A stretch of 64,000 nucleotides of DNA from Chloroflexota bacterium (GTDB lineage: Bacteria; Chloroflexota; UBA6077; CF-72): contig JAFAOS010000460.1 of assembly GCA_019247515.1 (NCBI GenBank), forward strand, positions 24,880 through 88,879. Direction: 5' to 3'. The translations under genes were made by a program, and so were the position numbers. Positions 1 to 64,000 of this stretch are shown here, one piece after another (the first letter of the stretch is position 1; each line of letters opens with the position of its first letter). The notes beneath the pieces were generated by a model. The model did not search any database and had not been told where the DNA came from. It was given only the letters and a program-made list of their open reading frames with translations.

Positions 1-168
1 TGGAGCGTTGCCAGTTGCCTCGGGTTCACTTGGCATAGTGTGTGTCACATCCTCACGGCTTGGGTCGAGCGGGGATCACCCGCGTGCACGACATTCGGAT
101 GATAGTCCGTCTCGCGGACAGGCCGCGCGCAGCTGGCATCGGCCTTGCTCTAAGCACTGCCGCTTCTC

Positions 169-1362
169 GTGATGGTGCAGGGCTACACGTGGCGCGACAT
201 GCCGCCCGGATTGCGCAAATTCGCGCGTGGCGACGTGTTCGTACACGCGGGCGAGCCCGCGACGACGGTCTTCGTGCTCAAGCGCGGCCATGCGCGGACC
301 TTCCTGCTGAGCGAGGATGGCCAGGACACCACCACCAGCATCCTGTGCGCGCCACAGGTCGTGAGTATCAGCCCGCTGTTATCGCGGCCAACCTACGATG
401 CCTTCGCCGAGGCGCTCGAGCCCGTCGAAGCCTGGGCCTGGCCGGCCGACCGTTTGTCGCGGCTTCTGCTCGTCGATCGAGAGCTGTCAGGTCTCGTGGT
501 CGGCGCACTCTCGCAGCGCCTGGCGCAAGCAGTCGCACTGTTGGGCAACGTCGCGCTGGTCGACGTGACCGAGCGGCTGCACGACGTTCAGTTGCGACTC
601 TCGGATCGCGCCAACGCGCGAGTCGCGATCACCCACCGCACGCTGGCGCAGTTGATCGGCGCTCGACCCGAGACGGTCAGCCGCAGCCTGCACCGACGTC
701 CCGCGTGGGCCTCGCCTGTTGCCGCGCCAGAGGAGCCGACGACCTGCACGTGTGCCACCCGCGACGTGGCGGCCAGCAGCTCGAGCTTCGCCGCGGGTCA
801 GCGCATTCTGCCGCCCGAACCGCACGCCCCGTGCGTGTTCCTCGTGCACGCCGGCGCGGTCCGCCTGTTCCTCGAAGATGGCCGAGGGCGCCAGGTCAGC
901 GTGGACCGCGTCGAGGCGGGGGAATACTTCGGCCTGCCCGCGCTGGCTGCGGCTTCGGCGCCCTCACTCGCCTCCGAGGCGCTGGGCGACGTGCAGTTGT
1001 CGACGTTCGACGCCGGCGCGCTGCTTCGGCTGCTGGATCGGCAGCCTGAGCTCGCCCAGACACTCATGACCCAGGTGGCGGCGCGGATCGAACGCGTCGA
1101 GCGCCGCCTGCGGCGCGCGCACGGCGCCAACGCGTGCACGCGTCTCGCCAGTCTGCTCGACGACCTCGCCGAGCAGGAAGGCGAGCTTCAAGCGGATGGC
1201 TACCGGCTGTTGCCCGCCGGCTGGACGCACGTCGCCCTCGGACGCGAGGTGGGCCTGTGTCGCGAGACGGTCACACGAGCGCTGCGCGCGCTGGCCGTCG
1301 CCGGCCGCGTGCGTCAGCGGCGTCGACGGCTGCTCGTCCGACCGATTCGGGCAGAACTTTAG
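169..1362 (+). CDS. Crp/Fnr-family transcriptional regulator with two cNMP-binding/HTH modules in tandem
   Basis: Two cNMP-type beta-barrel segments and two HTH-like motifs (THRTLAQLIGARPETVSRSLHRR and THVALGREVGLCRETVTRALRAL) in one ORF; GTG start. Confidence 0.8.
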   Translation: MMVQGYTWRDMPPGLRKFARGDVFVHAGEPATTVFVLKRGHARTFLLSEDGQDTTTSILCAPQVVSISPLLSRPTYDAFAEALEPVEAWAWPADRLSRLLLVDRELSGLVVGALSQRLAQAVALLGNVALVDVTERLHDVQLRLSDRANARVAITHRTLAQLIGARPETVSRSLHRRPAWASPVAAPEEPTTCTCATRDVAASSSSFAAGQRILPPEPHAPCVFLVHAGAVRLFLEDGRGRQVSVDRVEAGEYFGLPALAAASAPSLASEALGDVQLSTFDAGALLRLLDRQPELAQTLMTQVAARIERVERRLRRAHGANACTRLASLLDDLAEQEGELQADGYRLLPAGWTHVALGREVGLCRETVTRALRALAVAGRVRQRRRRLLVRPIRAEL

Positions 1363-3110
1363 ACCGCCACGGCTGTGAGCGCCGAGCTTTCAGTCGGCTG
1401 GGGCTCGAGCGCGATGTGGCGAGTGTGGAAGTCCGCAACTCCCTTGCGGTGCGCGATGCTGACAATGGCCGTATCCGGCAGGCGGCACTTGAGCAGCTCG
1501 TACAACTGCTGCTCGGAGTCTTCGTCCAGCGCCGCGGTGGCTTCGTCCAGGAACAGCCACTCGGGCCGCTGCAGGATGGCGCGCGCGATGGCCAGGCGCT
1601 GTTGCTCGCCGCCGCTCATCTGGAGACTCCAGTTGTCGATAGCATCCAGCTTGTCGACGAAGGCGCCCAGGCCCACAGCTTCAAGCGCCTCGCGAATGCT
1701 GGCGTCGTCCACCCCACTCGCGGCGCTCGAGCTGGGGTACAGCGCGGCATCCCGCAGCGAGCCAATCGGCAGGTATGGACGCTGCGGCAGGAACAGCAGG
1801 CGCGCCTCGCGCGGGACGTGGACCTCGCCCTGGCCAAAAGGCCAGATGCCTGCCAGGGCGCGGAACAGGGTGCTCTTGCCGACGCCGGTCGGTCCGCTGA
1901 TCATCACGCGTTCACCTGGTTCGACGGCCAGGCTCAGGTGCGGCACGATCACTCGTCCGTCCGGCAGAGCCAGGTCCAGGTTGTGGGCAGTCACCGCGGC
2001 GCGGCCGTTGGTCACGACGTTGATGCCGGTATGCCGCGCTGCCTGAGCGCGCGCGGCGTCCATGGTGTCCTGGAAGGTCAACAGGCGGTCAACGGTGGCT
2101 TTCCAGTCGGCCAGCGACCCGTAACTCTGGACGAACCATGACAAGGAGCCCTGGACCTGACCAAACGCGTTGCCGATCTGGGTCAGAACGCCGAGGCTGA
2201 TCGCGCCCGAGAAATAGCGTGGCGCGGCCACCAGGATCGGAAAGATGTCGGCCAGCTGGTCGTAACCAGTAGTCAGAAACGTCAGGTTCTTGGTGAAGCG
2301 CATCAGCTGCCACCAGTTCGCGCGAATGCGATCCACCCGCGAGTCGAGGTCGCGTCGTTCGGTCCCTTCGCCGTGGTACAGCGCGACGCCTTCCGAGTTC
2401 TCCCGCAGGCGGACCAGCCCGAAGCGCAGGTCAGCCTCGACGCGCTGCTGCTGGAAGTTGAGCCGAATCAGCGGACGCCCCACGAAGTGCGTCAGGACGC
2501 TGCCGACGATGGCGTACACCACGGCCACCCAGACCATGTAGCCAGGGATCTCGAAATTGACGGCGCCCAGGCTCAGCGCGACGGGCCCCGAGATGACCCA
2601 CAGGATGCCGACGAACGACACCAGCGTGACCACGGAGCCCAGCAGTCCAAAGGCCAGGGTCAACGTGTTGAAGGCAAACATGCGCAGGTCTTCGGCAATA
2701 CGCTGGTCCGGGTTGTCGGCGCGATCTTTACCGATCTCGAGACGGTAATAGGCATGCCCATCGAACCACTGGCTCAGGAACTGACGCGTGAGCCAGATGC
2801 GCCAGCGCATCTGCAGCATCTGCGTGAAATACAGGCGGAACACGGCGCCCACGATGAAGATCGCGGCGAGAATCGAAAATCTCAGAAGTAAAGGCCCGAA
2901 TGACTCGAAGTCCTTGTTCTGGATCGCCTCGAAGAACTCGCGGTTCCAGTCGTTGAGCAGGACGTTGAGGAACACCAGACCCAGGGTCAGGATCACGACG
3001 ATCGACAGTAGGGCGCGCGCCACCCAGCGCTCTTCCGAAGACCAGTAAGGCGCGGCAAGTTTCCAGGCTCGCCGCGTAAAACGCCAGCTGTTAGCGATTC
3101 GCGTAGACAT
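1359..3110 (-). CDS. ABC transporter ATP-binding/permease, SbmA/BacA (YddA)-like family
   Basis: N-terminal TM region with FLNVLLNDWNREFFEAIQNKD and C-terminal NBD with SGPTGVGKSTLFRALAG, LQMSGGEQQRLAIARAIL, LFLDEATAALDE. Confidence 0.85.
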   Translation of the reverse strand: MSTRIANSWRFTRRAWKLAAPYWSSEERWVARALLSIVVILTLGLVFLNVLLNDWNREFFEAIQNKDFESFGPLLLRFSILAAIFIVGAVFRLYFTQMLQMRWRIWLTRQFLSQWFDGHAYYRLEIGKDRADNPDQRIAEDLRMFAFNTLTLAFGLLGSVVTLVSFVGILWVISGPVALSLGAVNFEIPGYMVWVAVVYAIVGSVLTHFVGRPLIRLNFQQQRVEADLRFGLVRLRENSEGVALYHGEGTERRDLDSRVDRIRANWWQLMRFTKNLTFLTTGYDQLADIFPILVAAPRYFSGAISLGVLTQIGNAFGQVQGSLSWFVQSYGSLADWKATVDRLLTFQDTMDAARAQAARHTGINVVTNGRAAVTAHNLDLALPDGRVIVPHLSLAVEPGERVMISGPTGVGKSTLFRALAGIWPFGQGEVHVPREARLLFLPQRPYLPIGSLRDAALYPSSSAASGVDDASIREALEAVGLGAFVDKLDAIDNWSLQMSGGEQQRLAIARAILQRPEWLFLDEATAALDEDSEQQLYELLKCRLPDTAIVSIAHRKGVADFHTRHIALEPQPTESSALTAVAV

Positions 3111-3178
3111 GCTCGTTGATGGCCAACCGTATCCAACCCCCCGTCACGTGACAACGAAATTCGCTTAGCATCGGCGCA

Positions 3179-4471
3179 GTGTCTGACGAAATCGTCGACA
3201 TGCAGGTCCGCCTCACCGCGCGCACCGCGACGCTGCACGCCATCACCGCCGGCCTGGCGCCGACCCTCACTGCCCCCGAGGTGGCCGCCGCGGTCATCCG
3301 CCACGCGCTGCCAGCCGTCGGCGCGAGCGCGGCGACCCTGCTGCTGCGCACCACCGACGGTCAGTCGCTCGAGCGCCTGGTGGCCACCGGCTACACGCAG
3401 GCCGTCTCCGACCAGTACCAGCGTTATCCGATGTCCACCAGCGTGCCGGCGGCAACCGTGGTGCTCACGGGCGAGCCGCTGTGGATCGAATCGGTCGCCG
3501 CGATCGCCGAAAGGTTTGCGTACTATGCCGCGCACCCGACGGGCTTCGCCGCGGCCGCGATCTTGCCTCTGGCGTCCGACCAGGGCGCCGACGGCGTGCT
3601 GGTCCTGGCTTTCGACCAGGAGCGCGTCTTCGACGCCGACGAACGCACCTTCCTGCTTGCGATCGCCGGTCAGTGCGCGGTCGCGCTCCAGCGTGCCCGA
3701 CTGCTCCGCGCCGAGCAGGACTCCCGCGCCAGGGCGGAAGCGGCGCTGCGCACGCGCGACGTGTTCCTCCGCTCGCTGGCGCACGATCTGAAAACACCGC
3801 TCTCGAGTCTGGCATGGCATGCACAGATCATGCGGCGACGCGCGCGAGAGGGACGCCTCAGTCCGGCGGCACTCGAGGACGGGCTGATGGCGATCGAGGC
3901 AACCACCAGCGAAGCAGCCGCCGCGATCGACGAGCTGCACGATCTGGCCCGACTCGGTTCCGGGGAGACGCTCGAGCTGCACCCCGCACGACTGGACCTG
4001 GTCGCCCTGGTGCAGAGCGAGATTGCCGCCCGCAACGACACGGCCCTGGCGCACCTGCGGCTGGACATTCCGCTGCCGAGCGTCGTGGTCGAAGCCGACC
4101 CCGCGCGCATCCGTCGGGTGGTCGCCAACCTGCTGGACAACGCCATCAAGTACAGCCCACCCGACAGCGAAGTGCGGGTGAGCCTGGGACTCGGCCGCGG
4201 CGCGGACGGCGAGCGCTGGGCCACGTTGCAAGTGCAGGACGACGGGCGCGGCATTCCCAACGCAGACCTGCCCCACATCTTCGAGCCCTACCGCCGTGGC
4301 CAGAACGCGGCGCGCGTCGCCGGCGAAGGCCTCGGCCTGGCGATCGTGCAGCGGCTGGTCGAGCTGCACGGCGGCCAGGTGAGCGTCACGAGCACCGAGG
4401 ACGTGGGGAGCACCTTTACGGTGCGACTACCCCACGCCTCCAGCCACGCGACGGCCGAGGGACCAGCCTAG
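3179..4471 (+). CDS. GAF-domain sensor histidine kinase
   Basis: GAF-like N-terminus, H-box FLRSLAHDLKTPLSSL, N-box NLLDNAIKYSPP, G-boxes DDGRGIP and GEGLGLAIVQRLVELHGG. Confidence 0.9.
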   Translation: MSDEIVDMQVRLTARTATLHAITAGLAPTLTAPEVAAAVIRHALPAVGASAATLLLRTTDGQSLERLVATGYTQAVSDQYQRYPMSTSVPAATVVLTGEPLWIESVAAIAERFAYYAAHPTGFAAAAILPLASDQGADGVLVLAFDQERVFDADERTFLLAIAGQCAVALQRARLLRAEQDSRARAEAALRTRDVFLRSLAHDLKTPLSSLAWHAQIMRRRAREGRLSPAALEDGLMAIEATTSEAAAAIDELHDLARLGSGETLELHPARLDLVALVQSEIAARNDTALAHLRLDIPLPSVVVEADPARIRRVVANLLDNAIKYSPPDSEVRVSLGLGRGADGERWATLQVQDDGRGIPNADLPHIFEPYRRGQNAARVAGEGLGLAIVQRLVELHGGQVSVTSTEDVGSTFTVRLPHASSHATAEGPA

Positions 4472-5241
4472 CCGACGTGCTGGGCGGCGGCCGCTGCCGG
4501 CTGATGCGCGTGCAGGAAGCGGCGTATGTGCGCCAGCGCCTGAGCGATCTGCTCCTTTGACTCCTTCCAGGGGTACAGGCTGACTTCGGCATGCGGCGCC
4601 AGGCGTGCGCTTTCCATGGCCACCGCGTACGGATGCGCGGGGACGTCGTCCGGCAGAATCAGAACCGGCGTTTGGCAATTCCGCACGAACTCACGGCTGA
4701 CGGTGAACACGAAGTCCGCATCAGTGCGATACATCGAATTGAGGAAGGCGTCCGCCATCGCCATCGTGATTGTCGGGTCCCGCGCGCACAGGCCGGGCGC
4801 CCACCCTTTGATGTTGTTGTCGTAGAAGAGGTCCGGCATCTCGGGGCGGAAGCCGCTGGGCTGGGCCAGCACCGCCGCGACGATGCGGCCTGGCGCTCGA
4901 CGCAACAGGTTCCAGATGAACGGCCCACCGATACAGAAGCCAAGCACCATGAATTCCTGGACGCCCAGGTGATCCATGAGGCCAAGCTGGTCGTCGGCGT
5001 ACGCGTCCCAGGGCCGGTCGATCTCGAGCGGACCGCTGGACTGACCTCCGTTCGCATTGCGCAGGTCCATCGCGATGCAGCGGTACGCGTCCTTCAGCTC
5101 CTCTATCGCATTGAACGGCGCGTTACCGGTGAAGAAGCCGATATTCGAATTCAGGCCGCCACCCGCGATCAGCAGCAGGGGGAAGCCGGACCCGGCCTCC
5201 TCGTAGTGAATGCGGACGTCGCCTCTCTCGTAGAACGGCAT
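4468..5241 (-). CDS. alpha/beta hydrolase
   Basis: N-terminal IHYEEAGSGFPLLLIAGGG and nucleophile-elbow-like region VLGFCIGGPF. Confidence 0.8.
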   Translation of the reverse strand: MPFYERGDVRIHYEEAGSGFPLLLIAGGGLNSNIGFFTGNAPFNAIEELKDAYRCIAMDLRNANGGQSSGPLEIDRPWDAYADDQLGLMDHLGVQEFMVLGFCIGGPFIWNLLRRAPGRIVAAVLAQPSGFRPEMPDLFYDNNIKGWAPGLCARDPTITMAMADAFLNSMYRTDADFVFTVSREFVRNCQTPVLILPDDVPAHPYAVAMESARLAPHAEVSLYPWKESKEQIAQALAHIRRFLHAHQPAAAAAQHVG

Positions 5242-5253
5242 GCCAGGTCTCCT

Positions 5254-6672
5254 TTAGCTGTCGAGCGTCAGAAACAGATTATTCAACGATTCCGCCAGCG
5301 TCGGGTGCGCAAAGACGCCTTCCTTGATCGTGGTATACGGCAGTCCGCCCATCATCGCCACCTGGAGAACCGCCATGATCTCGCCACCCTCGAGCCCGAG
5401 GATGGCGCAGCCCAGGATCTGTTGCGACTCCGCGTCCACGACCGCCTTCATCACGCCGCGCGTTTCCCCGACCTCGCGCGCCCTGGCCACGCGATCCATG
5501 GGCAACTTCGCCACCCGTACGTTGCGCCCCTGCCTCCGCGCCTCCGTCTCGCTCAGGCCGACCCTGCCCAGTTGCGGGTCGATGAACACGGTATAGGGCA
5601 CCAGTCGCTCGCGCACCGAGGCGTTGCCGCCTTCCAGCACGTTCGCGCGCGCGATTCGAAAATCGTCGTACGAGATGTGGGTAAAAGCGGGTCCGCCGCG
5701 GACGTCGCCCAGCGCGTACACGCCGGGGACGCTGGTCTGGAGTCGATCGTCGGTCCGAATGAAGCCGTGCGCGTCCGGCTGGATGCCCGCGCTGGGCAGA
5801 TCCAGCTGCTCGGTATTGGGAACACGCCCGGTGGCCACCAGCAGGTGTGATCCGTCCAGCCCACGCTCCGCTCCATCCGCCGAACGCACTTTCAGCTGGA
5901 CGCCGTGCGAGTCCCCCGCGACGTGGAGCGCCGTCGTCTCGAGCAGGACTTCCAGTCCGTCCTGTCGCAGAATTTCGGCCACCGCGTCGGCAATGTCCGG
6001 GTCTTCGCGGGGCAGAAGTCGCGGGCCACGCTGCACGAGCGTGACCCGGCTGCCGAAACGACGAAACATCTGACCGAATTCCAGGCCCACGTAGCCTCCG
6101 CCCAGCACGATCAAATGCTCCGGCACGTGGACAAGCTCCATGATGCGCGTCGAATCCAGCCAGTCGATGCCGTCCAGTCCGGGGAGCGACGGCACGGCCG
6201 GCCGCAACCCGGTGTTGATGAACACCAGCCGCGACTCGAACCGACGTCGCGATGGATCAATATTGGGCGACTCCACTTCGACGGCATGCGGTCCGACGAA
6301 ATGCGCCGTTCCGCGCACCAGCGTCAGCCCAGCGGTGTTGTCAATCGAGCGTTGGCTGCCGGCGCGCCAGCTCTGGACGGTGGCTTCCTTGCGCGCATGG
6401 ACGCGCTCCAGGTCGATCTCGATCTGACCGTCGGGCACGTGGACGCCGTACTCCGCCGCTCGGCGAACGACGTCCGCTACACGCGCGCTGGCGACCATCG
6501 TCTTGGTTGGCGTGCAGCCAACGTTGACGCACGTGCCACCCACGTTGGCCGCCTCGACCAGCACTGTTTGCCGACCCGAGCGAGCCAGCTCGCGAGCGAG
6601 CGGCGTGCCGCCCTGACCCGACCCGATGACCAGGGCATCGATGCTCTCGACGCCCGGCTGAGCAGCTGTCAT
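5254..6672 (-). CDS. class I pyridine nucleotide-disulfide oxidoreductase (MerA/Lpd-like, no C-terminal Cys pair)
   Basis: [14 protein letters not shown], redox motif [40 protein letters not shown]. Confidence 0.88.
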
Positions 6673-6752
6673 AGCGCTAAAAGGCTACTCGGAATTCGCT
6701 GAGCGACGGCTGAGGGGCGCAATGTTGCACACTGTTGACTTGCGGTGAACGC

Positions 6753-7877
6753 GTGAACGAGTACGTCCTGGCGCGTGGCCTTTATCGCGGCGCGATCTGC
6801 CTCGTGGTGCTCGTCGTGCTGATCGCTCTCGGCCTCGAGCTCAAGTGGCTGCTGTTGCAGCTGTTTGCCGCGGGCATGGTCGCCGCGGCAATGTCCCCCG
6901 TCGTCAATTTGATGACCGCCTCGACGCGCGCGCAATCCTGGCGATGGCGGCCGCCGGCCGCCCTGGTGGTCATCGCCGTGTATCTGGTCGTCGGTGGATT
7001 CTTCCTGGTGCTGAGCGCAATTCTGGTCCAGGCGCTGCTCGAGCAGGGCGCCACGCTGGTGCAAGAGGTGCCGCGCATCGCGGCCAAGCTGCAGGACTGG
7101 TACACCGTTCTGAGCGCGCGTTCGACCCTGCTCGCCGAGCTGGACCCGTGGACACTCCTCGGCGGCACACGTGGCATTAGCGAGTGGGCCATTTCGATGC
7201 TCGGCAACGTGTTGAACGCTGCCACGCTGGTGTTTGCAATCTTCGGCGGCGCGATCAACGTCATCTTCGTCCTGTTCGTCGCGCTGTATTTGACACTCGA
7301 CGGCAGCGCGATTTGCGACTACCTGCTGGTATTTCTGCCGCGCAGCCGCCGCGTTCAATCGCGTCGTCTGGTCGGGCAGATCTCGACGCGCCTGGGCCAG
7401 TGGTTCGTCGGCGAGGCCATCGTGTGTTTGATCGTGGGCACCGGCGCCGCCATCGCGTTCGGCATTCTCGGTGTGCCGGGCGCCGCCTTCCTGGGCGTAC
7501 TGTGGGCCGTGGCCGAGTTGATTCCCGGCATTGGACCGTTCATTGCCGCGATTCCGTCGATTGCGCTCGGCTTTATCGGCGGCTTCGAGACCGGCATCGC
7601 CGCGACAGTCTTCACGTTGATCTGGAGCCAGATCGAAAACAACGTCATCGTGCCGCGTGTGATGGGCCACGCCGTCAAGCTCAACCCGCTGGTGGTGCTG
7701 GTAGCGGTCTTCACCGGCTACGAGCTCATCGGTCTGGCGGGCGCGCTGTTCGCGGTGCCGGTGGCCGCCTCACTGGCGGTGATTGTCGACGAGTTCCACC
7801 ACGAGCGGCTCCTCAGCGAACAGGACAGTCTGAACGGACAGACAGTGAGCGCGTGGTCGATCTCCGAGACGAACTGA
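6753..7877 (+). CDS. AI-2E family transporter (PerM-like)
   Basis: Multiple TM segments and C-terminal PGIGPFIAAIP...LIWSQIENNVIVPRVMGHAVKLNPLVVL; GTG start chosen, TTG at 6735 possible. Confidence 0.85.
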   Translation: MNEYVLARGLYRGAICLVVLVVLIALGLELKWLLLQLFAAGMVAAAMSPVVNLMTASTRAQSWRWRPPAALVVIAVYLVVGGFFLVLSAILVQALLEQGATLVQEVPRIAAKLQDWYTVLSARSTLLAELDPWTLLGGTRGISEWAISMLGNVLNAATLVFAIFGGAINVIFVLFVALYLTLDGSAICDYLLVFLPRSRRVQSRRLVGQISTRLGQWFVGEAIVCLIVGTGAAIAFGILGVPGAAFLGVLWAVAELIPGIGPFIAAIPSIALGFIGGFETGIAATVFTLIWSQIENNVIVPRVMGHAVKLNPLVVLVAVFTGYELIGLAGALFAVPVAASLAVIVDEFHHERLLSEQDSLNGQTVSAWSISETN

Positions 7878-9124
7878 ACGCGAACGGCACTCACGTCCAG
7901 CCGGATACGCCGCAGGTCCAGCTGCGGCTCCTCGCGCGCCTGGGTCAGGCGCTGTGCACCGGCGGCGACCCGGTCAGCTCAACGCGCGACGCGTTGTTGC
8001 GTGTCACGAGGACATTCGGCATACAGGACATCGAGATCGGTGTCCTGCCGACGTTGGTCTTCATTCGCGCTGGCCAGGATGCTCCCGCGGTCGAGGTGGC
8101 ATCGGTGGCCGCCTCCGGACCCGACAAGACCCTGCGGCTTGACCAGATCAGCGTGCTGTACGCGATCGTGCGGCAGGTGGAGTCCGGGCGACTCTCAGCA
8201 GTGGACGCCATGGCGCGCGTCGACGAGATGTGGCGATTGCCACCCCGCTTCGGCCTGGCCGCGCGCGTGCTCGGGCATGCGATTCTCGTCGTTGGCCTCG
8301 GGTTGATCCTGACCCCGCGTCTCAACGCGCTGATCTGGTGCGTCGGTCTGGGTCTGCTGGTCGGCCTGGCCAAGGAGCTGGGCGAGCAGTGGGAAACCAC
8401 CGACGTCCTGCTGCCGGTGGTCGCCTCGTTGCTCGTGTCCTTGATCGTCTTTCGGGCGACAATGGCCGGCCAGATCGTCTCGCCGCTGCTGCTCCTGATT
8501 CCGCCGTTGATCACGTTTCTGCCAGGTGGCATGTTGACGACCGCAATGATCGAGCTGGCGGATGGTAATCCGATATCCGGAGCCACTCGGCTCATCGCCG
8601 GCGCCACGCAGGTCCTGCTGCTGGTGTTTGGCATCGTCGCCGGCGAAAGTCTGGTCGGGATCGCGGCCGATCAGGCGTACGCGATACGGACCGACAATCT
8701 CATCGGCTGGTGGGCGCCCGTCGTCGGTCCGCTCGTGTTCGCGATTGGCATCGAGCTGAATTCGGTCGGTCCGCCGCGGTCGCTGCCCTGGCTCATCTTC
8801 GTGGTGTACGTCGCGTGGGCCGGTGAGTCGGTCGGCAGCGCGACCCTCGGCGGCTATGTGGGCGGTTTCTTCGGCGCGCTGGTGATGACTGTCGTGGCGT
8901 ACACCGTGGACCGCTTTCCGAGTGCGCCTCCGTCGCGCGTTCTGTTTTTGCCGGCGTTCTGGCTGCTGGTTCCAGGTTCGCTTGCCGTGGTGAGCGTTGC
9001 CGAGCTGGTGGGCAGCGATCTGGAAGTGTCAGTGGCGAAACTGACCGCGACGGCTTTCACCATCGTGGCGATTGCGCTGGGTGTGCTCGTGGGCGTGGCC
9101 GTCTCGCGCCGAGCGAGGCGATGA
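7853..9124 (+). CDS. threonine/serine exporter (ThrE-like) family protein
   Basis: ThrE-like soluble N-terminal domain followed by two groups of TM helices; FLPGGMLTTAMIELADGNPISGATRLIAG; GTG start overlapping the preceding gene. Confidence 0.75.
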   Translation: MVDLRDELNANGTHVQPDTPQVQLRLLARLGQALCTGGDPVSSTRDALLRVTRTFGIQDIEIGVLPTLVFIRAGQDAPAVEVASVAASGPDKTLRLDQISVLYAIVRQVESGRLSAVDAMARVDEMWRLPPRFGLAARVLGHAILVVGLGLILTPRLNALIWCVGLGLLVGLAKELGEQWETTDVLLPVVASLLVSLIVFRATMAGQIVSPLLLLIPPLITFLPGGMLTTAMIELADGNPISGATRLIAGATQVLLLVFGIVAGESLVGIAADQAYAIRTDNLIGWWAPVVGPLVFAIGIELNSVGPPRSLPWLIFVVYVAWAGESVGSATLGGYVGGFFGALVMTVVAYTVDRFPSAPPSRVLFLPAFWLLVPGSLAVVSVAELVGSDLEVSVAKLTATAFTIVAIALGVLVGVAVSRRARR

Positions 9125-9263
9125 CGCGCGACTCCCTGGGTCGTGTGACGCGGGCCATGCCCCACACTAACATGTCGCAACGTGGACGACTGAATTCGCC
9201 GATCGATTCGACGCTGGGCGCCAGCTGGCTTCGAAGCTGACCGAGCTCGAGGGACCCGACACG

Positions 9264-9827
9264 GTGGTGCTCGGGCTGCCGCGGGGTGGCGTGCCGGTCG
9301 CGTACGAGGTCGCCGTCGCGCTCCGCGCGCCACTCGACGTCTTCGTGGTTCGAAAACTCGGTGTGCCAGGCCACGAGGAGCTGGCGATGGGCGCCATCGC
9401 CTCAGGCGGCGTGCGCGTCGTCAACCGATCGGTCATCGAAGAGCTGGGCATTCCGCGCAGCGTTTTCGACGCGGTGGCTGCTGACGAGCAGCAGGAGCTC
9501 GAGCGGCGCGAGCGGCTGTACCGCGAGCAACGTCCACCACTGGAAGTCCGCAACAAATCGGTGATTGTGACAGACGACGGTCTGGCCACCGGTTCGACGA
9601 TGCGCGCGGCGACCGCGGCGCTGCGGCAGCGCGAGCCCACGCGAATCGTGGTCGCCGCGCCAGTCGCGGCCGCGGCCACCTGCGCCGCGCTGCGGCCGGA
9701 GGTGGACGCCGTTGTGACGGTCATCCAGCCGGAGCCATTCCACGGCGTCGGCGCGTGGTACGCGGACTTCCGCCAGACGACCGACGACGAGGTTCGCGCG
9801 CTGCTCAGCGCGGCGGCGGGAGCGTGA
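9264..9827 (+). CDS. phosphoribosyltransferase family protein (5' end uncertain)
   Basis: PRPP-loop-like VIVTDDGLATGSTMRAA; LPRGGVPVAYEVA; homologous-looking N-terminal residues lie upstream of the first usable start. Confidence 0.75.
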   Translation: MVLGLPRGGVPVAYEVAVALRAPLDVFVVRKLGVPGHEELAMGAIASGGVRVVNRSVIEELGIPRSVFDAVAADEQQELERRERLYREQRPPLEVRNKSVIVTDDGLATGSTMRAATAALRQREPTRIVVAAPVAAAATCAALRPEVDAVVTVIQPEPFHGVGAWYADFRQTTDDEVRALLSAAAGA

Positions 9828-10119
9828 CCGCATCGAGCACCGCACGCGCGTCTTCCAGCATCTTGCGCTGCAAGCCACCCATCGGGTACTCGAGGCCAAC
9901 CACCAGTGTCAGCGCCACGTTGACCTGGTCCAGCGCCGCGCGCGTATCTGGAGTGGAGCCGGCGCGGAGATCGTCGATCAACACGTCGCGCAAACGTGCA
10001 ATGCGTTGCTCCGCGACGTCTACCTCCGCCTTCAGCTCCGCTGGCGGCTTCTGAATCGCGTCATCCAGCAGGTGGAGTGCCTGGCTCCGCAGCTCGAGGG
10101 CCGACGGCTGCTGGCTCAC
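9805..10119 (-). CDS. hypothetical 104-aa helical protein, last gene of formate dehydrogenase operon
   Basis: Start overlaps the stop of the upstream NrfD-like gene by 4 nt; no recognised domain. Confidence 0.55.
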   Translation of the reverse strand: MSQQPSALELRSQALHLLDDAIQKPPAELKAEVDVAEQRIARLRDVLIDDLRAGSTPDTRAALDQVNVALTLVVGLEYPMGGLQRKMLEDARAVLDAVTLPPPR

Positions 10120-11105
10120 CCGGCAATCCTGAAATAGTCCTGCGGACGGGACGCGGAGTTCTTGCCGGCCGTCACCAGCACGGCACGCTGGGTGTAGCCA
10201 CCGGCCAGCGCCCCCAGCGAGGCGAGTCTCGACATCATGCGCAGGTCGCGCCCGGTCAGCGCCTGCAGGCCGTGGACTACCAGCGGCGCCAGCACACCGA
10301 GGCCCAGCGCGCCGAAACGATAGGCAGCGCCAGGCCGCGGCTCGTCCAGCGGCGCTCGAACGCGCTCGCGTCGCAAGCGCAGATCCATGCCGGCCGTCAG
10401 CGCCAGCTCGAGGCAGCTCGCGACCAGCGCCAGACGCTCCAGACGCCGCCGGCTGCCACGCGCGACCGGCAGGCGGTCCAGCACCAGGCTCAACAACGCC
10501 GTTGCCGTCGCGGTGCCCGAAGTTCCGAACAGCGCGGGCAGCCAGCGGTAAGCCACCGCCCAGAACGGCGTACTCGTCGCCGAGAGCAGCGAACCGGTGT
10601 ACGTGGCCAGTACGCCACCGGAGACCGCCGCCGGTACTCCGAACCAGCGTGCCAGCCGACGCGCCCTATCGAGCCCGAACGCGTCGGCGGCAAGCTGCGC
10701 CGCCGCCGCCAGTCCGCTGGAACTCCCAAATGCCAGCAAGGTCCACGAGCCGATGCTCATGGGCGACGTCGGGCGAATGACGCGCAGCATGTTGTACCAG
10801 CGCGTCGGCGTCTTCAAATCCGCGATCAGCAAGAGCGGGCTGACCAGGGCGCCGCCAAGCGCAACGTAGCGTCCAGCGCTGACGAGCGACCGGTCGCGAC
10901 GATAGCCGAGCAGGTCGACGACGCCGGCGATCACCTGCGCGGCACCCGCGAGGCCGCCGACGAAGAGGTAGGTGGTGATCAACCACCGCCACTCGGTCGG
11001 CTTGAGCGCCGGGCGTCCGTAATACGTGGGCGGCGGACTGTCGGCGGGTACCGAGCCGAGGACGTCGACCGCATGACGCCCGTAGGGACTCCGCCGTGTC
11101 TCCAT
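10116..11105 (-). CDS. NrfD/PsrC-like membrane subunit of formate dehydrogenase
   Basis: ETRRSPYG..., WLITTYLFVGGLAGAAQVIAG, polytopic; adjacent to FeS and molybdopterin subunits; internal ATG chosen within the longer ORF. Confidence 0.8.
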   Translation of the reverse strand: METRRSPYGRHAVDVLGSVPADSPPPTYYGRPALKPTEWRWLITTYLFVGGLAGAAQVIAGVVDLLGYRRDRSLVSAGRYVALGGALVSPLLLIADLKTPTRWYNMLRVIRPTSPMSIGSWTLLAFGSSSGLAAAAQLAADAFGLDRARRLARWFGVPAAVSGGVLATYTGSLLSATSTPFWAVAYRWLPALFGTSGTATATALLSLVLDRLPVARGSRRRLERLALVASCLELALTAGMDLRLRRERVRAPLDEPRPGAAYRFGALGLGVLAPLVVHGLQALTGRDLRMMSRLASLGALAGGYTQRAVLVTAGKNSASRPQDYFRIAG

Positions 11106-11944
11106 CACGAGGATCGCCGCATGAACAGCGCCGCGGTGGCCAACGCGATGCCGGCCATCGCCGCCAGGCCGCGCACCAGCCCCGGCATCATTCGAGTCGA
11201 CGGCAAGCTCGGCGCCGCCGGCAGGTTGTAGACTTCGGGCCGATCGGTCAGCAGAAAGAACGCGCGCAGGTCGCCGACTCCACCGGTCGTGCCGAGTCCG
11301 CCGTCGGCGGCGGAGTCCCCGTACACGTAGGCGCTGTCGACTCCCGCCGCGTGCAAGCTCTCTACGCGCCGGCGGGCCCGATCGTGAAGGTCCTCCAGGG
11401 GTCCGAACTGGATCGAATTCGTGGGGCACGCTTTGGCGCAGGCCGGCTCGAAGCCGCCCTTGAGACGGTCGTAGCACAGCGTGCATTTGTGCGCCTTGCC
11501 GTCGTCGAGGTCCAGCTCCACCACTCCAAACGGGCAGGCCGGCACACAGTAGCCGCAGCCATTGCAGATGTCCTGCTGGACGACGACCGTTCCGAACTCC
11601 GTCCGGAACAGCGCCCCGGTCGGGCACGCCTCCAGGCAGCCGGCGCGGTCGCAATGCTTGCACACGTCGCTCATCATCAGCCAGTTGCTCTGGAACGGCT
11701 GCATGACGGTCGCACCCTCGACGTGCTCGACGAAGCGCACGTGCCGCCACGTCGAGGCGGACAACGCACCGGTGTTGTCGTAGCTGTTGCCGGTCAGTCC
11801 AATGTTGTCGGCCGGCAGGAGGTTCCATTCCTTGCACGCGACTTCGCACGCCTTGCAGCCGATGCACAGCGTGGTGTCGGTGAAAAACCCGTATTTGCGG
11901 CCGGGTTCGATGCGTACCCCGGCCGTCAGCTCGGACTCGCTCAT
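11105..11944 (-). CDS. formate dehydrogenase iron-sulfur subunit (four 4Fe-4S motifs, FdnH/HybA-like)
   Basis: CIGCKACEVACKEWN, CKHCDRAGCLEACP, CNGCGYCVPACPFGV, CTLCYDRLKGGFEPACAKACP; C-terminal TM helix; ATGA overlap with the catalytic subunit. Confidence 0.9.
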   Translation of the reverse strand: MSESELTAGVRIEPGRKYGFFTDTTLCIGCKACEVACKEWNLLPADNIGLTGNSYDNTGALSASTWRHVRFVEHVEGATVMQPFQSNWLMMSDVCKHCDRAGCLEACPTGALFRTEFGTVVVQQDICNGCGYCVPACPFGVVELDLDDGKAHKCTLCYDRLKGGFEPACAKACPTNSIQFGPLEDLHDRARRRVESLHAAGVDSAYVYGDSAADGGLGTTGGVGDLRAFFLLTDRPEVYNLPAAPSLPSTRMMPGLVRGLAAMAGIALATAALFMRRSS

Positions 11945-14900
11945 AAACCAGCCCCCGCGCCGTTCTGTACGCGGCCAACACCCGTCCGGCCGCGTGCCAG
12001 TCGGCCCTTGCGCACGTTGCACGTGAATGCCTTGCCTTCGTGGATAGAGCTGTTTGGATCGGCCACGATCGCCGACAGGGTGTTGACCACATCACCTGTC
12101 GCGTATCCGTGCCAGCCGAAGTGCCAGGGCAGCCCGACCTGATGGATGGTCCGTCCGTCGATCTCGAGCGGCCGCAGGCGATCGGTGACGAGCGCTTTGG
12201 CTTCGATCTCGCCACGCGCCGTCGACACCACCACCCAGTCCAGGTTTTGGACCTGGAGCGCTTCGGCCAGCGCGTGTGAAATTTCGGCGAACGCCTCGGG
12301 CTGCAATTCCGCCGTACTCGGCACCAGGCGGGTGGGAATACCTCCGGAGTGGTGCTCCGTCAGGCGATAGGTGGTGATGACATACGGGTAGCGGGGGTCG
12401 CCCACCGCGTGGTACGGGTTGTCTGGCCGGGCCCACTTCTTGGCGACCGGATTGTCCTGGCGCACATACATCTGGTTCTTCACCGGTGACTCCACCGGCT
12501 CGTAATGGGTAGGCAGCGGGCCGTCCTTCAATCCAGAAGGCACGAAAAGCCACGCCTTGCCGTCAGCAGCCATAATGAACGGCGACTTGCCGTCGAGCGC
12601 ATCCATGCCGGACAGCGGACCGTTGTCGAAGTCGGGCTCGTAATCCGGCCTTTTGTCGAGCACGAAATCGGGCTTGTCCGCGCCGACCCAGGCGCCCTTC
12701 TTCTCCGGACCGCCGTCCGGGTCCCAGTAGACGTACTTCTTGCGCTCGGACCACGGCTTGCCGGACGGATCGGCCGAGGCACGGTTGTACATGATCCGCC
12801 GGTTGCTCGGCCAGGCAAACCCCCAACCCAGGTGCGTGCCTGGCCCGTCCGGTGGGTCGGGCGTGCGCGAGCGTGCCTGGTTGTGGTCGTTGCTCGGATA
12901 CACACCGGTATAGATCCAGACCCCGCACGCGGTCGTGCCGTCGTCCTTCAGGTCTCTGTAGTCGGCGATCTGCTCGCGCTCCGGCCAGGTGTAGCCGTTG
13001 ATCTCCTTGAGGATGGCTTCTGCGGAGGGCTCCTGGCGTGGTCCGCTGGTCGGGTAGTCCCACGTGAGGGCTTGAATGGGTTGGTCCCTGGGGTCGAGGC
13101 TGTCGGCGTACAGCTCCTTGAGCCTGCGGCCGAGGTGATAGAAGAACCACAGGTCCGACCGGCAGTCGCCGGGCGGCTCGACGACCTTGTCGTGCCACTG
13201 CACCAGGCGCTGGGTGTTGGTGAACGTGCCCTCCTTCTCGCCGGGCATCGCCGCGGGCATCAGGAAGATCTCGGTCTTGATGTCCCGCGGACGCAGGTCG
13301 CCGGCGAGCGCCTCCGGGGAACGGTACCAGTAGGAGGCGGTTTCATTCTCGAACATCTCGCGCACGACCATCCATTCGAGGTTGGGCAGCGACTCGCGAA
13401 TCATGTGGGTGTTGTGCCCGCCGACAACCGGGTTCTGTCCAACCAGCAGCAGGCCGCGAATGGCGCAGTCGCGAATGGCGAGCATCATCGGCAGTTGCGA
13501 GTGGTCGCCAATCAGCTTCGGCAGAAATTGATAATTCCACTCGCCGCGGGGATCGACGCTGTCGCCATACCACGCGCGCAGCAGGCTGACCACGTACTTG
13601 GGGAAGTTGTGCCACCACCCCGTCGGCGGCGCCTCGGACTCGAGGTAGTCGCGTAGCGAGGTGTGCGGCTGACGCGCGCTCGGCTGCGGCAGGTAGCCTG
13701 GCAACAGGTTGTACAGCGTGGGCACGTCCGTGCTGCCCTGGATGCTGCAGTGGCCGCGCAGTGCGAGGATGCCGCCGCCGGGCCGGCCGATGTTGCCCAG
13801 GAGCGTCTGGATGATTGCGGCGGCGCGGATCATCTGTACGCCGGTGGTGTGGTGGGTCCAGCCGACGGCGTAGCACCACGCCATCGTCCTGTCGGGTCCG
13901 GAGTTGCTGCAGATCGTCTCGGCTACCTTCAAGAAGGTTTCGCGTGGACAGCCCGTGACGCTCTCGACGACCTCCGGCGTATACGCGGCATAGTGTCGGC
14001 GGAGGATCTGATACACGCAGCGGGGGTCTTGCAGCGTCGGATCGCGCGGCGGCGCCTGTTTCGTGAGCAGGTGCGCTTTCTTTTTCCGCTGTTCGGGATC
14101 GCTGGTCTCGTGACTGTAGTGCTCGGCCAACGACGCGGGAACATCCATCCCGCGGTACTGCCACGTGTCGCCGGCGTAGTCGACTTTGTCGGCTTCCCAT
14201 CCGGAGAAATAGCCGTCCAGCTCACCCGGATTGGCATAGCCATCCTCGATAATCGTCGAAATGTTGGTGTAATTGAGCACGTACTCCTTGAACCAGCGAT
14301 CGTGTTCGAGGATGTAGTTGATCAGCCCGCCCAGGAAGGCGAGGTCAGAGCCCGCGCGCACCGGTGCGTAGATGTCCGCCAGCGCCGAGGTACGGGTAAA
14401 GCGCGGATCGGCATGAATGATCGTGGCCCCGTTCTTTTCCTTCGCCTGGAGTACGAAGCGGAAGGCAATCGGATGGTTTTCGGCCATGTTCGAGCCCATG
14501 ATCATGACGCAATCGGCGTTGGCGACGTCCCACTGGGCGGTCGTCGCCGCGCCGCGCCCGAAGCTGGAGCCCAGACTGGGCACCGACGAGCTATGTCATA
14601 TGCGGGCCTGGTTTTCGATGAACACCATGCCCAGCCCGCCTCCGCACAGCTTCTTGATCAGGTAGTTCTCCTCGTTGTCGCACGTGGCCCCGCCAAGCTC
14701 GGCCATGCCCACGGTGTGGTTGACCAGCGTGCCATTCGGCAATTGCTCGACGAACGTCTCGTCGCGGGTCCGCTTCACGAGCTGCGCGATGCGCTCCATC
14801 GCCCACTCGAGCGACACCTCCTCCCAGCGATCGGAGAATGGGCGGCGGTACTTGACTTTCGTGAGCCGGTTGGGGTTCTGAATCCAGCTCAGCGTCGCCG

Positions 14901-15174
14901 CGCCCTTGGGACACAGGGTGCCCTGATTGATAGGGCTGCGCGGATCGCCCTCGACATGGATGATGTCGTTTCCGCGAGCGTAAACGAGCTGGGCACAGCC
15001 GACCGCGCAGTACGGGCAGATGCTGCTGCCGATCCTGTCGGCCGTCTCGAGACGCGGCCGCAGATGGCGCGACCCGCTGGACTCGGCGGCGGTGGAGAAC
15101 GGACTCTGGCCACGAAGCTGACGCGGCACCGCCCAATCGCGCAAGGCCTCCGCGACCTGACGGCCCGAGACCAC
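11941..15174 (-). CDS. fdnG: formate dehydrogenase catalytic (molybdopterin) subunit, selenocysteine-containing; UGA at 14598-14596 read as Sec
   Basis: Joins ORFs 14596..15417 and 11941..14583 in the same frame: ...GMVFIENQARI-U-HSSSVPSLGSSFGRGAATT..., aligned to FdnG-like QARxUHGPTVxSLxxxFGRGA; 4Fe-4S motif CPYCAVGC; SECIS-like hairpin directly downstream; GTG start overlaps upstream TAG. Confidence 0.92.
14566..14584 (-). promoter_or_regulatory. bacterial SECIS element for UGA(Sec) at 14596-14598
   Basis: RNA GG-U-GCCC-AGUCU-GGGC-U-CC starting 11 nt after UGA; same spacing and bulged-U/apical-loop layout as E. coli fdhF GG-U-UGC-AGGUCU-GCA-CC (recalled). Confidence 0.85.
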
Positions 15175-15395
15175 TAGCGATCGACCTCGCGCACGTCGAC
15201 GACGACCCCACCAGTGAGGTTCGGCTGGCCGTCGAAGCGCACCGCCAGACGCGCCCCGCGGGTCTGGTAATCGGACAGCTGGTCGGTGCCCAATCGGGTG
15301 CGGTTGGTGAGCGTGAGCAGGTACACCTGGCCCGAGTCGGTGAGCAGCCGCAGGCGTTGCTCCTGGTGCGCAATCACTCTGCCGCTGACTTCCAC
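15174..15395 (-). CDS. hypothetical 73-aa beta-rich protein preceding formate dehydrogenase
   Basis: MEVSGRVIAHQEQRLRLLTDSGQVYLLTL...; TAG stop overlaps the GTG start of the catalytic subunit. Confidence 0.6.
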   Translation of the reverse strand: MEVSGRVIAHQEQRLRLLTDSGQVYLLTLTNRTRLGTDQLSDYQTRGARLAVRFDGQPNLTGGVVVDVREVDR

Positions 15396-15461
15396 TCCTT
15401 TTCACGCTACCTGGCACGATGGGCGCGCAACTTGATTAAAGTCACGTTTCGCACCGAAGAA

Positions 15462-16226
15462 CTACTGCGTCGCCGTCGCGATGCAACGCCGCAGCTCCTC
15501 GACCGCCGCGGGGTCGCCCTCCACCTCGACATGGCTCGGCTCGCCGAAACCCGACCGGTTCCAGACCCACCGCAGCACGGCCGCCGGCGGGCCGCTCAAC
15601 GTCACGTCGGGCAACGCCTGGCCCGCGCCATCCTCGATGCTGACCGCGCCCGGGCGCGTACTTACCCGCCACGCGGCGCCATCGGTGCGCACCGCGTACG
15701 TCCGCCCCGGCGAGTGGGCCAGGACGTCGGTGAAGTAGCTGCTCCACTCCGAGACGCCGTACGCCACGAAGACTTTCAGCAGCTCGTCGATGCCGTCGAC
15801 GGCGAGGTCGTCCGGGATCGGCGCGACCGGCTGCCGAGTTCCCAGCTCCGCGTCGATGCGATGGATGACCGTCTCGTGCGCCATCCGTCGGATCCAGAAG
15901 CCCACGCTTTGATCCGGCCGGTACCAGGAGCCAGCGTGATCCTCCGGCCTATGGACGGCGAATTCGGAACGCAGGTCGGCATACGCTCGGTCGAGCAGCG
16001 CCAGCGGCTCCTCTTCGGCGCGCTCCTCCGGCGGCCAGGACTCCGGCTCGACGCCCTTGCGCATCGCGACGGTCTTCTGCAGGTAGACCTCGCCAACGTG
16101 GCGGGTCAGGTCGGCGACGCTCCAGCCCGGGCAGCTCGGCACTGGCGCGCCCAGGTCGCCCGCCACGACGGACCGCAAGCGGTCGAAGTCGGCCGCGAGG
16201 CACTCGAGGAAGCGCGAATACTCCAT
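15462..16226 (-). CDS. maleylpyruvate isomerase-like (DinB/mycothiol-dependent-type) family protein
   Basis: DFDRLRSVVAGDLGAPVPSCPGWSVADLTRHVGEVYLQK and MAHETVIHRIDAELG. Confidence 0.8.
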   Translation of the reverse strand: MEYSRFLECLAADFDRLRSVVAGDLGAPVPSCPGWSVADLTRHVGEVYLQKTVAMRKGVEPESWPPEERAEEEPLALLDRAYADLRSEFAVHRPEDHAGSWYRPDQSVGFWIRRMAHETVIHRIDAELGTRQPVAPIPDDLAVDGIDELLKVFVAYGVSEWSSYFTDVLAHSPGRTYAVRTDGAAWRVSTRPGAVSIEDGAGQALPDVTLSGPPAAVLRWVWNRSGFGEPSHVEVEGDPAAVEELRRCIATATQ

Positions 16227-16290
16227 GCCGAACGGTAACCGTACATCTGACGCGGACGCAACGCGCGCGTGCCTGCCACAATGGGCCGAC

Positions 16291-17511
16291 ATGGCCGACG
16301 TCTCGACGCATACCGCCAGCCTGCGCTTCCTGGGTTACTCGGACCAGGGCGGACGCCCCCACGGCATCCAGATCATGGTCCGCAATGAGCACGCGTATAT
16401 CGGGCAGGGTCGCTTCGGCGGCTTCTCCATCGTCGACGTTTCCAACCCCCGCCAGCCGAAGCCGGCCGGCTTCGTGCCGACCGCGCCCGGCACGCTGAAC
16501 ATCCACCTGCAAGTCCACGACGACCTGCTGCTGGTGGTCGACGGCGCCAACCTGTTCCGCGTCTACGGCAGTTGGGAAGCGTATTACGCACAGTCGATGC
16601 AGGGTTGGTCCAGCGCCCAACTGGGGCAGCGCGGTGTCGACTTCATGGCCGGCATGCGCGTCTACGACGTCTCGAAACCCGCCGAGCCGCGGCAGATCGG
16701 CTACCTCGACATCGACGGTCTGGGCCTCCACCGCATCTGGTACGACGGTGGCCGCTACGCCTACGCCTCCGCCTTGCTGGAGGGCTTCACCGACCACATC
16801 CTGCTCATCATCGACATGGCCGACCCGACCCATCCCCGCGAAGCCGGGCGCTGGTGGGTGCCGGGCATGTGGCGCGCCGGCGGCGAGGTCCCATCCTGGA
16901 GCAGCGGCCGCGTCGCCCTCCACCACGCGCTGGTCGCCGACGGCATTGCCTACGGCTCGTGGCGTGACGGCGGACTGACCATTGTCGACGTCCACGATCC
17001 GGCCCACCCGCAGCTGCTGGCCCACCGCAACTGGCGTCCACCGTTCGGTGGCGGCACGCACTCCGCGCTGCCGCTGCCGGATCGGGGCCTGCTGATCGAG
17101 GCCGACGAGGCGGTCCTCGAAGGCTGCGCGGATGGCACCAAATACGTGTGGGTGTTCGACGTGCGTGAAAAAAGCAATCCCGTGTCGATTGCCACGTTTC
17201 CCGTGCCTTCGGAACAGGACTACTGCCGCGCCGGCGGAAAGTTCGGTCCGCACAACTTGCACGAAAACCGTTCGGGCAGCTTTCAGAGCTCCGAGATCAT
17301 TTTCGTGACTTATCAGAACGCCGGCCTGCGCGTGTTCAGCATTGCCAATCCGTTCCGCCCGGAGGAAATCGCCGCGTTCGTTCCCACGCCGCCGCCCGAC
17401 CTGACACCCTCACAACCCATCGCCTCCGCCGATGTCTTCGTCGACCAGCGCGGGCTGGTGTATCTGACGGACGCCGCCTGCGGCTTACATATCCTGGAGT
17501 TCGCGCACTAG
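16291..17511 (+). CDS. LVIVD-repeat beta-propeller-like protein
   Basis: Repeated FSIVDVSNPRQPKPAG, LLIIDMADPTHPREAG, LTIVDVHDPAHPQLL motifs. Confidence 0.8.
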   Translation: MADVSTHTASLRFLGYSDQGGRPHGIQIMVRNEHAYIGQGRFGGFSIVDVSNPRQPKPAGFVPTAPGTLNIHLQVHDDLLLVVDGANLFRVYGSWEAYYAQSMQGWSSAQLGQRGVDFMAGMRVYDVSKPAEPRQIGYLDIDGLGLHRIWYDGGRYAYASALLEGFTDHILLIIDMADPTHPREAGRWWVPGMWRAGGEVPSWSSGRVALHHALVADGIAYGSWRDGGLTIVDVHDPAHPQLLAHRNWRPPFGGGTHSALPLPDRGLLIEADEAVLEGCADGTKYVWVFDVREKSNPVSIATFPVPSEQDYCRAGGKFGPHNLHENRSGSFQSSEIIFVTYQNAGLRVFSIANPFRPEEIAAFVPTPPPDLTPSQPIASADVFVDQRGLVYLTDAACGLHILEFAH

Positions 17512-17518
17512 CGCAACT

Positions 17519-17619
17519 CCCTCTCCATCTGGGAGAGGGCCGGGGTGAGGGCTCACTGGACGCGCTGATACGTGGCCCTCTCCCGCCGCTAGCGCGGCGA
17601 CCTCTCCCAGAGGGAGAGG
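17519..17619. repeat. palindromic intergenic repeats (CCCTCTCC..GGGAGAGGG..GGGGTGAGGG and CCTCTCCCAGAGGGAGAGG)
   Basis: 17519-17551 CCCTCTCCATCTGGGAGAGGGCCGGGGTGAGGG; 17601-17619 CCTCTCCC-AGA-GGGAGAGG perfect hairpin; related copy at 43355-43388. Confidence 0.8.
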
Positions 17620-17659
17620 TGGAGAGGTGGTAGAGTGGGTCCCCTCTGGGGAAACCTTT

Positions 17660-17983
17660 CTACGCGGCGCGAGGTTCGGCGCCCGTGTCTGCCTCCGGCA
17701 ACCAGTCGATCCGTGCCCTGGCGCTCACCGGGTGCGCGCGCAGCAGGCGCACCAGCCGACCTCGCAGCCGGCGGTCCAGCACAATCAGATCGGGACCGAC
17801 GGAGGTGGCCATCCGCAAACACCCGCCCGCGTCCCGCGCGCGCATGACCACCGCGCCGCGGCGCCGCCAGCGCTCGCTCTCGGCTTCGGTCTGCTCGCGG
17901 TCCACGCCGGCAACCACAACCAGCGCTCGGCCGCGGCGCGCTGTCTCCAGACTGATCACCTGCATCTGCCGCCAGCCTCGCAC
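17660..17983 (-). CDS. possible small response-regulator-receiver-like protein
   Basis: Receiver-like SVGPDLIVLDRRL segment; no output domain; competes with overlapping ORFs. Confidence 0.4.
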   Translation of the reverse strand: MRGWRQMQVISLETARRGRALVVVAGVDREQTEAESERWRRRGAVVMRARDAGGCLRMATSVGPDLIVLDRRLRGRLVRLLRAHPVSARARIDWLPEADTGAEPRAA

Positions 17984-18060
17984 GTGCCCTCAGCGCGCGC
18001 ATCACCCGACTGACCGGTTGGCGCCCCGCCTCCTGGCCAGGTGAGCCCCTCTGCCGTGCC

Positions 18061-19023
18061 TCAAGCGAGAAGGTGTGCAAGCCAGCCCCGTGCGACGTCG
18101 CCCTGCGCGGCCTGGAATTGCCGCAGGAACGGCAGGCCCGGTGGCGGCGGCTGGAGCGCGCCCCACGTAAAGAAGCCGGCGATGGCCGCCACCGCGGGCA
18201 GCAGTTGCCGCCGCTCGGGGAGCTCGCCAGGATACAGCGCGAGCACGTCGTCGGGTGTCGGACCACCCTGCATGGCCACGCTCGGCGCAAAGAACAGCAC
18301 GTCCAGCCAGGCGGCACCCTGGCGGGCGTGCGGCCAGTCGACAAAAGCAACGGAGTCCGGCGCGAGAAGCACGTTGTCGGCGCGAATGTCCAGGTGGACC
18401 AGGGCGTCGCCGGCCAGCGCGGCGGGCGCCTGGTTTTCGAGCGACATGAGCTGCTCCAGATTCTCGCGACACCAGTCATCCAGCCTGGTGGATTGCTCGG
18501 CGGCAAGTCGGGTCCAGTAATTGCCGAGCAGGCCCGAGCTGGTGACGTCACCCGCGTACTCGAGCGGTACGGGAGTTGGCGTCAAATACTCGCCGAGCTC
18601 CGCCAGTCCGTGCAAAACGCGCTCCAGCTCCGCGCGTCGCCACGGGAGTTGCGGTGGCGCGCCCGTCAGCTCGCCAAACATCAGCACCACCCAACCGGTC
18701 TGAGCGTCGTCGAGCGACCACAGCAGCCTGGGCACCGGGGCCCGGGCGGGCAGGCGCTGGGTGATCAGAATCTCACGGCGGTGGATCCCCGCGGCGTCAG
18801 GATTGGGCAGCGGTCCAGCCGCCTTGAGAAACACACGCCGCCCGTCATCCGCGATGGCAATCCCGGCGACTCCAGGCGAAAACCCGCCAGGCCGCGACTC
18901 CACGCGCGAAATGGGCCTGCCGAGAAACGCCTCCGTCCGCGCCCGCACGGACGCGGGCACCTCAGTCCACAACAGACGTGAGCCGCCGTGTCCCGCGAGG
19001 ACGTCCCAGGGTACATCCATCAC
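18061..19023 (-). CDS. aminoglycoside phosphotransferase/kinase-like family protein
   Basis: Catalytic-loop-like ALVHLDIRADNVLL and SVAFVDWPHARQGAAWLD. Confidence 0.8.
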   Translation of the reverse strand: MMDVPWDVLAGHGGSRLLWTEVPASVRARTEAFLGRPISRVESRPGGFSPGVAGIAIADDGRRVFLKAAGPLPNPDAAGIHRREILITQRLPARAPVPRLLWSLDDAQTGWVVLMFGELTGAPPQLPWRRAELERVLHGLAELGEYLTPTPVPLEYAGDVTSSGLLGNYWTRLAAEQSTRLDDWCRENLEQLMSLENQAPAALAGDALVHLDIRADNVLLAPDSVAFVDWPHARQGAAWLDVLFFAPSVAMQGGPTPDDVLALYPGELPERRQLLPAVAAIAGFFTWGALQPPPPGLPFLRQFQAAQGDVARGWLAHLLA

Positions 19024-19032
19024 GCCGCTTAC

Positions 19033-20055
19033 TTACTGATCGACGCCTGCCAGCTCGAGCGTTTCGGCAAAGTGGCACGCGGCCTGGTGGCCGCCGTGCA
19101 CTTCGCGCAGCGGCGGGGCCTCGCGCCCGCAGATTTCTTCCGCGTAGCGGCAGCGGGTGTGGAACGCGCAGCCTGGTGGCGGATTCGCCGGATTCGGCAC
19201 GTCACCCGGCAGCACGATCCGCTGCTTGTTCTGTCGTGGCGAGCTCTTCGGAATCGCCGACAGCAGCGCCTCGGTATACGGGTGCTTCGGGGTGCGATAC
19301 AGCTCTTCGGACGCGGCCAGCTCGACGATTTTGCCCAGGTACATCACCGCCACCCGGTCACTGATATGCTCCACCACCGACAGGTCATGGGCAATGAACA
19401 GGTACGCGAGGTGGAACTCCGCCTGCAGGTCCTTGAGCAAGTTCAGCACCTGCGCCTGGATGCTGACGTCGAGCGCGGAGACCGGCTCATCGCACACGAC
19501 CAGCTTCGGACGCAGCGCGAGCGCGCGCGCGATCCCGATGCGCTGCCGCTGACCACCACTGAATGCGTGCGGAAAGCGGTTCATGTACTGCGCGCGCAGT
19601 CCGACGCGCTGCAGCAGGTCGCGGACCTGCGCCTTGAGCTCGTTGCCCCGCGCCATGCCGTGGATGGCCAGCGGCTCCGAAACAATGTCGTACACGGTCA
19701 TCCGCGGGTCCAGCGACGAGAACGGGTCCTGAAAGATGACCTGCAGCTCCTTGCGGTATGGCTTCATCGCCCGCCGCGACAGCGGCGTCAGGTCGACCAT
19801 GCTGCCGTTGTGGCGGAACAGGACCTGCCCGCCGGTCGGCTGGCTGGCGCGCAGGATCATCCTGCCGGTGGTCGTCTTGCCGGATCCGGACTCACCGACC
19901 AGGCCAACGGTTTCGCCCTCATCGATGGTGAAGCTCACCCCATCGACCGCTTTGACGTGGCCGACGACGCGGCGCATGAGTCCGCGCTGAATGGGAAAGT
20001 ACTTCTTGAGGTCGCGTACTTCGAGGAGGACCTGTCCGGCGTCGACCACGGTCAC
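19033..20055 (-). CDS. peptide-type ABC transporter ATP-binding protein (DppF/OppF-like)
   Basis: [49 protein letters not shown]-terminal Cys-rich [15 protein letters not shown] start overlapping the upstream gene. Confidence 0.9.
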
Positions 20056-21089
20056 TGGTACAGCGTGCAGCGCACCCGGTGGTCGGCGCCGACCTCGGTC
20101 AGCGGCACCGGCTCCGGCCCCTGACACGCGGGCTTCTTCGGCGCCGGGCAGCGCGGGAAGAAGCTGCAGCCGGGTGGAATGTTGAATGGATCGGGCACAC
20201 TGCCTGGGATCGCCGCCAGGCGGGCTTTCACGTCTTTGCCCAGCCGCGGCATGCTGCGCAGCAAGCCGACGGTGTACGGGTGCCGCGGTTGGTCGAACAC
20301 CGCCGTCGCATCCGCCATCTCCACCACCTTGCCCATGTACATGACCGCGACGCGGTGCGCAAGTTCGGCGATGACGCCCAGGTTGTGGGTAATCATCAGG
20401 ATCGCCATCCCGAACTGCGCCTGGAGCTCCTTCAGCAGTTCCAGGATCTGCGCCTGGACCGTCACGTCCAGCGCGGTTGTCGGCTCGTCGGCAATGAGCA
20501 GTCGCGGATTGCACATCAGCGCCATCGCGATCATCGCCCGCTGGCGCATGCCGCCTGAAAAGTTGTGGGGGTACTCGTACAGCCGCTGGCCCGGATTGGC
20601 AATGCCGACGCGGCCGAGCATCTCTCGGGCACGGTCGAACGCCTCGCTCCGCGTGGCGCCCTGGTGGACCATGGCCACTTCGGCCAGTTGACTGCCGATG
20701 GTGTGCACCGGCGAGAGCGAGGTCATTGGTTCCTGGAAGATCATCGCGATCTCGTTGCCGCGTACGCCGCGGATGAGTGGCCCGCGCGGGTCCGCGGTGG
20801 CCAGATCGACCTGCGAACCGTCCTTGCGTCGGAACAGCAGGCTGCCGCCGATGATGCGGCCCGCCTTCGGCGGCAGCAGCCGCAGGATCGAGTGCGCGGT
20901 CACGCTCTTGCCGCAGCCGGATTCACCCACGAGCCCGAGCGTCTCGCCCGGGGAGATGTGGAGCGTGACGCCGTCCACCGCCTTCACCACGCCGTCGTGC
21001 GTGAAGAAATGCGTCCGCAGATCTTCGACTCGCAGCAACGCGTCGGCGCCGACCAGCGCGCCTGAAGTGACATCCGAGGCCAGGACCAT
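20052..21089 (-). CDS. peptide-type ABC transporter ATP-binding protein (DppD/OppD-like)
   Basis: [59 protein letters not shown]. Confidence 0.92.
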
Positions 21090-22297
21090 CAGGCCACCGA
21101 GTACGGGTCCGCGGCGTCGCGGACCCCGTCACCCAGGAAATTGAACGCCAGCACGGTAATCACAATGGCGATCACCGGTGACAAGAGCCAGGGCGCGTGC
21201 GCCAGCGTCTGGACGTTCGCGGCGTCCTGCAGCAATGTGCCCCAGCTCACCAGCGGCGGCCGGATGCCGATACCGAGGAAGGTCAACGCCGTCTCGGCCA
21301 GAATCATGCCCGGAATCGCCAGCGTCGAGATCACGATGATGTGGCCGGTGACGCTCGGAATGAGGTGGCGAACGATAATCCGCGCATCCGAGGCGCCCGC
21401 CAGCTGAGAGGCCAGCACGAATTCCTCTTCACGCAGCGAGAGCACCTTGCCGCGCAGCTGCCGCGCGAGCCACGTCCAACCGATGAACGACAGGACGATG
21501 CTGATCGCGAAGTAGACCTGCAACGGCGGCCAGTGCGGGGGAAACGCGGCCGCGAGCGCCATCCACAGCGGAATCGACGGGAACGAGCGGATAACTTCGA
21601 TCGCGCGCTGAATGACGTTGTCGATCGCGCCGCCGTAGTAGCCGCTCGCCACGCCGAGCAGCGAGCCGATCACCAGACTGAGGAACACGCCCACCAGTCC
21701 GAGCGTGAGTGAGATCTGACTGCCGATTACGATGCGCGAGAACTGGTCGCGGCCAGCGCGGTCGGTCCCCAGGATGAACACGCCGATGTCGGACTGAGCG
21801 ACGCCGTACAGGTGGAGGTCGGTCGGAATGAAACCCAGCAGGTTGTATGGCGTGCCGCGCACGAAGAACTCCACCGGAATCTTCACGCTCGGGTCCGGTG
21901 CGTAGGTCCGCAGCAGCGTGTCGGGGTCCGTCGTCGGGGTGAGTCCCAGAATGTGCGGATAGATTCGTCCATCGTTCACCCAGTAGATCGGCTGCGGGGG
22001 CACGTAGATTGCGGCGTCGAACCGCTGATCGGCGTCGTACGGCGCGATGAAGCTGGCGAAGACGGCCATCACGTACAGCAGGATGACGACGCCCCCGCCG
22101 ATCATCGCCGCCCGATTGCGGACGAAGCGAATCCAGATCAGCTCGAACTGGCCGCGGCCGAAACGCGCCTCCTCCGCGGCTGGCGCCGCCCACTGTTCGG
22201 GAGTCGACGGCTCCGCGTCGATGCCTGGCCAGGGCGGAACCGCGTCGACTTGCGGCCCTTCGACGGCCGCGTCCTGCACGCGGGTGGTGTCAGTCAT
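21089..22297 (-). CDS. peptide-type ABC transporter permease (DppC-like)
   Basis: LGTDRAGRDQFSRIVIGSQISLTLGLVGV and GASDARIIVRHLIPSVTGHIIV...TFLGIGIRPPLVSWG. Confidence 0.9.
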   Translation of the reverse strand: MTDTTRVQDAAVEGPQVDAVPPWPGIDAEPSTPEQWAAPAAEEARFGRGQFELIWIRFVRNRAAMIGGGVVILLYVMAVFASFIAPYDADQRFDAAIYVPPQPIYWVNDGRIYPHILGLTPTTDPDTLLRTYAPDPSVKIPVEFFVRGTPYNLLGFIPTDLHLYGVAQSDIGVFILGTDRAGRDQFSRIVIGSQISLTLGLVGVFLSLVIGSLLGVASGYYGGAIDNVIQRAIEVIRSFPSIPLWMALAAAFPPHWPPLQVYFAISIVLSFIGWTWLARQLRGKVLSLREEEFVLASQLAGASDARIIVRHLIPSVTGHIIVISTLAIPGMILAETALTFLGIGIRPPLVSWGTLLQDAANVQTLAHAPWLLSPVIAIVITVLAFNFLGDGVRDAADPYSVA

Positions 22298-23273
22298 AGC
22301 GGATCCGAGGATCGGCCCAGGCCAGCGCGATGTCGGCCAGGAGATTGCCAATCAGCAACATGAACGCCAGCAGCAGCAGGAAGGTCCCGGCCAGGTACGT
22401 GTCCTGGTTCTGAAGGGCATGCAGGAACAGCGGGCCGGTCGTCGGCAGCGACAGCACGACACCCACGATCACCGAGCCCGAAATCAGATTTGGCAACTGC
22501 ATGCCCGCGACACTGATCAGCGGATTGATCGCAACCCGCACCGCGTAACGATTGATGACCGCGCTTTCTTTCAGGCCTTTGGCGCGCGCGGTGGTGACGT
22601 ACTGCTGGCCGAGCGTTTCGAGCAGATTGCCGCGCATGATGCGAATAAGCTGGGCAGCGCCGGCGGCGCCGATGATGATTACCGCTGGAATCAGGTGGCC
22701 GAGGAAGTCCAGGAATTTTCCAGGACTCCAGGGTGCTTGCTCCAGGTCTGCCGAGACCAGGCCACTGGCCGAGGCACTCAACCACGTCGTGGCGACGAAC
22801 AGGTACACCAGGGCGAGCATGAAGTCTGGAACGCTGAGCCCCAGAAAGCCAAGCGACGTCAGGGCGACGTCACCTTTCGAGTACTGGTGGGTGGCCGAGT
22901 AGATGCCAATCGGAATCGCCACGACCCAGCTGAATGCCAGGGCCAGCACCGACAGCAGCAGCGTCATCGCGATGCGTGCGCCGATCAGGTCGGCGACGGG
23001 CTGGTGCCACTCGAACGAGTAGCCGAAATCGCCGTGCAGGCAGCCGAGGATCCAGGTGAGGTAGCGGATGTAGAGGGGTTGGTCCAGACCGTACTGGTGG
23101 CGGATGGTCTGGATGAACGCCTCGTCGCCGGACCCGCCCGAAGCCGCCGCCTGGGCCGCCAGGGCGGTCGCGTAATCACCCTGGGGCAGCTGGATGATGA
23201 CAAACGTGAGAATCGAGACCAGGAAGAGGGTCGGGACCATCCCAAGCAACCGGCGGACGATGTAAGTACCCAT
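22290..23273 (-). CDS. peptide-type ABC transporter permease (DppB-like)
   Basis: MGTYIVRRLLGMVPTLFLVSILTFVIIQLPQGD; QYGLDQPLYIRYLTWI; permease EAA-like region TARAKGLKESAVINRYAVR. Confidence 0.9.
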   Translation of the reverse strand: MGTYIVRRLLGMVPTLFLVSILTFVIIQLPQGDYATALAAQAAASGGSGDEAFIQTIRHQYGLDQPLYIRYLTWILGCLHGDFGYSFEWHQPVADLIGARIAMTLLLSVLALAFSWVVAIPIGIYSATHQYSKGDVALTSLGFLGLSVPDFMLALVYLFVATTWLSASASGLVSADLEQAPWSPGKFLDFLGHLIPAVIIIGAAGAAQLIRIMRGNLLETLGQQYVTTARAKGLKESAVINRYAVRVAINPLISVAGMQLPNLISGSVIVGVVLSLPTTGPLFLHALQNQDTYLAGTFLLLLAFMLLIGNLLADIALAWADPRIRYD

Positions 23274-23389
23274 TCAGTTACTTATTCCCCAGAGGGGACC
23301 CGGAAGGTACGCACATCCCGAGGCGGCCCTCCATCGAGGAGTTTCGCTAGCGGTTGCGTAAGAGACCCTGGCAGTGTGGGGCCCTTTCA

Positions 23390-23478
23390 CGGGACACCCA
23401 CACCGTGTGGGTGTAGGGGTCTCCCGGTGTGCACCACCGTCCCGCGACACCCATACCCTGGGGGTGTAGGGGTCTCCC
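23390..23478. repeat. two imperfect copies of a ~36-nt palindromic element in the permease/binding-protein intergenic gap
   Basis: CGGGACACCCACACCGTGTGGGTGTAGGGGTCTCCC (23390-23425) and CGCGACACCCATACCCTGGGGGTGTAGGGGTCTCCC (23443-23478). Confidence 0.85.
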
Positions 23479-23543
23479 CTACCCATCGACACTGCCGATG
23501 TCATCCAACCACTTCAAAAAGCCCCGGCGCCCTCGCCCGGCTC

Positions 23544-25559
23544 CTACCCTTTGAAGTAGAACTGCGCCGGGTCCAGGTTCCCTGGACTCATGTAAATCCA
23601 GTCCGTCACCGCCACGTCGGGAACATTCGCCATCGAGTTCTTGATCACGGGAATGGATGGCAGCGCGCCGACCGTCTCGATCGTCCAGAGGTTCTGATGC
23701 GCCAGCTGGACGATCTGCTTGCCCAGCTCAACTTGCTTCGCGGCGTCGATCGTCGCCTTGAACTGATTGAACAACTCCTGCGCCTGCGCCAGCGGACCCT
23801 CCGGCTTCTGCCCCTTGGCGCCCTGGGTGCTATACCAGATGCCGTACTGCGGCGCCATCCACGACCGCTCGTCATACGGAAACAGGTAGATAGGGTCGAC
23901 GAACGGCTCCAGCGCCCGATCGGTGCCCCACTCGGCGATCTGCACCTGGTTACCCGTGGCGCGCGTCCAGAACACGGACCGTTCGGAGGACTTCACGGCG
24001 ACCTTCAGCCCAACGGCGTCCCAGCCCTTGCGCACCAGGTCGATGGCATCGAAGTTGGCGCCGGAGGTTTCAATCGTCTCCAGCGTGATCTCGAGCGGCT
24101 TGCCGCCGGGCAGCGTCCGGTAGCCGTCGGCGCCTTTCTGCAGCCCCATCTCGTCGAGCAGCTGGTTGGCCTTGTCCGGAAGATACTCGGCGTACAACGC
24201 CTCGATGTCCGGCGTGTAGTACTGCGACTCGGGAATGAGCAGCGCATTGCGCTCCTTGCCGAGTCCGAAGTAGCTGACCTGGTTGATCTGCTTGCGATTG
24301 ATGGCGTACGAGAGCGCCTGCCGGAAGCGGAGGTCCTGGAAGACGGGCCGAAGGTCCGCATCGTCAATGGTCTGGTTCACGAAGAACGAGACCGGCGACC
24401 CGTTGGCGTCGTCCCAGCGCATGACACGGTAGTCGCCCTTCTGCTTGTTCTCCTGGAGGAGCGAATACTTGGCGATGTCGATGTTGCGGAACTGCATGTC
24501 CAGTTCGCCGTTGACCGCCTTCAGGTTGATCGCCTCGTTGTTCTGGACCAGGTCCAGCCGGAGCTGGTCGACGTACGGCAGCTGGTTGCCCTGGGTGTCC
24601 ACGCGCCAGTAGTACGGGTTTCGCTCGGCAATCAACTGGGGAGCGCCTGGACCGTACTGGGTCACGTGCCAGGCCGTCATCGATGGGCGGTCTGGATTGA
24701 GGTCGTCTGCTTTGTCGTTGAAGACCTTGTAGTCGTTGGCGCCGTTGTTGTACTTCGGGTGGAACTGCTGCAAATAGTGCTTGGGCGCATAGAACCCGAA
24801 GCGCTCGAAGTTGAGCGGCCACTGACAACCGTGGAAGGCGAGCATGCGCAGCGCCATGCCGTTGGGACCCGCGAATTTGAGGGTGATGGTCTCCGGGCCC
24901 TGCGCATCGAGCTGCATCGCCTGGCCATTGATGACCCACTCGGGCGGTGGCGCCGGGTTCAGGTTGGTGTCCAGGGCGATGTCGTTCCACCAGAACAGGA
25001 TGTCGTCGGTGGTGAACGGCTGTCCATCCGACCACTTGAGGCCCTGCCTGAGGTGGAGCGTTAGTTGTGAGCCGTCGTTGTTGAAGTCCCACTTCTCGAC
25101 CAGGCCGGGTCCGATCTGGTCCTTTGGATCGCGGGGCCAGCGCAGCATCTGGTCGTAGTTTTCGCGGCCATACGCGTGAAAGTCGGCGGGGCCTTTCCAG
25201 GCCAGCCGCCAGGTGCCACCGTAGTTACCGACCTGTTGGATCGGCTGGACGACCTGCGGATTGGCAGGCAAGCGCTGGTCGACCGCCGGCAGCTGGCCGG
25301 CCTTCACCATCTGGGCCAGCCCGGGCGCCTCGCCAAACGTGGTCGGGACCGGCGCGGGCGCACCGGTTGGCGCGGCCTGCGCTGGCGCGGCGGCCGCCGT
25401 GGTCGGCTTCGGCGCGGCCGTGGCGGGCGCCGCTGTGGGAGTCGTCGGCGCTGACGGTGAGCACGCGGCCAGCAGGCTGGCGCCAGCGCCGAGAGCCAGC
25501 AAACGCATGAACGTACGGCGCGTGATATGGGAACCCACACCGCCCCTTGGACCAAACAT
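23544..25559 (-). CDS. ABC transporter substrate-binding protein, family 5 (peptide/nickel type), lipoprotein
   Basis: Tat-like/lipobox N-terminus ITRRTFMRLLALGAGASLLAACS; LRQGLKWSDGQPFTTDDILFWWND; FRQALSYAINRKQI. Confidence 0.9.
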   Translation of the reverse strand: MFGPRGGVGSHITRRTFMRLLALGAGASLLAACSPSAPTTPTAAPATAAPKPTTAAAAPAQAAPTGAPAPVPTTFGEAPGLAQMVKAGQLPAVDQRLPANPQVVQPIQQVGNYGGTWRLAWKGPADFHAYGRENYDQMLRWPRDPKDQIGPGLVEKWDFNNDGSQLTLHLRQGLKWSDGQPFTTDDILFWWNDIALDTNLNPAPPPEWVINGQAMQLDAQGPETITLKFAGPNGMALRMLAFHGCQWPLNFERFGFYAPKHYLQQFHPKYNNGANDYKVFNDKADDLNPDRPSMTAWHVTQYGPGAPQLIAERNPYYWRVDTQGNQLPYVDQLRLDLVQNNEAINLKAVNGELDMQFRNIDIAKYSLLQENKQKGDYRVMRWDDANGSPVSFFVNQTIDDADLRPVFQDLRFRQALSYAINRKQINQVSYFGLGKERNALLIPESQYYTPDIEALYAEYLPDKANQLLDEMGLQKGADGYRTLPGGKPLEITLETIETSGANFDAIDLVRKGWDAVGLKVAVKSSERSVFWTRATGNQVQIAEWGTDRALEPFVDPIYLFPYDERSWMAPQYGIWYSTQGAKGQKPEGPLAQAQELFNQFKATIDAAKQVELGKQIVQLAHQNLWTIETVGALPSIPVIKNSMANVPDVAVTDWIYMSPGNLDPAQFYFKG

Positions 25560-25764
25560 GTGTCGAAACCTCCGCGGCCCTTGCCGCCCTACCCGGCTGT
25601 TCGCGCTAACGTACGCTACTGCCGGCGGCCGCGCAAGCACGCGGGCTGCTCCTCGACGCGACCGATCTGGTCCGCCTGGCGTCGACAGTGAGCGCTCTAG
25701 ACACCTTGACACGGGCTCGATACTGACACGCGGTACACCTTCACCTTGTAGATGGGAACTGTCA

Positions 25765-26187
25765 ATGGCGTCTCGAGCAGATGCGCTCAAGGCCCTGCCT
25801 TTGTTCGGCGGCCTGAGCGGCAAGGATCGCGAGATCATCGCGCGCTGCATGGATGAGCTGAGTTTCGCCCAGGGCGCGACGCTCATCAGCGAAGGCCGCA
25901 CCAATCACACCTTCTTCGTTCTCGTCGACGGTGAGGTGGACGTGGATATCGCCGGCCAACCGCGGCGCACCCTGCGTCGGGGCGACTTCTTCGGCGAAAT
26001 CAGCATGCAGCATCGCATTCCCGCCACCGCCACCGTCGTGGCCCGCACGCCCGTCGACGTCTTCATCATGAGCCACGAGCAGTTTGGAGCGCTGTGCGTC
26101 TCACCCGACGTGGTCGCCCGCCTGCAGGCGGCGATCAACGACCGACTGATCGCCGATCGCCGCGCGATCTCCGGCGGCTCCGCCTGA
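25765..26187 (+). CDS. stand-alone cyclic nucleotide-binding domain protein
   Basis: LFGGLSGKDREIIARCMDELSFAQGATLISEG...FFVLVDGEVDVDIAG...RRGDFFGEIS; no HTH. Confidence 0.85.
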   Translation: MASRADALKALPLFGGLSGKDREIIARCMDELSFAQGATLISEGRTNHTFFVLVDGEVDVDIAGQPRRTLRRGDFFGEISMQHRIPATATVVARTPVDVFIMSHEQFGALCVSPDVVARLQAAINDRLIADRRAISGGSA

Positions 26188-26250
26188 CCAACCATTCGGT
26201 TCACCTGGAATACGGCGGATTGGCCGGAGGTTGATGGTGTGCGGATATTC

Positions 26251-26697
26251 ATGAGCCAGACCGACCCGAATGCTCCGCGCAATGCGATCAACATCGACGT
26301 CATCCAGCAATTCCGTCAAAACGACGGGAAGATAGAGTCCGGGATGTTCAAGGGCGCGCGCCTCCTCCTGCTCACGACCACGGGTGCGAAAAGCGGCCAA
26401 ACGCGGGTCAACCCGCTTGCCTTCACCCGCGACGGGCACAACTACGTGGTCATTGCCTCCAAGGGTGGTGCGCCATCGCATCCGGATTGGTACCGCAATC
26501 TCGTGGCGCATCCCGACGTGACGGTGGAGGTCAGCACCAGCGACGGGAGCAGGCGGTTCGCGGCGCGCGCCCGCGTCGCCCAGGGCGCGGAGCGCGACCG
26601 GCTGTTTGCCGCCCAGGCGGCAGTTATGCCTGGTTTTGCCGAATATCAGCGCAAAACGTCGCGACAGATTCCAGTGGTCGTGCTCGAACCCCGCTGA
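26251..26697 (+). CDS. nitroreductase/deazaflavin (F420)-dependent family protein (DUF385-like)
   Basis: GARLLLLTTTGAKSGQTRVNPLAFTRDGHNYVVIASKGGAPSHPDWYRNLVAHPDVTVEV. Confidence 0.88.
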   Translation: MSQTDPNAPRNAINIDVIQQFRQNDGKIESGMFKGARLLLLTTTGAKSGQTRVNPLAFTRDGHNYVVIASKGGAPSHPDWYRNLVAHPDVTVEVSTSDGSRRFAARARVAQGAERDRLFAAQAAVMPGFAEYQRKTSRQIPVVVLEPR

Positions 26698-26805
26698 ACC
26701 GACCGACCGCGGCGCCGGCCGCGTATAAGGACTCTGTGAGGACGATGCGTCGATAGACCCTTCGCCACGTGGTTCGGCACGCTTGCTGCTGGCGATTGAC
26801 TACGC

Positions 26806-27096
26806 ATGATCAGCACGCGGGTTGCTGGCAGGTGTCGTGGTCACGCGGACACCTGGCGGCGGGCGGCAGCGCTGGCCCCACGTGAGCCCAGGAGCCCGGG
26901 CACCGTGACCCGAGGCCCCGCGTGGACGTTCGCAGCAGGCGTGGTCCTGGGTGTAGCGGCGACCCTGTACGGAGTGCTCGGTCAGGTCCGTCCTGCGGAG
27001 ATCCAGCCGTACTTGCCGCAGCTGCACGCGTACGCGTCGCACAGCGTGTCCGACCAGGCGCTCGATAACGCGGTCGTCGTCAGCCTGGTCCAGTAG
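26806..27096 (+). CDS. hypothetical small protein with one TM helix
   Basis: TM-like GPAWTFAAGVVLGVAATLYGVLG; no recognised family. Confidence 0.35.
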   Translation: MISTRVAGRCRGHADTWRRAAALAPREPRSPGTVTRGPAWTFAAGVVLGVAATLYGVLGQVRPAEIQPYLPQLHAYASHSVSDQALDNAVVVSLVQ

Positions 27097-27305
27097 CGGC
27101 GCCCATCAACCCCCTCAACGCCCAATCTAGATCACGACTGTCATCGCCGCTGGCGCGTGTGCGACGCATAGTCCTCAGAATGACGTTGCCACGTTGGGTG
27201 TAGCCTTACGGCAGTCAGACTTCGCGTCTTTCGCGGTCGAGATCGATGCCCTGAGCTATACCGGATGGACAACCCGCACCTTCGCACTCGCGCTCGCTTT
27301 GAACC

Positions 27306-28556
27306 ATGACTGAGCGTCTCAGCCGCGGACCGTCACGATCCCGATCGCTCCGTCGCGCGCCGACGTTGGTGCTCATGCTCGCGGTGGCAATCGTGGCAGC
27401 AGTCGTCGTGCTGCGAAGCGCGCCGGCCGCGCAGTCGCCGGCGGTCACGCCGGGTGCACCGTCCAGCCCGCCCGCAACACCAGCCACGGCGAGCTCGTCG
27501 AGGCCAAGCGCGCCGGCGCTCGTTGCCACGGTCAACGGACTCGTCGATCCCGCCGTCGGGGCCTACGTGCAGCGCGCCGTCTCGACAGCAGACGCGAGCC
27601 ACGCGAGCGCGCTCGTGATCGTGCTCGACGCGTCTGGCGGTCTGGACGCCCCGATGCAGCAGGTGGCCCAGGCGCTCGCCGGCAGCTCGACTCCGACGCT
27701 GGCATTCATCCCGCCCGGGCAGGCCAGCACGGCGGACACCCGGCTTGCCCAGTCCGCCGCACTGGTCGCCGCGCCAGCAACGCCAGACGTGCAGGCCTTC
27801 CTGCGCGCCGCCGACGGACAGACGGTGCAGACGCCGGCTGGACCCGTGCCGCTGGCCACCGCGAGCGCACCAATCACGACCTTCGAGATGGACCCGACCG
27901 AGGCGATTGGCCACCGGCTGCTGGACCCCACGACCGCCTACCTGTTGTTCGTGCTCGGCCTCTTCGCCGTGCTCGTGGAGCTGGCTCACCCGGGCTCGTT
28001 GTTGCCGGGCGCGACCGGCATCGCGTGTCTCACGCTGGCCTGCATCGCGTTCGCCGCGCTGCCCACGAACTGGCTTGGCGCGGTGGTGATCGTCGCCGCC
28101 GTGGGTCTCATGGCAGTCGAGCTCAAGGCGGCAACACACGGAGCGCTCGTACTGGCTGGAGCGGTGTGCCTGATCGTCGGCTCTCTCTTGCTCTATGCCG
28201 TGCCTGGCGGTGGCTTGCCGATTCACACCGAGGTCAGCATCGCCCCGAGCGTGCTGGTTGCGATGGCCGCGATCGGGCTCATCGGTGGCTTGTTGCTGGT
28301 GCGCATCGCTCGAGGGATCCGCGCGCTCCCTTCGGTGCTCAACCCCACACAGTTGATTGGCGCGTACGGCACCACGCGCAGCACGCTCGATCCAGACGGC
28401 GTCGTGCACGTTGGTGGCCAGCTCTGGTCCGCGCGGACGCGCGGCCGGCGCCTGGACGCGGATCAACCGGTGCGCGTCGTCGCCCGCCGCGGTCTTGTGC
28501 TGGAAGTGGAGTCCGCGACGGTGGGTGCCGCGACTCGGAAAGGAACGTTGTCATGA
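27306..28556 (+). CDS. NfeD-family membrane protein with degenerate ClpP-class protease-like N-terminus
   Basis: VNGLVDPAVGAYVQRAVSTADASHASALVIVLDASGGLD, TM block, C-terminal OB-like domain; translationally coupled to slipin. Confidence 0.75.
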   Translation: MTERLSRGPSRSRSLRRAPTLVLMLAVAIVAAVVVLRSAPAAQSPAVTPGAPSSPPATPATASSSRPSAPALVATVNGLVDPAVGAYVQRAVSTADASHASALVIVLDASGGLDAPMQQVAQALAGSSTPTLAFIPPGQASTADTRLAQSAALVAAPATPDVQAFLRAADGQTVQTPAGPVPLATASAPITTFEMDPTEAIGHRLLDPTTAYLLFVLGLFAVLVELAHPGSLLPGATGIACLTLACIAFAALPTNWLGAVVIVAAVGLMAVELKAATHGALVLAGAVCLIVGSLLLYAVPGGGLPIHTEVSIAPSVLVAMAAIGLIGGLLLVRIARGIRALPSVLNPTQLIGAYGTTRSTLDPDGVVHVGGQLWSARTRGRRLDADQPVRVVARRGLVLEVESATVGAATRKGTLS

Positions 28557-29521
28557 TCCCGTTGATCGTCAATCTCGTCGTTCTGCTGCTGGTCCTCGGG
28601 GTGGTGGCTGGCATCGTGACCCAGTCGGTCCGCATCGTGCGCGAGTACCAGCGCATCGTGCTGTTCCGCCTGGGGAAGTGCGTCGGTGTTCGGGGGCCCG
28701 GACCCGTGTGGATGATTCCGTTCGTCGATCGGCCCGTGCTGGTTGATATGCGCGAGCTGTTCGTGGAGATTCCGCATCAAAGCTGCATTACCAAGGACAA
28801 CGTGCCAATCCAGATCGATTTCCTGGTCTACCGGCAGGTCATCGACGCGGTGAGCAGCGTGATTGCGGTGACCAACTTCCACAATGCTGCGCAGGGCATT
28901 GCCGCAACGTCGCTGCGCGCGGTCATCGGCGACATCGTGCTCGACGACGTGCTGGCGCGACGCGAGCAGATCAACCAGGACCTGCGGATCAAACTGGACG
29001 AGGTCACCGAACGCTGGGGCGTCAAAGTCACCGCCGTCGAGATCCGCGAAGTCGTCCCGGCCAAAGACGTGCAGGATGCGATGAACCGCCAGATGTCGGC
29101 GGAGCGCACCCGCCGCGCGGCGGTGACCGAAGCCGAGGGCAAGCGACAGGCGACCATCACCGTTGCCGAGGGCGAGAAGCAGTCCCAGATCCTGCGCGCC
29201 GAGGGCGAACGCCAGAGCCAGATCCTCAAAGCCGAGGGCTACGGACAGGCCTTGCAGACGGTGTTCGCTTCCGCCAACCTCATCGACTCCAAGACGATGA
29301 CCCTCCAGGTCATCGACGGGCTCAAAGCCCTGGGTGCGAGTCCGTCGAGCAAGTTTGTCATCCCGATGGAATTCACCAAGCTCCTGGGGCAGGTCGGCCA
29401 GTACCTGGATAGCAGCCTGCAGAGCGGCACGGAGGAGGTGCCCGCAACGGAGCCCTCCGTCAACGGCGAGGTGCAGGGCGCGCTCGAACCCGCGGGTCGT
29501 CCTCAGGCGCCGTCAAACTGA
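28553..29521 (+). CDS. slipin/stomatin-like SPFH (band 7) protein
   Basis: IVREYQRIVLFRLGKCVGVRGPGPVWMIPFVDRPVLVDMRE...AEGKRQATITVAEGEKQSQILRAEGERQSQILKAEG. Confidence 0.93.
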   Translation: MIPLIVNLVVLLLVLGVVAGIVTQSVRIVREYQRIVLFRLGKCVGVRGPGPVWMIPFVDRPVLVDMRELFVEIPHQSCITKDNVPIQIDFLVYRQVIDAVSSVIAVTNFHNAAQGIAATSLRAVIGDIVLDDVLARREQINQDLRIKLDEVTERWGVKVTAVEIREVVPAKDVQDAMNRQMSAERTRRAAVTEAEGKRQATITVAEGEKQSQILRAEGERQSQILKAEGYGQALQTVFASANLIDSKTMTLQVIDGLKALGASPSSKFVIPMEFTKLLGQVGQYLDSSLQSGTEEVPATEPSVNGEVQGALEPAGRPQAPSN

Positions 29522-29579
29522 CGGCCGCAGCAGATCGTCAGCAGCCACCAGCGGCGATCCGCTCTTTATTTGATCGTAT

Positions 29580-30665
29580 TCAGTCAAAGGCGATGATGCT
29601 CTTGAGCGTCTCACCCCGCTGCATGGACTCGAATGCAGAATCCACCTCGTCCAGTGACACGCGTTGCGTGATCAGTTCACGCAGGCGCAGGTCGCCTTTG
29701 AGATACAGGTCGACCAGCAGCGGGAAGTCGCGACTCGGCAGGCAGTCGCCGTACCAGCTCACGCGCAACGAGCCGCCCAGGTCGAAATAGCGGGGTAGCT
29801 CCAGCGTGATCGTCGCGTCGCGCCCGGGCACGCCGATGAGCGTGGCGATGCCGGCGAGGTCGCGACACGCCAGCACCTGTTGCAACACCTGCGCGGACCC
29901 CACGCACTCGAAGGCGTAATCCGCGCCGAATCCGTCGGTCAGCGACTTGATCTGCTCCACCGCGTCGGCGCGCGACGCGTCGACGGTGTCGGTCGCTCCA
30001 AACTGGCGCGCCCACTCCAGTTTCCGCGGTTCGATGTCGACGGCAATGATTCTGGCGGCGTGCGCGAGTCGGGCGCCCTGGATGACGCTCGTGCCGACCG
30101 TGCCGCAGCCGAAGACCGCGACGTTGCTGCCCGCTCGCACGCCAGCCGTGTACCAGGCGGCGCCAATACCCGTCATCACTCCGCAGCCGATCAAACACGC
30201 TTCCGCCGGTCCGATGTCCTGGCTGACGGGGATCGCCTGGCCGGCGGCGACGACGGTGTGAGTCGCGAACGTCCCGATGCCGAGGATGGGCGGCGGGAAC
30301 ACGCCAGCGGGCGTGTGCTGGCGCGGTCTGGCGTTCAGGCTCGCCGAGCACAGGTGCAGCAGGCCGCGACGACAGAAACGGCACGTGCCGCACGGCGCGC
30401 GCCACGCCAGGATGACGTAGTCTCCGACGCGCGGCTGTTCGACACCCGCGCCGACGGCCTCGACGACCGCGGCGCCCTCATGTCCCAACAGGATCGGCGG
30501 CGTGCCAATCTTGCCGTCGCGCACGTGCAGATCGGTATGGCACACGCCGCTGGCCAGAATCCGCACCAGAATCTCGCCGGGACCGGGGTCGTCGACCTGG
30601 ATCGGCTCCGGCCGGACCGCTGCGCCGGCCTCCCAGGCGATAACCGCGCGACTCTCCACAGGCAT
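29580..30665 (-). CDS. zinc-dependent alcohol dehydrogenase (class III-like MDR family)
   Basis: GVCHTDLHVRDG, LGHEGAAVVEAVGAGVE, CGTCRFCRRGLLHLC, VAVFGCGTVGTSVIQGA. Confidence 0.88.
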   Translation of the reverse strand: MPVESRAVIAWEAGAAVRPEPIQVDDPGPGEILVRILASGVCHTDLHVRDGKIGTPPILLGHEGAAVVEAVGAGVEQPRVGDYVILAWRAPCGTCRFCRRGLLHLCSASLNARPRQHTPAGVFPPPILGIGTFATHTVVAAGQAIPVSQDIGPAEACLIGCGVMTGIGAAWYTAGVRAGSNVAVFGCGTVGTSVIQGARLAHAARIIAVDIEPRKLEWARQFGATDTVDASRADAVEQIKSLTDGFGADYAFECVGSAQVLQQVLACRDLAGIATLIGVPGRDATITLELPRYFDLGGSLRVSWYGDCLPSRDFPLLVDLYLKGDLRLRELITQRVSLDEVDSAFESMQRGETLKSIIAFD

Positions 30666-30733
30666 GTTCACCCTCCGGGACGGGATGGATAGACGATGCA
30701 ACGTCCGCAACACAAGCGTCTTGGCAGTTCTAG

Positions 30734-30850
30734 ACCGTCGACGCTGATGCTGTCCTGGGCACCCAGCGTCCGCCGACGGTATGGCGATGAAAAACCTCTC
30801 TAAGGGCTCCACCGCAGGTGGAATTACTGAACCTGCGTTCCTCAGAGGGC
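30734..30850. other. structured intergenic region (nested inverted repeats) between modB-like gene and alcohol dehydrogenase
   Basis: ACCGTCG/ACGCTG pairing with CAGCGT/CGACGGT (to 30780); CGCAGGT 30813-30819 with ACCTGCG 30831-30837 inside CCTCT 30795-30799 / AGAGG 30844-30848, followed by T-run on the minus strand. Confidence 0.6.
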
Positions 30851-30945
30851 GCTAGCTCTCACCTTTGTGGCCGCCAGCTTTCGGTATGCCGTCAATTCTT
30901 CTCTAGAGAGAAGCAGACCGTTCATCGACCTGTTAAGGGGCGCGG

Positions 30946-31971
30946 CTACACGCCGACTTCGGCGGCGCCCCGCAGCCAGCGGCGGAACATCAACAGCAGA
31001 ATGGCCGAGATCGCCAGCAGCAGCACCGACAGGCCCAGGGCGGCGTCGGTGTCGCTCTCGAGGGCGGCATAGATCGCCAGCGGCATCGTCTGGGTGCGGC
31101 CCTGAAATTGTCCGGCGAACATGATCGTCGCGCCGAACTCGCCCAGCGCGCGCGCCCAGCACAGGATGGCGCCGCCAAAGAGGGCCGGCGCCGCGACCGG
31201 CGCCGTCACGTGGCGGAAGACCTGCCACTCGGTTGCGCCCTCGGCGCGGGCGGCCTCCTCGTATTCGCGCGGCACGGACAGAAACCCCGAGCGCGCCGCG
31301 CGCACGAAAAACGGCGCGGCGACGAAGAAGCTAGCCAGGATCACGGCCGCCGTCGTGAACGGCAGCTCGATGCCGATCGAGGCCAGCGCGGGACCCAGCA
31401 GACCGCGGCGGCCGAACGTCAGCAACAGCGCCAGCCCGGCGACGGCCGGTGGCAGGACGATCGGCAGGTCGACCAGCGTGTCCAGCACGGTGATGCCGGG
31501 AAATCTGCGGCGCGCGAGCACCAGCGCCAGCGGCATGCCGAACACCAGCGCCAGCACCAGCACCAGTGAGCTGGTCAGCATGCTCAGGCGCACCGCCTCA
31601 TACACAATCGGGCGGCGAATCGCGTCAAACAACGTGCCGGCGACGGCGGCGCGCTCGACCAGCCCGATCAGGGGCAGGACCAGAAACGCGCTGAGCACGA
31701 CGGCGAGCACCACGGAGCCGCCGACGCGGGTTGGAGCGCCAGGGTGCGGCGGCCAGCGGCGGCGGTCCACGACGCCCCGGGCCTCGGCCACAGGCCGTCC
31801 GAGCGGGCGTACGACAGCCTGCGCGCCGTGTGCCCAACCCTCAGCTGGCGGGCCACTCGGGCTTACGACCCCCTGCGCGGAGTGTGCCCGGCCCTCAGCT
31901 GGGGGGCGACTCACGTCGTGTCCACGCGTCGGCGCTGAGCTCGTCGGAGCGCTCAGCGCGTTGTGGCTCAC
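30946..31971 (-). CDS. modB: molybdate ABC transporter permease (ModB-like) with N-terminal repeat extension
   Basis: LPIVLPPAVAGLALLLTFGRRGLLGPAL..., EYEEAARAEGATEWQVFRHVTAPVAAPALFGGAILCWARALGEFGATIMFAG. Confidence 0.85.
   Translation of the reverse strand: MSHNALSAPTSSAPTRGHDVSRPPAEGRAHSAQGVVSPSGPPAEGWAHGAQAVVRPLGRPVAEARGVVDRRRWPPHPGAPTRVGGSVVLAVVLSAFLVLPLIGLVERAAVAGTLFDAIRRPIVYEAVRLSMLTSSLVLVLALVFGMPLALVLARRRFPGITVLDTLVDLPIVLPPAVAGLALLLTFGRRGLLGPALASIGIELPFTTAAVILASFFVAAPFFVRAARSGFLSVPREYEEAARAEGATEWQVFRHVTAPVAAPALFGGAILCWARALGEFGATIMFAGQFQGRTQTMPLAIYAALESDTDAALGLSVLLLAISAILLLMFRRWLRGAAEVGV
31804..31911 (-). repeat. two tandem 54-bp direct repeats coding the N-terminal extension of the ModB-like permease
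   Basis: 31804-31857 and 31858-31911 align without gaps, 9 mismatches in 54 by eye; encode PPAEGRAHSAQGVV.. / PPAEGWAHGAQAVV.. Confidence 0.85.
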
Positions 31972-33005
31972 TTGGCCGCCAGGTGCGGTGTGTGATACGG
32001 CGCGACGCGCGAGGGGCCCTGCAGCAGGCCGCCGACGGCCAGACGCCGCAACAGGTTCTGATCGAGCGGCTCGTCGGTCAGCAGGCGCGGCAGGAGCAGG
32101 TCGAGTGCGCCTGGCTGGCCGAACAGCTCACACGAGGCCAGGCCGAGGACGGGCACCGATTCCAGGCGACCGATCCAGCATGCCGTCCCGGGTTCGGCGG
32201 GAATGCCGTACTGGGTGACCTCGCCGCCTGCCTCGCGCAGGCCTTCGAAGACGGCGTCGAGCGGGTCGGTGCCGGAGGCGCCCGCGGCCAGAATAAATTC
32301 GGCGCCAGCGTGACGCACCGTATGGTAAGCGGCCGCGAGCGCCGCGACGCTGGCCTCGGCGCCGATGACTGGCTCCAGCGACGAGCCGTACCACTCCAGC
32401 GCGCCCGAGAGCGCCGCGCGCGCCCGCTCGAACGCTCCGCCGCGCAGCCGTTCGGCGGGAGCTACCAGCGCGAAGCGCCGAGCCCGAAACGGCTGGAGCT
32501 CGACAACGGGGCCGCCCGAGCGGGCCGCGGCATCGACGCCCGCCAGCGTGGATTCGGGCAGAAACAGCGGCGCGCACTTGATCACGCCCAGGGTCGTGCC
32601 AGCCTCGACCGGCCTATCCGGCTCGGCGGTCAGCACCAGCACGCCTTCCAACATGTTGAGGCGATCGACAGCCGCGCGCTCGACCCGCAGCATGCCGCGC
32701 TCGGTGCTCCGCAGGCTTGCCTGACCGAAATGCCCCGGCTCGGCGACCACGCCTGGTCCGGCGATTGCCGTGGCCATGCGGCTGGCGGCCTCGTCCTCGA
32801 CTACGTCGTTGGGCTCCGCGACTGCCAGGTGCATCTCGGCCGCGCCGCGCTCGAGCAGCTCGCGAATCTCGTGTGGGTGGACGGTGGTTCCTTTGCGAAC
32901 GAGGATCTCGCTGCGCTGGAGCGGGTTGCGCACGTCATGGCAGAGGATGGCTTCCGAAGGCAGGTCCGACACGCGGGTGTCGGGAGACAGATTGAGCATG
33001 CGCAC
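31968..33005 (-). CDS. molybdopterin-binding protein (MoeA/Mog-like domain)
   Basis: AILCHDVRNPLQRSEILVRKGTTVHPHEIRELLERG and Mog-like region LAAGASGTDPLDAVFEGLREAGGEVTQYGIPAEPG; coupled to modB. Confidence 0.75.
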   Translation of the reverse strand: MRMLNLSPDTRVSDLPSEAILCHDVRNPLQRSEILVRKGTTVHPHEIRELLERGAAEMHLAVAEPNDVVEDEAASRMATAIAGPGVVAEPGHFGQASLRSTERGMLRVERAAVDRLNMLEGVLVLTAEPDRPVEAGTTLGVIKCAPLFLPESTLAGVDAAARSGGPVVELQPFRARRFALVAPAERLRGGAFERARAALSGALEWYGSSLEPVIGAEASVAALAAAYHTVRHAGAEFILAAGASGTDPLDAVFEGLREAGGEVTQYGIPAEPGTACWIGRLESVPVLGLASCELFGQPGALDLLLPRLLTDEPLDQNLLRRLAVGGLLQGPSRVAPYHTPHLAAK

Positions 33006-33058
33006 GAGTCAATGTATCTCGGACAAGGGTAAGTTCGCCAGGGTTCCGCGGCGTTGCG

Positions 33059-33496
33059 CTAGCGTAGCTCGGCTCTGGAGCGGCACGCCTCGCACACGCC
33101 GACGATCGCCGTGTGGCTGAAATCGGCCTCGAACCCGAAACGCGCGAGCAGGTCCTGGGCGAGCGGCTCGAGAACCGACAGGTCCATCTCGCGGTCGGTG
33201 CCGCACACCTTGCACACCAGGTGCTGGTGGGCGGGCTCGTCGGTGCGCTCGAATTGGGAACGACCGTCGTGGAAGTGGGTGTGCCGCACGTAGCCGTGGT
33301 CTTCGAGGACCTCTAGCGTGCGGTACACGGTGGTGATATTGACGTCCGGAAAGCGGGCCGCGACCTGCCGATACACCTGGTCGGCCGAGATGTGGCCGCG
33401 CATCGAGCCGACGACGTCCAGGATGAGCTGGCGCTGTGGCGTCATCCGCAGGCCCTCGGCGCGCAGCGCATTTCGGAGTTCGTGGGTCTCGGCCAC
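33059..33496 (-). CDS. Fur-family transcriptional regulator
   Basis: LRMTPQRQLILDVVGSMRGHISADQVYRQVAARFPDVNITTVYRTLEVLEDHGYV; CKVCGTDRE...CEAC zinc-site cysteines. Confidence 0.93.
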   Translation of the reverse strand: MAETHELRNALRAEGLRMTPQRQLILDVVGSMRGHISADQVYRQVAARFPDVNITTVYRTLEVLEDHGYVRHTHFHDGRSQFERTDEPAHQHLVCKVCGTDREMDLSVLEPLAQDLLARFGFEADFSHTAIVGVCEACRSRAELR

Positions 33497-33530
33497 CGCT
33501 TCTGCCGGACCGTAACCGCCGAGAAGCTTT

Positions 33531-35765
33531 TTACGGTTGAGATGTCTGGGAGGTCGTCGGCGGCTGGACCGCCACGAGCGGAATCGTCGTGGCGGGCATC
33601 AGGATCTTGTCGCCCTCCTGCACGCCACCCAGCAACTGCACGTTGCCGCCGGCTGATTTACCCAGCTGGACCTGCACGCTCTCGAGCTGACCGTTCGGGT
33701 CGACCCGCGTGACGGTGGATTGGCCGCCCACGGTTTGCACCGCGGCGCGTGGCGCGATCAGGCTCGCCCCGTCCGGATTGCCGACACTGACCTGGGCCGT
33801 CATGCCCATCTTCAGGTTCGGCGGCGCCGACGGCAGGTCGATCTGCACCGGGTAGCTGACGTTGCCGTCCTTGACCGTCGGCGTCGATGCGATCTGGCTG
33901 ATTGCCGCGCTCACGGTCTGGCCCGAAAGTCCGGGGAAGCTGATATTCACCGACTGGCCGGCGTTCAACTGTGAGACGTCCGACTCCGAGGCATCCGCGA
34001 TGATCGAGGTTGTCCCGGAAGCGACCATCCGAATCGCGACGGGTTCGCCCACATTGTTCTGGCCGGCCAGGGCGGCGGGAGCCGTGGCCAGGCTACCGTC
34101 AGTTGCCGCGCCTGGCGCGACCATCTGCCCGTTGGTGATCCCGACGTCGGTGACCGTGCCGTCGAACGGAGCTTTGAGGGTCATGATTGGCTGAGCCGCC
34201 GCGGCGGCGGCCGTCGCCTGGTCGTGCAGCAGATTGACGCGCGCCTGCTCGCGGCTGATGTCCGCGGACGACGTGCCGGTCTGCAGAGACGTCAGCTTGG
34301 CCTGGTCGGCGCTCAGCTGGGCCTGGGCAGCGTCCATGGCACTCTGATCCGGCGCGGCGGGAACGTTAGCCGCCGCGGACGCCGTGTCGGCGGTCCCGCC
34401 AGCGACCGTTTCGGCGACCCCGCTCGCGGCCGCGTCGGCGGCCGCTTGAGCGTCCTGGAGGTTGATGGTCGCGGTGTCAACCGTGTGCTGGGCCTGCTTG
34501 ATCGCGGCCTGGGCCGCCGCCGGAGTGAGCTGCTGAGAACCGGAGGAGGACGACTGCGCGACAGCTGCTTGCTGGGTCAGTTTCTGGGCTTTCTGCTCAG
34601 CCTGCTCCTGGGCGGCCTGAGCCTGAGTCAACTGGTCCTGCGCAGTGTCGAAGTCGAGTTGAGCCTCCTGTATGGCGGCGTCGTCAAGGGTTTTGGACGC
34701 GTCCATGTTGGTCTGATCGTGCTTCAGCTGCAGCTGATCGGCCTCCAGCGCGCGCTTCGCCGCGAAATACGCCCCGTCGGCCGCGGCGGCCTGGGCCGCG
34801 GTCCCGGCCTGAGCCTTGTCGTCCGCGGTCTTCATGTCGTGGACCGCGTCGGTATCCTCACCGATCTTGAACTGTAGCGTTTCAAGCTCCTGGCTGGCCC
34901 TGGTCTGGTTCCAATTCAGCTTGGCCTGACTGAGTTTGATGGTCGCCGACTTGAGTGCTCGCTGTGACGTGGTAACGGCTCGCTTGGCACTGGCAACCGC
35001 GGTGTCGGCATCTGTCTGGGCCTGAGTTTGTGCGGCTTTCGTCGCGTCGTCCGCTTGCTTGGCGGCATCCTGGGCTGCCGCGAGGGCATCTTTGGCGGAT
35101 TGCAGCGACACCTGCGCCAGCTGGACCTTTCGGTCCGCCTGGTCCTTGGCGGCCTGATCCTTGGCGGCTTGATCCTTGACCGCTTTCTGGGCGCGACTGA
35201 CCGCGTCCTGAGCCGCTTGCTGCTGCTGGTTCAGTTGAGCGATCGCCGCCTTGTCGCGGGCGACGACGGCCTGCGCCTGATCGACGGTGTCCTTCGGCGT
35301 TCCGGTCTGCAGCTCGGCCAGTTTGCTCTGCTCCTGCTCGTAGGCCAGCTCCGCCAGCGTGGCCTGGGTGCGGGACGCCTGGAGCGACTGGTCGTCAGCC
35401 GCGAACTGCGCCAGTGGATCACCCTGCTTGACGTCCTGACCGACCTGGACGTTCACGGACGTAACGGTGCCGCCACCGTGCAGGGTCAGTTGGGCGGAAC
35501 GGGTTGGAGCCACCCGGCCCTGCAACGACAGGGACGAATTCAGGCTGTCGCGCTTGACGACGTACGTCGTGGTGCCACTGGCGGTCGAATCGCCGGCTTG
35601 CGGCGCGGGAGACTGGTTGGCGGTCGGACTGATGTTCAGGTGCGAGCTGGGCGCCACCGGCGTTTGCAGCGCCTGACAGGCCGTCAGCAAGACGACCGGC
35701 AGCACGGCCGCCAGTCGAACCAGCAACACGCGTGAAGTGATGATGTGCCTGCTAGTTACCCGCAT
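33531..35765 (-). CDS. HlyD/RND-type membrane-fusion (adaptor) lipoprotein with long coiled coil
   Basis: Lipobox LLTAC; VAPTRSAQLTLHGGGTVTSVNVQVGQDVKQGDPLAQF; long Ala/Gln/Lys coiled coil with AAKDQ repeats; C-terminal IMTLKAPFDGTVTDVGITNGQMVAPG. Confidence 0.88.
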   Translation of the reverse strand: MRVTSRHIITSRVLLVRLAAVLPVVLLTACQALQTPVAPSSHLNISPTANQSPAPQAGDSTASGTTTYVVKRDSLNSSLSLQGRVAPTRSAQLTLHGGGTVTSVNVQVGQDVKQGDPLAQFAADDQSLQASRTQATLAELAYEQEQSKLAELQTGTPKDTVDQAQAVVARDKAAIAQLNQQQQAAQDAVSRAQKAVKDQAAKDQAAKDQADRKVQLAQVSLQSAKDALAAAQDAAKQADDATKAAQTQAQTDADTAVASAKRAVTTSQRALKSATIKLSQAKLNWNQTRASQELETLQFKIGEDTDAVHDMKTADDKAQAGTAAQAAAADGAYFAAKRALEADQLQLKHDQTNMDASKTLDDAAIQEAQLDFDTAQDQLTQAQAAQEQAEQKAQKLTQQAAVAQSSSSGSQQLTPAAAQAAIKQAQHTVDTATINLQDAQAAADAAASGVAETVAGGTADTASAAANVPAAPDQSAMDAAQAQLSADQAKLTSLQTGTSSADISREQARVNLLHDQATAAAAAAQPIMTLKAPFDGTVTDVGITNGQMVAPGAATDGSLATAPAALAGQNNVGEPVAIRMVASGTTSIIADASESDVSQLNAGQSVNISFPGLSGQTVSAAISQIASTPTVKDGNVSYPVQIDLPSAPPNLKMGMTAQVSVGNPDGASLIAPRAAVQTVGGQSTVTRVDPNGQLESVQVQLGKSAGGNVQLLGGVQEGDKILMPATTIPLVAVQPPTTSQTSQP

Positions 35766-37494
35766 GGTGTACTCCTTCCGACTGAGCCTCGTGCGTGCCG
35801 TTGTGATGTGTCGACTCCGGTAGTGATTGATTGCCCATGGACGAGGCGGCGGCGGGTGCGAACCGCTCCTCATTCACGTATGTGTACTGGAAATAGTCTT
35901 CGCGATCAAAGCGCGACAGCAGGTCGCGGTGCTCGTCGTTCAGCACGACGCCGAGGACCGGCTGTGGAATGGTGTTGAGCGCTGCCAGCGCGGAGCGCAA
36001 GGTCGCTCTGCGGGTCCGACCCGCGCGTGCAACCAGCACCGAGCCGTGCGCCTCGTGCGCAAGCAGCAAGGTGTCCGCCAGCGAACCGACGTGGGCGCTG
36101 TCCACAATCACCGAGTCCCAGTCACGCTCCAGACGTTGCAGCACGTTCGCGATCGATTCCGTGTCGAACAAATCGCTCGAGCGGCCGGCCAGCGTGCCAG
36201 CCGGCAGGATCCACAGGTTGTCGATACCACTGGCCGTGACACCCGCAATCTCGCCATCAATTTCTCCGTTTCTGTGGCGCGCCAGGGCCAGCGCGTCTGA
36301 AAACCCGCTCGTATTCGACACCCCGAACCAGCGGTGGAGGGCCGGTCGGCGCAGGTTGCCATCGACGAGCACCACGCGCCGGCCAGCCTGCGCCTGGGCA
36401 ATGGCCAGGTTGCCGGCAACGAACGTCTTGCCTTCGCCCTCGACTCCACTGGTGACGACCAGCGTCTGGAGTCCCCAGGGCGGGGCTATCAGCTGCAGCG
36501 CGATGCGCAACGAGCGGATCGCTTCGGCGGCCGGCGAGATGTTGGCATCGGCCATTACCAGTGCTCGATGGTGGCGTCGACGCGGGAGGGGCCACATGCG
36601 CCTGCGAGCGTGGCGCAGTCGGCCAAGCAGTGGCAGCCCCGTCAGATTGATGGCGTCGGATGGCGTGCGGACCACGTCGGTCAGATGCTCGAGCACCACG
36701 ATCAGCGTCACCGCGACGCCAATCCCGCCCAGGAGCCCGAAGACCACCGCCTGAACCAGGGGTAACGCGTCGATCGGCCTGCCGGGAGTTGCCGAGTCGA
36801 GAATGACGGCCGTCTCGAAGCTGCTTTGAATCCGACTGATCTCGACCAGGAGATTCGTATGGCTGCTCTCCAGGCCGCTCAGGCGCTGGTCGAGCCCAGT
36901 CAGCTCGCTCAGACGGCTCAGGTCGCCGTGGGCGACGGCGTCGTCGAGCTTGTCGCGCTGATCCTGAAGTGGTGCGATCCGCGACTGGGTGTCGCTGGCC
37001 GACTGCTGCATCTCGGCCAGCTGGGCCTGGATGCCTGGCTGCGACTGCTGGCGCCGCTGGTTTTCGGCGATGAACACCTCGGCGATGTGCTGGGCGAGCT
37101 GCTGTGCGTCTGTGGGGTTGTCCCAGGTGACGCTGAGGTGCAGGATGTTGGTGTTCGGTACGAGCTGGGTGGAGATCGCGCCGCCGATGGCGTCAGGCGG
37201 CAGGTTGAGACCGAGCTGCTGGACCACAATTGCCCCAAACGCTCGACTGCGCAGCACTTCCTGGTACGACGCTGCCTGAGCTACGACCGGGCTCGAAGGG
37301 CTGACGCCTGAGTCAGCTGAGTAGGGCAGAAAGGAGCTGTTGGCGGCGGGATTGAGCTGCAGGCTCACCGTCGACTGGTAGCGCGTTGGCGTGGTCGATT
37401 CGAAGTAGTAGGCGATCGCCACGCCGGCCAGGCCGAGCAGTAGCACGAGCCACCACCGTCGGAGCAGCGTTTGGGAAAAGCCGATGGGATCCAT
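35752..37494 (-). CDS. Wzz-type chain-length determinant fused to BY-kinase (polysaccharide biosynthesis tyrosine autokinase)
   Basis: N-terminal Wzz TM region, Walker A-like TSGVEGEGKTFVAGNLAIAQAQAG, Walker A' VVLVDGNLRRPALHRWFG, C-terminal tyrosines YFQYTY. Confidence 0.88.
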   Translation of the reverse strand: MDPIGFSQTLLRRWWLVLLLGLAGVAIAYYFESTTPTRYQSTVSLQLNPAANSSFLPYSADSGVSPSSPVVAQAASYQEVLRSRAFGAIVVQQLGLNLPPDAIGGAISTQLVPNTNILHLSVTWDNPTDAQQLAQHIAEVFIAENQRRQQSQPGIQAQLAEMQQSASDTQSRIAPLQDQRDKLDDAVAHGDLSRLSELTGLDQRLSGLESSHTNLLVEISRIQSSFETAVILDSATPGRPIDALPLVQAVVFGLLGGIGVAVTLIVVLEHLTDVVRTPSDAINLTGLPLLGRLRHARRRMWPLPRRRHHRALVMADANISPAAEAIRSLRIALQLIAPPWGLQTLVVTSGVEGEGKTFVAGNLAIAQAQAGRRVVLVDGNLRRPALHRWFGVSNTSGFSDALALARHRNGEIDGEIAGVTASGIDNLWILPAGTLAGRSSDLFDTESIANVLQRLERDWDSVIVDSAHVGSLADTLLLAHEAHGSVLVARAGRTRRATLRSALAALNTIPQPVLGVVLNDEHRDLLSRFDREDYFQYTYVNEERFAPAAASSMGNQSLPESTHHNGTHEAQSEGVHHAGN

Positions 37495-37593
37495 GGGAGA
37501 GTGCGCCTCGATTTAGCGAGCGTTCAATCTTTGATCAGTTTTTGAGTAAGCCGTGGTGTGAGGTGTCCTCGAGGAGTTGGATTGGAGTGATGG

Positions 37594-39924
37594 ATGAACC
37601 GTTCTCGACTCCTTGCGACTCGTTTTGCGTACATGGCGCTCCTGTTCTGTCTTGGTCTCGCCTTCGCCGTGTTCAGCGTGGGGGCGGATACTGCCCAAGC
37701 TCAATCTAGTCAGGAAGAGTTTGTCGGTCCGTTCGGGTCGTGGCGGCAGGTCCAATGCGCGGGTGGGGACGACACGGCGCTGCTGCAGAACGAGCTGAAC
37801 TCTCTGGGACGGTCTGGTAGTCCGGTGTTGTACATCCGACCTGGCACCTGCCGCATCACGTCCACGCTGCACCTCGGTCAGGGTGCGGGCGGCGCTGACG
37901 GGGTACACGACGTCACAATTCTCGGGCAGTCGCCGGCCGACACGCGCATCGTGTGGGGCGGCCCCGCTGGGCGCGACCAGAAGATGTTCGAAGTCAAAGG
38001 CGTTGCCCAATCGCGATTCGGCCGCATGACATGGGACGGCGGCGATGCGGCCGACATCGTGTATTACGACGATTGGCCCAACGCGGGCAACTTTTTCCCG
38101 AGTGGCAACCGGCACGAAGACGAAGTGTTTCAGCATTTGTGGAGCGGCGGCGGAATCGCGTTTGACATCGGCGCCGCTGGCGCTGGCGGCTCGGAGTGGG
38201 AATACGTCCGCTGCAAGTTCATCGGGCCGATGGAGGCAGGTATTTACCTGTCGAATTTTAACGCCCTCGACCACTGGGTCTGGGACAGCCTCTTCCAGAA
38301 TGTGCAGGCGGGCATCACCAACTATCTGCCAGATCGTGGCGTGGGCGCCGGCGGTGCATGGGACGTCAGCCATTCGGTGTTTCTGAACAATGGTGATGAC
38401 CTGTCGATCGCCAACGCGGCCTTCTTCAGCTCGCGTTGGAACTACAGCCGCGGTTCGCAAACGCATGTGCACGGATATCCGATTGGCCCCGCCGCTAGCC
38501 CGTGGACCAGTCAGTCCGAGGTAATCATCGATCCTTCGTCGACCAACCCGGCGTTCACGCTCGGCACAAGTGGCCCTCTGGGACTTTTCGATGACACGAT
38601 CCGGAATGGCCCCTCTGGAACGGCTGCGTCGCTCGTCGAAGGCTACGAATACCCAGCTGGTGGCGACTTGTGGTCGTTTCACAACACGCTGAGCGCGACG
38701 GGCGCCCCGTATACCGTTGGCGATCCGCCCGGCTCTGGTCGAATGCAAGTGGGCTCTGCAGACCGCACTGGACAGGCGATCACCGATCCGGGCCCGCCAC
38801 AGCTGCCCACGACTCCGCCGATGAGCAAGCTGCCGGTGCTCAACGTGCACAGGGGAGACATCGCCGGCGCCCTCGCCCAGGCAGGCAACAACCACGTTGT
38901 CGTCCACATCCCGTACGGCACGTACCATGTCGCTCAGACGCTCGAAGTGGGGCCGAACACCATACTCACGGGCGACGGTTTCGATGCGACCGTGATCTCG
39001 AGCACCGCGGATCCAGTCCTGCACGTTGCCGGGCCGTCGCACGCCACGCTGCGGGACTTCAGCGTCACTGCCTTCGATGGGAGCACGCGACTTGGATCGG
39101 GCATCGCCATCGACAACGCTGACCAACCCGGCGGACTGGTGCACTCTGAAGACTGGATGAGCTCCAGGAACGACGTCGGCTGGGAGGTCACCAACCTGGC
39201 CAATACGGTTGTCGATTCTCTGGACAGTATGGCCGGTGAGAACAAGCATGCCGACGAAAATGCGCAGGTCGGTGCGGTCGACTACAAGGTCACTGCTGCC
39301 AGATTGCACGTCTTCAATGGCGCCGGGGCGAATAGTGACGTGGAGTACGAGGTCCATCAGGGTGAGCTGGTTGCCGAAGGCATGTTTTTCCAGGGGGAGG
39401 CGGACGGCGGCACGCCTGAGCGGCTCGTCGCTGCCGGGTCGAGCGGCACGCTGGTGCTGGATACAAACCTGTTTGCGTCCGATGGTGGGATCGTGGACAC
39501 CACTTCCTTTCGTGGATTGCTCACGCTGGTGAATACGAGCGAGGGTCACAACACACCGGATGGCCGGGCTCCGGCGCGCGCGTTCGGGCCGAACTCCTTG
39601 ATCCTGGGCTACGAGTACGGCTGGACCGACGACGCCACTCCGCCGCGCTTCACTCGTCCACCGTATGCCTTGTTGCTGGGTCGACACAATACAGGTCAGG
39701 GTGGAACGGACCTGATAAATTCGCAGGCGCAGGTCGGCGGAGTCGGCAACCTGTCTCAATTCATTCAGCAACATCTTGCGCCGCTAGGGGCTGCCAGGCC
39801 CGTCAGACTCCAGTCGGCCGCCGATGGCGTCACGAATGTCCACCTTTATCGCGTTGGCGCTTCGCTCGTGCGATCGGGTATTCGAGTGCTCGGCTCTGCC
39901 GCGGACACGACCGGCCAACGTTGA
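37594..39924 (+). CDS. secreted pectate-lyase-like (right-handed beta-helix) protein, copy A
   Basis: Signal peptide ending AQAQSSQ; SPVLYIRPGTCRITSTLHLG; HVVVHIPYGTYHVAQTLEVGPNTILTGDGFDAT; full-length similarity to 48957..51227. Confidence 0.75.
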   Translation: MNRSRLLATRFAYMALLFCLGLAFAVFSVGADTAQAQSSQEEFVGPFGSWRQVQCAGGDDTALLQNELNSLGRSGSPVLYIRPGTCRITSTLHLGQGAGGADGVHDVTILGQSPADTRIVWGGPAGRDQKMFEVKGVAQSRFGRMTWDGGDAADIVYYDDWPNAGNFFPSGNRHEDEVFQHLWSGGGIAFDIGAAGAGGSEWEYVRCKFIGPMEAGIYLSNFNALDHWVWDSLFQNVQAGITNYLPDRGVGAGGAWDVSHSVFLNNGDDLSIANAAFFSSRWNYSRGSQTHVHGYPIGPAASPWTSQSEVIIDPSSTNPAFTLGTSGPLGLFDDTIRNGPSGTAASLVEGYEYPAGGDLWSFHNTLSATGAPYTVGDPPGSGRMQVGSADRTGQAITDPGPPQLPTTPPMSKLPVLNVHRGDIAGALAQAGNNHVVVHIPYGTYHVAQTLEVGPNTILTGDGFDATVISSTADPVLHVAGPSHATLRDFSVTAFDGSTRLGSGIAIDNADQPGGLVHSEDWMSSRNDVGWEVTNLANTVVDSLDSMAGENKHADENAQVGAVDYKVTAARLHVFNGAGANSDVEYEVHQGELVAEGMFFQGEADGGTPERLVAAGSSGTLVLDTNLFASDGGIVDTTSFRGLLTLVNTSEGHNTPDGRAPARAFGPNSLILGYEYGWTDDATPPRFTRPPYALLLGRHNTGQGGTDLINSQAQVGGVGNLSQFIQQHLAPLGAARPVRLQSAADGVTNVHLYRVGASLVRSGIRVLGSAADTTGQR

Positions 39925-40769
39925 CGCTTTCTGACTTCGTACAGTTTGGAGTCGATGAGCCAGCGGTACCACCATCCTTGCAAGAAATGAAAGATGAGAC
40001 CTTCGGTGCCGTCGAGAAAGCCGAGCCGCAGGACGTAGCGATAGAACCAGTACAGCAGGACACGACCGAACAAGGGGGCGCGGCCATACATCCGATCGCG
40101 TAGCCAACGTCGTCGCTCAATCGGAGTGCCGAAAAGCTTCGGGTGCACGCGATCCGGCGTGCCGGCCACGACCTCATGACGCGTAATCTCCTGCGCCTCG
40201 AGCTCAGCCCAGCGGGAGTGGCGCATGCTCCACGTCGTCAGGTCTGAGGTCAGGACGTCGATGTAGTCGTGTCGCAGCCGGGCCACGCGGCCGCGCACGA
40301 TGAAATGCTGATCGTACAGCCGGTCTTCGCAGCTACCCAGGCGCCTGCGAAAGAGACGCAGGTGATAGGCGGGATAATGTCCACCGTGTTTCATCCAACG
40401 TCCGAGAAAGATGGTGCGCTTGCGGAGTAAGAAGCCGTCCGCCTCGACGGGCGCGCCGGCCAACACCTGGTTGATCTCAGAGACGAGCTCCGCCGTGAGC
40501 CGCTCATCGGCATCCAGGTGCAGCACCCACTCCGCATCCGCGGGCAGGTGGGCCTGGGCCCAATTGCGCTGTGCGGCGTAATTGTCGAAGGCGTGGTGCA
40601 ATACCGTAGCCCCCGCTGCTTCGGCGAGCGCAAGGGTGCAGTCCGTGCTTCCGGAATCCACCACGAAGAGCTTGCAATCCAGACCGCGAAGACTCGCCAG
40701 GCAGGCCGGCAGGTTGTCCTGCTCGTTGTATGTCAACACGACCGCCGCCAGCGGCGCCGAGCTGCGCAT
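39846..40769 (-). CDS. glycosyltransferase family 2
   Basis: LAAVVLTYNEQDNLPACLASLRGLDCKLFVVDSGSTDCTLALAE...WVLHLDADERLT. Confidence 0.92.
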   Translation of the reverse strand: MRSSAPLAAVVLTYNEQDNLPACLASLRGLDCKLFVVDSGSTDCTLALAEAAGATVLHHAFDNYAAQRNWAQAHLPADAEWVLHLDADERLTAELVSEINQVLAGAPVEADGFLLRKRTIFLGRWMKHGGHYPAYHLRLFRRRLGSCEDRLYDQHFIVRGRVARLRHDYIDVLTSDLTTWSMRHSRWAELEAQEITRHEVVAGTPDRVHPKLFGTPIERRRWLRDRMYGRAPLFGRVLLYWFYRYVLRLGFLDGTEGLIFHFLQGWWYRWLIDSKLYEVRKRQRWPVVSAAEPSTRIPDRTSEAPTR

Positions 40770-41908
40770 CAAGCCGCCTCCAGGAGCGACTGATACAGGC
40801 GCTGGACCTCGCCCGCGACCGAGCTCCACCTGAAGGCCTGCATAGCCAGGCTCCGACCTGCCTGACCGCGGCGCTCTCGTTCGCAACGATTGCGCAGGAT
40901 GCACGTAAGTCTGTCGCGCAGGATGGCTCGATCCAGCGGCACCACCCATCCAGCATTGGCGGCGGCGATTTCATCCGCGAGATTGACATGCGTACTCACC
41001 AGGACGGGCGTGCCGCACGCCAGCGCCTCGGCGACCACCAGTCCGAAGTTCTCCTGGTGCGAAGGCAACGCAAGCACGGCTGCTCCAGCCAGCGCGGCGG
41101 CTTTGGCCTGGCCCTGGACCCAACCGCGGAAAACCACACGGTGATGCGCATCCAGACGTGCGACGTGCGCGCGCAAGGACGCGACGTACTCGGGTTCCCC
41201 GTCGCCCGCGACGACCAGGTTCCATTCAGGCAGACGTTCGGACACCTCCAGGAAAACGTCGACGAGGGATTCAATGCCCTTTTTCGGATGCAAGCGACCC
41301 AGGACCAGGACATAGGGTGGTTCGCCGCGCGAGCGCGTGGTCCGGAAGAGTGTTTCGTCGACACCCAGCGGGATGACAACTCCGCGCTGCAGGTCGAGTG
41401 CCGTTTCCGCGAGTCGCTTCTCCGAGGCCGTGGTGTAGTGCATGGCGGCCGCGCCGCGGAGCATCCGCTGGACTCCGAGGTGCCATAGCAAGCGTTTGCG
41501 AAGTGGCTTCTGCCGGAGGCTCCATGGGTCCAGCGTGCCAAGTGGCCGGACGACGTACGGCACGCCTCGGCGCCGACATGCGCTCGATGCCGCCAGGCAG
41601 GCGTGTGAGAAGACGGCGTGCACGTGCACGACGTCGAACTCGGCGACGTTTTCCGCCAGCCAGCTTGCGAGCGGGCGCGAATACTTGTAGGCCTCGCTCA
41701 ACTGGCGCGGGAAAAACACCGTCGGCACACCCGACCACTCCATGCGCCTCCCGTGCGGCACCGGCAGCCGAGCGGGACCATCGGCGTCGGTGGTCGCGAT
41801 CTGAACTGCCACCCCACGGTTCTGGAGCGACGTGCACATGCCGACGACGGCCGAGCTGGGGCCACCGTATCGCGGTGCAATCGACGGGATTACGTGCAGC
41901 ACACGCAT
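40769..41908 (-). CDS. glycosyltransferase family 4
   Basis: MRVLHVIPSIAPRYGGPSSAVVGM...; VLGRLHPKKGIESLVDVF; NFGLVVAEALACGTPVLVS. Confidence 0.92.
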   Translation of the reverse strand: MRVLHVIPSIAPRYGGPSSAVVGMCTSLQNRGVAVQIATTDADGPARLPVPHGRRMEWSGVPTVFFPRQLSEAYKYSRPLASWLAENVAEFDVVHVHAVFSHACLAASSACRRRGVPYVVRPLGTLDPWSLRQKPLRKRLLWHLGVQRMLRGAAAMHYTTASEKRLAETALDLQRGVVIPLGVDETLFRTTRSRGEPPYVLVLGRLHPKKGIESLVDVFLEVSERLPEWNLVVAGDGEPEYVASLRAHVARLDAHHRVVFRGWVQGQAKAAALAGAAVLALPSHQENFGLVVAEALACGTPVLVSTHVNLADEIAAANAGWVVPLDRAILRDRLTCILRNRCERERRGQAGRSLAMQAFRWSSVAGEVQRLYQSLLEAA

Positions 41909-42795
41909 CACAATCCGTTTGGTCCGCGCGCTTCGAACGTGAGGAAGCTGCCGAAGCGATCCAGCACGTGTCGCGCGCGACGATCGCCGACCATCGGCAA
42001 GACGGCTTCGCGGACTCCACGTGGCAGAGGCAAGACTTCGAGCTTCTGGCCCGTGACGCGGGTCTTTGCGCTGGCGAAGAACGCGAGCAGAAAGTCTCGC
42101 CAGGTTTCGGCCGAATAGAAACGCGCCATGTAGCCGTCTGTGCCACGCCACAACGCTTCGTCGACGGAGTGGCGGCCTATTCCGCCATGCAAGACCCAGT
42201 CGCGGACGACCGAAACCGCGGCGTTGATCGAGTCGCGATGGTACACCATGCCTGCAAACGTGCCGTCTGGTCGCAACCAGTCGTGGACGTTGCGCACGAT
42301 CACACCCGATCGTGAGGAGTGGTGGATGACGCCCCAGCTCCAGACGAAGTCGAATGCTCGGTCGAACTCGGGCAGCGGCTGTTCGGCGTCCCACTGGAAG
42401 AACCGGCCCGCAAGTCCCTTCAGCGCAAAGCGGCGCTCGGTGCGGGATATGGCGGCGGCCGTCAGGTCGATACCGGTCATGTGCGCGCCCGCCCGCGCCA
42501 GCAGCTCGGCGTGCAGTCCCGATCCGACGCCAATCTCCAGCACTTGTTTGCCGCGCAATGCCGCGTACGGCAAGAAGCGATCGAACGGGTCGCGGTCGGT
42601 GGCGTAAAACGCCGCGTTAGCCAGGAAGCGCCGATCCTGCTCGTCGAACCAGGCACTCGCATCCCAGGCGGACGGCACTCGACGCCGCCAGTCGTAGGTC
42701 ATCGGGGTCGCTTCCCACCACGTCCGATTACGAGTCTGCACGACGTCCAGGGGCTCGTCCTGGTCACGCTTGGGACCGTGACGCCCTGTCAGCAT
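41908..42795 (-). CDS. class I SAM-dependent methyltransferase
   Basis: GKQVLEIGVGSGLHAELLARAGAHMTGIDLTAAAI. Confidence 0.88.
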   Translation of the reverse strand: MLTGRHGPKRDQDEPLDVVQTRNRTWWEATPMTYDWRRRVPSAWDASAWFDEQDRRFLANAAFYATDRDPFDRFLPYAALRGKQVLEIGVGSGLHAELLARAGAHMTGIDLTAAAISRTERRFALKGLAGRFFQWDAEQPLPEFDRAFDFVWSWGVIHHSSRSGVIVRNVHDWLRPDGTFAGMVYHRDSINAAVSVVRDWVLHGGIGRHSVDEALWRGTDGYMARFYSAETWRDFLLAFFASAKTRVTGQKLEVLPLPRGVREAVLPMVGDRRARHVLDRFGSFLTFEARGPNGL

Positions 42796-43913
42796 TCGAG
42801 GCTCCGTTGCAGAGAGGCCATCAATCGCGTCCGAAAGTGGTCGTATGTGAAGTGATCGGCCAGGCGCTGACGACCCGCCGCGCCAAGTTGCATCTGGAGG
42901 TCCGGTTCCGACAGGACTCGGACGATTGCCTGACTCAACTGGCCGATGTTGTCCGGGTCCACGAGCAGCGCCGCATCGCCGAGAATCTCTGGCGCAGCGT
43001 CGCGCGCGCCGCCGATGACCGGTCGCCCGCGGGCCATCGCTTCGAGGAACGTCAGGCCGAAGCCTTCCCACTTGCTGGGCATCACGTACGCGGCGCAGCT
43101 CTGGTAGCAGTCGCGGAGCATATGATCCGAAACCGAGCCGAAGAAGCGGACGTGGGACTTCACGCCAAGCTCTTCGCTGAGTTCCTCGAGCTCCGGCTGG
43201 AGGTCGCCTTCGCCGACGATCCAGTACGTCGCGGACGGAACCGATTCGAGGACGCGCGGCAGAGCGCGCAGCACTGCGTGTTGGCCTTTGCTGGCTTCGG
43301 AACGCCACAAGCGGGAGACGGTGAGCAGCGCGTGGGTGTCAACCATTCGAGTCTCCCTCTCCTCCTGGGAGAGGGCGCGGGGTGAGGGTTGCATTTCCGT
43401 CAGGGCCGGATCGGGGCAACTGTACGTCACATCCACCCGTCTCGGGTCGAGCCGGTTGCTGTGTACAGCTCTTTGCGCGGTGTAGTGGCTGATCGAGAGC
43501 ACCCGCTGGGAGCGGCGCAGCGCCAGTCTTCGAATGAACGGCAACCTGATCCACGCGTCGACACCGTAAATCACGGTGACGCGTTTCGACCGGCCAGGAC
43601 GCGCCCCAGCCGTCAACAGCAACGGCGCAAGGTTGACGTGACCGGCCAGCACCACGTCGTAGACTTCGCGATGCAGCGCGCGCAGTACGGACTGTATCAG
43701 CAGGCGTCGGTCGCCACCGCACCCGAGGTACGATCGCCCCCTCTTTCCGAAATAACATGGATCCGCGCTGGATTGGCGATCGTCCAGCAGTGAAATCACG
43801 TCGACCGCCTGGACGCGTACATCCTCCGTCAATGCCTTCAGGGTCAGTCTGCAGTGACGCGCGATGCCCCCGGGCGGCCCGAAGAGATCCAGTGCCAGCA
43901 GTAAGACCTTCAT
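42789..43913 (-). CDS. glycosyltransferase family 4 containing an in-frame palindromic repeat
   Basis: LLLALDLFGPPGGIARHCR; LLTVSRLWRSEASKGQH; GFGLTFLEAMARGRPVIGG. Confidence 0.9.
   Translation of the reverse strand: MKVLLLALDLFGPPGGIARHCRLTLKALTEDVRVQAVDVISLLDDRQSSADPCYFGKRGRSYLGCGGDRRLLIQSVLRALHREVYDVVLAGHVNLAPLLLTAGARPGRSKRVTVIYGVDAWIRLPFIRRLALRRSQRVLSISHYTAQRAVHSNRLDPRRVDVTYSCPDPALTEMQPSPRALSQEERETRMVDTHALLTVSRLWRSEASKGQHAVLRALPRVLESVPSATYWIVGEGDLQPELEELSEELGVKSHVRFFGSVSDHMLRDCYQSCAAYVMPSKWEGFGLTFLEAMARGRPVIGGARDAAPEILGDAALLVDPDNIGQLSQAIVRVLSEPDLQMQLGAAGRQRLADHFTYDHFRTRLMASLQRSLEC
43355..43388. repeat. palindromic repeat copy inside a coding sequence
   Basis: CCCTCTCCTCCTGGGAGAGGGCGCGGGGTGAGGG; differs from 17519-17551 by two substitutions and one indel by eye. 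Confidence 0.85.
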
Positions 43914-45283
43914 CGCAGCCGACCGTTCACCACCACGGGGCCTGGCTGCCTGGCTGTGGGTCGCACGACGACTCGCTGGCTTCTCGAAGATTGTGCTCGA
44001 GACCTGGCAATCAGAGAATTGACCGCGAGCGTCACGACAATTGCCGCCCCGACGCTCGACGTCAACTCGACGATCGAGCCATTGACGGCGAGCAGGCTCA
44101 GCCCCGGCAGATACCACTGAACGAATTTCGGCCACTCCCCGCGCCGCAGGTGTGCGGCCGCCGCGGCGTCGACGCGCGCAAGCACAGCGCCCAGCAACAC
44201 GAACCAGACGACGACCCCAATTGTTCCGAAGCTGATATATGACTCCATGATGTTGCCAACGCCAACGGTCGTCGTCGGGTCGAACTGGATGCCGGTGTAT
44301 TGTGTCACCAGAGCCGCGCCGCCGACGACGATAGGTTTCGATGGCCAGATGGCTCGCGGCACAAGACTGACCAGGCCATCGATCAGCGTCTTGCCATATG
44401 CCAGCTGGGCGAGGCCCTGCTCCAGGTACTCAACTGCCGCGCCGACCTGAGCGTTTTGATCGAGGCGTTCGGTAATTCGGGCGAGGTGGTCCGGGTTGTA
44501 AATGTTGAACCATTCGAGCGTGCTGATGGTTTGATACAGTGTGTTCACGCGCACCGCGATTGGTGCTCCTCCCCAGACAATCTCGCGAATTCCGTTTCGA
44601 TCGCGCATGTACGTGACGTACAACGACAGTCCGACATACATCAGCACGAGCGCGGCGGCGAATACTCGCCAGCGCGGCCGATAGAAACTCGCGACCAGAC
44701 ACAGCACCGCAATGGCGGCGGTCGTGCCATAGCCCAGGAAGCCCTGAGTGAGAATCGTCAACAACGGCAGACATAGCGTGGCAGTCAGCCACCAGCCAAA
44801 CGCCACTGACCTGGCGCGCGACCATGCGCACCAGCATCCCAACGCCAGCCCGGCGACCGCGAGATTCCATCCCTGGGACACAAGAGCGCTGCCACTCGGA
44901 ATCCGATTGGCCACCGGCACCAGCACGATGAAACACACGAGCCCGAGAACCAGGTAGACGCGCGGTAAGCGTGCATCGCCGGCGTCGCGCACCTCCGGGG
45001 TACTGGCGCGCCGCGGTGCCAATAGCAGTACGCCAACGGCGAAACTGACGATCGCAAAGGTGCTCTGGCGAAAGCCGTCGAAGATTTCCTGCACGTTCGG
45101 CGGGTCGTACCATGGCAGAAGGGCGATCGCGGCCCCTATCCAGTAGGCCATGCCAAAATTCACGAGAAACGCGGTCACGAGTCCGACGCCCCCCGCTTGA
45201 CGGGCCGTGCGAACGACCGAAATCAGGACCGCGGCGGCCGCCCAGGCGATGACCCATCCCACCATGTCGTTTGCGGTGCTCAT
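43910..45283 (-). CDS. O-antigen/exopolysaccharide polymerase-like polytopic membrane protein
   Basis: Many TM helices; SLVPRAIWPSKPIVVGGAALVTQYTG near the C-terminal TM block; position in glycan locus. Confidence 0.7.
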   Translation of the reverse strand: MSTANDMVGWVIAWAAAAVLISVVRTARQAGGVGLVTAFLVNFGMAYWIGAAIALLPWYDPPNVQEIFDGFRQSTFAIVSFAVGVLLLAPRRASTPEVRDAGDARLPRVYLVLGLVCFIVLVPVANRIPSGSALVSQGWNLAVAGLALGCWCAWSRARSVAFGWWLTATLCLPLLTILTQGFLGYGTTAAIAVLCLVASFYRPRWRVFAAALVLMYVGLSLYVTYMRDRNGIREIVWGGAPIAVRVNTLYQTISTLEWFNIYNPDHLARITERLDQNAQVGAAVEYLEQGLAQLAYGKTLIDGLVSLVPRAIWPSKPIVVGGAALVTQYTGIQFDPTTTVGVGNIMESYISFGTIGVVVWFVLLGAVLARVDAAAAAHLRRGEWPKFVQWYLPGLSLLAVNGSIVELTSSVGAAIVVTLAVNSLIARSRAQSSRSQRVVVRPTARQPGPVVVNGRLR

Positions 45284-45326
45284 TGCGGGACCGTCACGCG
45301 CCTGACGCCATCAGCATCGGAGGGAG

Positions 45327-46274
45327 TCACGCTTTTCGCGGCTTGCTCGCCAGCGCTCGCAAGTGCTGCGCTGCCCCAAAACGCGGCGACACGTACGCGA
45401 ACGGAATGCCCAGCACCGGTGCTCCTTTGTAGACGAGCGTCATGAGTGTTCTGAGAGGACGACCTTTCGGGATAGGGGCGCCCCCGCCATACGCATTCGC
45501 GGACAACCCGCCATTCAGCGCACGCTTGCGCAGCAGGAAGTTGCGTGCGCCGGCAAGCATCGTCAACGGGAAATCGAAATCGCCTTCACCGGTCCACACT
45601 CTATCGACCTCGAGTCCTGCGCGTTCCATCGCCCAGGCGAGCGCCCGCGGGCTGTAAAGGCGGACATGGTCGACAGGCGCGTACTGGGGCCAGTACGAAT
45701 GGAGGATTCGGGCTTCGTAACTCGCAACGTTGGGGCACGACACCCAGACACGGCCTCCGTTAGCAAGCAGCGCGCGTGTGCCACGGAGAAATTCGATCGG
45801 TCTGGGGACGTGTTCTATGACATTGTTGGAGAAGATAATATCGTACGTGCGCTCGCCGAAACTTTCGCGAGATAGACTGCCAGCAATTAATTCGACATCC
45901 GACACGTGTTGAACACGCGACAGCGCCGATTCGTCCACGTCAAAGGCCGTGCAGCGTAGCCCGAGTCTGTGCGCGGCTTCGAGGACCTCTCCGTTACCCG
46001 GACCGATCTCGAGAAACCGCTCACCAGAGGAGTGCGGCAGTTCGGCAAACAGTTTCATGTATTCGAGGACACTCGCCTCGAACGACCAGCCTCGGAACTC
46101 CAGTTTATCCCGATAATGCGTCAGGTCGAACGAGAGCGTTTCCGTGGACTCCGACAGTTCGACCCAGCGCAGGTCACAACGGCGGCAGTGGTTGAACATC
46201 CGATCGGGGACGCGCACAGGTCGCGCCCCGCCTTTCGGCTCCGAACAGACCGGACACTCTGCCACCGAGCGCAT
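45327..46274 (-). CDS. class I SAM-dependent methyltransferase with N-terminal Cys cluster
   Basis: CPVCSEPK...CRRCDLRW; GERFLEIGPGNGEVLEAAHRLGLRCTAFDVDESAL. Confidence 0.88.
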   Translation of the reverse strand: MRSVAECPVCSEPKGGARPVRVPDRMFNHCRRCDLRWVELSESTETLSFDLTHYRDKLEFRGWSFEASVLEYMKLFAELPHSSGERFLEIGPGNGEVLEAAHRLGLRCTAFDVDESALSRVQHVSDVELIAGSLSRESFGERTYDIIFSNNVIEHVPRPIEFLRGTRALLANGGRVWVSCPNVASYEARILHSYWPQYAPVDHVRLYSPRALAWAMERAGLEVDRVWTGEGDFDFPLTMLAGARNFLLRKRALNGGLSANAYGGGAPIPKGRPLRTLMTLVYKGAPVLGIPFAYVSPRFGAAQHLRALASKPRKA

Positions 46275-48169
46275 CAGAATCCGTTGCGCTCCAACCAATC
46301 TTCCAACACGATGAGCACCCACACTCGCGACCACGACGTCTGCGGTCGGTTGTCAAGGAATGCTTCCCACATCGCTTTCAGACGCGCGGCCCGAAAAATG
46401 CCGCGACCGCCTAGCCGCTGCGGACCCAACCGCTCCTCACAGAAGCCTCTGAGCTCGCCCCGCATCCATCGTGCGAGTGGCAATGTAAAGCCCTGCTTGG
46501 GACGCTGCGTGATGGTTGACGGCAGCCGGTCACCCAGGCTCTCCACGAGCAGTGGCTTCGGTCTCCCATTTGAGCGTTTGTGCGCGTCGGGCAGCGAGAC
46601 GACGTATTCGGCCAGGACGTGGTCGAGTAGTGGAACTCGCACCTCGAGCGCGTGGGCCATGGCCAGTTGATCCGTGTCTCGCAACAAGACGTCGTGCATA
46701 TATGTCCGAGCTTCGGCGTACGAGACACAGCCCAGGACATCCTGGCGGTGCCCGTTGGAGAACGCCGCCCTGAGCATTGGCACGTACGGGTCCGCCCAGT
46801 CCTTGCTGTGCTCCGCCCAGCCAGGCTCCAGGATCGCGGTCCGTTGCTCGGGCAGCAGCACCTGGCGTAGTGGCGCGTACAGACTCGCCAGGTCGCCGTC
46901 GCTGGCGGCCAGCGACGCACGCTTTCTCGCGACAATTGACGACCCGCCAGCCGTCTGCAAGCTCCTCCCCACCAGTCGTCGCACCGGCCTTGGAAGACTT
47001 AGCCAGGCCTGCAACCGCCTGGACGCCAATCGACCGAACGAAGGGTAGCCTCCGAAAAGCTCGTCGCCGCCGAGTCCAGAGAGCGCGACTCTGATGCCGG
47101 CGGCACTGACCGCGCGCGCCACCACATAGGTGTTGATGCCGTCCCCAGTGGGCTGGTCCATCGCCTCGAGAGCCTCTGGCAATTGTTCGAGGAGCTGAGT
47201 TTCGCTCAGTCGGATCGGCGTGTGCTCGGTCTCAAACCTCCGCGCGATTATCTCCGCGTATTCCGTCTCGTCGTATTCATGCTCGGCGAAACCCACGGAG
47301 AAAGTGCGAGGCTTTTCGCCAGCATCCCGCACAAGCGCCACAATCGCACTGGAGTCGATCCCACCGGAGAGGAAAACAGCGACGGGGACGTCACTCACCA
47401 TGTGCAGCGCCGCGCTGTCGTGCAGCAGGTCTGCGACGCGTCCGCGACTCATCGCTGAATCGTCGACGGACCGAGGTGCGTCAAACAGATCCCAGTAGCG
47501 TTGTTGAGTTACTTCGCCATCACGAGCCACGCGCATCCAGGTTCCGGGCGGAAGCATGCGAACATCTTGAATCAGCGTAGCGGCGGCGGGTGCCGACTGG
47601 TATGTCAGGTAACCGAGAACCCCATTGGCGTCCAATCGCCGCGACACACGCCCACTGGCGAGCAGCGCTCGGACCTCAGAGGCGAACGTGAGGCTGCCAT
47701 CCGCCGCACGACAGTAGTACAGGGGCTTGATCCCGAGCCGATCGCGTGCAACGAAGAGCTCGTGGCGGCGACTGTCCCAGATCGCCAGCGCGAACATGCC
47801 GCGCAACCGCTGGAGACAGTCCGCTCCCCACCGTGCGTATGCGCGGAGGATTACTTCCGTATCGGACTGCGAGCGCCACCCGTCAGGGCCCAGCTCCGCT
47901 CGGACCGCGGCGAAGTTGTAGATCTCGCCGTTAAAGGTGATGTGGAGTGTTCCGTCGGAATCTGACATAGGCTGGCTGCCTGTCGAGGACAGATCGATAA
48001 TCGCGAGACGCGTGTGTCCCAGAGCCACTACTGGCCCGGCGTCAGACGCCACGCGTACGCCCGTCCCATCCGGCCCGCGGTGCGCCAGGGCCACGACCAT
48101 GCGCGATACGGCATTGCGCACCGGCTCTGCATCGCCCGTTACCTGAAGAACACCAGCAATGCCACACAT
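46274..48169 (-). CDS. asnB: asparagine synthase (glutamine-hydrolysing)-like amidotransferase
   Basis: MCGIAGVLQV with Cys at position 2; LAHRGPDGTGVR; FNGEIYNFAAVRAEL; VFLSGGIDSSAIVALVRD. Confidence 0.92.
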   Translation of the reverse strand: MCGIAGVLQVTGDAEPVRNAVSRMVVALAHRGPDGTGVRVASDAGPVVALGHTRLAIIDLSSTGSQPMSDSDGTLHITFNGEIYNFAAVRAELGPDGWRSQSDTEVILRAYARWGADCLQRLRGMFALAIWDSRRHELFVARDRLGIKPLYYCRAADGSLTFASEVRALLASGRVSRRLDANGVLGYLTYQSAPAAATLIQDVRMLPPGTWMRVARDGEVTQQRYWDLFDAPRSVDDSAMSRGRVADLLHDSAALHMVSDVPVAVFLSGGIDSSAIVALVRDAGEKPRTFSVGFAEHEYDETEYAEIIARRFETEHTPIRLSETQLLEQLPEALEAMDQPTGDGINTYVVARAVSAAGIRVALSGLGGDELFGGYPSFGRLASRRLQAWLSLPRPVRRLVGRSLQTAGGSSIVARKRASLAASDGDLASLYAPLRQVLLPEQRTAILEPGWAEHSKDWADPYVPMLRAAFSNGHRQDVLGCVSYAEARTYMHDVLLRDTDQLAMAHALEVRVPLLDHVLAEYVVSLPDAHKRSNGRPKPLLVESLGDRLPSTITQRPKQGFTLPLARWMRGELRGFCEERLGPQRLGGRGIFRAARLKAMWEAFLDNRPQTSWSRVWVLIVLEDWLERNGF

Positions 48170-48189
48170 ATGTCAGCCTTGCAAGCTGT

Positions 48190-48960
48190 TCACAGCCACA
48201 CACGTGGCGCTACCCTGCGCAGCACCGCTCTCCCAAGATTCACCGCCCGTTGGCGGGGACTGTCGTACGACTTGTGCCAGTGTGCCGCGTACCCGACGGG
48301 TGGTGCATTGATAGGCCACCGCAAAATCGCGCCGGGCGCGCCTTGAAACGGACTCAGCGCGTTATAGAAGAATGCTTCGAGGTGCCCGGTCTCGTTCATC
48401 AAAGTGGTGCCGCGGCCGAGCACGTTGGCCCTGTAGAAGCCGGTAGAGAACAGCATCAACTGAGTCGTCACGTACGGCTCGCTATGGCCGGCGTGGAGAT
48501 AGCCTCGCCGTGAATCGACGGCGAACAGGTAATTTTCTGGCAACCTGTCCAGCAGGCGCGAGATGCTCGGGAACCGCAGTCGCCCATTGGCCTTGATGAA
48601 GTACAGGCTATCGGCGAACACGGCGCTGTCCTGAACCACCGTCTCGAGCATGTCCAACTCGGCAAGTCCATAATTCATCTCGGCTGGATACGACTTTCTC
48701 GGTGCGCGCAGAAACTCTACCTCTCTGTCAAACGGATTTTCCTGCGCGACAATCGCTCGAAACGTGTCCAGTGAGTAGCCGGAGTTCTCCACCAGGACCA
48801 CATTTCCGAGCCGCGCGTCCTCTACGCCGAGCCAGAATCGCAAACCGGCCTCGTAATCGCGTAGCCGAGTCGCAGGCTGCGAGCGATAAACACGGAACTG
48901 TCCAGCCGTAGGATCGACGCATGCCGTCAGAACGATCGCGTGGGTTCGGGACGGCGTCAA
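48190..48960 (-). CDS. glycosyltransferase-like protein of uncertain family
   Basis: YFIKANGRLRFPS motif reminiscent of KxNGRY-type LPS/capsule transferases; TTG start overlapping the preceding stop. Confidence 0.5.
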   Translation of the reverse strand: MTPSRTHAIVLTACVDPTAGQFRVYRSQPATRLRDYEAGLRFWLGVEDARLGNVVLVENSGYSLDTFRAIVAQENPFDREVEFLRAPRKSYPAEMNYGLAELDMLETVVQDSAVFADSLYFIKANGRLRFPSISRLLDRLPENYLFAVDSRRGYLHAGHSEPYVTTQLMLFSTGFYRANVLGRGTTLMNETGHLEAFFYNALSPFQGAPGAILRWPINAPPVGYAAHWHKSYDSPRQRAVNLGRAVLRRVAPRVWL

Positions 48961-51227
48961 TGTGTCCCCTGGGTCCCGAGGATCTGCAGGCCACTGCGCA
49001 GCATCTCGCCACCGACCCGCGAGAGGCGGACATCGGAGACATCCGCGGGCCGCGCGGTCAATGGTGTTGGTACCGTGCTTGCCAATGGAGCGAGGTGCTC
49101 GCGTTGGAATTGCGCCTGGTCGTCAACCCCCGCGGCCTGCTCCGCGACCGACACGCTGCCGCCGCCCTGGTTCTGACGCGGCAGCCACATGGCGTACGGC
49201 CCGCTGGTAAATGTCGGCAAGGCTGAGTCGGTGGGCAGCCAGCCGAAGACGTAGCCCAGCAGCAGGGTGTTCGGACCAAACACGCGCGAGTTCGGTGGCA
49301 TCGGATTGCCGGATGCGCCAATGTCGCCGATACCGATCAGGGTCAGGCTGCCGCTGAAACTGCTGGTATCCAGTAAACCGGGGTTGCCCGCCAGACGGCC
49401 TGTATCCAGTATCAGCGTCCCACTGCTGCCCGGCGCGATGTAGGTCGTGGGGATGGCCGATTCGTAATACATCGTCTGAGCCACGAGCTCACCGCCGTGC
49501 AATTCATAGATCTCGTCGCTCGTCGCACCGGCGCCGTTGAAGATGTGCACGCGCGCATTGGTGACCCTGTAGTCCACGCTCGGACTCGCGGCTCCGGTGT
49601 CCAGGTGGCTGTTGGTCCCGGCGCCGGTATCCAAGAGGTCGACCAGTGTGCTCTGCAGATCCGAAACCTGGATGCCGACCTCGTCGTGCGCGCCGATCCA
49701 CTGCTCCGAATGGATCAAGCCACCCGGCTGATCGACATTGTCGATCACAATGCCCGAGGCGTTGCGTTGCCCTGACTGCTGGCTGCCGCCGTTGAGTGAG
49801 AAGTCTCGGAGCACCGCGTGTGAAGGCCCCGTCAGATGCAGAATAGGGTCGGCGCCGGCCGAGCGGAGGTCGGTCGCCCCATAGCCATCTCCCGTCAGAA
49901 CGACGTTCGGCCCAACCTCGAGGGTGCGCGTGATCTGGTAGGTGCCATACGGAACGTGCACGACTGCGCGGGACGAGCCGGCGGATGCCAGCGCCGCCGC
50001 GATGTCACCGTTCTGGACTTCGATCACTGCCGCCGAGCTGGCGGGCGGCGCGGGTGGCAGAGCGAGTGGACCCGGGTCTTGAATCGCCGCGTCGCCCTGG
50101 TCGTCACCGCCGATGTGCACTCTGCCCGATGCGCCGGTTGTGTATGGCGGCGCATTGGCGCTGCTGAAGCGGTTGCCGGCTGCCCACAGGTCACCACCGG
50201 GTTGCGCGGCGTATCCTTCGTTGACCGACACACGTCCGTCACCGGCGTTGTCCCTGATTGTCGAGTCGAGCAGACCGAAGGGACCGACGCTGCCAAAGCT
50301 GTAGCTCGTGTGCACCGGATCGATGACGGTTTCTCCCTGAGCTGTCCACGCGCTGGGCGCGTTGCCAATAGGATAGCTGAGCACATGCTGCCCTGATCCA
50401 ACCGAGTAGTTCCAACGCGAGCTGAAAAAGCCAGTATTGGCGATCGCCATGTCCGCGACCTGACTGTTGAGGAAATTTGAGCGGTTCACCGCAAACCAGC
50501 CAGCGCCGTTTTCGCTGTTGCTGATGATGTTCGTCACGCCATAGCTGACGTTTTTGAACTCTGAATCCCAGATCCAGTAGTCGCCCACGTTGAAGTTCTT
50601 GAGCAGGACGCCAGCCGCCATCGGACCCAGAAAGTGACAGCGGATCCATTCTGTTTCGGAGTCTCCAATACCCGAATCCCCGGCGCGTACCGCCACGCCG
50701 TCGGGTGCGAGATCTGAGAAAACCTCGTCCTCGTGGCGATTGGCAGCTGAGTAATACATACCCGTATTCGGTGTTTGGGACAGCACATACACCGCCCGAG
50801 CAGACCCACCGCCATCCCACGTGAGGCGACCATAGCGACTGTGCCCAACTCCGTCGACAGCCAGCATCGTGCCACCGGCCGGCCCGGCCCACACAATGCG
50901 AGTTGTGCCGGGATCGGCGCCGAGAATCGTGATCTGGTGTTTGCTGACGCCAGTACTCGTGCCCAGCCTCAACGTCGAGGTGATGCGGCACGTGCCGGGC
51001 GCGATGTACAGGACAGGACTCTGGCCAGGGAGCCCTACATTGTTCAGCGCCGTCTGGAGCAGATTCGTGTCGTCAGTTCCCGAGCACTGAATTTCCGTCC
51101 AGCTCGGGAACGGTCCAACAAACTCCTCGGCGGGCGCTGGTGTCTGTCCTGAAGCAAGTCCCGAACCGAGCAGGAGCGCGGCAACCACTGTCGTAAAGAT
51201 GCAAACAAGCCCTGTCGTCAGCCTCAT
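48957..51227 (-). CDS. secreted pectate-lyase-like (right-handed beta-helix) protein, copy B
   Basis: Signal peptide; SPVLYIAPGTCRITSTLRLG; AVVHVPYGTYQITRTLEVGPNVVLTGDGYGAT; full-length similarity to 37594..39924. Confidence 0.75.
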   Translation of the reverse strand: MRLTTGLVCIFTTVVAALLLGSGLASGQTPAPAEEFVGPFPSWTEIQCSGTDDTNLLQTALNNVGLPGQSPVLYIAPGTCRITSTLRLGTSTGVSKHQITILGADPGTTRIVWAGPAGGTMLAVDGVGHSRYGRLTWDGGGSARAVYVLSQTPNTGMYYSAANRHEDEVFSDLAPDGVAVRAGDSGIGDSETEWIRCHFLGPMAAGVLLKNFNVGDYWIWDSEFKNVSYGVTNIISNSENGAGWFAVNRSNFLNSQVADMAIANTGFFSSRWNYSVGSGQHVLSYPIGNAPSAWTAQGETVIDPVHTSYSFGSVGPFGLLDSTIRDNAGDGRVSVNEGYAAQPGGDLWAAGNRFSSANAPPYTTGASGRVHIGGDDQGDAAIQDPGPLALPPAPPASSAAVIEVQNGDIAAALASAGSSRAVVHVPYGTYQITRTLEVGPNVVLTGDGYGATDLRSAGADPILHLTGPSHAVLRDFSLNGGSQQSGQRNASGIVIDNVDQPGGLIHSEQWIGAHDEVGIQVSDLQSTLVDLLDTGAGTNSHLDTGAASPSVDYRVTNARVHIFNGAGATSDEIYELHGGELVAQTMYYESAIPTTYIAPGSSGTLILDTGRLAGNPGLLDTSSFSGSLTLIGIGDIGASGNPMPPNSRVFGPNTLLLGYVFGWLPTDSALPTFTSGPYAMWLPRQNQGGGSVSVAEQAAGVDDQAQFQREHLAPLASTVPTPLTARPADVSDVRLSRVGGEMLRSGLQILGTQGTH

Positions 51228-52429
51228 GCGCGCCTCGCAAGCGCATCGCAAAACATGTTCTCGAGGTCCGCCGCGACCGTAGCGAAGTCACGTGGCTGAA
51301 AATGAGCATAGGTGGCCTGCACCATTTCTGCAAACTCCTGCCTGTGACAGTCTGCCCAGCGCAGCTGAAGCGCGAAGACATCAGGGCAGCGAACGGGCAA
51401 GACCCAACCGTTGTTACCATCGCGCACGAGATCTCGTCCGGCGCCATTGGGTGTCGTGAGAATAGGCAAGCCTGAAGCGGCTGCCTGCGCCAGGACCGCC
51501 TGAAAACCGTCCTCGATCGTCGGCAGCATGAACAGGTCAGCCCAGGCGTAGGCGGCGGGCAGCGACGCCTCCGCTTGCTTGGGCCAGAATTCGACGCCGC
51601 GCTCCTGCAAGCGGGCGGCGATCGGCGCAACCTCAGGTGCAACTGGCCCTACGAACCGGAACTGAAATTCGTCGCCGAGTGCGTCGATCACCGCCGCGCT
51701 GTCCCACACTCCCTTGCGCAAAGCGAAGGTGCCAACGTTCAGGACGCGAAGCGGTTCGCCACTCAGAATACGCGCAACACGAGCATGGACCACTTCGGCC
51801 GAGGGTCGGAATCTGCCGAGGTCCGCGCCCGAGAGGACCAGGCGCAGCTTGTCGCCGCGGACGCCCTCGTCGACAAATGTCTGATAGCTGAACGAGGACA
51901 GGACCCTGATGACATCGGCCAGTGCGTATTCGCGTTCTTCGCGCGCGATCCTCCAGGCGCTCGGTCGCTCCTGTGGAATGCCGGTGCGCAGCTCCTCTTC
52001 GCACAGCAACCGCTCCTGTGTGCGGATGTGGGACGACTCGCGCACCAGCACGCGCAGCGGACCCGCGCGTTGCAACCTGGAGAAAGCCTCCTCAGCGACA
52101 CCGCTGAAGGCGTAGACCACGTCCCAGCGCTCTTTCCGGAGCGTGGCCGCTGCCCAGCGACCGAACAGGCTGTGCAGGACGGGCTCGCAGCGCGCCGCCA
52201 GGCGTGCCGATCCAGCTCGCGCCACCGCGCGGGCCAGCACGCCGTGCGGCCAGAAACCACGCACCATGTCTCGGCGAACTCCGAAGCGCGAGACGACCTG
52301 GCTCGGATAGTTCGTCAGCAATCGCACGTTCACGCCACGACGGTCCAGCTCGCGAGCAAGGTCGAACGCATCCCAGCGTCCGTGCACGACGATCGCGACG
52401 TTCAATTCGCGCTCGGAATGACCTGCCAT
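51224..52429 (-). CDS. glycosyltransferase family 4
   Basis: VLNVGTFALRKGVWDSAAVIDAL; DGFQAVLAQAAASGLPILTTPNGAGRDLV. Confidence 0.88.
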   Translation of the reverse strand: MAGHSERELNVAIVVHGRWDAFDLARELDRRGVNVRLLTNYPSQVVSRFGVRRDMVRGFWPHGVLARAVARAGSARLAARCEPVLHSLFGRWAAATLRKERWDVVYAFSGVAEEAFSRLQRAGPLRVLVRESSHIRTQERLLCEEELRTGIPQERPSAWRIAREEREYALADVIRVLSSFSYQTFVDEGVRGDKLRLVLSGADLGRFRPSAEVVHARVARILSGEPLRVLNVGTFALRKGVWDSAAVIDALGDEFQFRFVGPVAPEVAPIAARLQERGVEFWPKQAEASLPAAYAWADLFMLPTIEDGFQAVLAQAAASGLPILTTPNGAGRDLVRDGNNGWVLPVRCPDVFALQLRWADCHRQEFAEMVQATYAHFQPRDFATVAADLENMFCDALARRA

Positions 52430-54225
52430 AGCTTACCGTAGGTGTCGGAGTACGCTTCGCGGAACGTGTAGCCGGACACGGCTCGCGGCTGCTCGTCGCC
52501 CCGACCGTACACGTAGTTGACCCGGCGTTGGCCCAACTCCTGATTCAGGTCCAGTTTTCGAAACTCTTCGAGCATGCTGTCGATCTGCGATTCGGGAAGC
52601 CGCCAGTTGTCCGTACCGAGGAACAGAAAGTACGTGTAGGTCAGGCCCAGCGGCGGATCACCGTGTTGGACGTCCTGCGCCATTAGTGCGCGGACATCGT
52701 CCTCACTATGCCCCAACAGCTTCATGGCAATCAGGAATCGCTCGCCTATTTCTTGACTCGACGCAGAGGTCCGCTCGCCATTCGGCACGAACACTCGGTC
52801 CTGGGTGTAGACCGGGATCAGGTCGTTGACGTCCCTTGCAGTGGCCAGGACCACGTCGTCGAGATGCGTATTGGCATTCAGCCAGTCGAACAACAGGCGG
52901 TGTTGCGGCGTGTACTCGTGCGCAGCGGCGACCGCGTTGGTGACCGTGACCTGGCGGAAGCCGCCGAGGCCGAGCAATATCCCTCCCCCCACCAGCAAGG
53001 CGGCCACGCCGAATCTGCGCGTGACCAGCGGTCGGCTCGCCAGCGCGAACACGGCGATGGTCAGAAATGGCTGAAATAGACGATTGGGAAAGTGCAACAT
53101 GGACTCGACGTTGAATCCGACGAGCACTTCCATGTTGAGCGCGGCGAGGGCGGCGGCGAAAACAGCCGAAAAATACAGAAGCACTCGCCGCCGCGTCATG
53201 CTATGCGGCGGCCCGAACCGTATGTAGACTGCCGCGCACACCGCGAACACCAGCGTGGCGACGATCGTGTACGCAATCTTGGCCGGCGGCGGCACGTGTC
53301 CAAGCTCGCTGGTGTGTCGCGCGAGGACATTTGCAAGTCCGGGGTAGCGCGTGTCTTCGAGCAGCGACCACCAGAACGGGATAGTGCACAGCCACGTGAC
53401 GACGTTGGTCAACCACAGGACCCGTCGTCGGTCGCGGTCGAACAGCAGCAGTGCCAGACACGCGCCCAGCCACACCGGCCAGTAATAGAGATAGGTGTAA
53501 AACAGGAGCGCACCGAGCGCGCCGGCGACAACGGCGAGGAGTGGTCGGTTGGTGCGCAGCGTGCGCCAGAGTAACCAGAGGCTGGCCACGAGAAGAGTGA
53601 ACGAGACCTCGGGGTGGACGTCCCGCGAGAACTCCAGCGGCTGGATGATTCCGCCCGGATCGTAGCCGGTCGGCTGCAGGATGGGACTGAACAGGTTGCG
53701 CGGTCCAAACGAGACGAGCAGGACCGTCAGGCTGCCGACGAGCGCCAGCGCCCGCCGCCGAGTGATATCGAATAGCAGCGCGTACACGATGAGCAGCGCA
53801 ACTGGTGGCAGGACGAAGTCCGCGAGGATGAATGCCCGATCGACACCGCCGAGCGCCGCGGCGGCGCCCGCCAGGATGACATACGGCGCCATCGTGGTCG
53901 GCACCGGCACGTGTTCGTCTTCGTAGACGTCGGTGTCGTACGGCGGCGCCAGGTGGCGGAGCGTGTAATTGACATACGCGGCATAGCTCGAAGTCTCGTC
54001 GTAGGTCAGCGCGCTGACGCCCGACACCGCGAACGGCGTGTACACCCGCTCCGGGCCCAGGAGCGCCGGAGTCAAGAGGTGCGGCAGACCAAACAGGAGG
54101 CTCACGACGCAGGTCGTCAACACCACCAGCACAGTGGCACTTCTGCGACGGATGGGTATCGGTTCGACATTCGAGGCCTCAGTGATGGCGGTCTGAGCCG
54201 ATCGGATCGAGCCGGCGGCGATCAC
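52402..54225 (-). CDS. polytopic membrane protein, GT-C glycosyltransferase-like
   Basis: About 10+ TM segments and a C-terminal soluble tail; position in glycan locus. Confidence 0.55.
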   Translation of the reverse strand: MIAAGSIRSAQTAITEASNVEPIPIRRRSATVLVVLTTCVVSLLFGLPHLLTPALLGPERVYTPFAVSGVSALTYDETSSYAAYVNYTLRHLAPPYDTDVYEDEHVPVPTTMAPYVILAGAAAALGGVDRAFILADFVLPPVALLIVYALLFDITRRRALALVGSLTVLLVSFGPRNLFSPILQPTGYDPGGIIQPLEFSRDVHPEVSFTLLVASLWLLWRTLRTNRPLLAVVAGALGALLFYTYLYYWPVWLGACLALLLFDRDRRRVLWLTNVVTWLCTIPFWWSLLEDTRYPGLANVLARHTSELGHVPPPAKIAYTIVATLVFAVCAAVYIRFGPPHSMTRRRVLLYFSAVFAAALAALNMEVLVGFNVESMLHFPNRLFQPFLTIAVFALASRPLVTRRFGVAALLVGGGILLGLGGFRQVTVTNAVAAAHEYTPQHRLLFDWLNANTHLDDVVLATARDVNDLIPVYTQDRVFVPNGERTSASSQEIGERFLIAMKLLGHSEDDVRALMAQDVQHGDPPLGLTYTYFLFLGTDNWRLPESQIDSMLEEFRKLDLNQELGQRRVNYVYGRGDEQPRAVSGYTFREAYSDTYGKLWQVIPSAN

Positions 54226-55232
54226 GCGGCCACTCTCAGCATGGACTGCAGACGGTCGTCATACGTGTGGCCGCCACTCGCAATGCGACACTGGACAGCG
54301 GTGCCCAGGCGCGCCCGTTCCTCGGGCGCATCGAGTAGCTGCCGCAGCCGCATCAGCATCTCGTCGATCGTCTGGAAGTAGACGACAGCTTCTCCATTGG
54401 CGCCGAACAGCTCGCGGTGCTCGGCCGTGTCTTCCACCAGCATGCACGCCCCGATGGCCGCCGCCTCGTAGGAGCGCATCACCTGTCCGTCCCGGTTGGC
54501 GCGTCGCACCAGGCAGAGGTTCACTCTGGCCTGGGACGTCGCCTTGCGCAGCGTGGCGATGTCGCCGTATCCGCGGTGACAGGCGCGCGTCTCCGGGTAT
54601 CGACTCCAGTAGTCGCCATACACGGCCACCTTCAGGCCAGCCTGAGCCAGCGCGGTGATGAATGGCACGCGCTCGCGGTCTGCGCCGCCGACGAACAACA
54701 CGTCCGAGGCCAGTCGGCCTGCGTCGGCCTGGTCAGGCCGCTCGGGAAAGAACAGGTCGCGATCGAAGCCGAATGGTAGGTACGTGACGCGCCTGCAGCC
54801 GTGCTCCACCAGGTCACCCAGGTTCGCGCGCCGCACGGAAAAGACGCGGTCGTACTGTCGCAGCGCGGCCAACGACCATCTCGCGCGCAGGGTTGGATTC
54901 CATGGATCGTCGGTCAAGTAGTTGAGACGGCAAATGCCCATTCGGCCGAGAGCAGCGAGTGCGTCGGCATTGAGCGGCACGAGTCCGGTCGCCAGGACCC
55001 AGCGCGGGCGGAGGCGCCGGCACGTTTCGACGATCAGGCGGCTGCAGGTATTCAAGCGCGCGGGTCGGTGTCCGCCGAGCCGCCAGTTGACAAAGCGCGA
55101 CCAGCGCGGCGCCGCGGCGGCCGCGTGGACATCCACAAAATGACAGGTCAGCCGCAAGCGCTCCGCGGCGCGCAGCAGACTGGCCCCGACATTGGTCCCG
55201 CCTTGCTGCCCGACAATCAGCAGCGTACCCAT
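54222..55232 (-). CDS. CgeB-like glycosyltransferase
   Basis: VLATGLVPLNADALAALGRMGICRLNYLTDDPWNP...VKVAVYGDYWSRYPE-type region and RSYEAAAIGACMLVEDTAEHRELFG. Confidence 0.8.
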   Translation of the reverse strand: MGTLLIVGQQGGTNVGASLLRAAERLRLTCHFVDVHAAAAAPRWSRFVNWRLGGHRPARLNTCSRLIVETCRRLRPRWVLATGLVPLNADALAALGRMGICRLNYLTDDPWNPTLRARWSLAALRQYDRVFSVRRANLGDLVEHGCRRVTYLPFGFDRDLFFPERPDQADAGRLASDVLFVGGADRERVPFITALAQAGLKVAVYGDYWSRYPETRACHRGYGDIATLRKATSQARVNLCLVRRANRDGQVMRSYEAAAIGACMLVEDTAEHRELFGANGEAVVYFQTIDEMLMRLRQLLDAPEERARLGTAVQCRIASGGHTYDDRLQSMLRVAA

Positions 55233-55254
55233 CAAGCCGTTCGTCACGTCTGTT

Positions 55255-56037
55255 TCAGCCACGCTCGACCGGAAATGCAATCACCTGGCCGGACAGGCCG
55301 TCCGGGTCCGGCCAGCCCCGCTCCAGGTCGCGCACCTGACTGCCATCCCCGGTGCGATACACCACGTAGCCGGCGCGCGACAGCGACTTGCCCACCGCCA
55401 GGTCCTGGGTCGGCGTGTGCAGGTCGACCATCACGATCGGGCGAGCGTTGCTCAGCACCTGTTCGGCGCCGGCCAGGACGCTACCCTCGGCGCCCTCGAC
55501 GTCGATCTTGACGAATCCCGGTGGCGCGTGGTGATCTCGGTACACGAATTCGTCCAGCACCCTTGTCGTGACATCGATCCGATCGCCGATTGGGGGTCCG
55601 CTGGCAGCCAGGTGGCCGGCGCCCGCGTGATGGCCCGTGTAAAACGCGGCGGTCCCGCTCTGCTCGCCCAGTGCCAGTTGCACCGGCCGCGCCGCGGGCA
55701 AACTCCGATTGAGCCGGACGTTTTCGCACAGCCGGTCGTAGAGCGCCGGCACCGGTTCAAAGGCGTAGACCTGTCCGTCGCGGCCGACCAGTCGCGACAG
55801 CAGCAGCGTGTGAATGCCAATGTTCGCGCCGATGTCATACGCCACGCTGCCTGGCGCCACGTGACGTACCATCAAGCGCTGCGCCTGCGGCTCCCAACCG
55901 CCAATGATCGGCGCGCGGAAGTTGGTCATAACGCGGTAGCGCAAGCCGCGGGATGGTCCAGCGAGAATCGTGCGCACTGTTCCTTCGCGCAACCAGGTTT
56001 TGGCCACGAGTGTTTTGGCAAACGTTGGTAGGGGCAT
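55255..56037 (-). CDS. FkbM-family methyltransferase
   Basis: GSVAYDIGANIGIHTLLLSRLVGRDGQVYAFEPVPALYDRLCENVRLN; PPGFVKIDVEGAEGSVLAG. Confidence 0.92.
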   Translation of the reverse strand: MPLPTFAKTLVAKTWLREGTVRTILAGPSRGLRYRVMTNFRAPIIGGWEPQAQRLMVRHVAPGSVAYDIGANIGIHTLLLSRLVGRDGQVYAFEPVPALYDRLCENVRLNRSLPAARPVQLALGEQSGTAAFYTGHHAGAGHLAASGPPIGDRIDVTTRVLDEFVYRDHHAPPGFVKIDVEGAEGSVLAGAEQVLSNARPIVMVDLHTPTQDLAVGKSLSRAGYVVYRTGDGSQVRDLERGWPDPDGLSGQVIAFPVERG

Positions 56038-56050
56038 TTCGGAGAACGTG

Positions 56051-57145
56051 TCAGGTAGTGGATTTGGCGAATCGGTAGAGCGTCTGGCGCAGCCGATTGA
56101 AGACGCCCAGGGGCATCACCAGAGCCAGCGCACTCGTGAGCCAGAACCGCGCCGTGAGTCGCATCCGGGCAGCCGACGAGACCGGCAGCCCGCGCAACGA
56201 GTAAGCCGGCCGCAACCCGAGACACACGCCCAGCGCATAGCGCCACGACTGCACGCGTCGGTACTCCAGGATCCAGAACGGATACGTGAATTGATACAGC
56301 TGGCGGGCGACCTGCTCGCTCATCGTTCCCCGCTGCCCCGATTCCGCACACGGAGTGATCGCGTCGGAGACCAGTTGCGCCAACTGACCGACTGGCAGGT
56401 GGCGAGTTACGACCGGACACGGCTTCAGGCGTGGCCGAGCCACGTAGCTGTCGACATTCTCACCGGCGATCTGGATGTCCTTCCGAACTGCCGAGGTGTC
56501 GATGTACAGCAGCCGACCGCCGGCGGCGATCAGCCGGGCAGCCAGAAACACCTGGTACATCTCGCTGCCATCCCAGCGATCGGTGGCGTATCGTCTGGCG
56601 GAGTCGGCCTCCAGCACGACGCCGCTCACGAAGCTGAAGTTCCGAAACGTCTGCGCTGCCGTGCGCGGACCGCGCCCTGCAATGCCGCGCCTCGAAAATC
56701 TGGATACTCGTTTGCCGCTGGCATAGTCCTCGAAATTCGTTACGGCCACGCTGACGGGCGCATTGCGCTCGATCTCCTCCAGCACCTCCTCCAGAACGGT
56801 GGGGCGCGCCAGGCAATCGTCGTTGCCCATCAGAAACACGTACTGTCCACGTGCAAGGTCGATGGCCGCGCGCAGGTTCGCGTCATACCGCAAGTTGCGT
56901 CTCTGCCGCCGATACGCGAATGACAACTCGGAATCCTCCAGAAAATCGAGGAGCCGTTGTTCGCCGCCATCAGTCGAGCAGTCATCCGAAATGCACACTT
57001 CGAAGTTCCCGTACGTCTGAGACACCAGGGAGCGGCAGGCCTCGATGATGAACGAGGTCCGGTTGTGCTGCGGGATGCAGACCGAGAAGACGGGTTGCGC
57101 AACCCGTTCTCGGCGTACGTCCTGAGGGCTCTCCAGGGCTTGCAT
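56051..57145 (-). CDS. glycosyltransferase family 2
   Basis: FSVCIPQHNRTSFIIEACRSLVSQTYGNFEVCISDDCSTDGGE...VFLMGNDD. Confidence 0.92.
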   Translation of the reverse strand: MQALESPQDVRRERVAQPVFSVCIPQHNRTSFIIEACRSLVSQTYGNFEVCISDDCSTDGGEQRLLDFLEDSELSFAYRRQRRNLRYDANLRAAIDLARGQYVFLMGNDDCLARPTVLEEVLEEIERNAPVSVAVTNFEDYASGKRVSRFSRRGIAGRGPRTAAQTFRNFSFVSGVVLEADSARRYATDRWDGSEMYQVFLAARLIAAGGRLLYIDTSAVRKDIQIAGENVDSYVARPRLKPCPVVTRHLPVGQLAQLVSDAITPCAESGQRGTMSEQVARQLYQFTYPFWILEYRRVQSWRYALGVCLGLRPAYSLRGLPVSSAARMRLTARFWLTSALALVMPLGVFNRLRQTLYRFAKSTT

Positions 57146-57897
57146 CACGTCGGTTTGGTGGCCTGTACGTAGAGCGACAGGGGCATGCGCGGATTCGGCC
57201 GGTCCAGCCAGGTCAGCGGCAGGCACACCAGGAACAATGGCAGCGCGGCCGCGTCGCCGTGCCGGCCGCGAAACAGTGACAGGCGCCGGTCGAGGTTGAC
57301 CAGCAGCGGCGACCCGAGACCGCCGCATGCGACGATCTGCAATCCCGCCCTGGCCAACAGCGACTGATACGTCTCCAGCGTGTAGCCATCGCGCACGTGG
57401 CCGCCATCCTCAGGTCCGTTGACGCGGCCCAGATTATTGCTGGTGTGTAAGGCGAACGGGCAGCACAGATGGAGGACACCGCCCGGCCTGAGCACGTCGG
57501 CGAATGATGCCACCACCTCCGCGTCACGCGTGATGTGCTCGAGCGTCTCGCTGCACACGATCTGATCGAACTTGCGCCCGATGGTCGGCAGCTCGTACAG
57601 GTTCATCTGGCGGAACTGCAAGCGATCGCAATTCGACAGCAGGCTGCCAAAGTATTCTCGATTGCGCTGGACCTCGTCCGACCGAATGCTGACCCCCAGT
57701 ACCCGGTTGCCAAGCCGGTAGGCCGCGTACGCCAGTGCGCCGTTGCCGCAGCCGGCGTCCAGCGTGTCGATTGGACCCGGTCGGAACCAGCGCGGCAGGT
57801 AGTGGTATCGGCACCTGGTGTGCAGGTCGAGACCAGGGAACAGCGCGCGCTTCATCGCGATGCGCGTTGGCCTGGATACGTGAGTGAAGGTCAGCAT
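57145..57897 (-). CDS. class I SAM-dependent methyltransferase
   Basis: PIDTLDAGCGNGALAYAAYRLGNRVLGVSIRSDEVQ; FDQIVCSETLEHI. Confidence 0.88.
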   Translation of the reverse strand: MLTFTHVSRPTRIAMKRALFPGLDLHTRCRYHYLPRWFRPGPIDTLDAGCGNGALAYAAYRLGNRVLGVSIRSDEVQRNREYFGSLLSNCDRLQFRQMNLYELPTIGRKFDQIVCSETLEHITRDAEVVASFADVLRPGGVLHLCCPFALHTSNNLGRVNGPEDGGHVRDGYTLETYQSLLARAGLQIVACGGLGSPLLVNLDRRLSLFRGRHGDAAALPLFLVCLPLTWLDRPNPRMPLSLYVQATKPT

Positions 57898-59090
57898 GCG
57901 AGTTGAGTGACCACGGGTTGGAACTGGCTTTCGTAATTCCAGCACCGCGCGATCTGTTGACGTCCCCGTTCGCCCATTGCGCGTACTTCGGCGGGGTGAT
58001 CGGCCAGCTGGCACAGCGCGCTTGCCAGGCTCCCCGCGTCACGCGGATCGCACGCGATGCCGAACCCGGGCAGCACGAACGTTTCGCGCCAGTCAGCCAG
58101 GTCCGACACCAGCAACGCCAGACCGTTCGCCATGTAGTCGAATGGCTTGTTGGACGCGCCTACCATCCAGCGGCTGTTGTTGTTCGAAGCCCGCATCGGA
58201 TTGAGCGCGAGCCCGACGGCGGCCGTGTCCCAGACCTCGTGCAGCCGGTGGCGAGGCAGGACGCCCACGAAGTCGATGTCCGACACAATCTCCAGCTGCC
58301 GGGCGAAGACCTTCAGTTGCTGGATATAACGCGGGTAGCCAATCGTTTCGTAACCGACGACTCGCAAGCGAACTCGACCCCGTATGCGCGCCATGGCTTC
58401 CAGAAAGGTCATTGGCAATCGTTCAGGCGTCACCGAGCCGCTGTACACCACGCGTACTACCGCGTCGTGACGCAGAGCGCCGTTGCGCGGCTGACCGACC
58501 TCGGTTGCGCTGGGACAGTTCCACACGCGCAGCGCCGGCCTGCCACCGCTGATCGTCTGTTCGAAGTAGCCTGCGCGCTGGGCATTCGGCAGCACGCGGA
58601 GCTCGGCGCGACGGGCGACCAGCCGGCGAACTCCTCGCTGCGCGTACGCAATCAGGCCGTGGCGTCGGGCGGGCTCGTCGTGTTCGTGGTACAGGATGCG
58701 CAGCCCGGGCACGACGCTCAGCAGCAGCGCCACCGGACACGACAGCAGGTCCGACGCGTACACCCAGCTCGCGCGCCACCGCAAGGTCCAGCCAATGACC
58801 CACACCGCGAACCACACGTAATGCAGCCTGAGCCGCCAGCCCGTCGTGGCGTTGAACGTGTACCGCTCCGTGATGCCCGGGTGCGGAGGAAAGCGCAGAG
58901 CGTCCGTCCCTGGCCGAAGAAGCCCCAGCACGAGCACGTCCCACCCCGCGTTCGCCAGCAGTCGCGTGCTCCGCTCGAGGGGCGGGTACGCGGCGGGATT
59001 CGTGTACTGGAAATATACGATGCGCTTCTTCAAGCGATCGCGGGGCAAGTTCGGTCTTGTCGGTCCGATCACGTCGCGTTCCCCTTGCAC
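57891..59090 (-). CDS. glycosyltransferase family 4
   Basis: YFQYTNPAAYPPLERSTRLLANAGWDVLVLGL; RVVYSGSVTPERLPMTFLEAMARIRGRVRLRVVG. Confidence 0.82.
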   Translation of the reverse strand: MQGERDVIGPTRPNLPRDRLKKRIVYFQYTNPAAYPPLERSTRLLANAGWDVLVLGLLRPGTDALRFPPHPGITERYTFNATTGWRLRLHYVWFAVWVIGWTLRWRASWVYASDLLSCPVALLLSVVPGLRILYHEHDEPARRHGLIAYAQRGVRRLVARRAELRVLPNAQRAGYFEQTISGGRPALRVWNCPSATEVGQPRNGALRHDAVVRVVYSGSVTPERLPMTFLEAMARIRGRVRLRVVGYETIGYPRYIQQLKVFARQLEIVSDIDFVGVLPRHRLHEVWDTAAVGLALNPMRASNNNSRWMVGASNKPFDYMANGLALLVSDLADWRETFVLPGFGIACDPRDAGSLASALCQLADHPAEVRAMGERGRQQIARCWNYESQFQPVVTQLAC

Positions 59091-59938
59091 CGCCGCGCGA
59101 CCACCATGAGCTCGTCGCCGTCAAGGCGCCCTGGCCTCCGCGCGGCGATCGCATCCAGGTCATACGGACTCGAATACGCCAGCGTCTCGAAGCCATGCCG
59201 CGCGGCCATCGCCGCCACCGCCGAGCTCGTCAACAGCAGTGGATGCACGCGCCCCCACAGCTGGTGGTAGCGCTCGGGGTCCCGCAGCTCGCAGCCTGGC
59301 TCGCCGTTGGGCATGAACAGCACCACCGCGCCCTCGCGTCGCACCACGTCCACCGCAATTCGCCACAGCGTTTGTGGCTGCGCGAGGTGCTCCAGCACGT
59401 GGCTGGCAAAGAAACAGTGGACCCGCTCCGGGACCGCCTCCGGCTCGGCCAGCATCTGGCACCCCAGATGTTGCTCGGCGTACCGCGCTCGAATCCGGCT
59501 GATCTCGTACGAGTACACCTGATAGCCCGCTTGCGCGAATTGCCAGCTCCCGTAACCCCACGATGCGCCGTAGTCGTACACACGGTCTCCGGCTCCAATG
59601 CCAAGCGTGCGCAGGACCTCGATATAACCGGTGTAGTCGCGCCGAATCGGAGCGAAGGACTGCCGCTTCAAGGCTTCCAGCTCGTCGGGGTCCGGCATGT
59701 CCGTGGTCGGGCCCTGTTGGTACGCGCGCTCATAGAACGCCCGGTCCTCGACCTGAGAGCTCTTGGGCATGCGGAACATCAGTTCACACGCGTCGCAGCC
59801 GAACAACGCGGTCACCACGTGCTTCCGTTTCAGCAGCCGCGTATGCGGCGATCCGCAGCCGGGACAGCTCCGATCACCACCGAGCCAGCCTCTCGCGGCC
59901 CACGCGATGTACCGCGCTTTGGTTGCGGTGTCCATCAT
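59069..59938 (-). CDS. class I SAM-dependent methyltransferase with N-terminal zinc-ribbon-like motif
   Basis: CPGCGSPHTRLLKRK...GCDACELMFRMP; DRVYDYGASWGYGSWQFAQAGYQVYSYEISRIRA. Confidence 0.87.
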   Translation of the reverse strand: MMDTATKARYIAWAARGWLGGDRSCPGCGSPHTRLLKRKHVVTALFGCDACELMFRMPKSSQVEDRAFYERAYQQGPTTDMPDPDELEALKRQSFAPIRRDYTGYIEVLRTLGIGAGDRVYDYGASWGYGSWQFAQAGYQVYSYEISRIRARYAEQHLGCQMLAEPEAVPERVHCFFASHVLEHLAQPQTLWRIAVDVVRREGAVVLFMPNGEPGCELRDPERYHQLWGRVHPLLLTSSAVAAMAARHGFETLAYSSPYDLDAIAARRPGRLDGDELMVVARRCKGNAT

Positions 59939-61266
59939 GCTGCTGCCACCGCCGAACGTGAAGCAATATCGTTGTAGAGCGAGAGCATGTCCTCGCTTAC
60001 GGCGCGCATGTCGCGCGGCGGACGCACGTTCAGGCGTAGCCGCTCCCGCAGCGCGGGGTCTTCCGCGAGGCGTCGCAGGGCGCTTGCCCAATCCGCAACG
60101 GATCCGGGCTGGACGAGCAGCCCGTCGACACCATCCCGCACCAACTCGGCGATGCCACCCAGATTCGAGCCAATCACCGGCGTCCGTGCGGCGAACGCCT
60201 CCAGCACCACGAGCGGACCCGTCTCGAGCCACTGCGAGGGCACGCCGAGCAGGTCAAATTCGCGCAGTGTCGGGATGACCTGTTCCGAGGGAATGGCTGG
60301 TTCGAACACGATACGCCCGTCATCGCCCGCCAGTTGACGGATGCGCCTGGCATAGCGCTCATCGCCGGGCTGCTCGACACCAAACACGTGGAGCTCGAGC
60401 TCGACATCGACAAGCTGTCGGACCGCGCGGATGAGCACGTCGGCCCCCTTGGTCGGATGCAACCGTCCAAAGAATGCCACGCGCAGCGAGCTGGACCGGC
60501 GCGTTGCCGCGAGCTGAGGCCTGTCCTCGAACGTCAATCCATGTCGACAAGTAACGATCTTCTCGGCCGCCACTCCGTTGCGCACCAGCAACTGCCTGGA
60601 CCACTCGCACAGCACTACCACCCGTTGCACGCGGGCCAGCATGACGCGCACCGCCGCGTGACGCGTCTTGACCAGGTGCGTATATTGCACGCCCGTCCAC
60701 AATCGAAAGCCGCCCAGCGCGAAATCCGCGCACGCTGCGCCGACAACCGTGGGCAGCCGGCTGAGCACCTGGCTGCCAAGTCGACCGGCGCCCAGACCTT
60801 CGAGCGCACACTCGGCGCAGCGCTGAACGAGCAGCTCTCCGTCGCACACCTCGCGCCCGTGCAGCAGCAACGTGCCGCGCTGGCACGATACCGTCGGCGT
60901 GTGATACGTAAACACCACGCCAAGCCCGCGCCGGCGCGCCTCGTCAACGCTTCGGACGGACACCGCGCTGGTAAACGCGTGCAGGTGGACCACGTCGGGC
61001 TGTTCGTCGTCGAGAATGGCTCCGAACGTCGCACTCGCCACCGGGTCGCCGGCGCCGTAGAGCGCCGTGAGCCCATCGATTGGTCCAGTGGCAAACCGAC
61101 GCACCTCCAGGCCATCCATCGCGTACGCGGCGTTGTCTGCGGCCGGCGCCGCGATGACCACCTGCATGCCGCGCGCGAGCTGTTCGTGCGCCAGGTTCTC
61201 GACATAGACCTCGGTTCCGCCGACGCGGTCCGGTCGAAAGCAGAACGGCACGTGCAGCACTTTCAC
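59935..61266 (-). CDS. glycosyltransferase family 4
   Basis: FCFRPDRVGGTEVYVENLAHEQLARGMQVVIAAP; VAFFGRLHPTKGADVLIRAVRQL; LVVLEAFAARTPVIGSNLGGIAELV. Confidence 0.93.
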   Translation of the reverse strand: MKVLHVPFCFRPDRVGGTEVYVENLAHEQLARGMQVVIAAPAADNAAYAMDGLEVRRFATGPIDGLTALYGAGDPVASATFGAILDDEQPDVVHLHAFTSAVSVRSVDEARRRGLGVVFTYHTPTVSCQRGTLLLHGREVCDGELLVQRCAECALEGLGAGRLGSQVLSRLPTVVGAACADFALGGFRLWTGVQYTHLVKTRHAAVRVMLARVQRVVVLCEWSRQLLVRNGVAAEKIVTCRHGLTFEDRPQLAATRRSSSLRVAFFGRLHPTKGADVLIRAVRQLVDVELELHVFGVEQPGDERYARRIRQLAGDDGRIVFEPAIPSEQVIPTLREFDLLGVPSQWLETGPLVVLEAFAARTPVIGSNLGGIAELVRDGVDGLLVQPGSVADWASALRRLAEDPALRERLRLNVRPPRDMRAVSEDMLSLYNDIASRSAVAAA

Positions 61267-62894
61267 GTTCTGGACTCCACGTCATACACCTGGCCGTCTG
61301 GCAGATCGGCCAGGACGCGTGTCGAGAGCCTCTGTTGCACGTCCTGGATGGGGACGGGCCGCCGGTACGCGATGTTCGGATCCCCGAAATACACGAGCAC
61401 CACGGGTCCGGTTGCGTTGGCGACGGCCTGTTGCACAAGTGGCGAGAACGCATCGGCATGTCCGACGTCGGGTATCTGGTACGTGCCGCGCCCTGCCAGG
61501 ATGTAGACGGCATCCGGCGCATTCGAGAAAATTGTGGCATCGGCCGGCAGCTCGCGAACGCGCGCCATCGTGGCCGAGCCAAGCCAGTCAGTGTTCGAGT
61601 AGATCACTCCGTGGCCGTGGGCGCTGACCACCAGCGCGGCGAAGCGTAGCGCATATGCCGTCGCGACCGCCGCGACCGCCACGCTCACCGGCGCCCGCAA
61701 CGAGGTCACACGCCACGCCCACTCGAACACGCGCGGAGCCGCCGCGCTGAACAGGATCACCAGACACACGAAGACCGGCGCCAGAATGCGCGTGTCGAAC
61801 TCGACCAGGTCGTCGAAGACGGCCATTGAGACCAGCACGCCGGCGACGTACATGACCGTGAAGACCAGCAGCATTCGCTGGAGCAGGTCCGCTTCGGTCA
61901 TGGCCACACGCTGTGTCAGCCAGCGGCGCTGCTTCCATAGCCAGTAGCCAAGAGCCACTCCGACCAGCAGAAAGACCAGCGCCCCGCCGGCGTACAGCGT
62001 TCCGTCGGCGCTGACCAGCCGCGTCCCGATCACAGTCGGTACCACCCAGTCGGTAACCGTGAACAGCGCCTTGCCGAGTTGCTCCGCTGATACGGAGTTC
62101 CAGGCGATGCCGCGATCGCCCACCAGCAGGCCACCGTCACGGGCGTTGTGCACGACCCACGCGCACAGCGGCAGACACGCGATCGGCACGAAGAGGAGGA
62201 TGTCGCGCGGCTTGCGCCACCAGATCAACGCCAGCGCGATCGTCGGCACCAGCGTCAGGCCGACATACCGTGTCAGAATGGCGCACGCGACCACCACGCT
62301 GGCGCCGACCAGCACCGCTCGCCGACCGTGCGCCAGGTAGCGCACGCTGAGCGCCAGCGAGCCCAACACCAGGACCAGAAAGAGTGGCTCGGACCAGGCG
62401 GACCCGTGCACGAATTCCATCTGGACCGACGCGACCATCACGAACGCGGCGATGAGCGCCGACCAGCGTGAGCCTCCGGCCCACGCGGCGAGGGCGGCCA
62501 CGGCTACCAGGTCCACGCCGCGCAGCGCCGCATTCAGGTAGCGCGCCGCGTCCCACGGGTCCCAGCCGGGCAATCCAAGCAGCGCGAGGACCGACGGGTA
62601 CAGGGGTGGGAAGTGGGTCAGCGGCTTGCCCATGTCCGCCGTCCAGGCGATGGTCAGCCCCTTGCCCGCCAGCAGATTGCGTGCGGCGCCGATGTACATC
62701 GCCTGGTCCCAACCCGTGCCGGTGCCCCAGGGCGTGGTGTACATGACGCTCCACACCGCCGCGAGGCACAGCCCGCCGACCAGCCCCCAGGCCACGCCGC
62801 TTTTGACTCCGATCTGTCCCGCAGCGCGCGCGGTCGGCGACGATTCGACCCACGTCGCGCTGGCAGTGGACGTGGCGTTGGACGTATCTATCAC
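61263..62894 (-). CDS. polytopic membrane glycosyltransferase (GT-C/GT39-like)
   Basis: WDQAMYIGAARNLLAGKGLTIAWTADMGKPLTHFPPLYPSVLALLG, many TM helices. Confidence 0.75.
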   Translation of the reverse strand: MIDTSNATSTASATWVESSPTARAAGQIGVKSGVAWGLVGGLCLAAVWSVMYTTPWGTGTGWDQAMYIGAARNLLAGKGLTIAWTADMGKPLTHFPPLYPSVLALLGLPGWDPWDAARYLNAALRGVDLVAVAALAAWAGGSRWSALIAAFVMVASVQMEFVHGSAWSEPLFLVLVLGSLALSVRYLAHGRRAVLVGASVVVACAILTRYVGLTLVPTIALALIWWRKPRDILLFVPIACLPLCAWVVHNARDGGLLVGDRGIAWNSVSAEQLGKALFTVTDWVVPTVIGTRLVSADGTLYAGGALVFLLVGVALGYWLWKQRRWLTQRVAMTEADLLQRMLLVFTVMYVAGVLVSMAVFDDLVEFDTRILAPVFVCLVILFSAAAPRVFEWAWRVTSLRAPVSVAVAAVATAYALRFAALVVSAHGHGVIYSNTDWLGSATMARVRELPADATIFSNAPDAVYILAGRGTYQIPDVGHADAFSPLVQQAVANATGPVVLVYFGDPNIAYRRPVPIQDVQQRLSTRVLADLPDGQVYDVESRT

Positions 62895-63883
62895 GTCAAA
62901 GCCACCACGGGTGCGCAGCTCAAATACACGTTCCGGTCGTGCGGTTCGGAGGTAATCCGCCGCAGCTCCTCCAGTCCGCGGTCGCGGATGCGGAACTTTC
63001 TGTATGGCGTCTCGGCGAAGAAGGCATCCAGCTCCGTCTCGAATGGCTCCAGTACCTCGAGGACGATGTCAGGCTGCCAGCGGCTCAGCAGGCTGCCCAT
63101 TCCGCGCAGCACCTGCAGCTCGGCTCCTTCCACGTCGATCTTCATCAGGTCGACCCGCTCGAGGCCGCGACGCTTGCAATACGAGTCGAAGCGCAGGGTT
63201 GGCACGGGCTCACACGCCGTGCCGTTGGGTACCAGCGAAGCAGTAGTCCACTCCGGCCGGTCCGGCAGGAACAGCGGGCTCTGGCCATCGCGATCGGACA
63301 GCGCGCAGCGGTTCAATTCCAGACACCGAAAAGCATTCAGTCGCGCGTTCGCGGCGAGATCCTCGAACACGGCGGACCAGGGCTCGAACGCGTGCACCGA
63401 GCCGCGGCCCTCGAGCAGCGCGGCGGCCAGGAACGTGTGGTAGCCGATATTGGCTCCAACGTCGAAGAAGACTCGCCGGCACTCCAGCAAGCGCCGCAGC
63501 AGCCGCGTCGTGCCCAGCTCGTAGTGCGCATACCCCCAGAAGTACCAGTAGCGGCTCAGGTCGTCGCGAACGCGGAGCCGCAGGTGCAGGGTGTGGCCAC
63601 CGCGGACGTCGACGTTGCACGCTGTCAGGCCGGCAGGCGCGACGTCCACCGCCAGGAAGTTGTGAAGCTGCTGTCTGGTGTGTCTCGACAGGCCTGAGCG
63701 CTGCACGGTGCTGCGGAGTCCGTATCGGGCGAGAGCGCGCACGCCCGGAATGCGATACGCCAGGTGTGCGACCGACTGGAGCCGCGCATGCGGTCTTCCA
63801 ATCTCCAGTTTCCGGCTCGTCCAGCGGCGCCTGGTGCGCCGGTAGCCGCTCGCGATCCTCTCCGCGTTGCGGTAGCCCGTCAC
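62891..63883 (-). CDS. FkbM-family methyltransferase (reading frame stays open to the window edge; may be C-terminal part of a larger protein)
   Basis: CRRVFFDVGANIGYHTFLAAALLEGRGSVHAFEPWSAVFEDLAANARLN; RVDLMKIDVEGAELQVLRG; no stop between 63883 and 64000 in frame. Confidence 0.85.
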   Translation of the reverse strand: MTGYRNAERIASGYRRTRRRWTSRKLEIGRPHARLQSVAHLAYRIPGVRALARYGLRSTVQRSGLSRHTRQQLHNFLAVDVAPAGLTACNVDVRGGHTLHLRLRVRDDLSRYWYFWGYAHYELGTTRLLRRLLECRRVFFDVGANIGYHTFLAAALLEGRGSVHAFEPWSAVFEDLAANARLNAFRCLELNRCALSDRDGQSPLFLPDRPEWTTASLVPNGTACEPVPTLRFDSYCKRRGLERVDLMKIDVEGAELQVLRGMGSLLSRWQPDIVLEVLEPFETELDAFFAETPYRKFRIRDRGLEELRRITSEPHDRNVYLSCAPVVALT

Positions 63884-64000
63884 CCGCGCCAGTGCTCGCA
63901 GCGAACGGGGGCCGCGCGGCAGATAATGAGGCTCCAGCCGCTCCAGCGCGCGGTACGCTGCGTCGAACGTGGAACGATCGGAGTCGAAGCTGCTGCGCGC

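Follow-up and report, generated by a model that had tools for sequence, protein, structure and literature searches.

Two full-length paralogous proteins, P0001 and P0002, are encoded within an EPS locus of the window (the whole stretch of Chloroflexota DNA that was analysed, 64,000 nucleotides). A glycan-active role for the pair is well supported by the gene neighbourhoods and the fold. On balance, we lean somewhat towards secreted enzymes that work extracellularly on the polymer of their own Wzy-type locus, cutting or processing it. The two genes and the domains of P0001 are located as follows:

37594..39924, plus strand: P0001 (copy 1), 776 aa; signal peptide and tandem right-handed β-helix
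48957..51227, minus strand: P0002 (copy 2), 756 aa; signal peptide and tandem right-handed β-helix
37714..38799, plus strand: N-terminal β-helix domain, P0001 residues 41-402, from the AlphaFold model
38806..39888, plus strand: C-terminal β-helix domain, P0001 residues 405-765, homologous to the N-terminal domain (hhalign)

Translation of both frames at these coordinates gives no internal stops. P0001 and P0002 are identical at 373 of 764 columns (49%; 640 bits, E given as 0, BLASTP), a similarity far above chance that makes them full-length paralogues. This agrees with the earlier note on this DNA, and all of the motifs quoted there are present. The opposite orientation at about 9 kb that it described is also borne out, with a gap of 9,032 bp (39925-48956). 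Signal peptides of typical form were read by eye at both N-termini. A whole-genome search of the source genome, a draft assembly in 579 contigs with 93% completeness and 6% contamination, recovered only these two copies of the family, both in the EPS locus, and no further PF12708 match at E 0.001. An antisense frame of 753 aa (37513-39774, minus strand) spans nearly all of P0001. It was rejected as a true gene because the plus strand is the one conserved in the orthologue and the relatives, and it is probably a by-product of high GC.

The surrounding locus comprises a Wzz-kinase, a Wzy, an amidotransferase and at least nine glycosyltransferases (GTs) or methyltransferases. Its main features are:

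33531..35873, minus strand: HlyD/RND-type membrane-fusion protein; its counterpart sits between both β-helix genes in sister genome G002
35752..37494, minus strand: Wzz-like chain-length/tyrosine autokinase fusion, divergent from P0001
39846..40949, minus strand: family 2 glycosyltransferase (GT2), convergent with P0001
40769..42394, minus strand: GT4 glycosyltransferase
42789..44135, minus strand: GT4 glycosyltransferase
43910..45283, minus strand: Wzy-like repeat-unit polymerase, a weak match to the exosortase-Y-associated Wzy family
46274..48169, minus strand: asparagine-synthase-like amidotransferase, 41-43% identical to a Bacteroidota EPS-operon gene upstream of the β-helix gene
48190..48960, minus strand: 256-aa ORF with no family match, between P0002 and the amidotransferase; 4-bp overlap with P0002
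51224..52429, minus strand: GT4 glycosyltransferase upstream of P0002; 4-bp overlap
54222..55280, minus strand: glycosyltransferase (Glyco_trans_1_2), 29-31% identical to a Bacteroidota EPS-operon gene

P0002 overlaps its neighbour by 4 bp on each side, the GT4 gene upstream and the 48190-48960 ORF downstream, and is therefore embedded in the minus-strand operon. The Wzz/tyrosine-kinase gene and P0001 point away from each other across a 99-bp gap, and the P0001 3´ end overlaps that of the GT2 gene at 39846-40949 by 79 bp. The arrangement noted before, with one copy inside a GT operon and the other convergent with it, is thus confirmed. The signal peptides, the AlphaFold model and the neighbouring EPS genes likewise uphold the description of secreted, paired β-helix proteins within a glycan locus. 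Two minus-strand ORFs of the locus, 52402-54225 (607 aa) and 61263-62894 (543 aa), have no Pfam or NCBIfam match; the 607-aa ORF looks like a multi-pass membrane protein.

AlphaFold models mature P0001 as two right-handed β-helices (pLDDT 84.5, pTM 0.91), and the P0002 N-domain modelled alone reaches pLDDT 86.5. The two halves of the protein are mutually homologous over 252 columns (hhalign probability 98.7, E 3.9e-16). In Foldseek searches with the whole protein, GH55 ranked first but superposed poorly over the full length (TM 0.43, rmsd 10.9 Å), and the nearest structure to the P0002 N-domain was RbmB (TM 0.48-0.69 by chain), with GH87 reaching 0.66. The likeness to RbmB, GH87 and GH55 is at the superfamily level only. 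Against a cut-off of 27, Pfam PF12708 (Pect-lyase_RHGA_epim) scores 35.2 bits in P0002 and 17.6 bits in P0001; it covers only the caps, and the family implies no single activity. The significant PDB profile matches are confined to the caps. A single-sequence PDB search gave no match, and a four-sequence profile gave one weak chance match only. A cap-free N-domain profile found no β-helix enzyme in the PDB, its sole match being a pentapeptide-repeat protein (E 0.03), which leaves the central region without a solved relative by sequence. By Pfam, NCBIfam and PDB comparison, the most fitting description of P0001 and P0002 is an uncharacterised family with the pectate-lyase-like β-helix fold. Clear membership in a characterised lyase or hydrolase family, which the earlier note had named as the result that would count against its reading, was looked for with Pfam, PDB profiles and Foldseek, and none was found. 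The previous remark that no catalytic family could be assigned holds in this sense and needs amending in another, as P0002 lies above the PF12708 cut-off.

The GH55 β-1,3-glucanases (PcLam55A 3eqn, CtLam55 5m5z and SacteLam55A) resemble the pair in their two tandem β-helices, similar total length, cap motif in both halves and conserved Glu in the C-domain. In contrast, they superpose poorly, at the values given above and with 12% identity. In GH55 the two domains form a rib cage and the active site lies where they meet; for this feature the comparison gave the same first-ranked but poor superposition. The GH55 signature consists of a general acid Glu that has Tyr at +3 and, 21-23 residues ahead of it, a Glu-His pair (PMC10637969). 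P0002 E589, which equals the GH55 acid only if the positions correspond, has in the family alignment neither the Tyr at +3 nor a conserved upstream Glu-His pair. No significant profile match to GH55 extends beyond the caps, and the cap-free profile finds no GH55. The same cap match is produced by a negative control for the GH55 signal, a generic GH28-related protein from a plasmid; it was reached from a PDB-derived cap fragment that returned only GH28-related plasmid proteins. The pair was not assigned to GH55, since the tandem architecture is present but the catalytic signature and the non-cap sequence similarity are absent. PL6 was rejected as a whole-protein match (rmsd 22-23 Å). PL6 lyases use a Lys/Arg catalytic pair and Ca2+ ligands. 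In the family alignment, no Lys is conserved in the groove region; R144 and R206 are conserved, and E201 lies five residues before R206.

Functional precedents are found in other EPS loci, where enzymes help to control how long the polymer is, how it is released and how the biofilm turns over; the well-studied cases are mostly from Proteobacteria. AlgL and PelA are encoded by glycan-cleaving genes inside EPS synthesis operons. PslG is a hydrolase co-transcribed with its EPS cluster (PMC9075953). The pair resembles these three in being encoded inside an EPS synthesis operon and differs from them in belonging to an unrelated family and fold. RbmB of Vibrio cholerae is a VPS polysaccharide lyase whose gene lies in an EPS/biofilm matrix cluster and whose substrate is the polymer of that cluster (PMC11637428). 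The N-domain of the pair has the single β-helix fold of RbmB (TM up to 0.69), and the EPS gene-cluster setting is shared. However, P0001 and P0002 contain two helices, compared with one of about 360 aa in RbmB, and the RbmB profile match is weak (E 5.7e-8 to 1.5e-6) and is gone once the cap is removed. Because GH87 is about as near to the N-domain, the RbmB fold match is not diagnostic.

The full-length family, searched for in 350 Chloroflexota genomes, was found in the window's genus only, in three genomes, one of which has a fragment; the remaining matches are short and mostly caps. Sister genome G002, of the same genus, has two copies on either side of a membrane-fusion gene and near a Wzz-kinase gene; counterparts of the Wzy, amidotransferase and GTs of the window lie on that contig too. 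The fragment, in G001, lies near a GT-like ORF (assigned by eye). On its contig this third homologue (L007:1-1776) comprises only the C-terminal half, followed by a Thr/Pro/Ser-rich linker and an extra domain. Distant full-length relatives, at about 24-33% identity, occur in Armatimonadota and other MAGs, in Bacteroidota and on IMG/VR contigs. P0001's own peptides gave no match against the genome contigs, but the alignment-based scan did find relatives. P0002 had no match among annotated phages and plasmids, and the literature search gave no relevant paper on this family for EPS or XrtY loci of Chloroflexota.

These relatives occupy three kinds of gene neighbourhood. In Chitinophagaceae-type Bacteroidota (the family of G350), a full-length copy is present in 17 of 299 genomes. 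An EPS-operon setting, with Wzy-like, amidotransferase, GT, GMD/GFS or CpsB-type genes, was observed in 11 of 18 loci of this type, the other 7 being outside EPS operons; the neighbours took their names from BLAST comparisons with the window and with other loci whose labels were in part assigned by eye. Several of the 11 have the amidotransferase gene directly upstream of the β-helix gene. In 8 of the 17 carrier genomes the Wzy and β-helix genes are no more than 10 kb apart, and only 50 of all 299 have this Wzy, a pairing that random placement would not give. The window amidotransferase is 41-43% identical to the gene immediately upstream of the β-helix gene in two of these loci (L023 and L025), and in another (L022) to the gene three places upstream. 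The Bacteroidota genomes have one or two matching places each, and the set includes a cultivable host, Flavihumibacter profundi. Two Bacteroidota homologues away from EPS loci are fused to cadherin-like repeats (L120:8760-12089, 1109 aa; L121:8736-14129, 1797 aa). In Armatimonadota-type genomes (G354-G358: L012, L014, L016, L019, L021), with 7-18 matching places each, the relatives sit in degradation loci beside GH2, GH95 and sulfatase genes. The IMG/VR relatives neighbour baseplate wedge, tail-fibre and head-maturation genes, and one phage relative is fused to a tail-collar domain. A survey of whether the family always occurs next to Wzz/GT clusters, as the earlier note had proposed, therefore gives a divided answer. 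The association was found in the 11 Chitinophagaceae-type loci and in G002, and fails in the other 7 loci, the degradation loci and the phage tails, so a restriction to glycan-synthesis loci is not borne out. One fold thus ties together EPS synthesis, glycan degradation and phage tails, and the PDB searches found no solved member.

In a tree of 46 full-length sequences, a single clade (100/100) unites the four Chloroflexota proteins, with the topology (G002_B,(P0002,(P0001,G002_A))). P0001 pairs with G002 copy A (SH-aLRT 90.3, bootstrap 97) and P0002 falls outside, which places the duplication before the split of the two species. A recent tandem duplication was rejected, as P0001 groups with the sister-genome copy and not with P0002. 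The main Bacteroidota EPS clade is well supported and distinct from the Chloroflexota clade, so the family probably entered EPS loci at least twice.

In P0001 numbering, nine N-domain residues, R144, D176, E201, R206, N223, D226, W230, D269 and S285, show conservation of at least 91% in the 46 sequences and are kept by both copies. The interval from D176 to E201, and again from E201 to D226, is 25 residues, close to one turn of the helix in that region, and on this spacing the three probably form one stacked column. In the C-domain, the position of P0002 E589 is Glu in 42 of 46 sequences and Asp in 3. P0001 has Gln at its equivalent, residue 600 (codon CAG at 39391-39393), the only Gln at that position. 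The pair may therefore consist of one active and one altered copy, and it offers a natural Glu/Gln paralogue pair for testing. The Chloroflexota clade keeps 49-53 of 67 family-conserved positions, compared with 57-67 in other members, so that activity may have changed or been lost; it also lacks the GAxGDG cap segment found elsewhere in the family. This clade has gained a cysteine pair, C55 and C86 of P0001, invariant in all four full-length members. The two residues probably form a disulfide that would stabilise the proteins.

A protein that works on polysaccharide is favoured by its secretion, its place in the operon, the repeated entry of the family into EPS loci and the hydrolases, sulfatases and phage tails found beside its relatives. 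The simplest role, and by analogy with RbmB and PslG the most likely one, is to cleave the polymer that the locus makes. P0001 and P0002 would be exported to act extracellularly on the EPS made by the surrounding locus, and cleavage would set its chain length, release it or remodel it. Labour might be divided, with P0002 (Glu589) as the active copy and P0001 (Gln600) as an altered or binding copy. A more specific scheme is unlikely as a whole: an undescribed tandem β-helix depolymerase family recruited independently in Chloroflexota and Bacteroidota, in which P0002 would cut the nascent or exported polymer, Gln600 P0001 would hold or cap the chain, and the pair would set length together with the Wzz-kinase. 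Hydrolase, lyase or epimerase chemistry would all be compatible with the data, and binding without cleavage is possible, especially for P0001. The earlier proposal of a polymer lyase/epimerase pair or a glycan-binding scaffold is thus supported as to a glycan-active role, by neighbourhoods and fold, with lyase, hydrolase, epimerase and binding functions all in play; its specificity for the product of the locus is an inference.

The strongest competitor is a non-catalytic surface scaffold, in which the pair would attach to the polymer, anchoring it to the surface of the cell or ordering it there. The drift of the Chloroflexota clade, the loss of the near-invariant Glu in P0001, the long C-terminal extension of the G001 homologue and the cadherin-type repeat fusions in Bacteroidota outside EPS loci all point this way. 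However, the N-domain acidic/Arg set is intact in P0001, P0002 and both G002 copies, and the degradation-locus relatives sit beside hydrolases and sulfatases, which makes a scaffold rather unlikely, if still to be taken seriously. An enzyme that modifies the polymer, for example a C5-epimerase that converts uronic acids in the completed chain, is improbable. The N-domain does match AlgE4/AlgE6 by fold and via the cap, and a sugar-nucleotide epimerase/dehydratase gene lies near the sister locus. The conserved set here is acidic/Arg/Asn and appears to differ from the Tyr/His/Lys set of AlgE, and a uronate pathway is not demonstrated in the window.

A scavenger of foreign polysaccharides that is merely located in the EPS locus would fit the multicopy Armatimonadota-type relatives in degradation loci. 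It is very improbable given the 4-bp overlaps of P0002 with both neighbours, the co-orientation of Chitinophagaceae-type homologues inside EPS operons and the confinement of the genome's two copies to the EPS locus. The least probable reading, a domesticated phage tail depolymerase possibly still used against phage or competitors, draws on the grouping of the Chloroflexota clade with phage and two Bacteroidota sequences (moderate support; SH-aLRT 89.8, bootstrap 91), but the branches within that grouping are deep and weakly supported. Tailspike β-helices (Sf6, CBA120 TSPs) match by fold, and full-length relatives lie in phage tail regions; the pair, unlike tailspikes, is cellular, with signal peptides and two helices per chain, and has EPS genes and no virion genes on either side, virion neighbours being found only in the IMG/VR relatives.

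Secreted enzymes acting on the locus's own polymer therefore remain the reading we prefer. As a separate observation, the amidotransferase at 46274-48169 is related to an XrtA/PEP-CTERM-type EPS family, and the module is common to two phyla.
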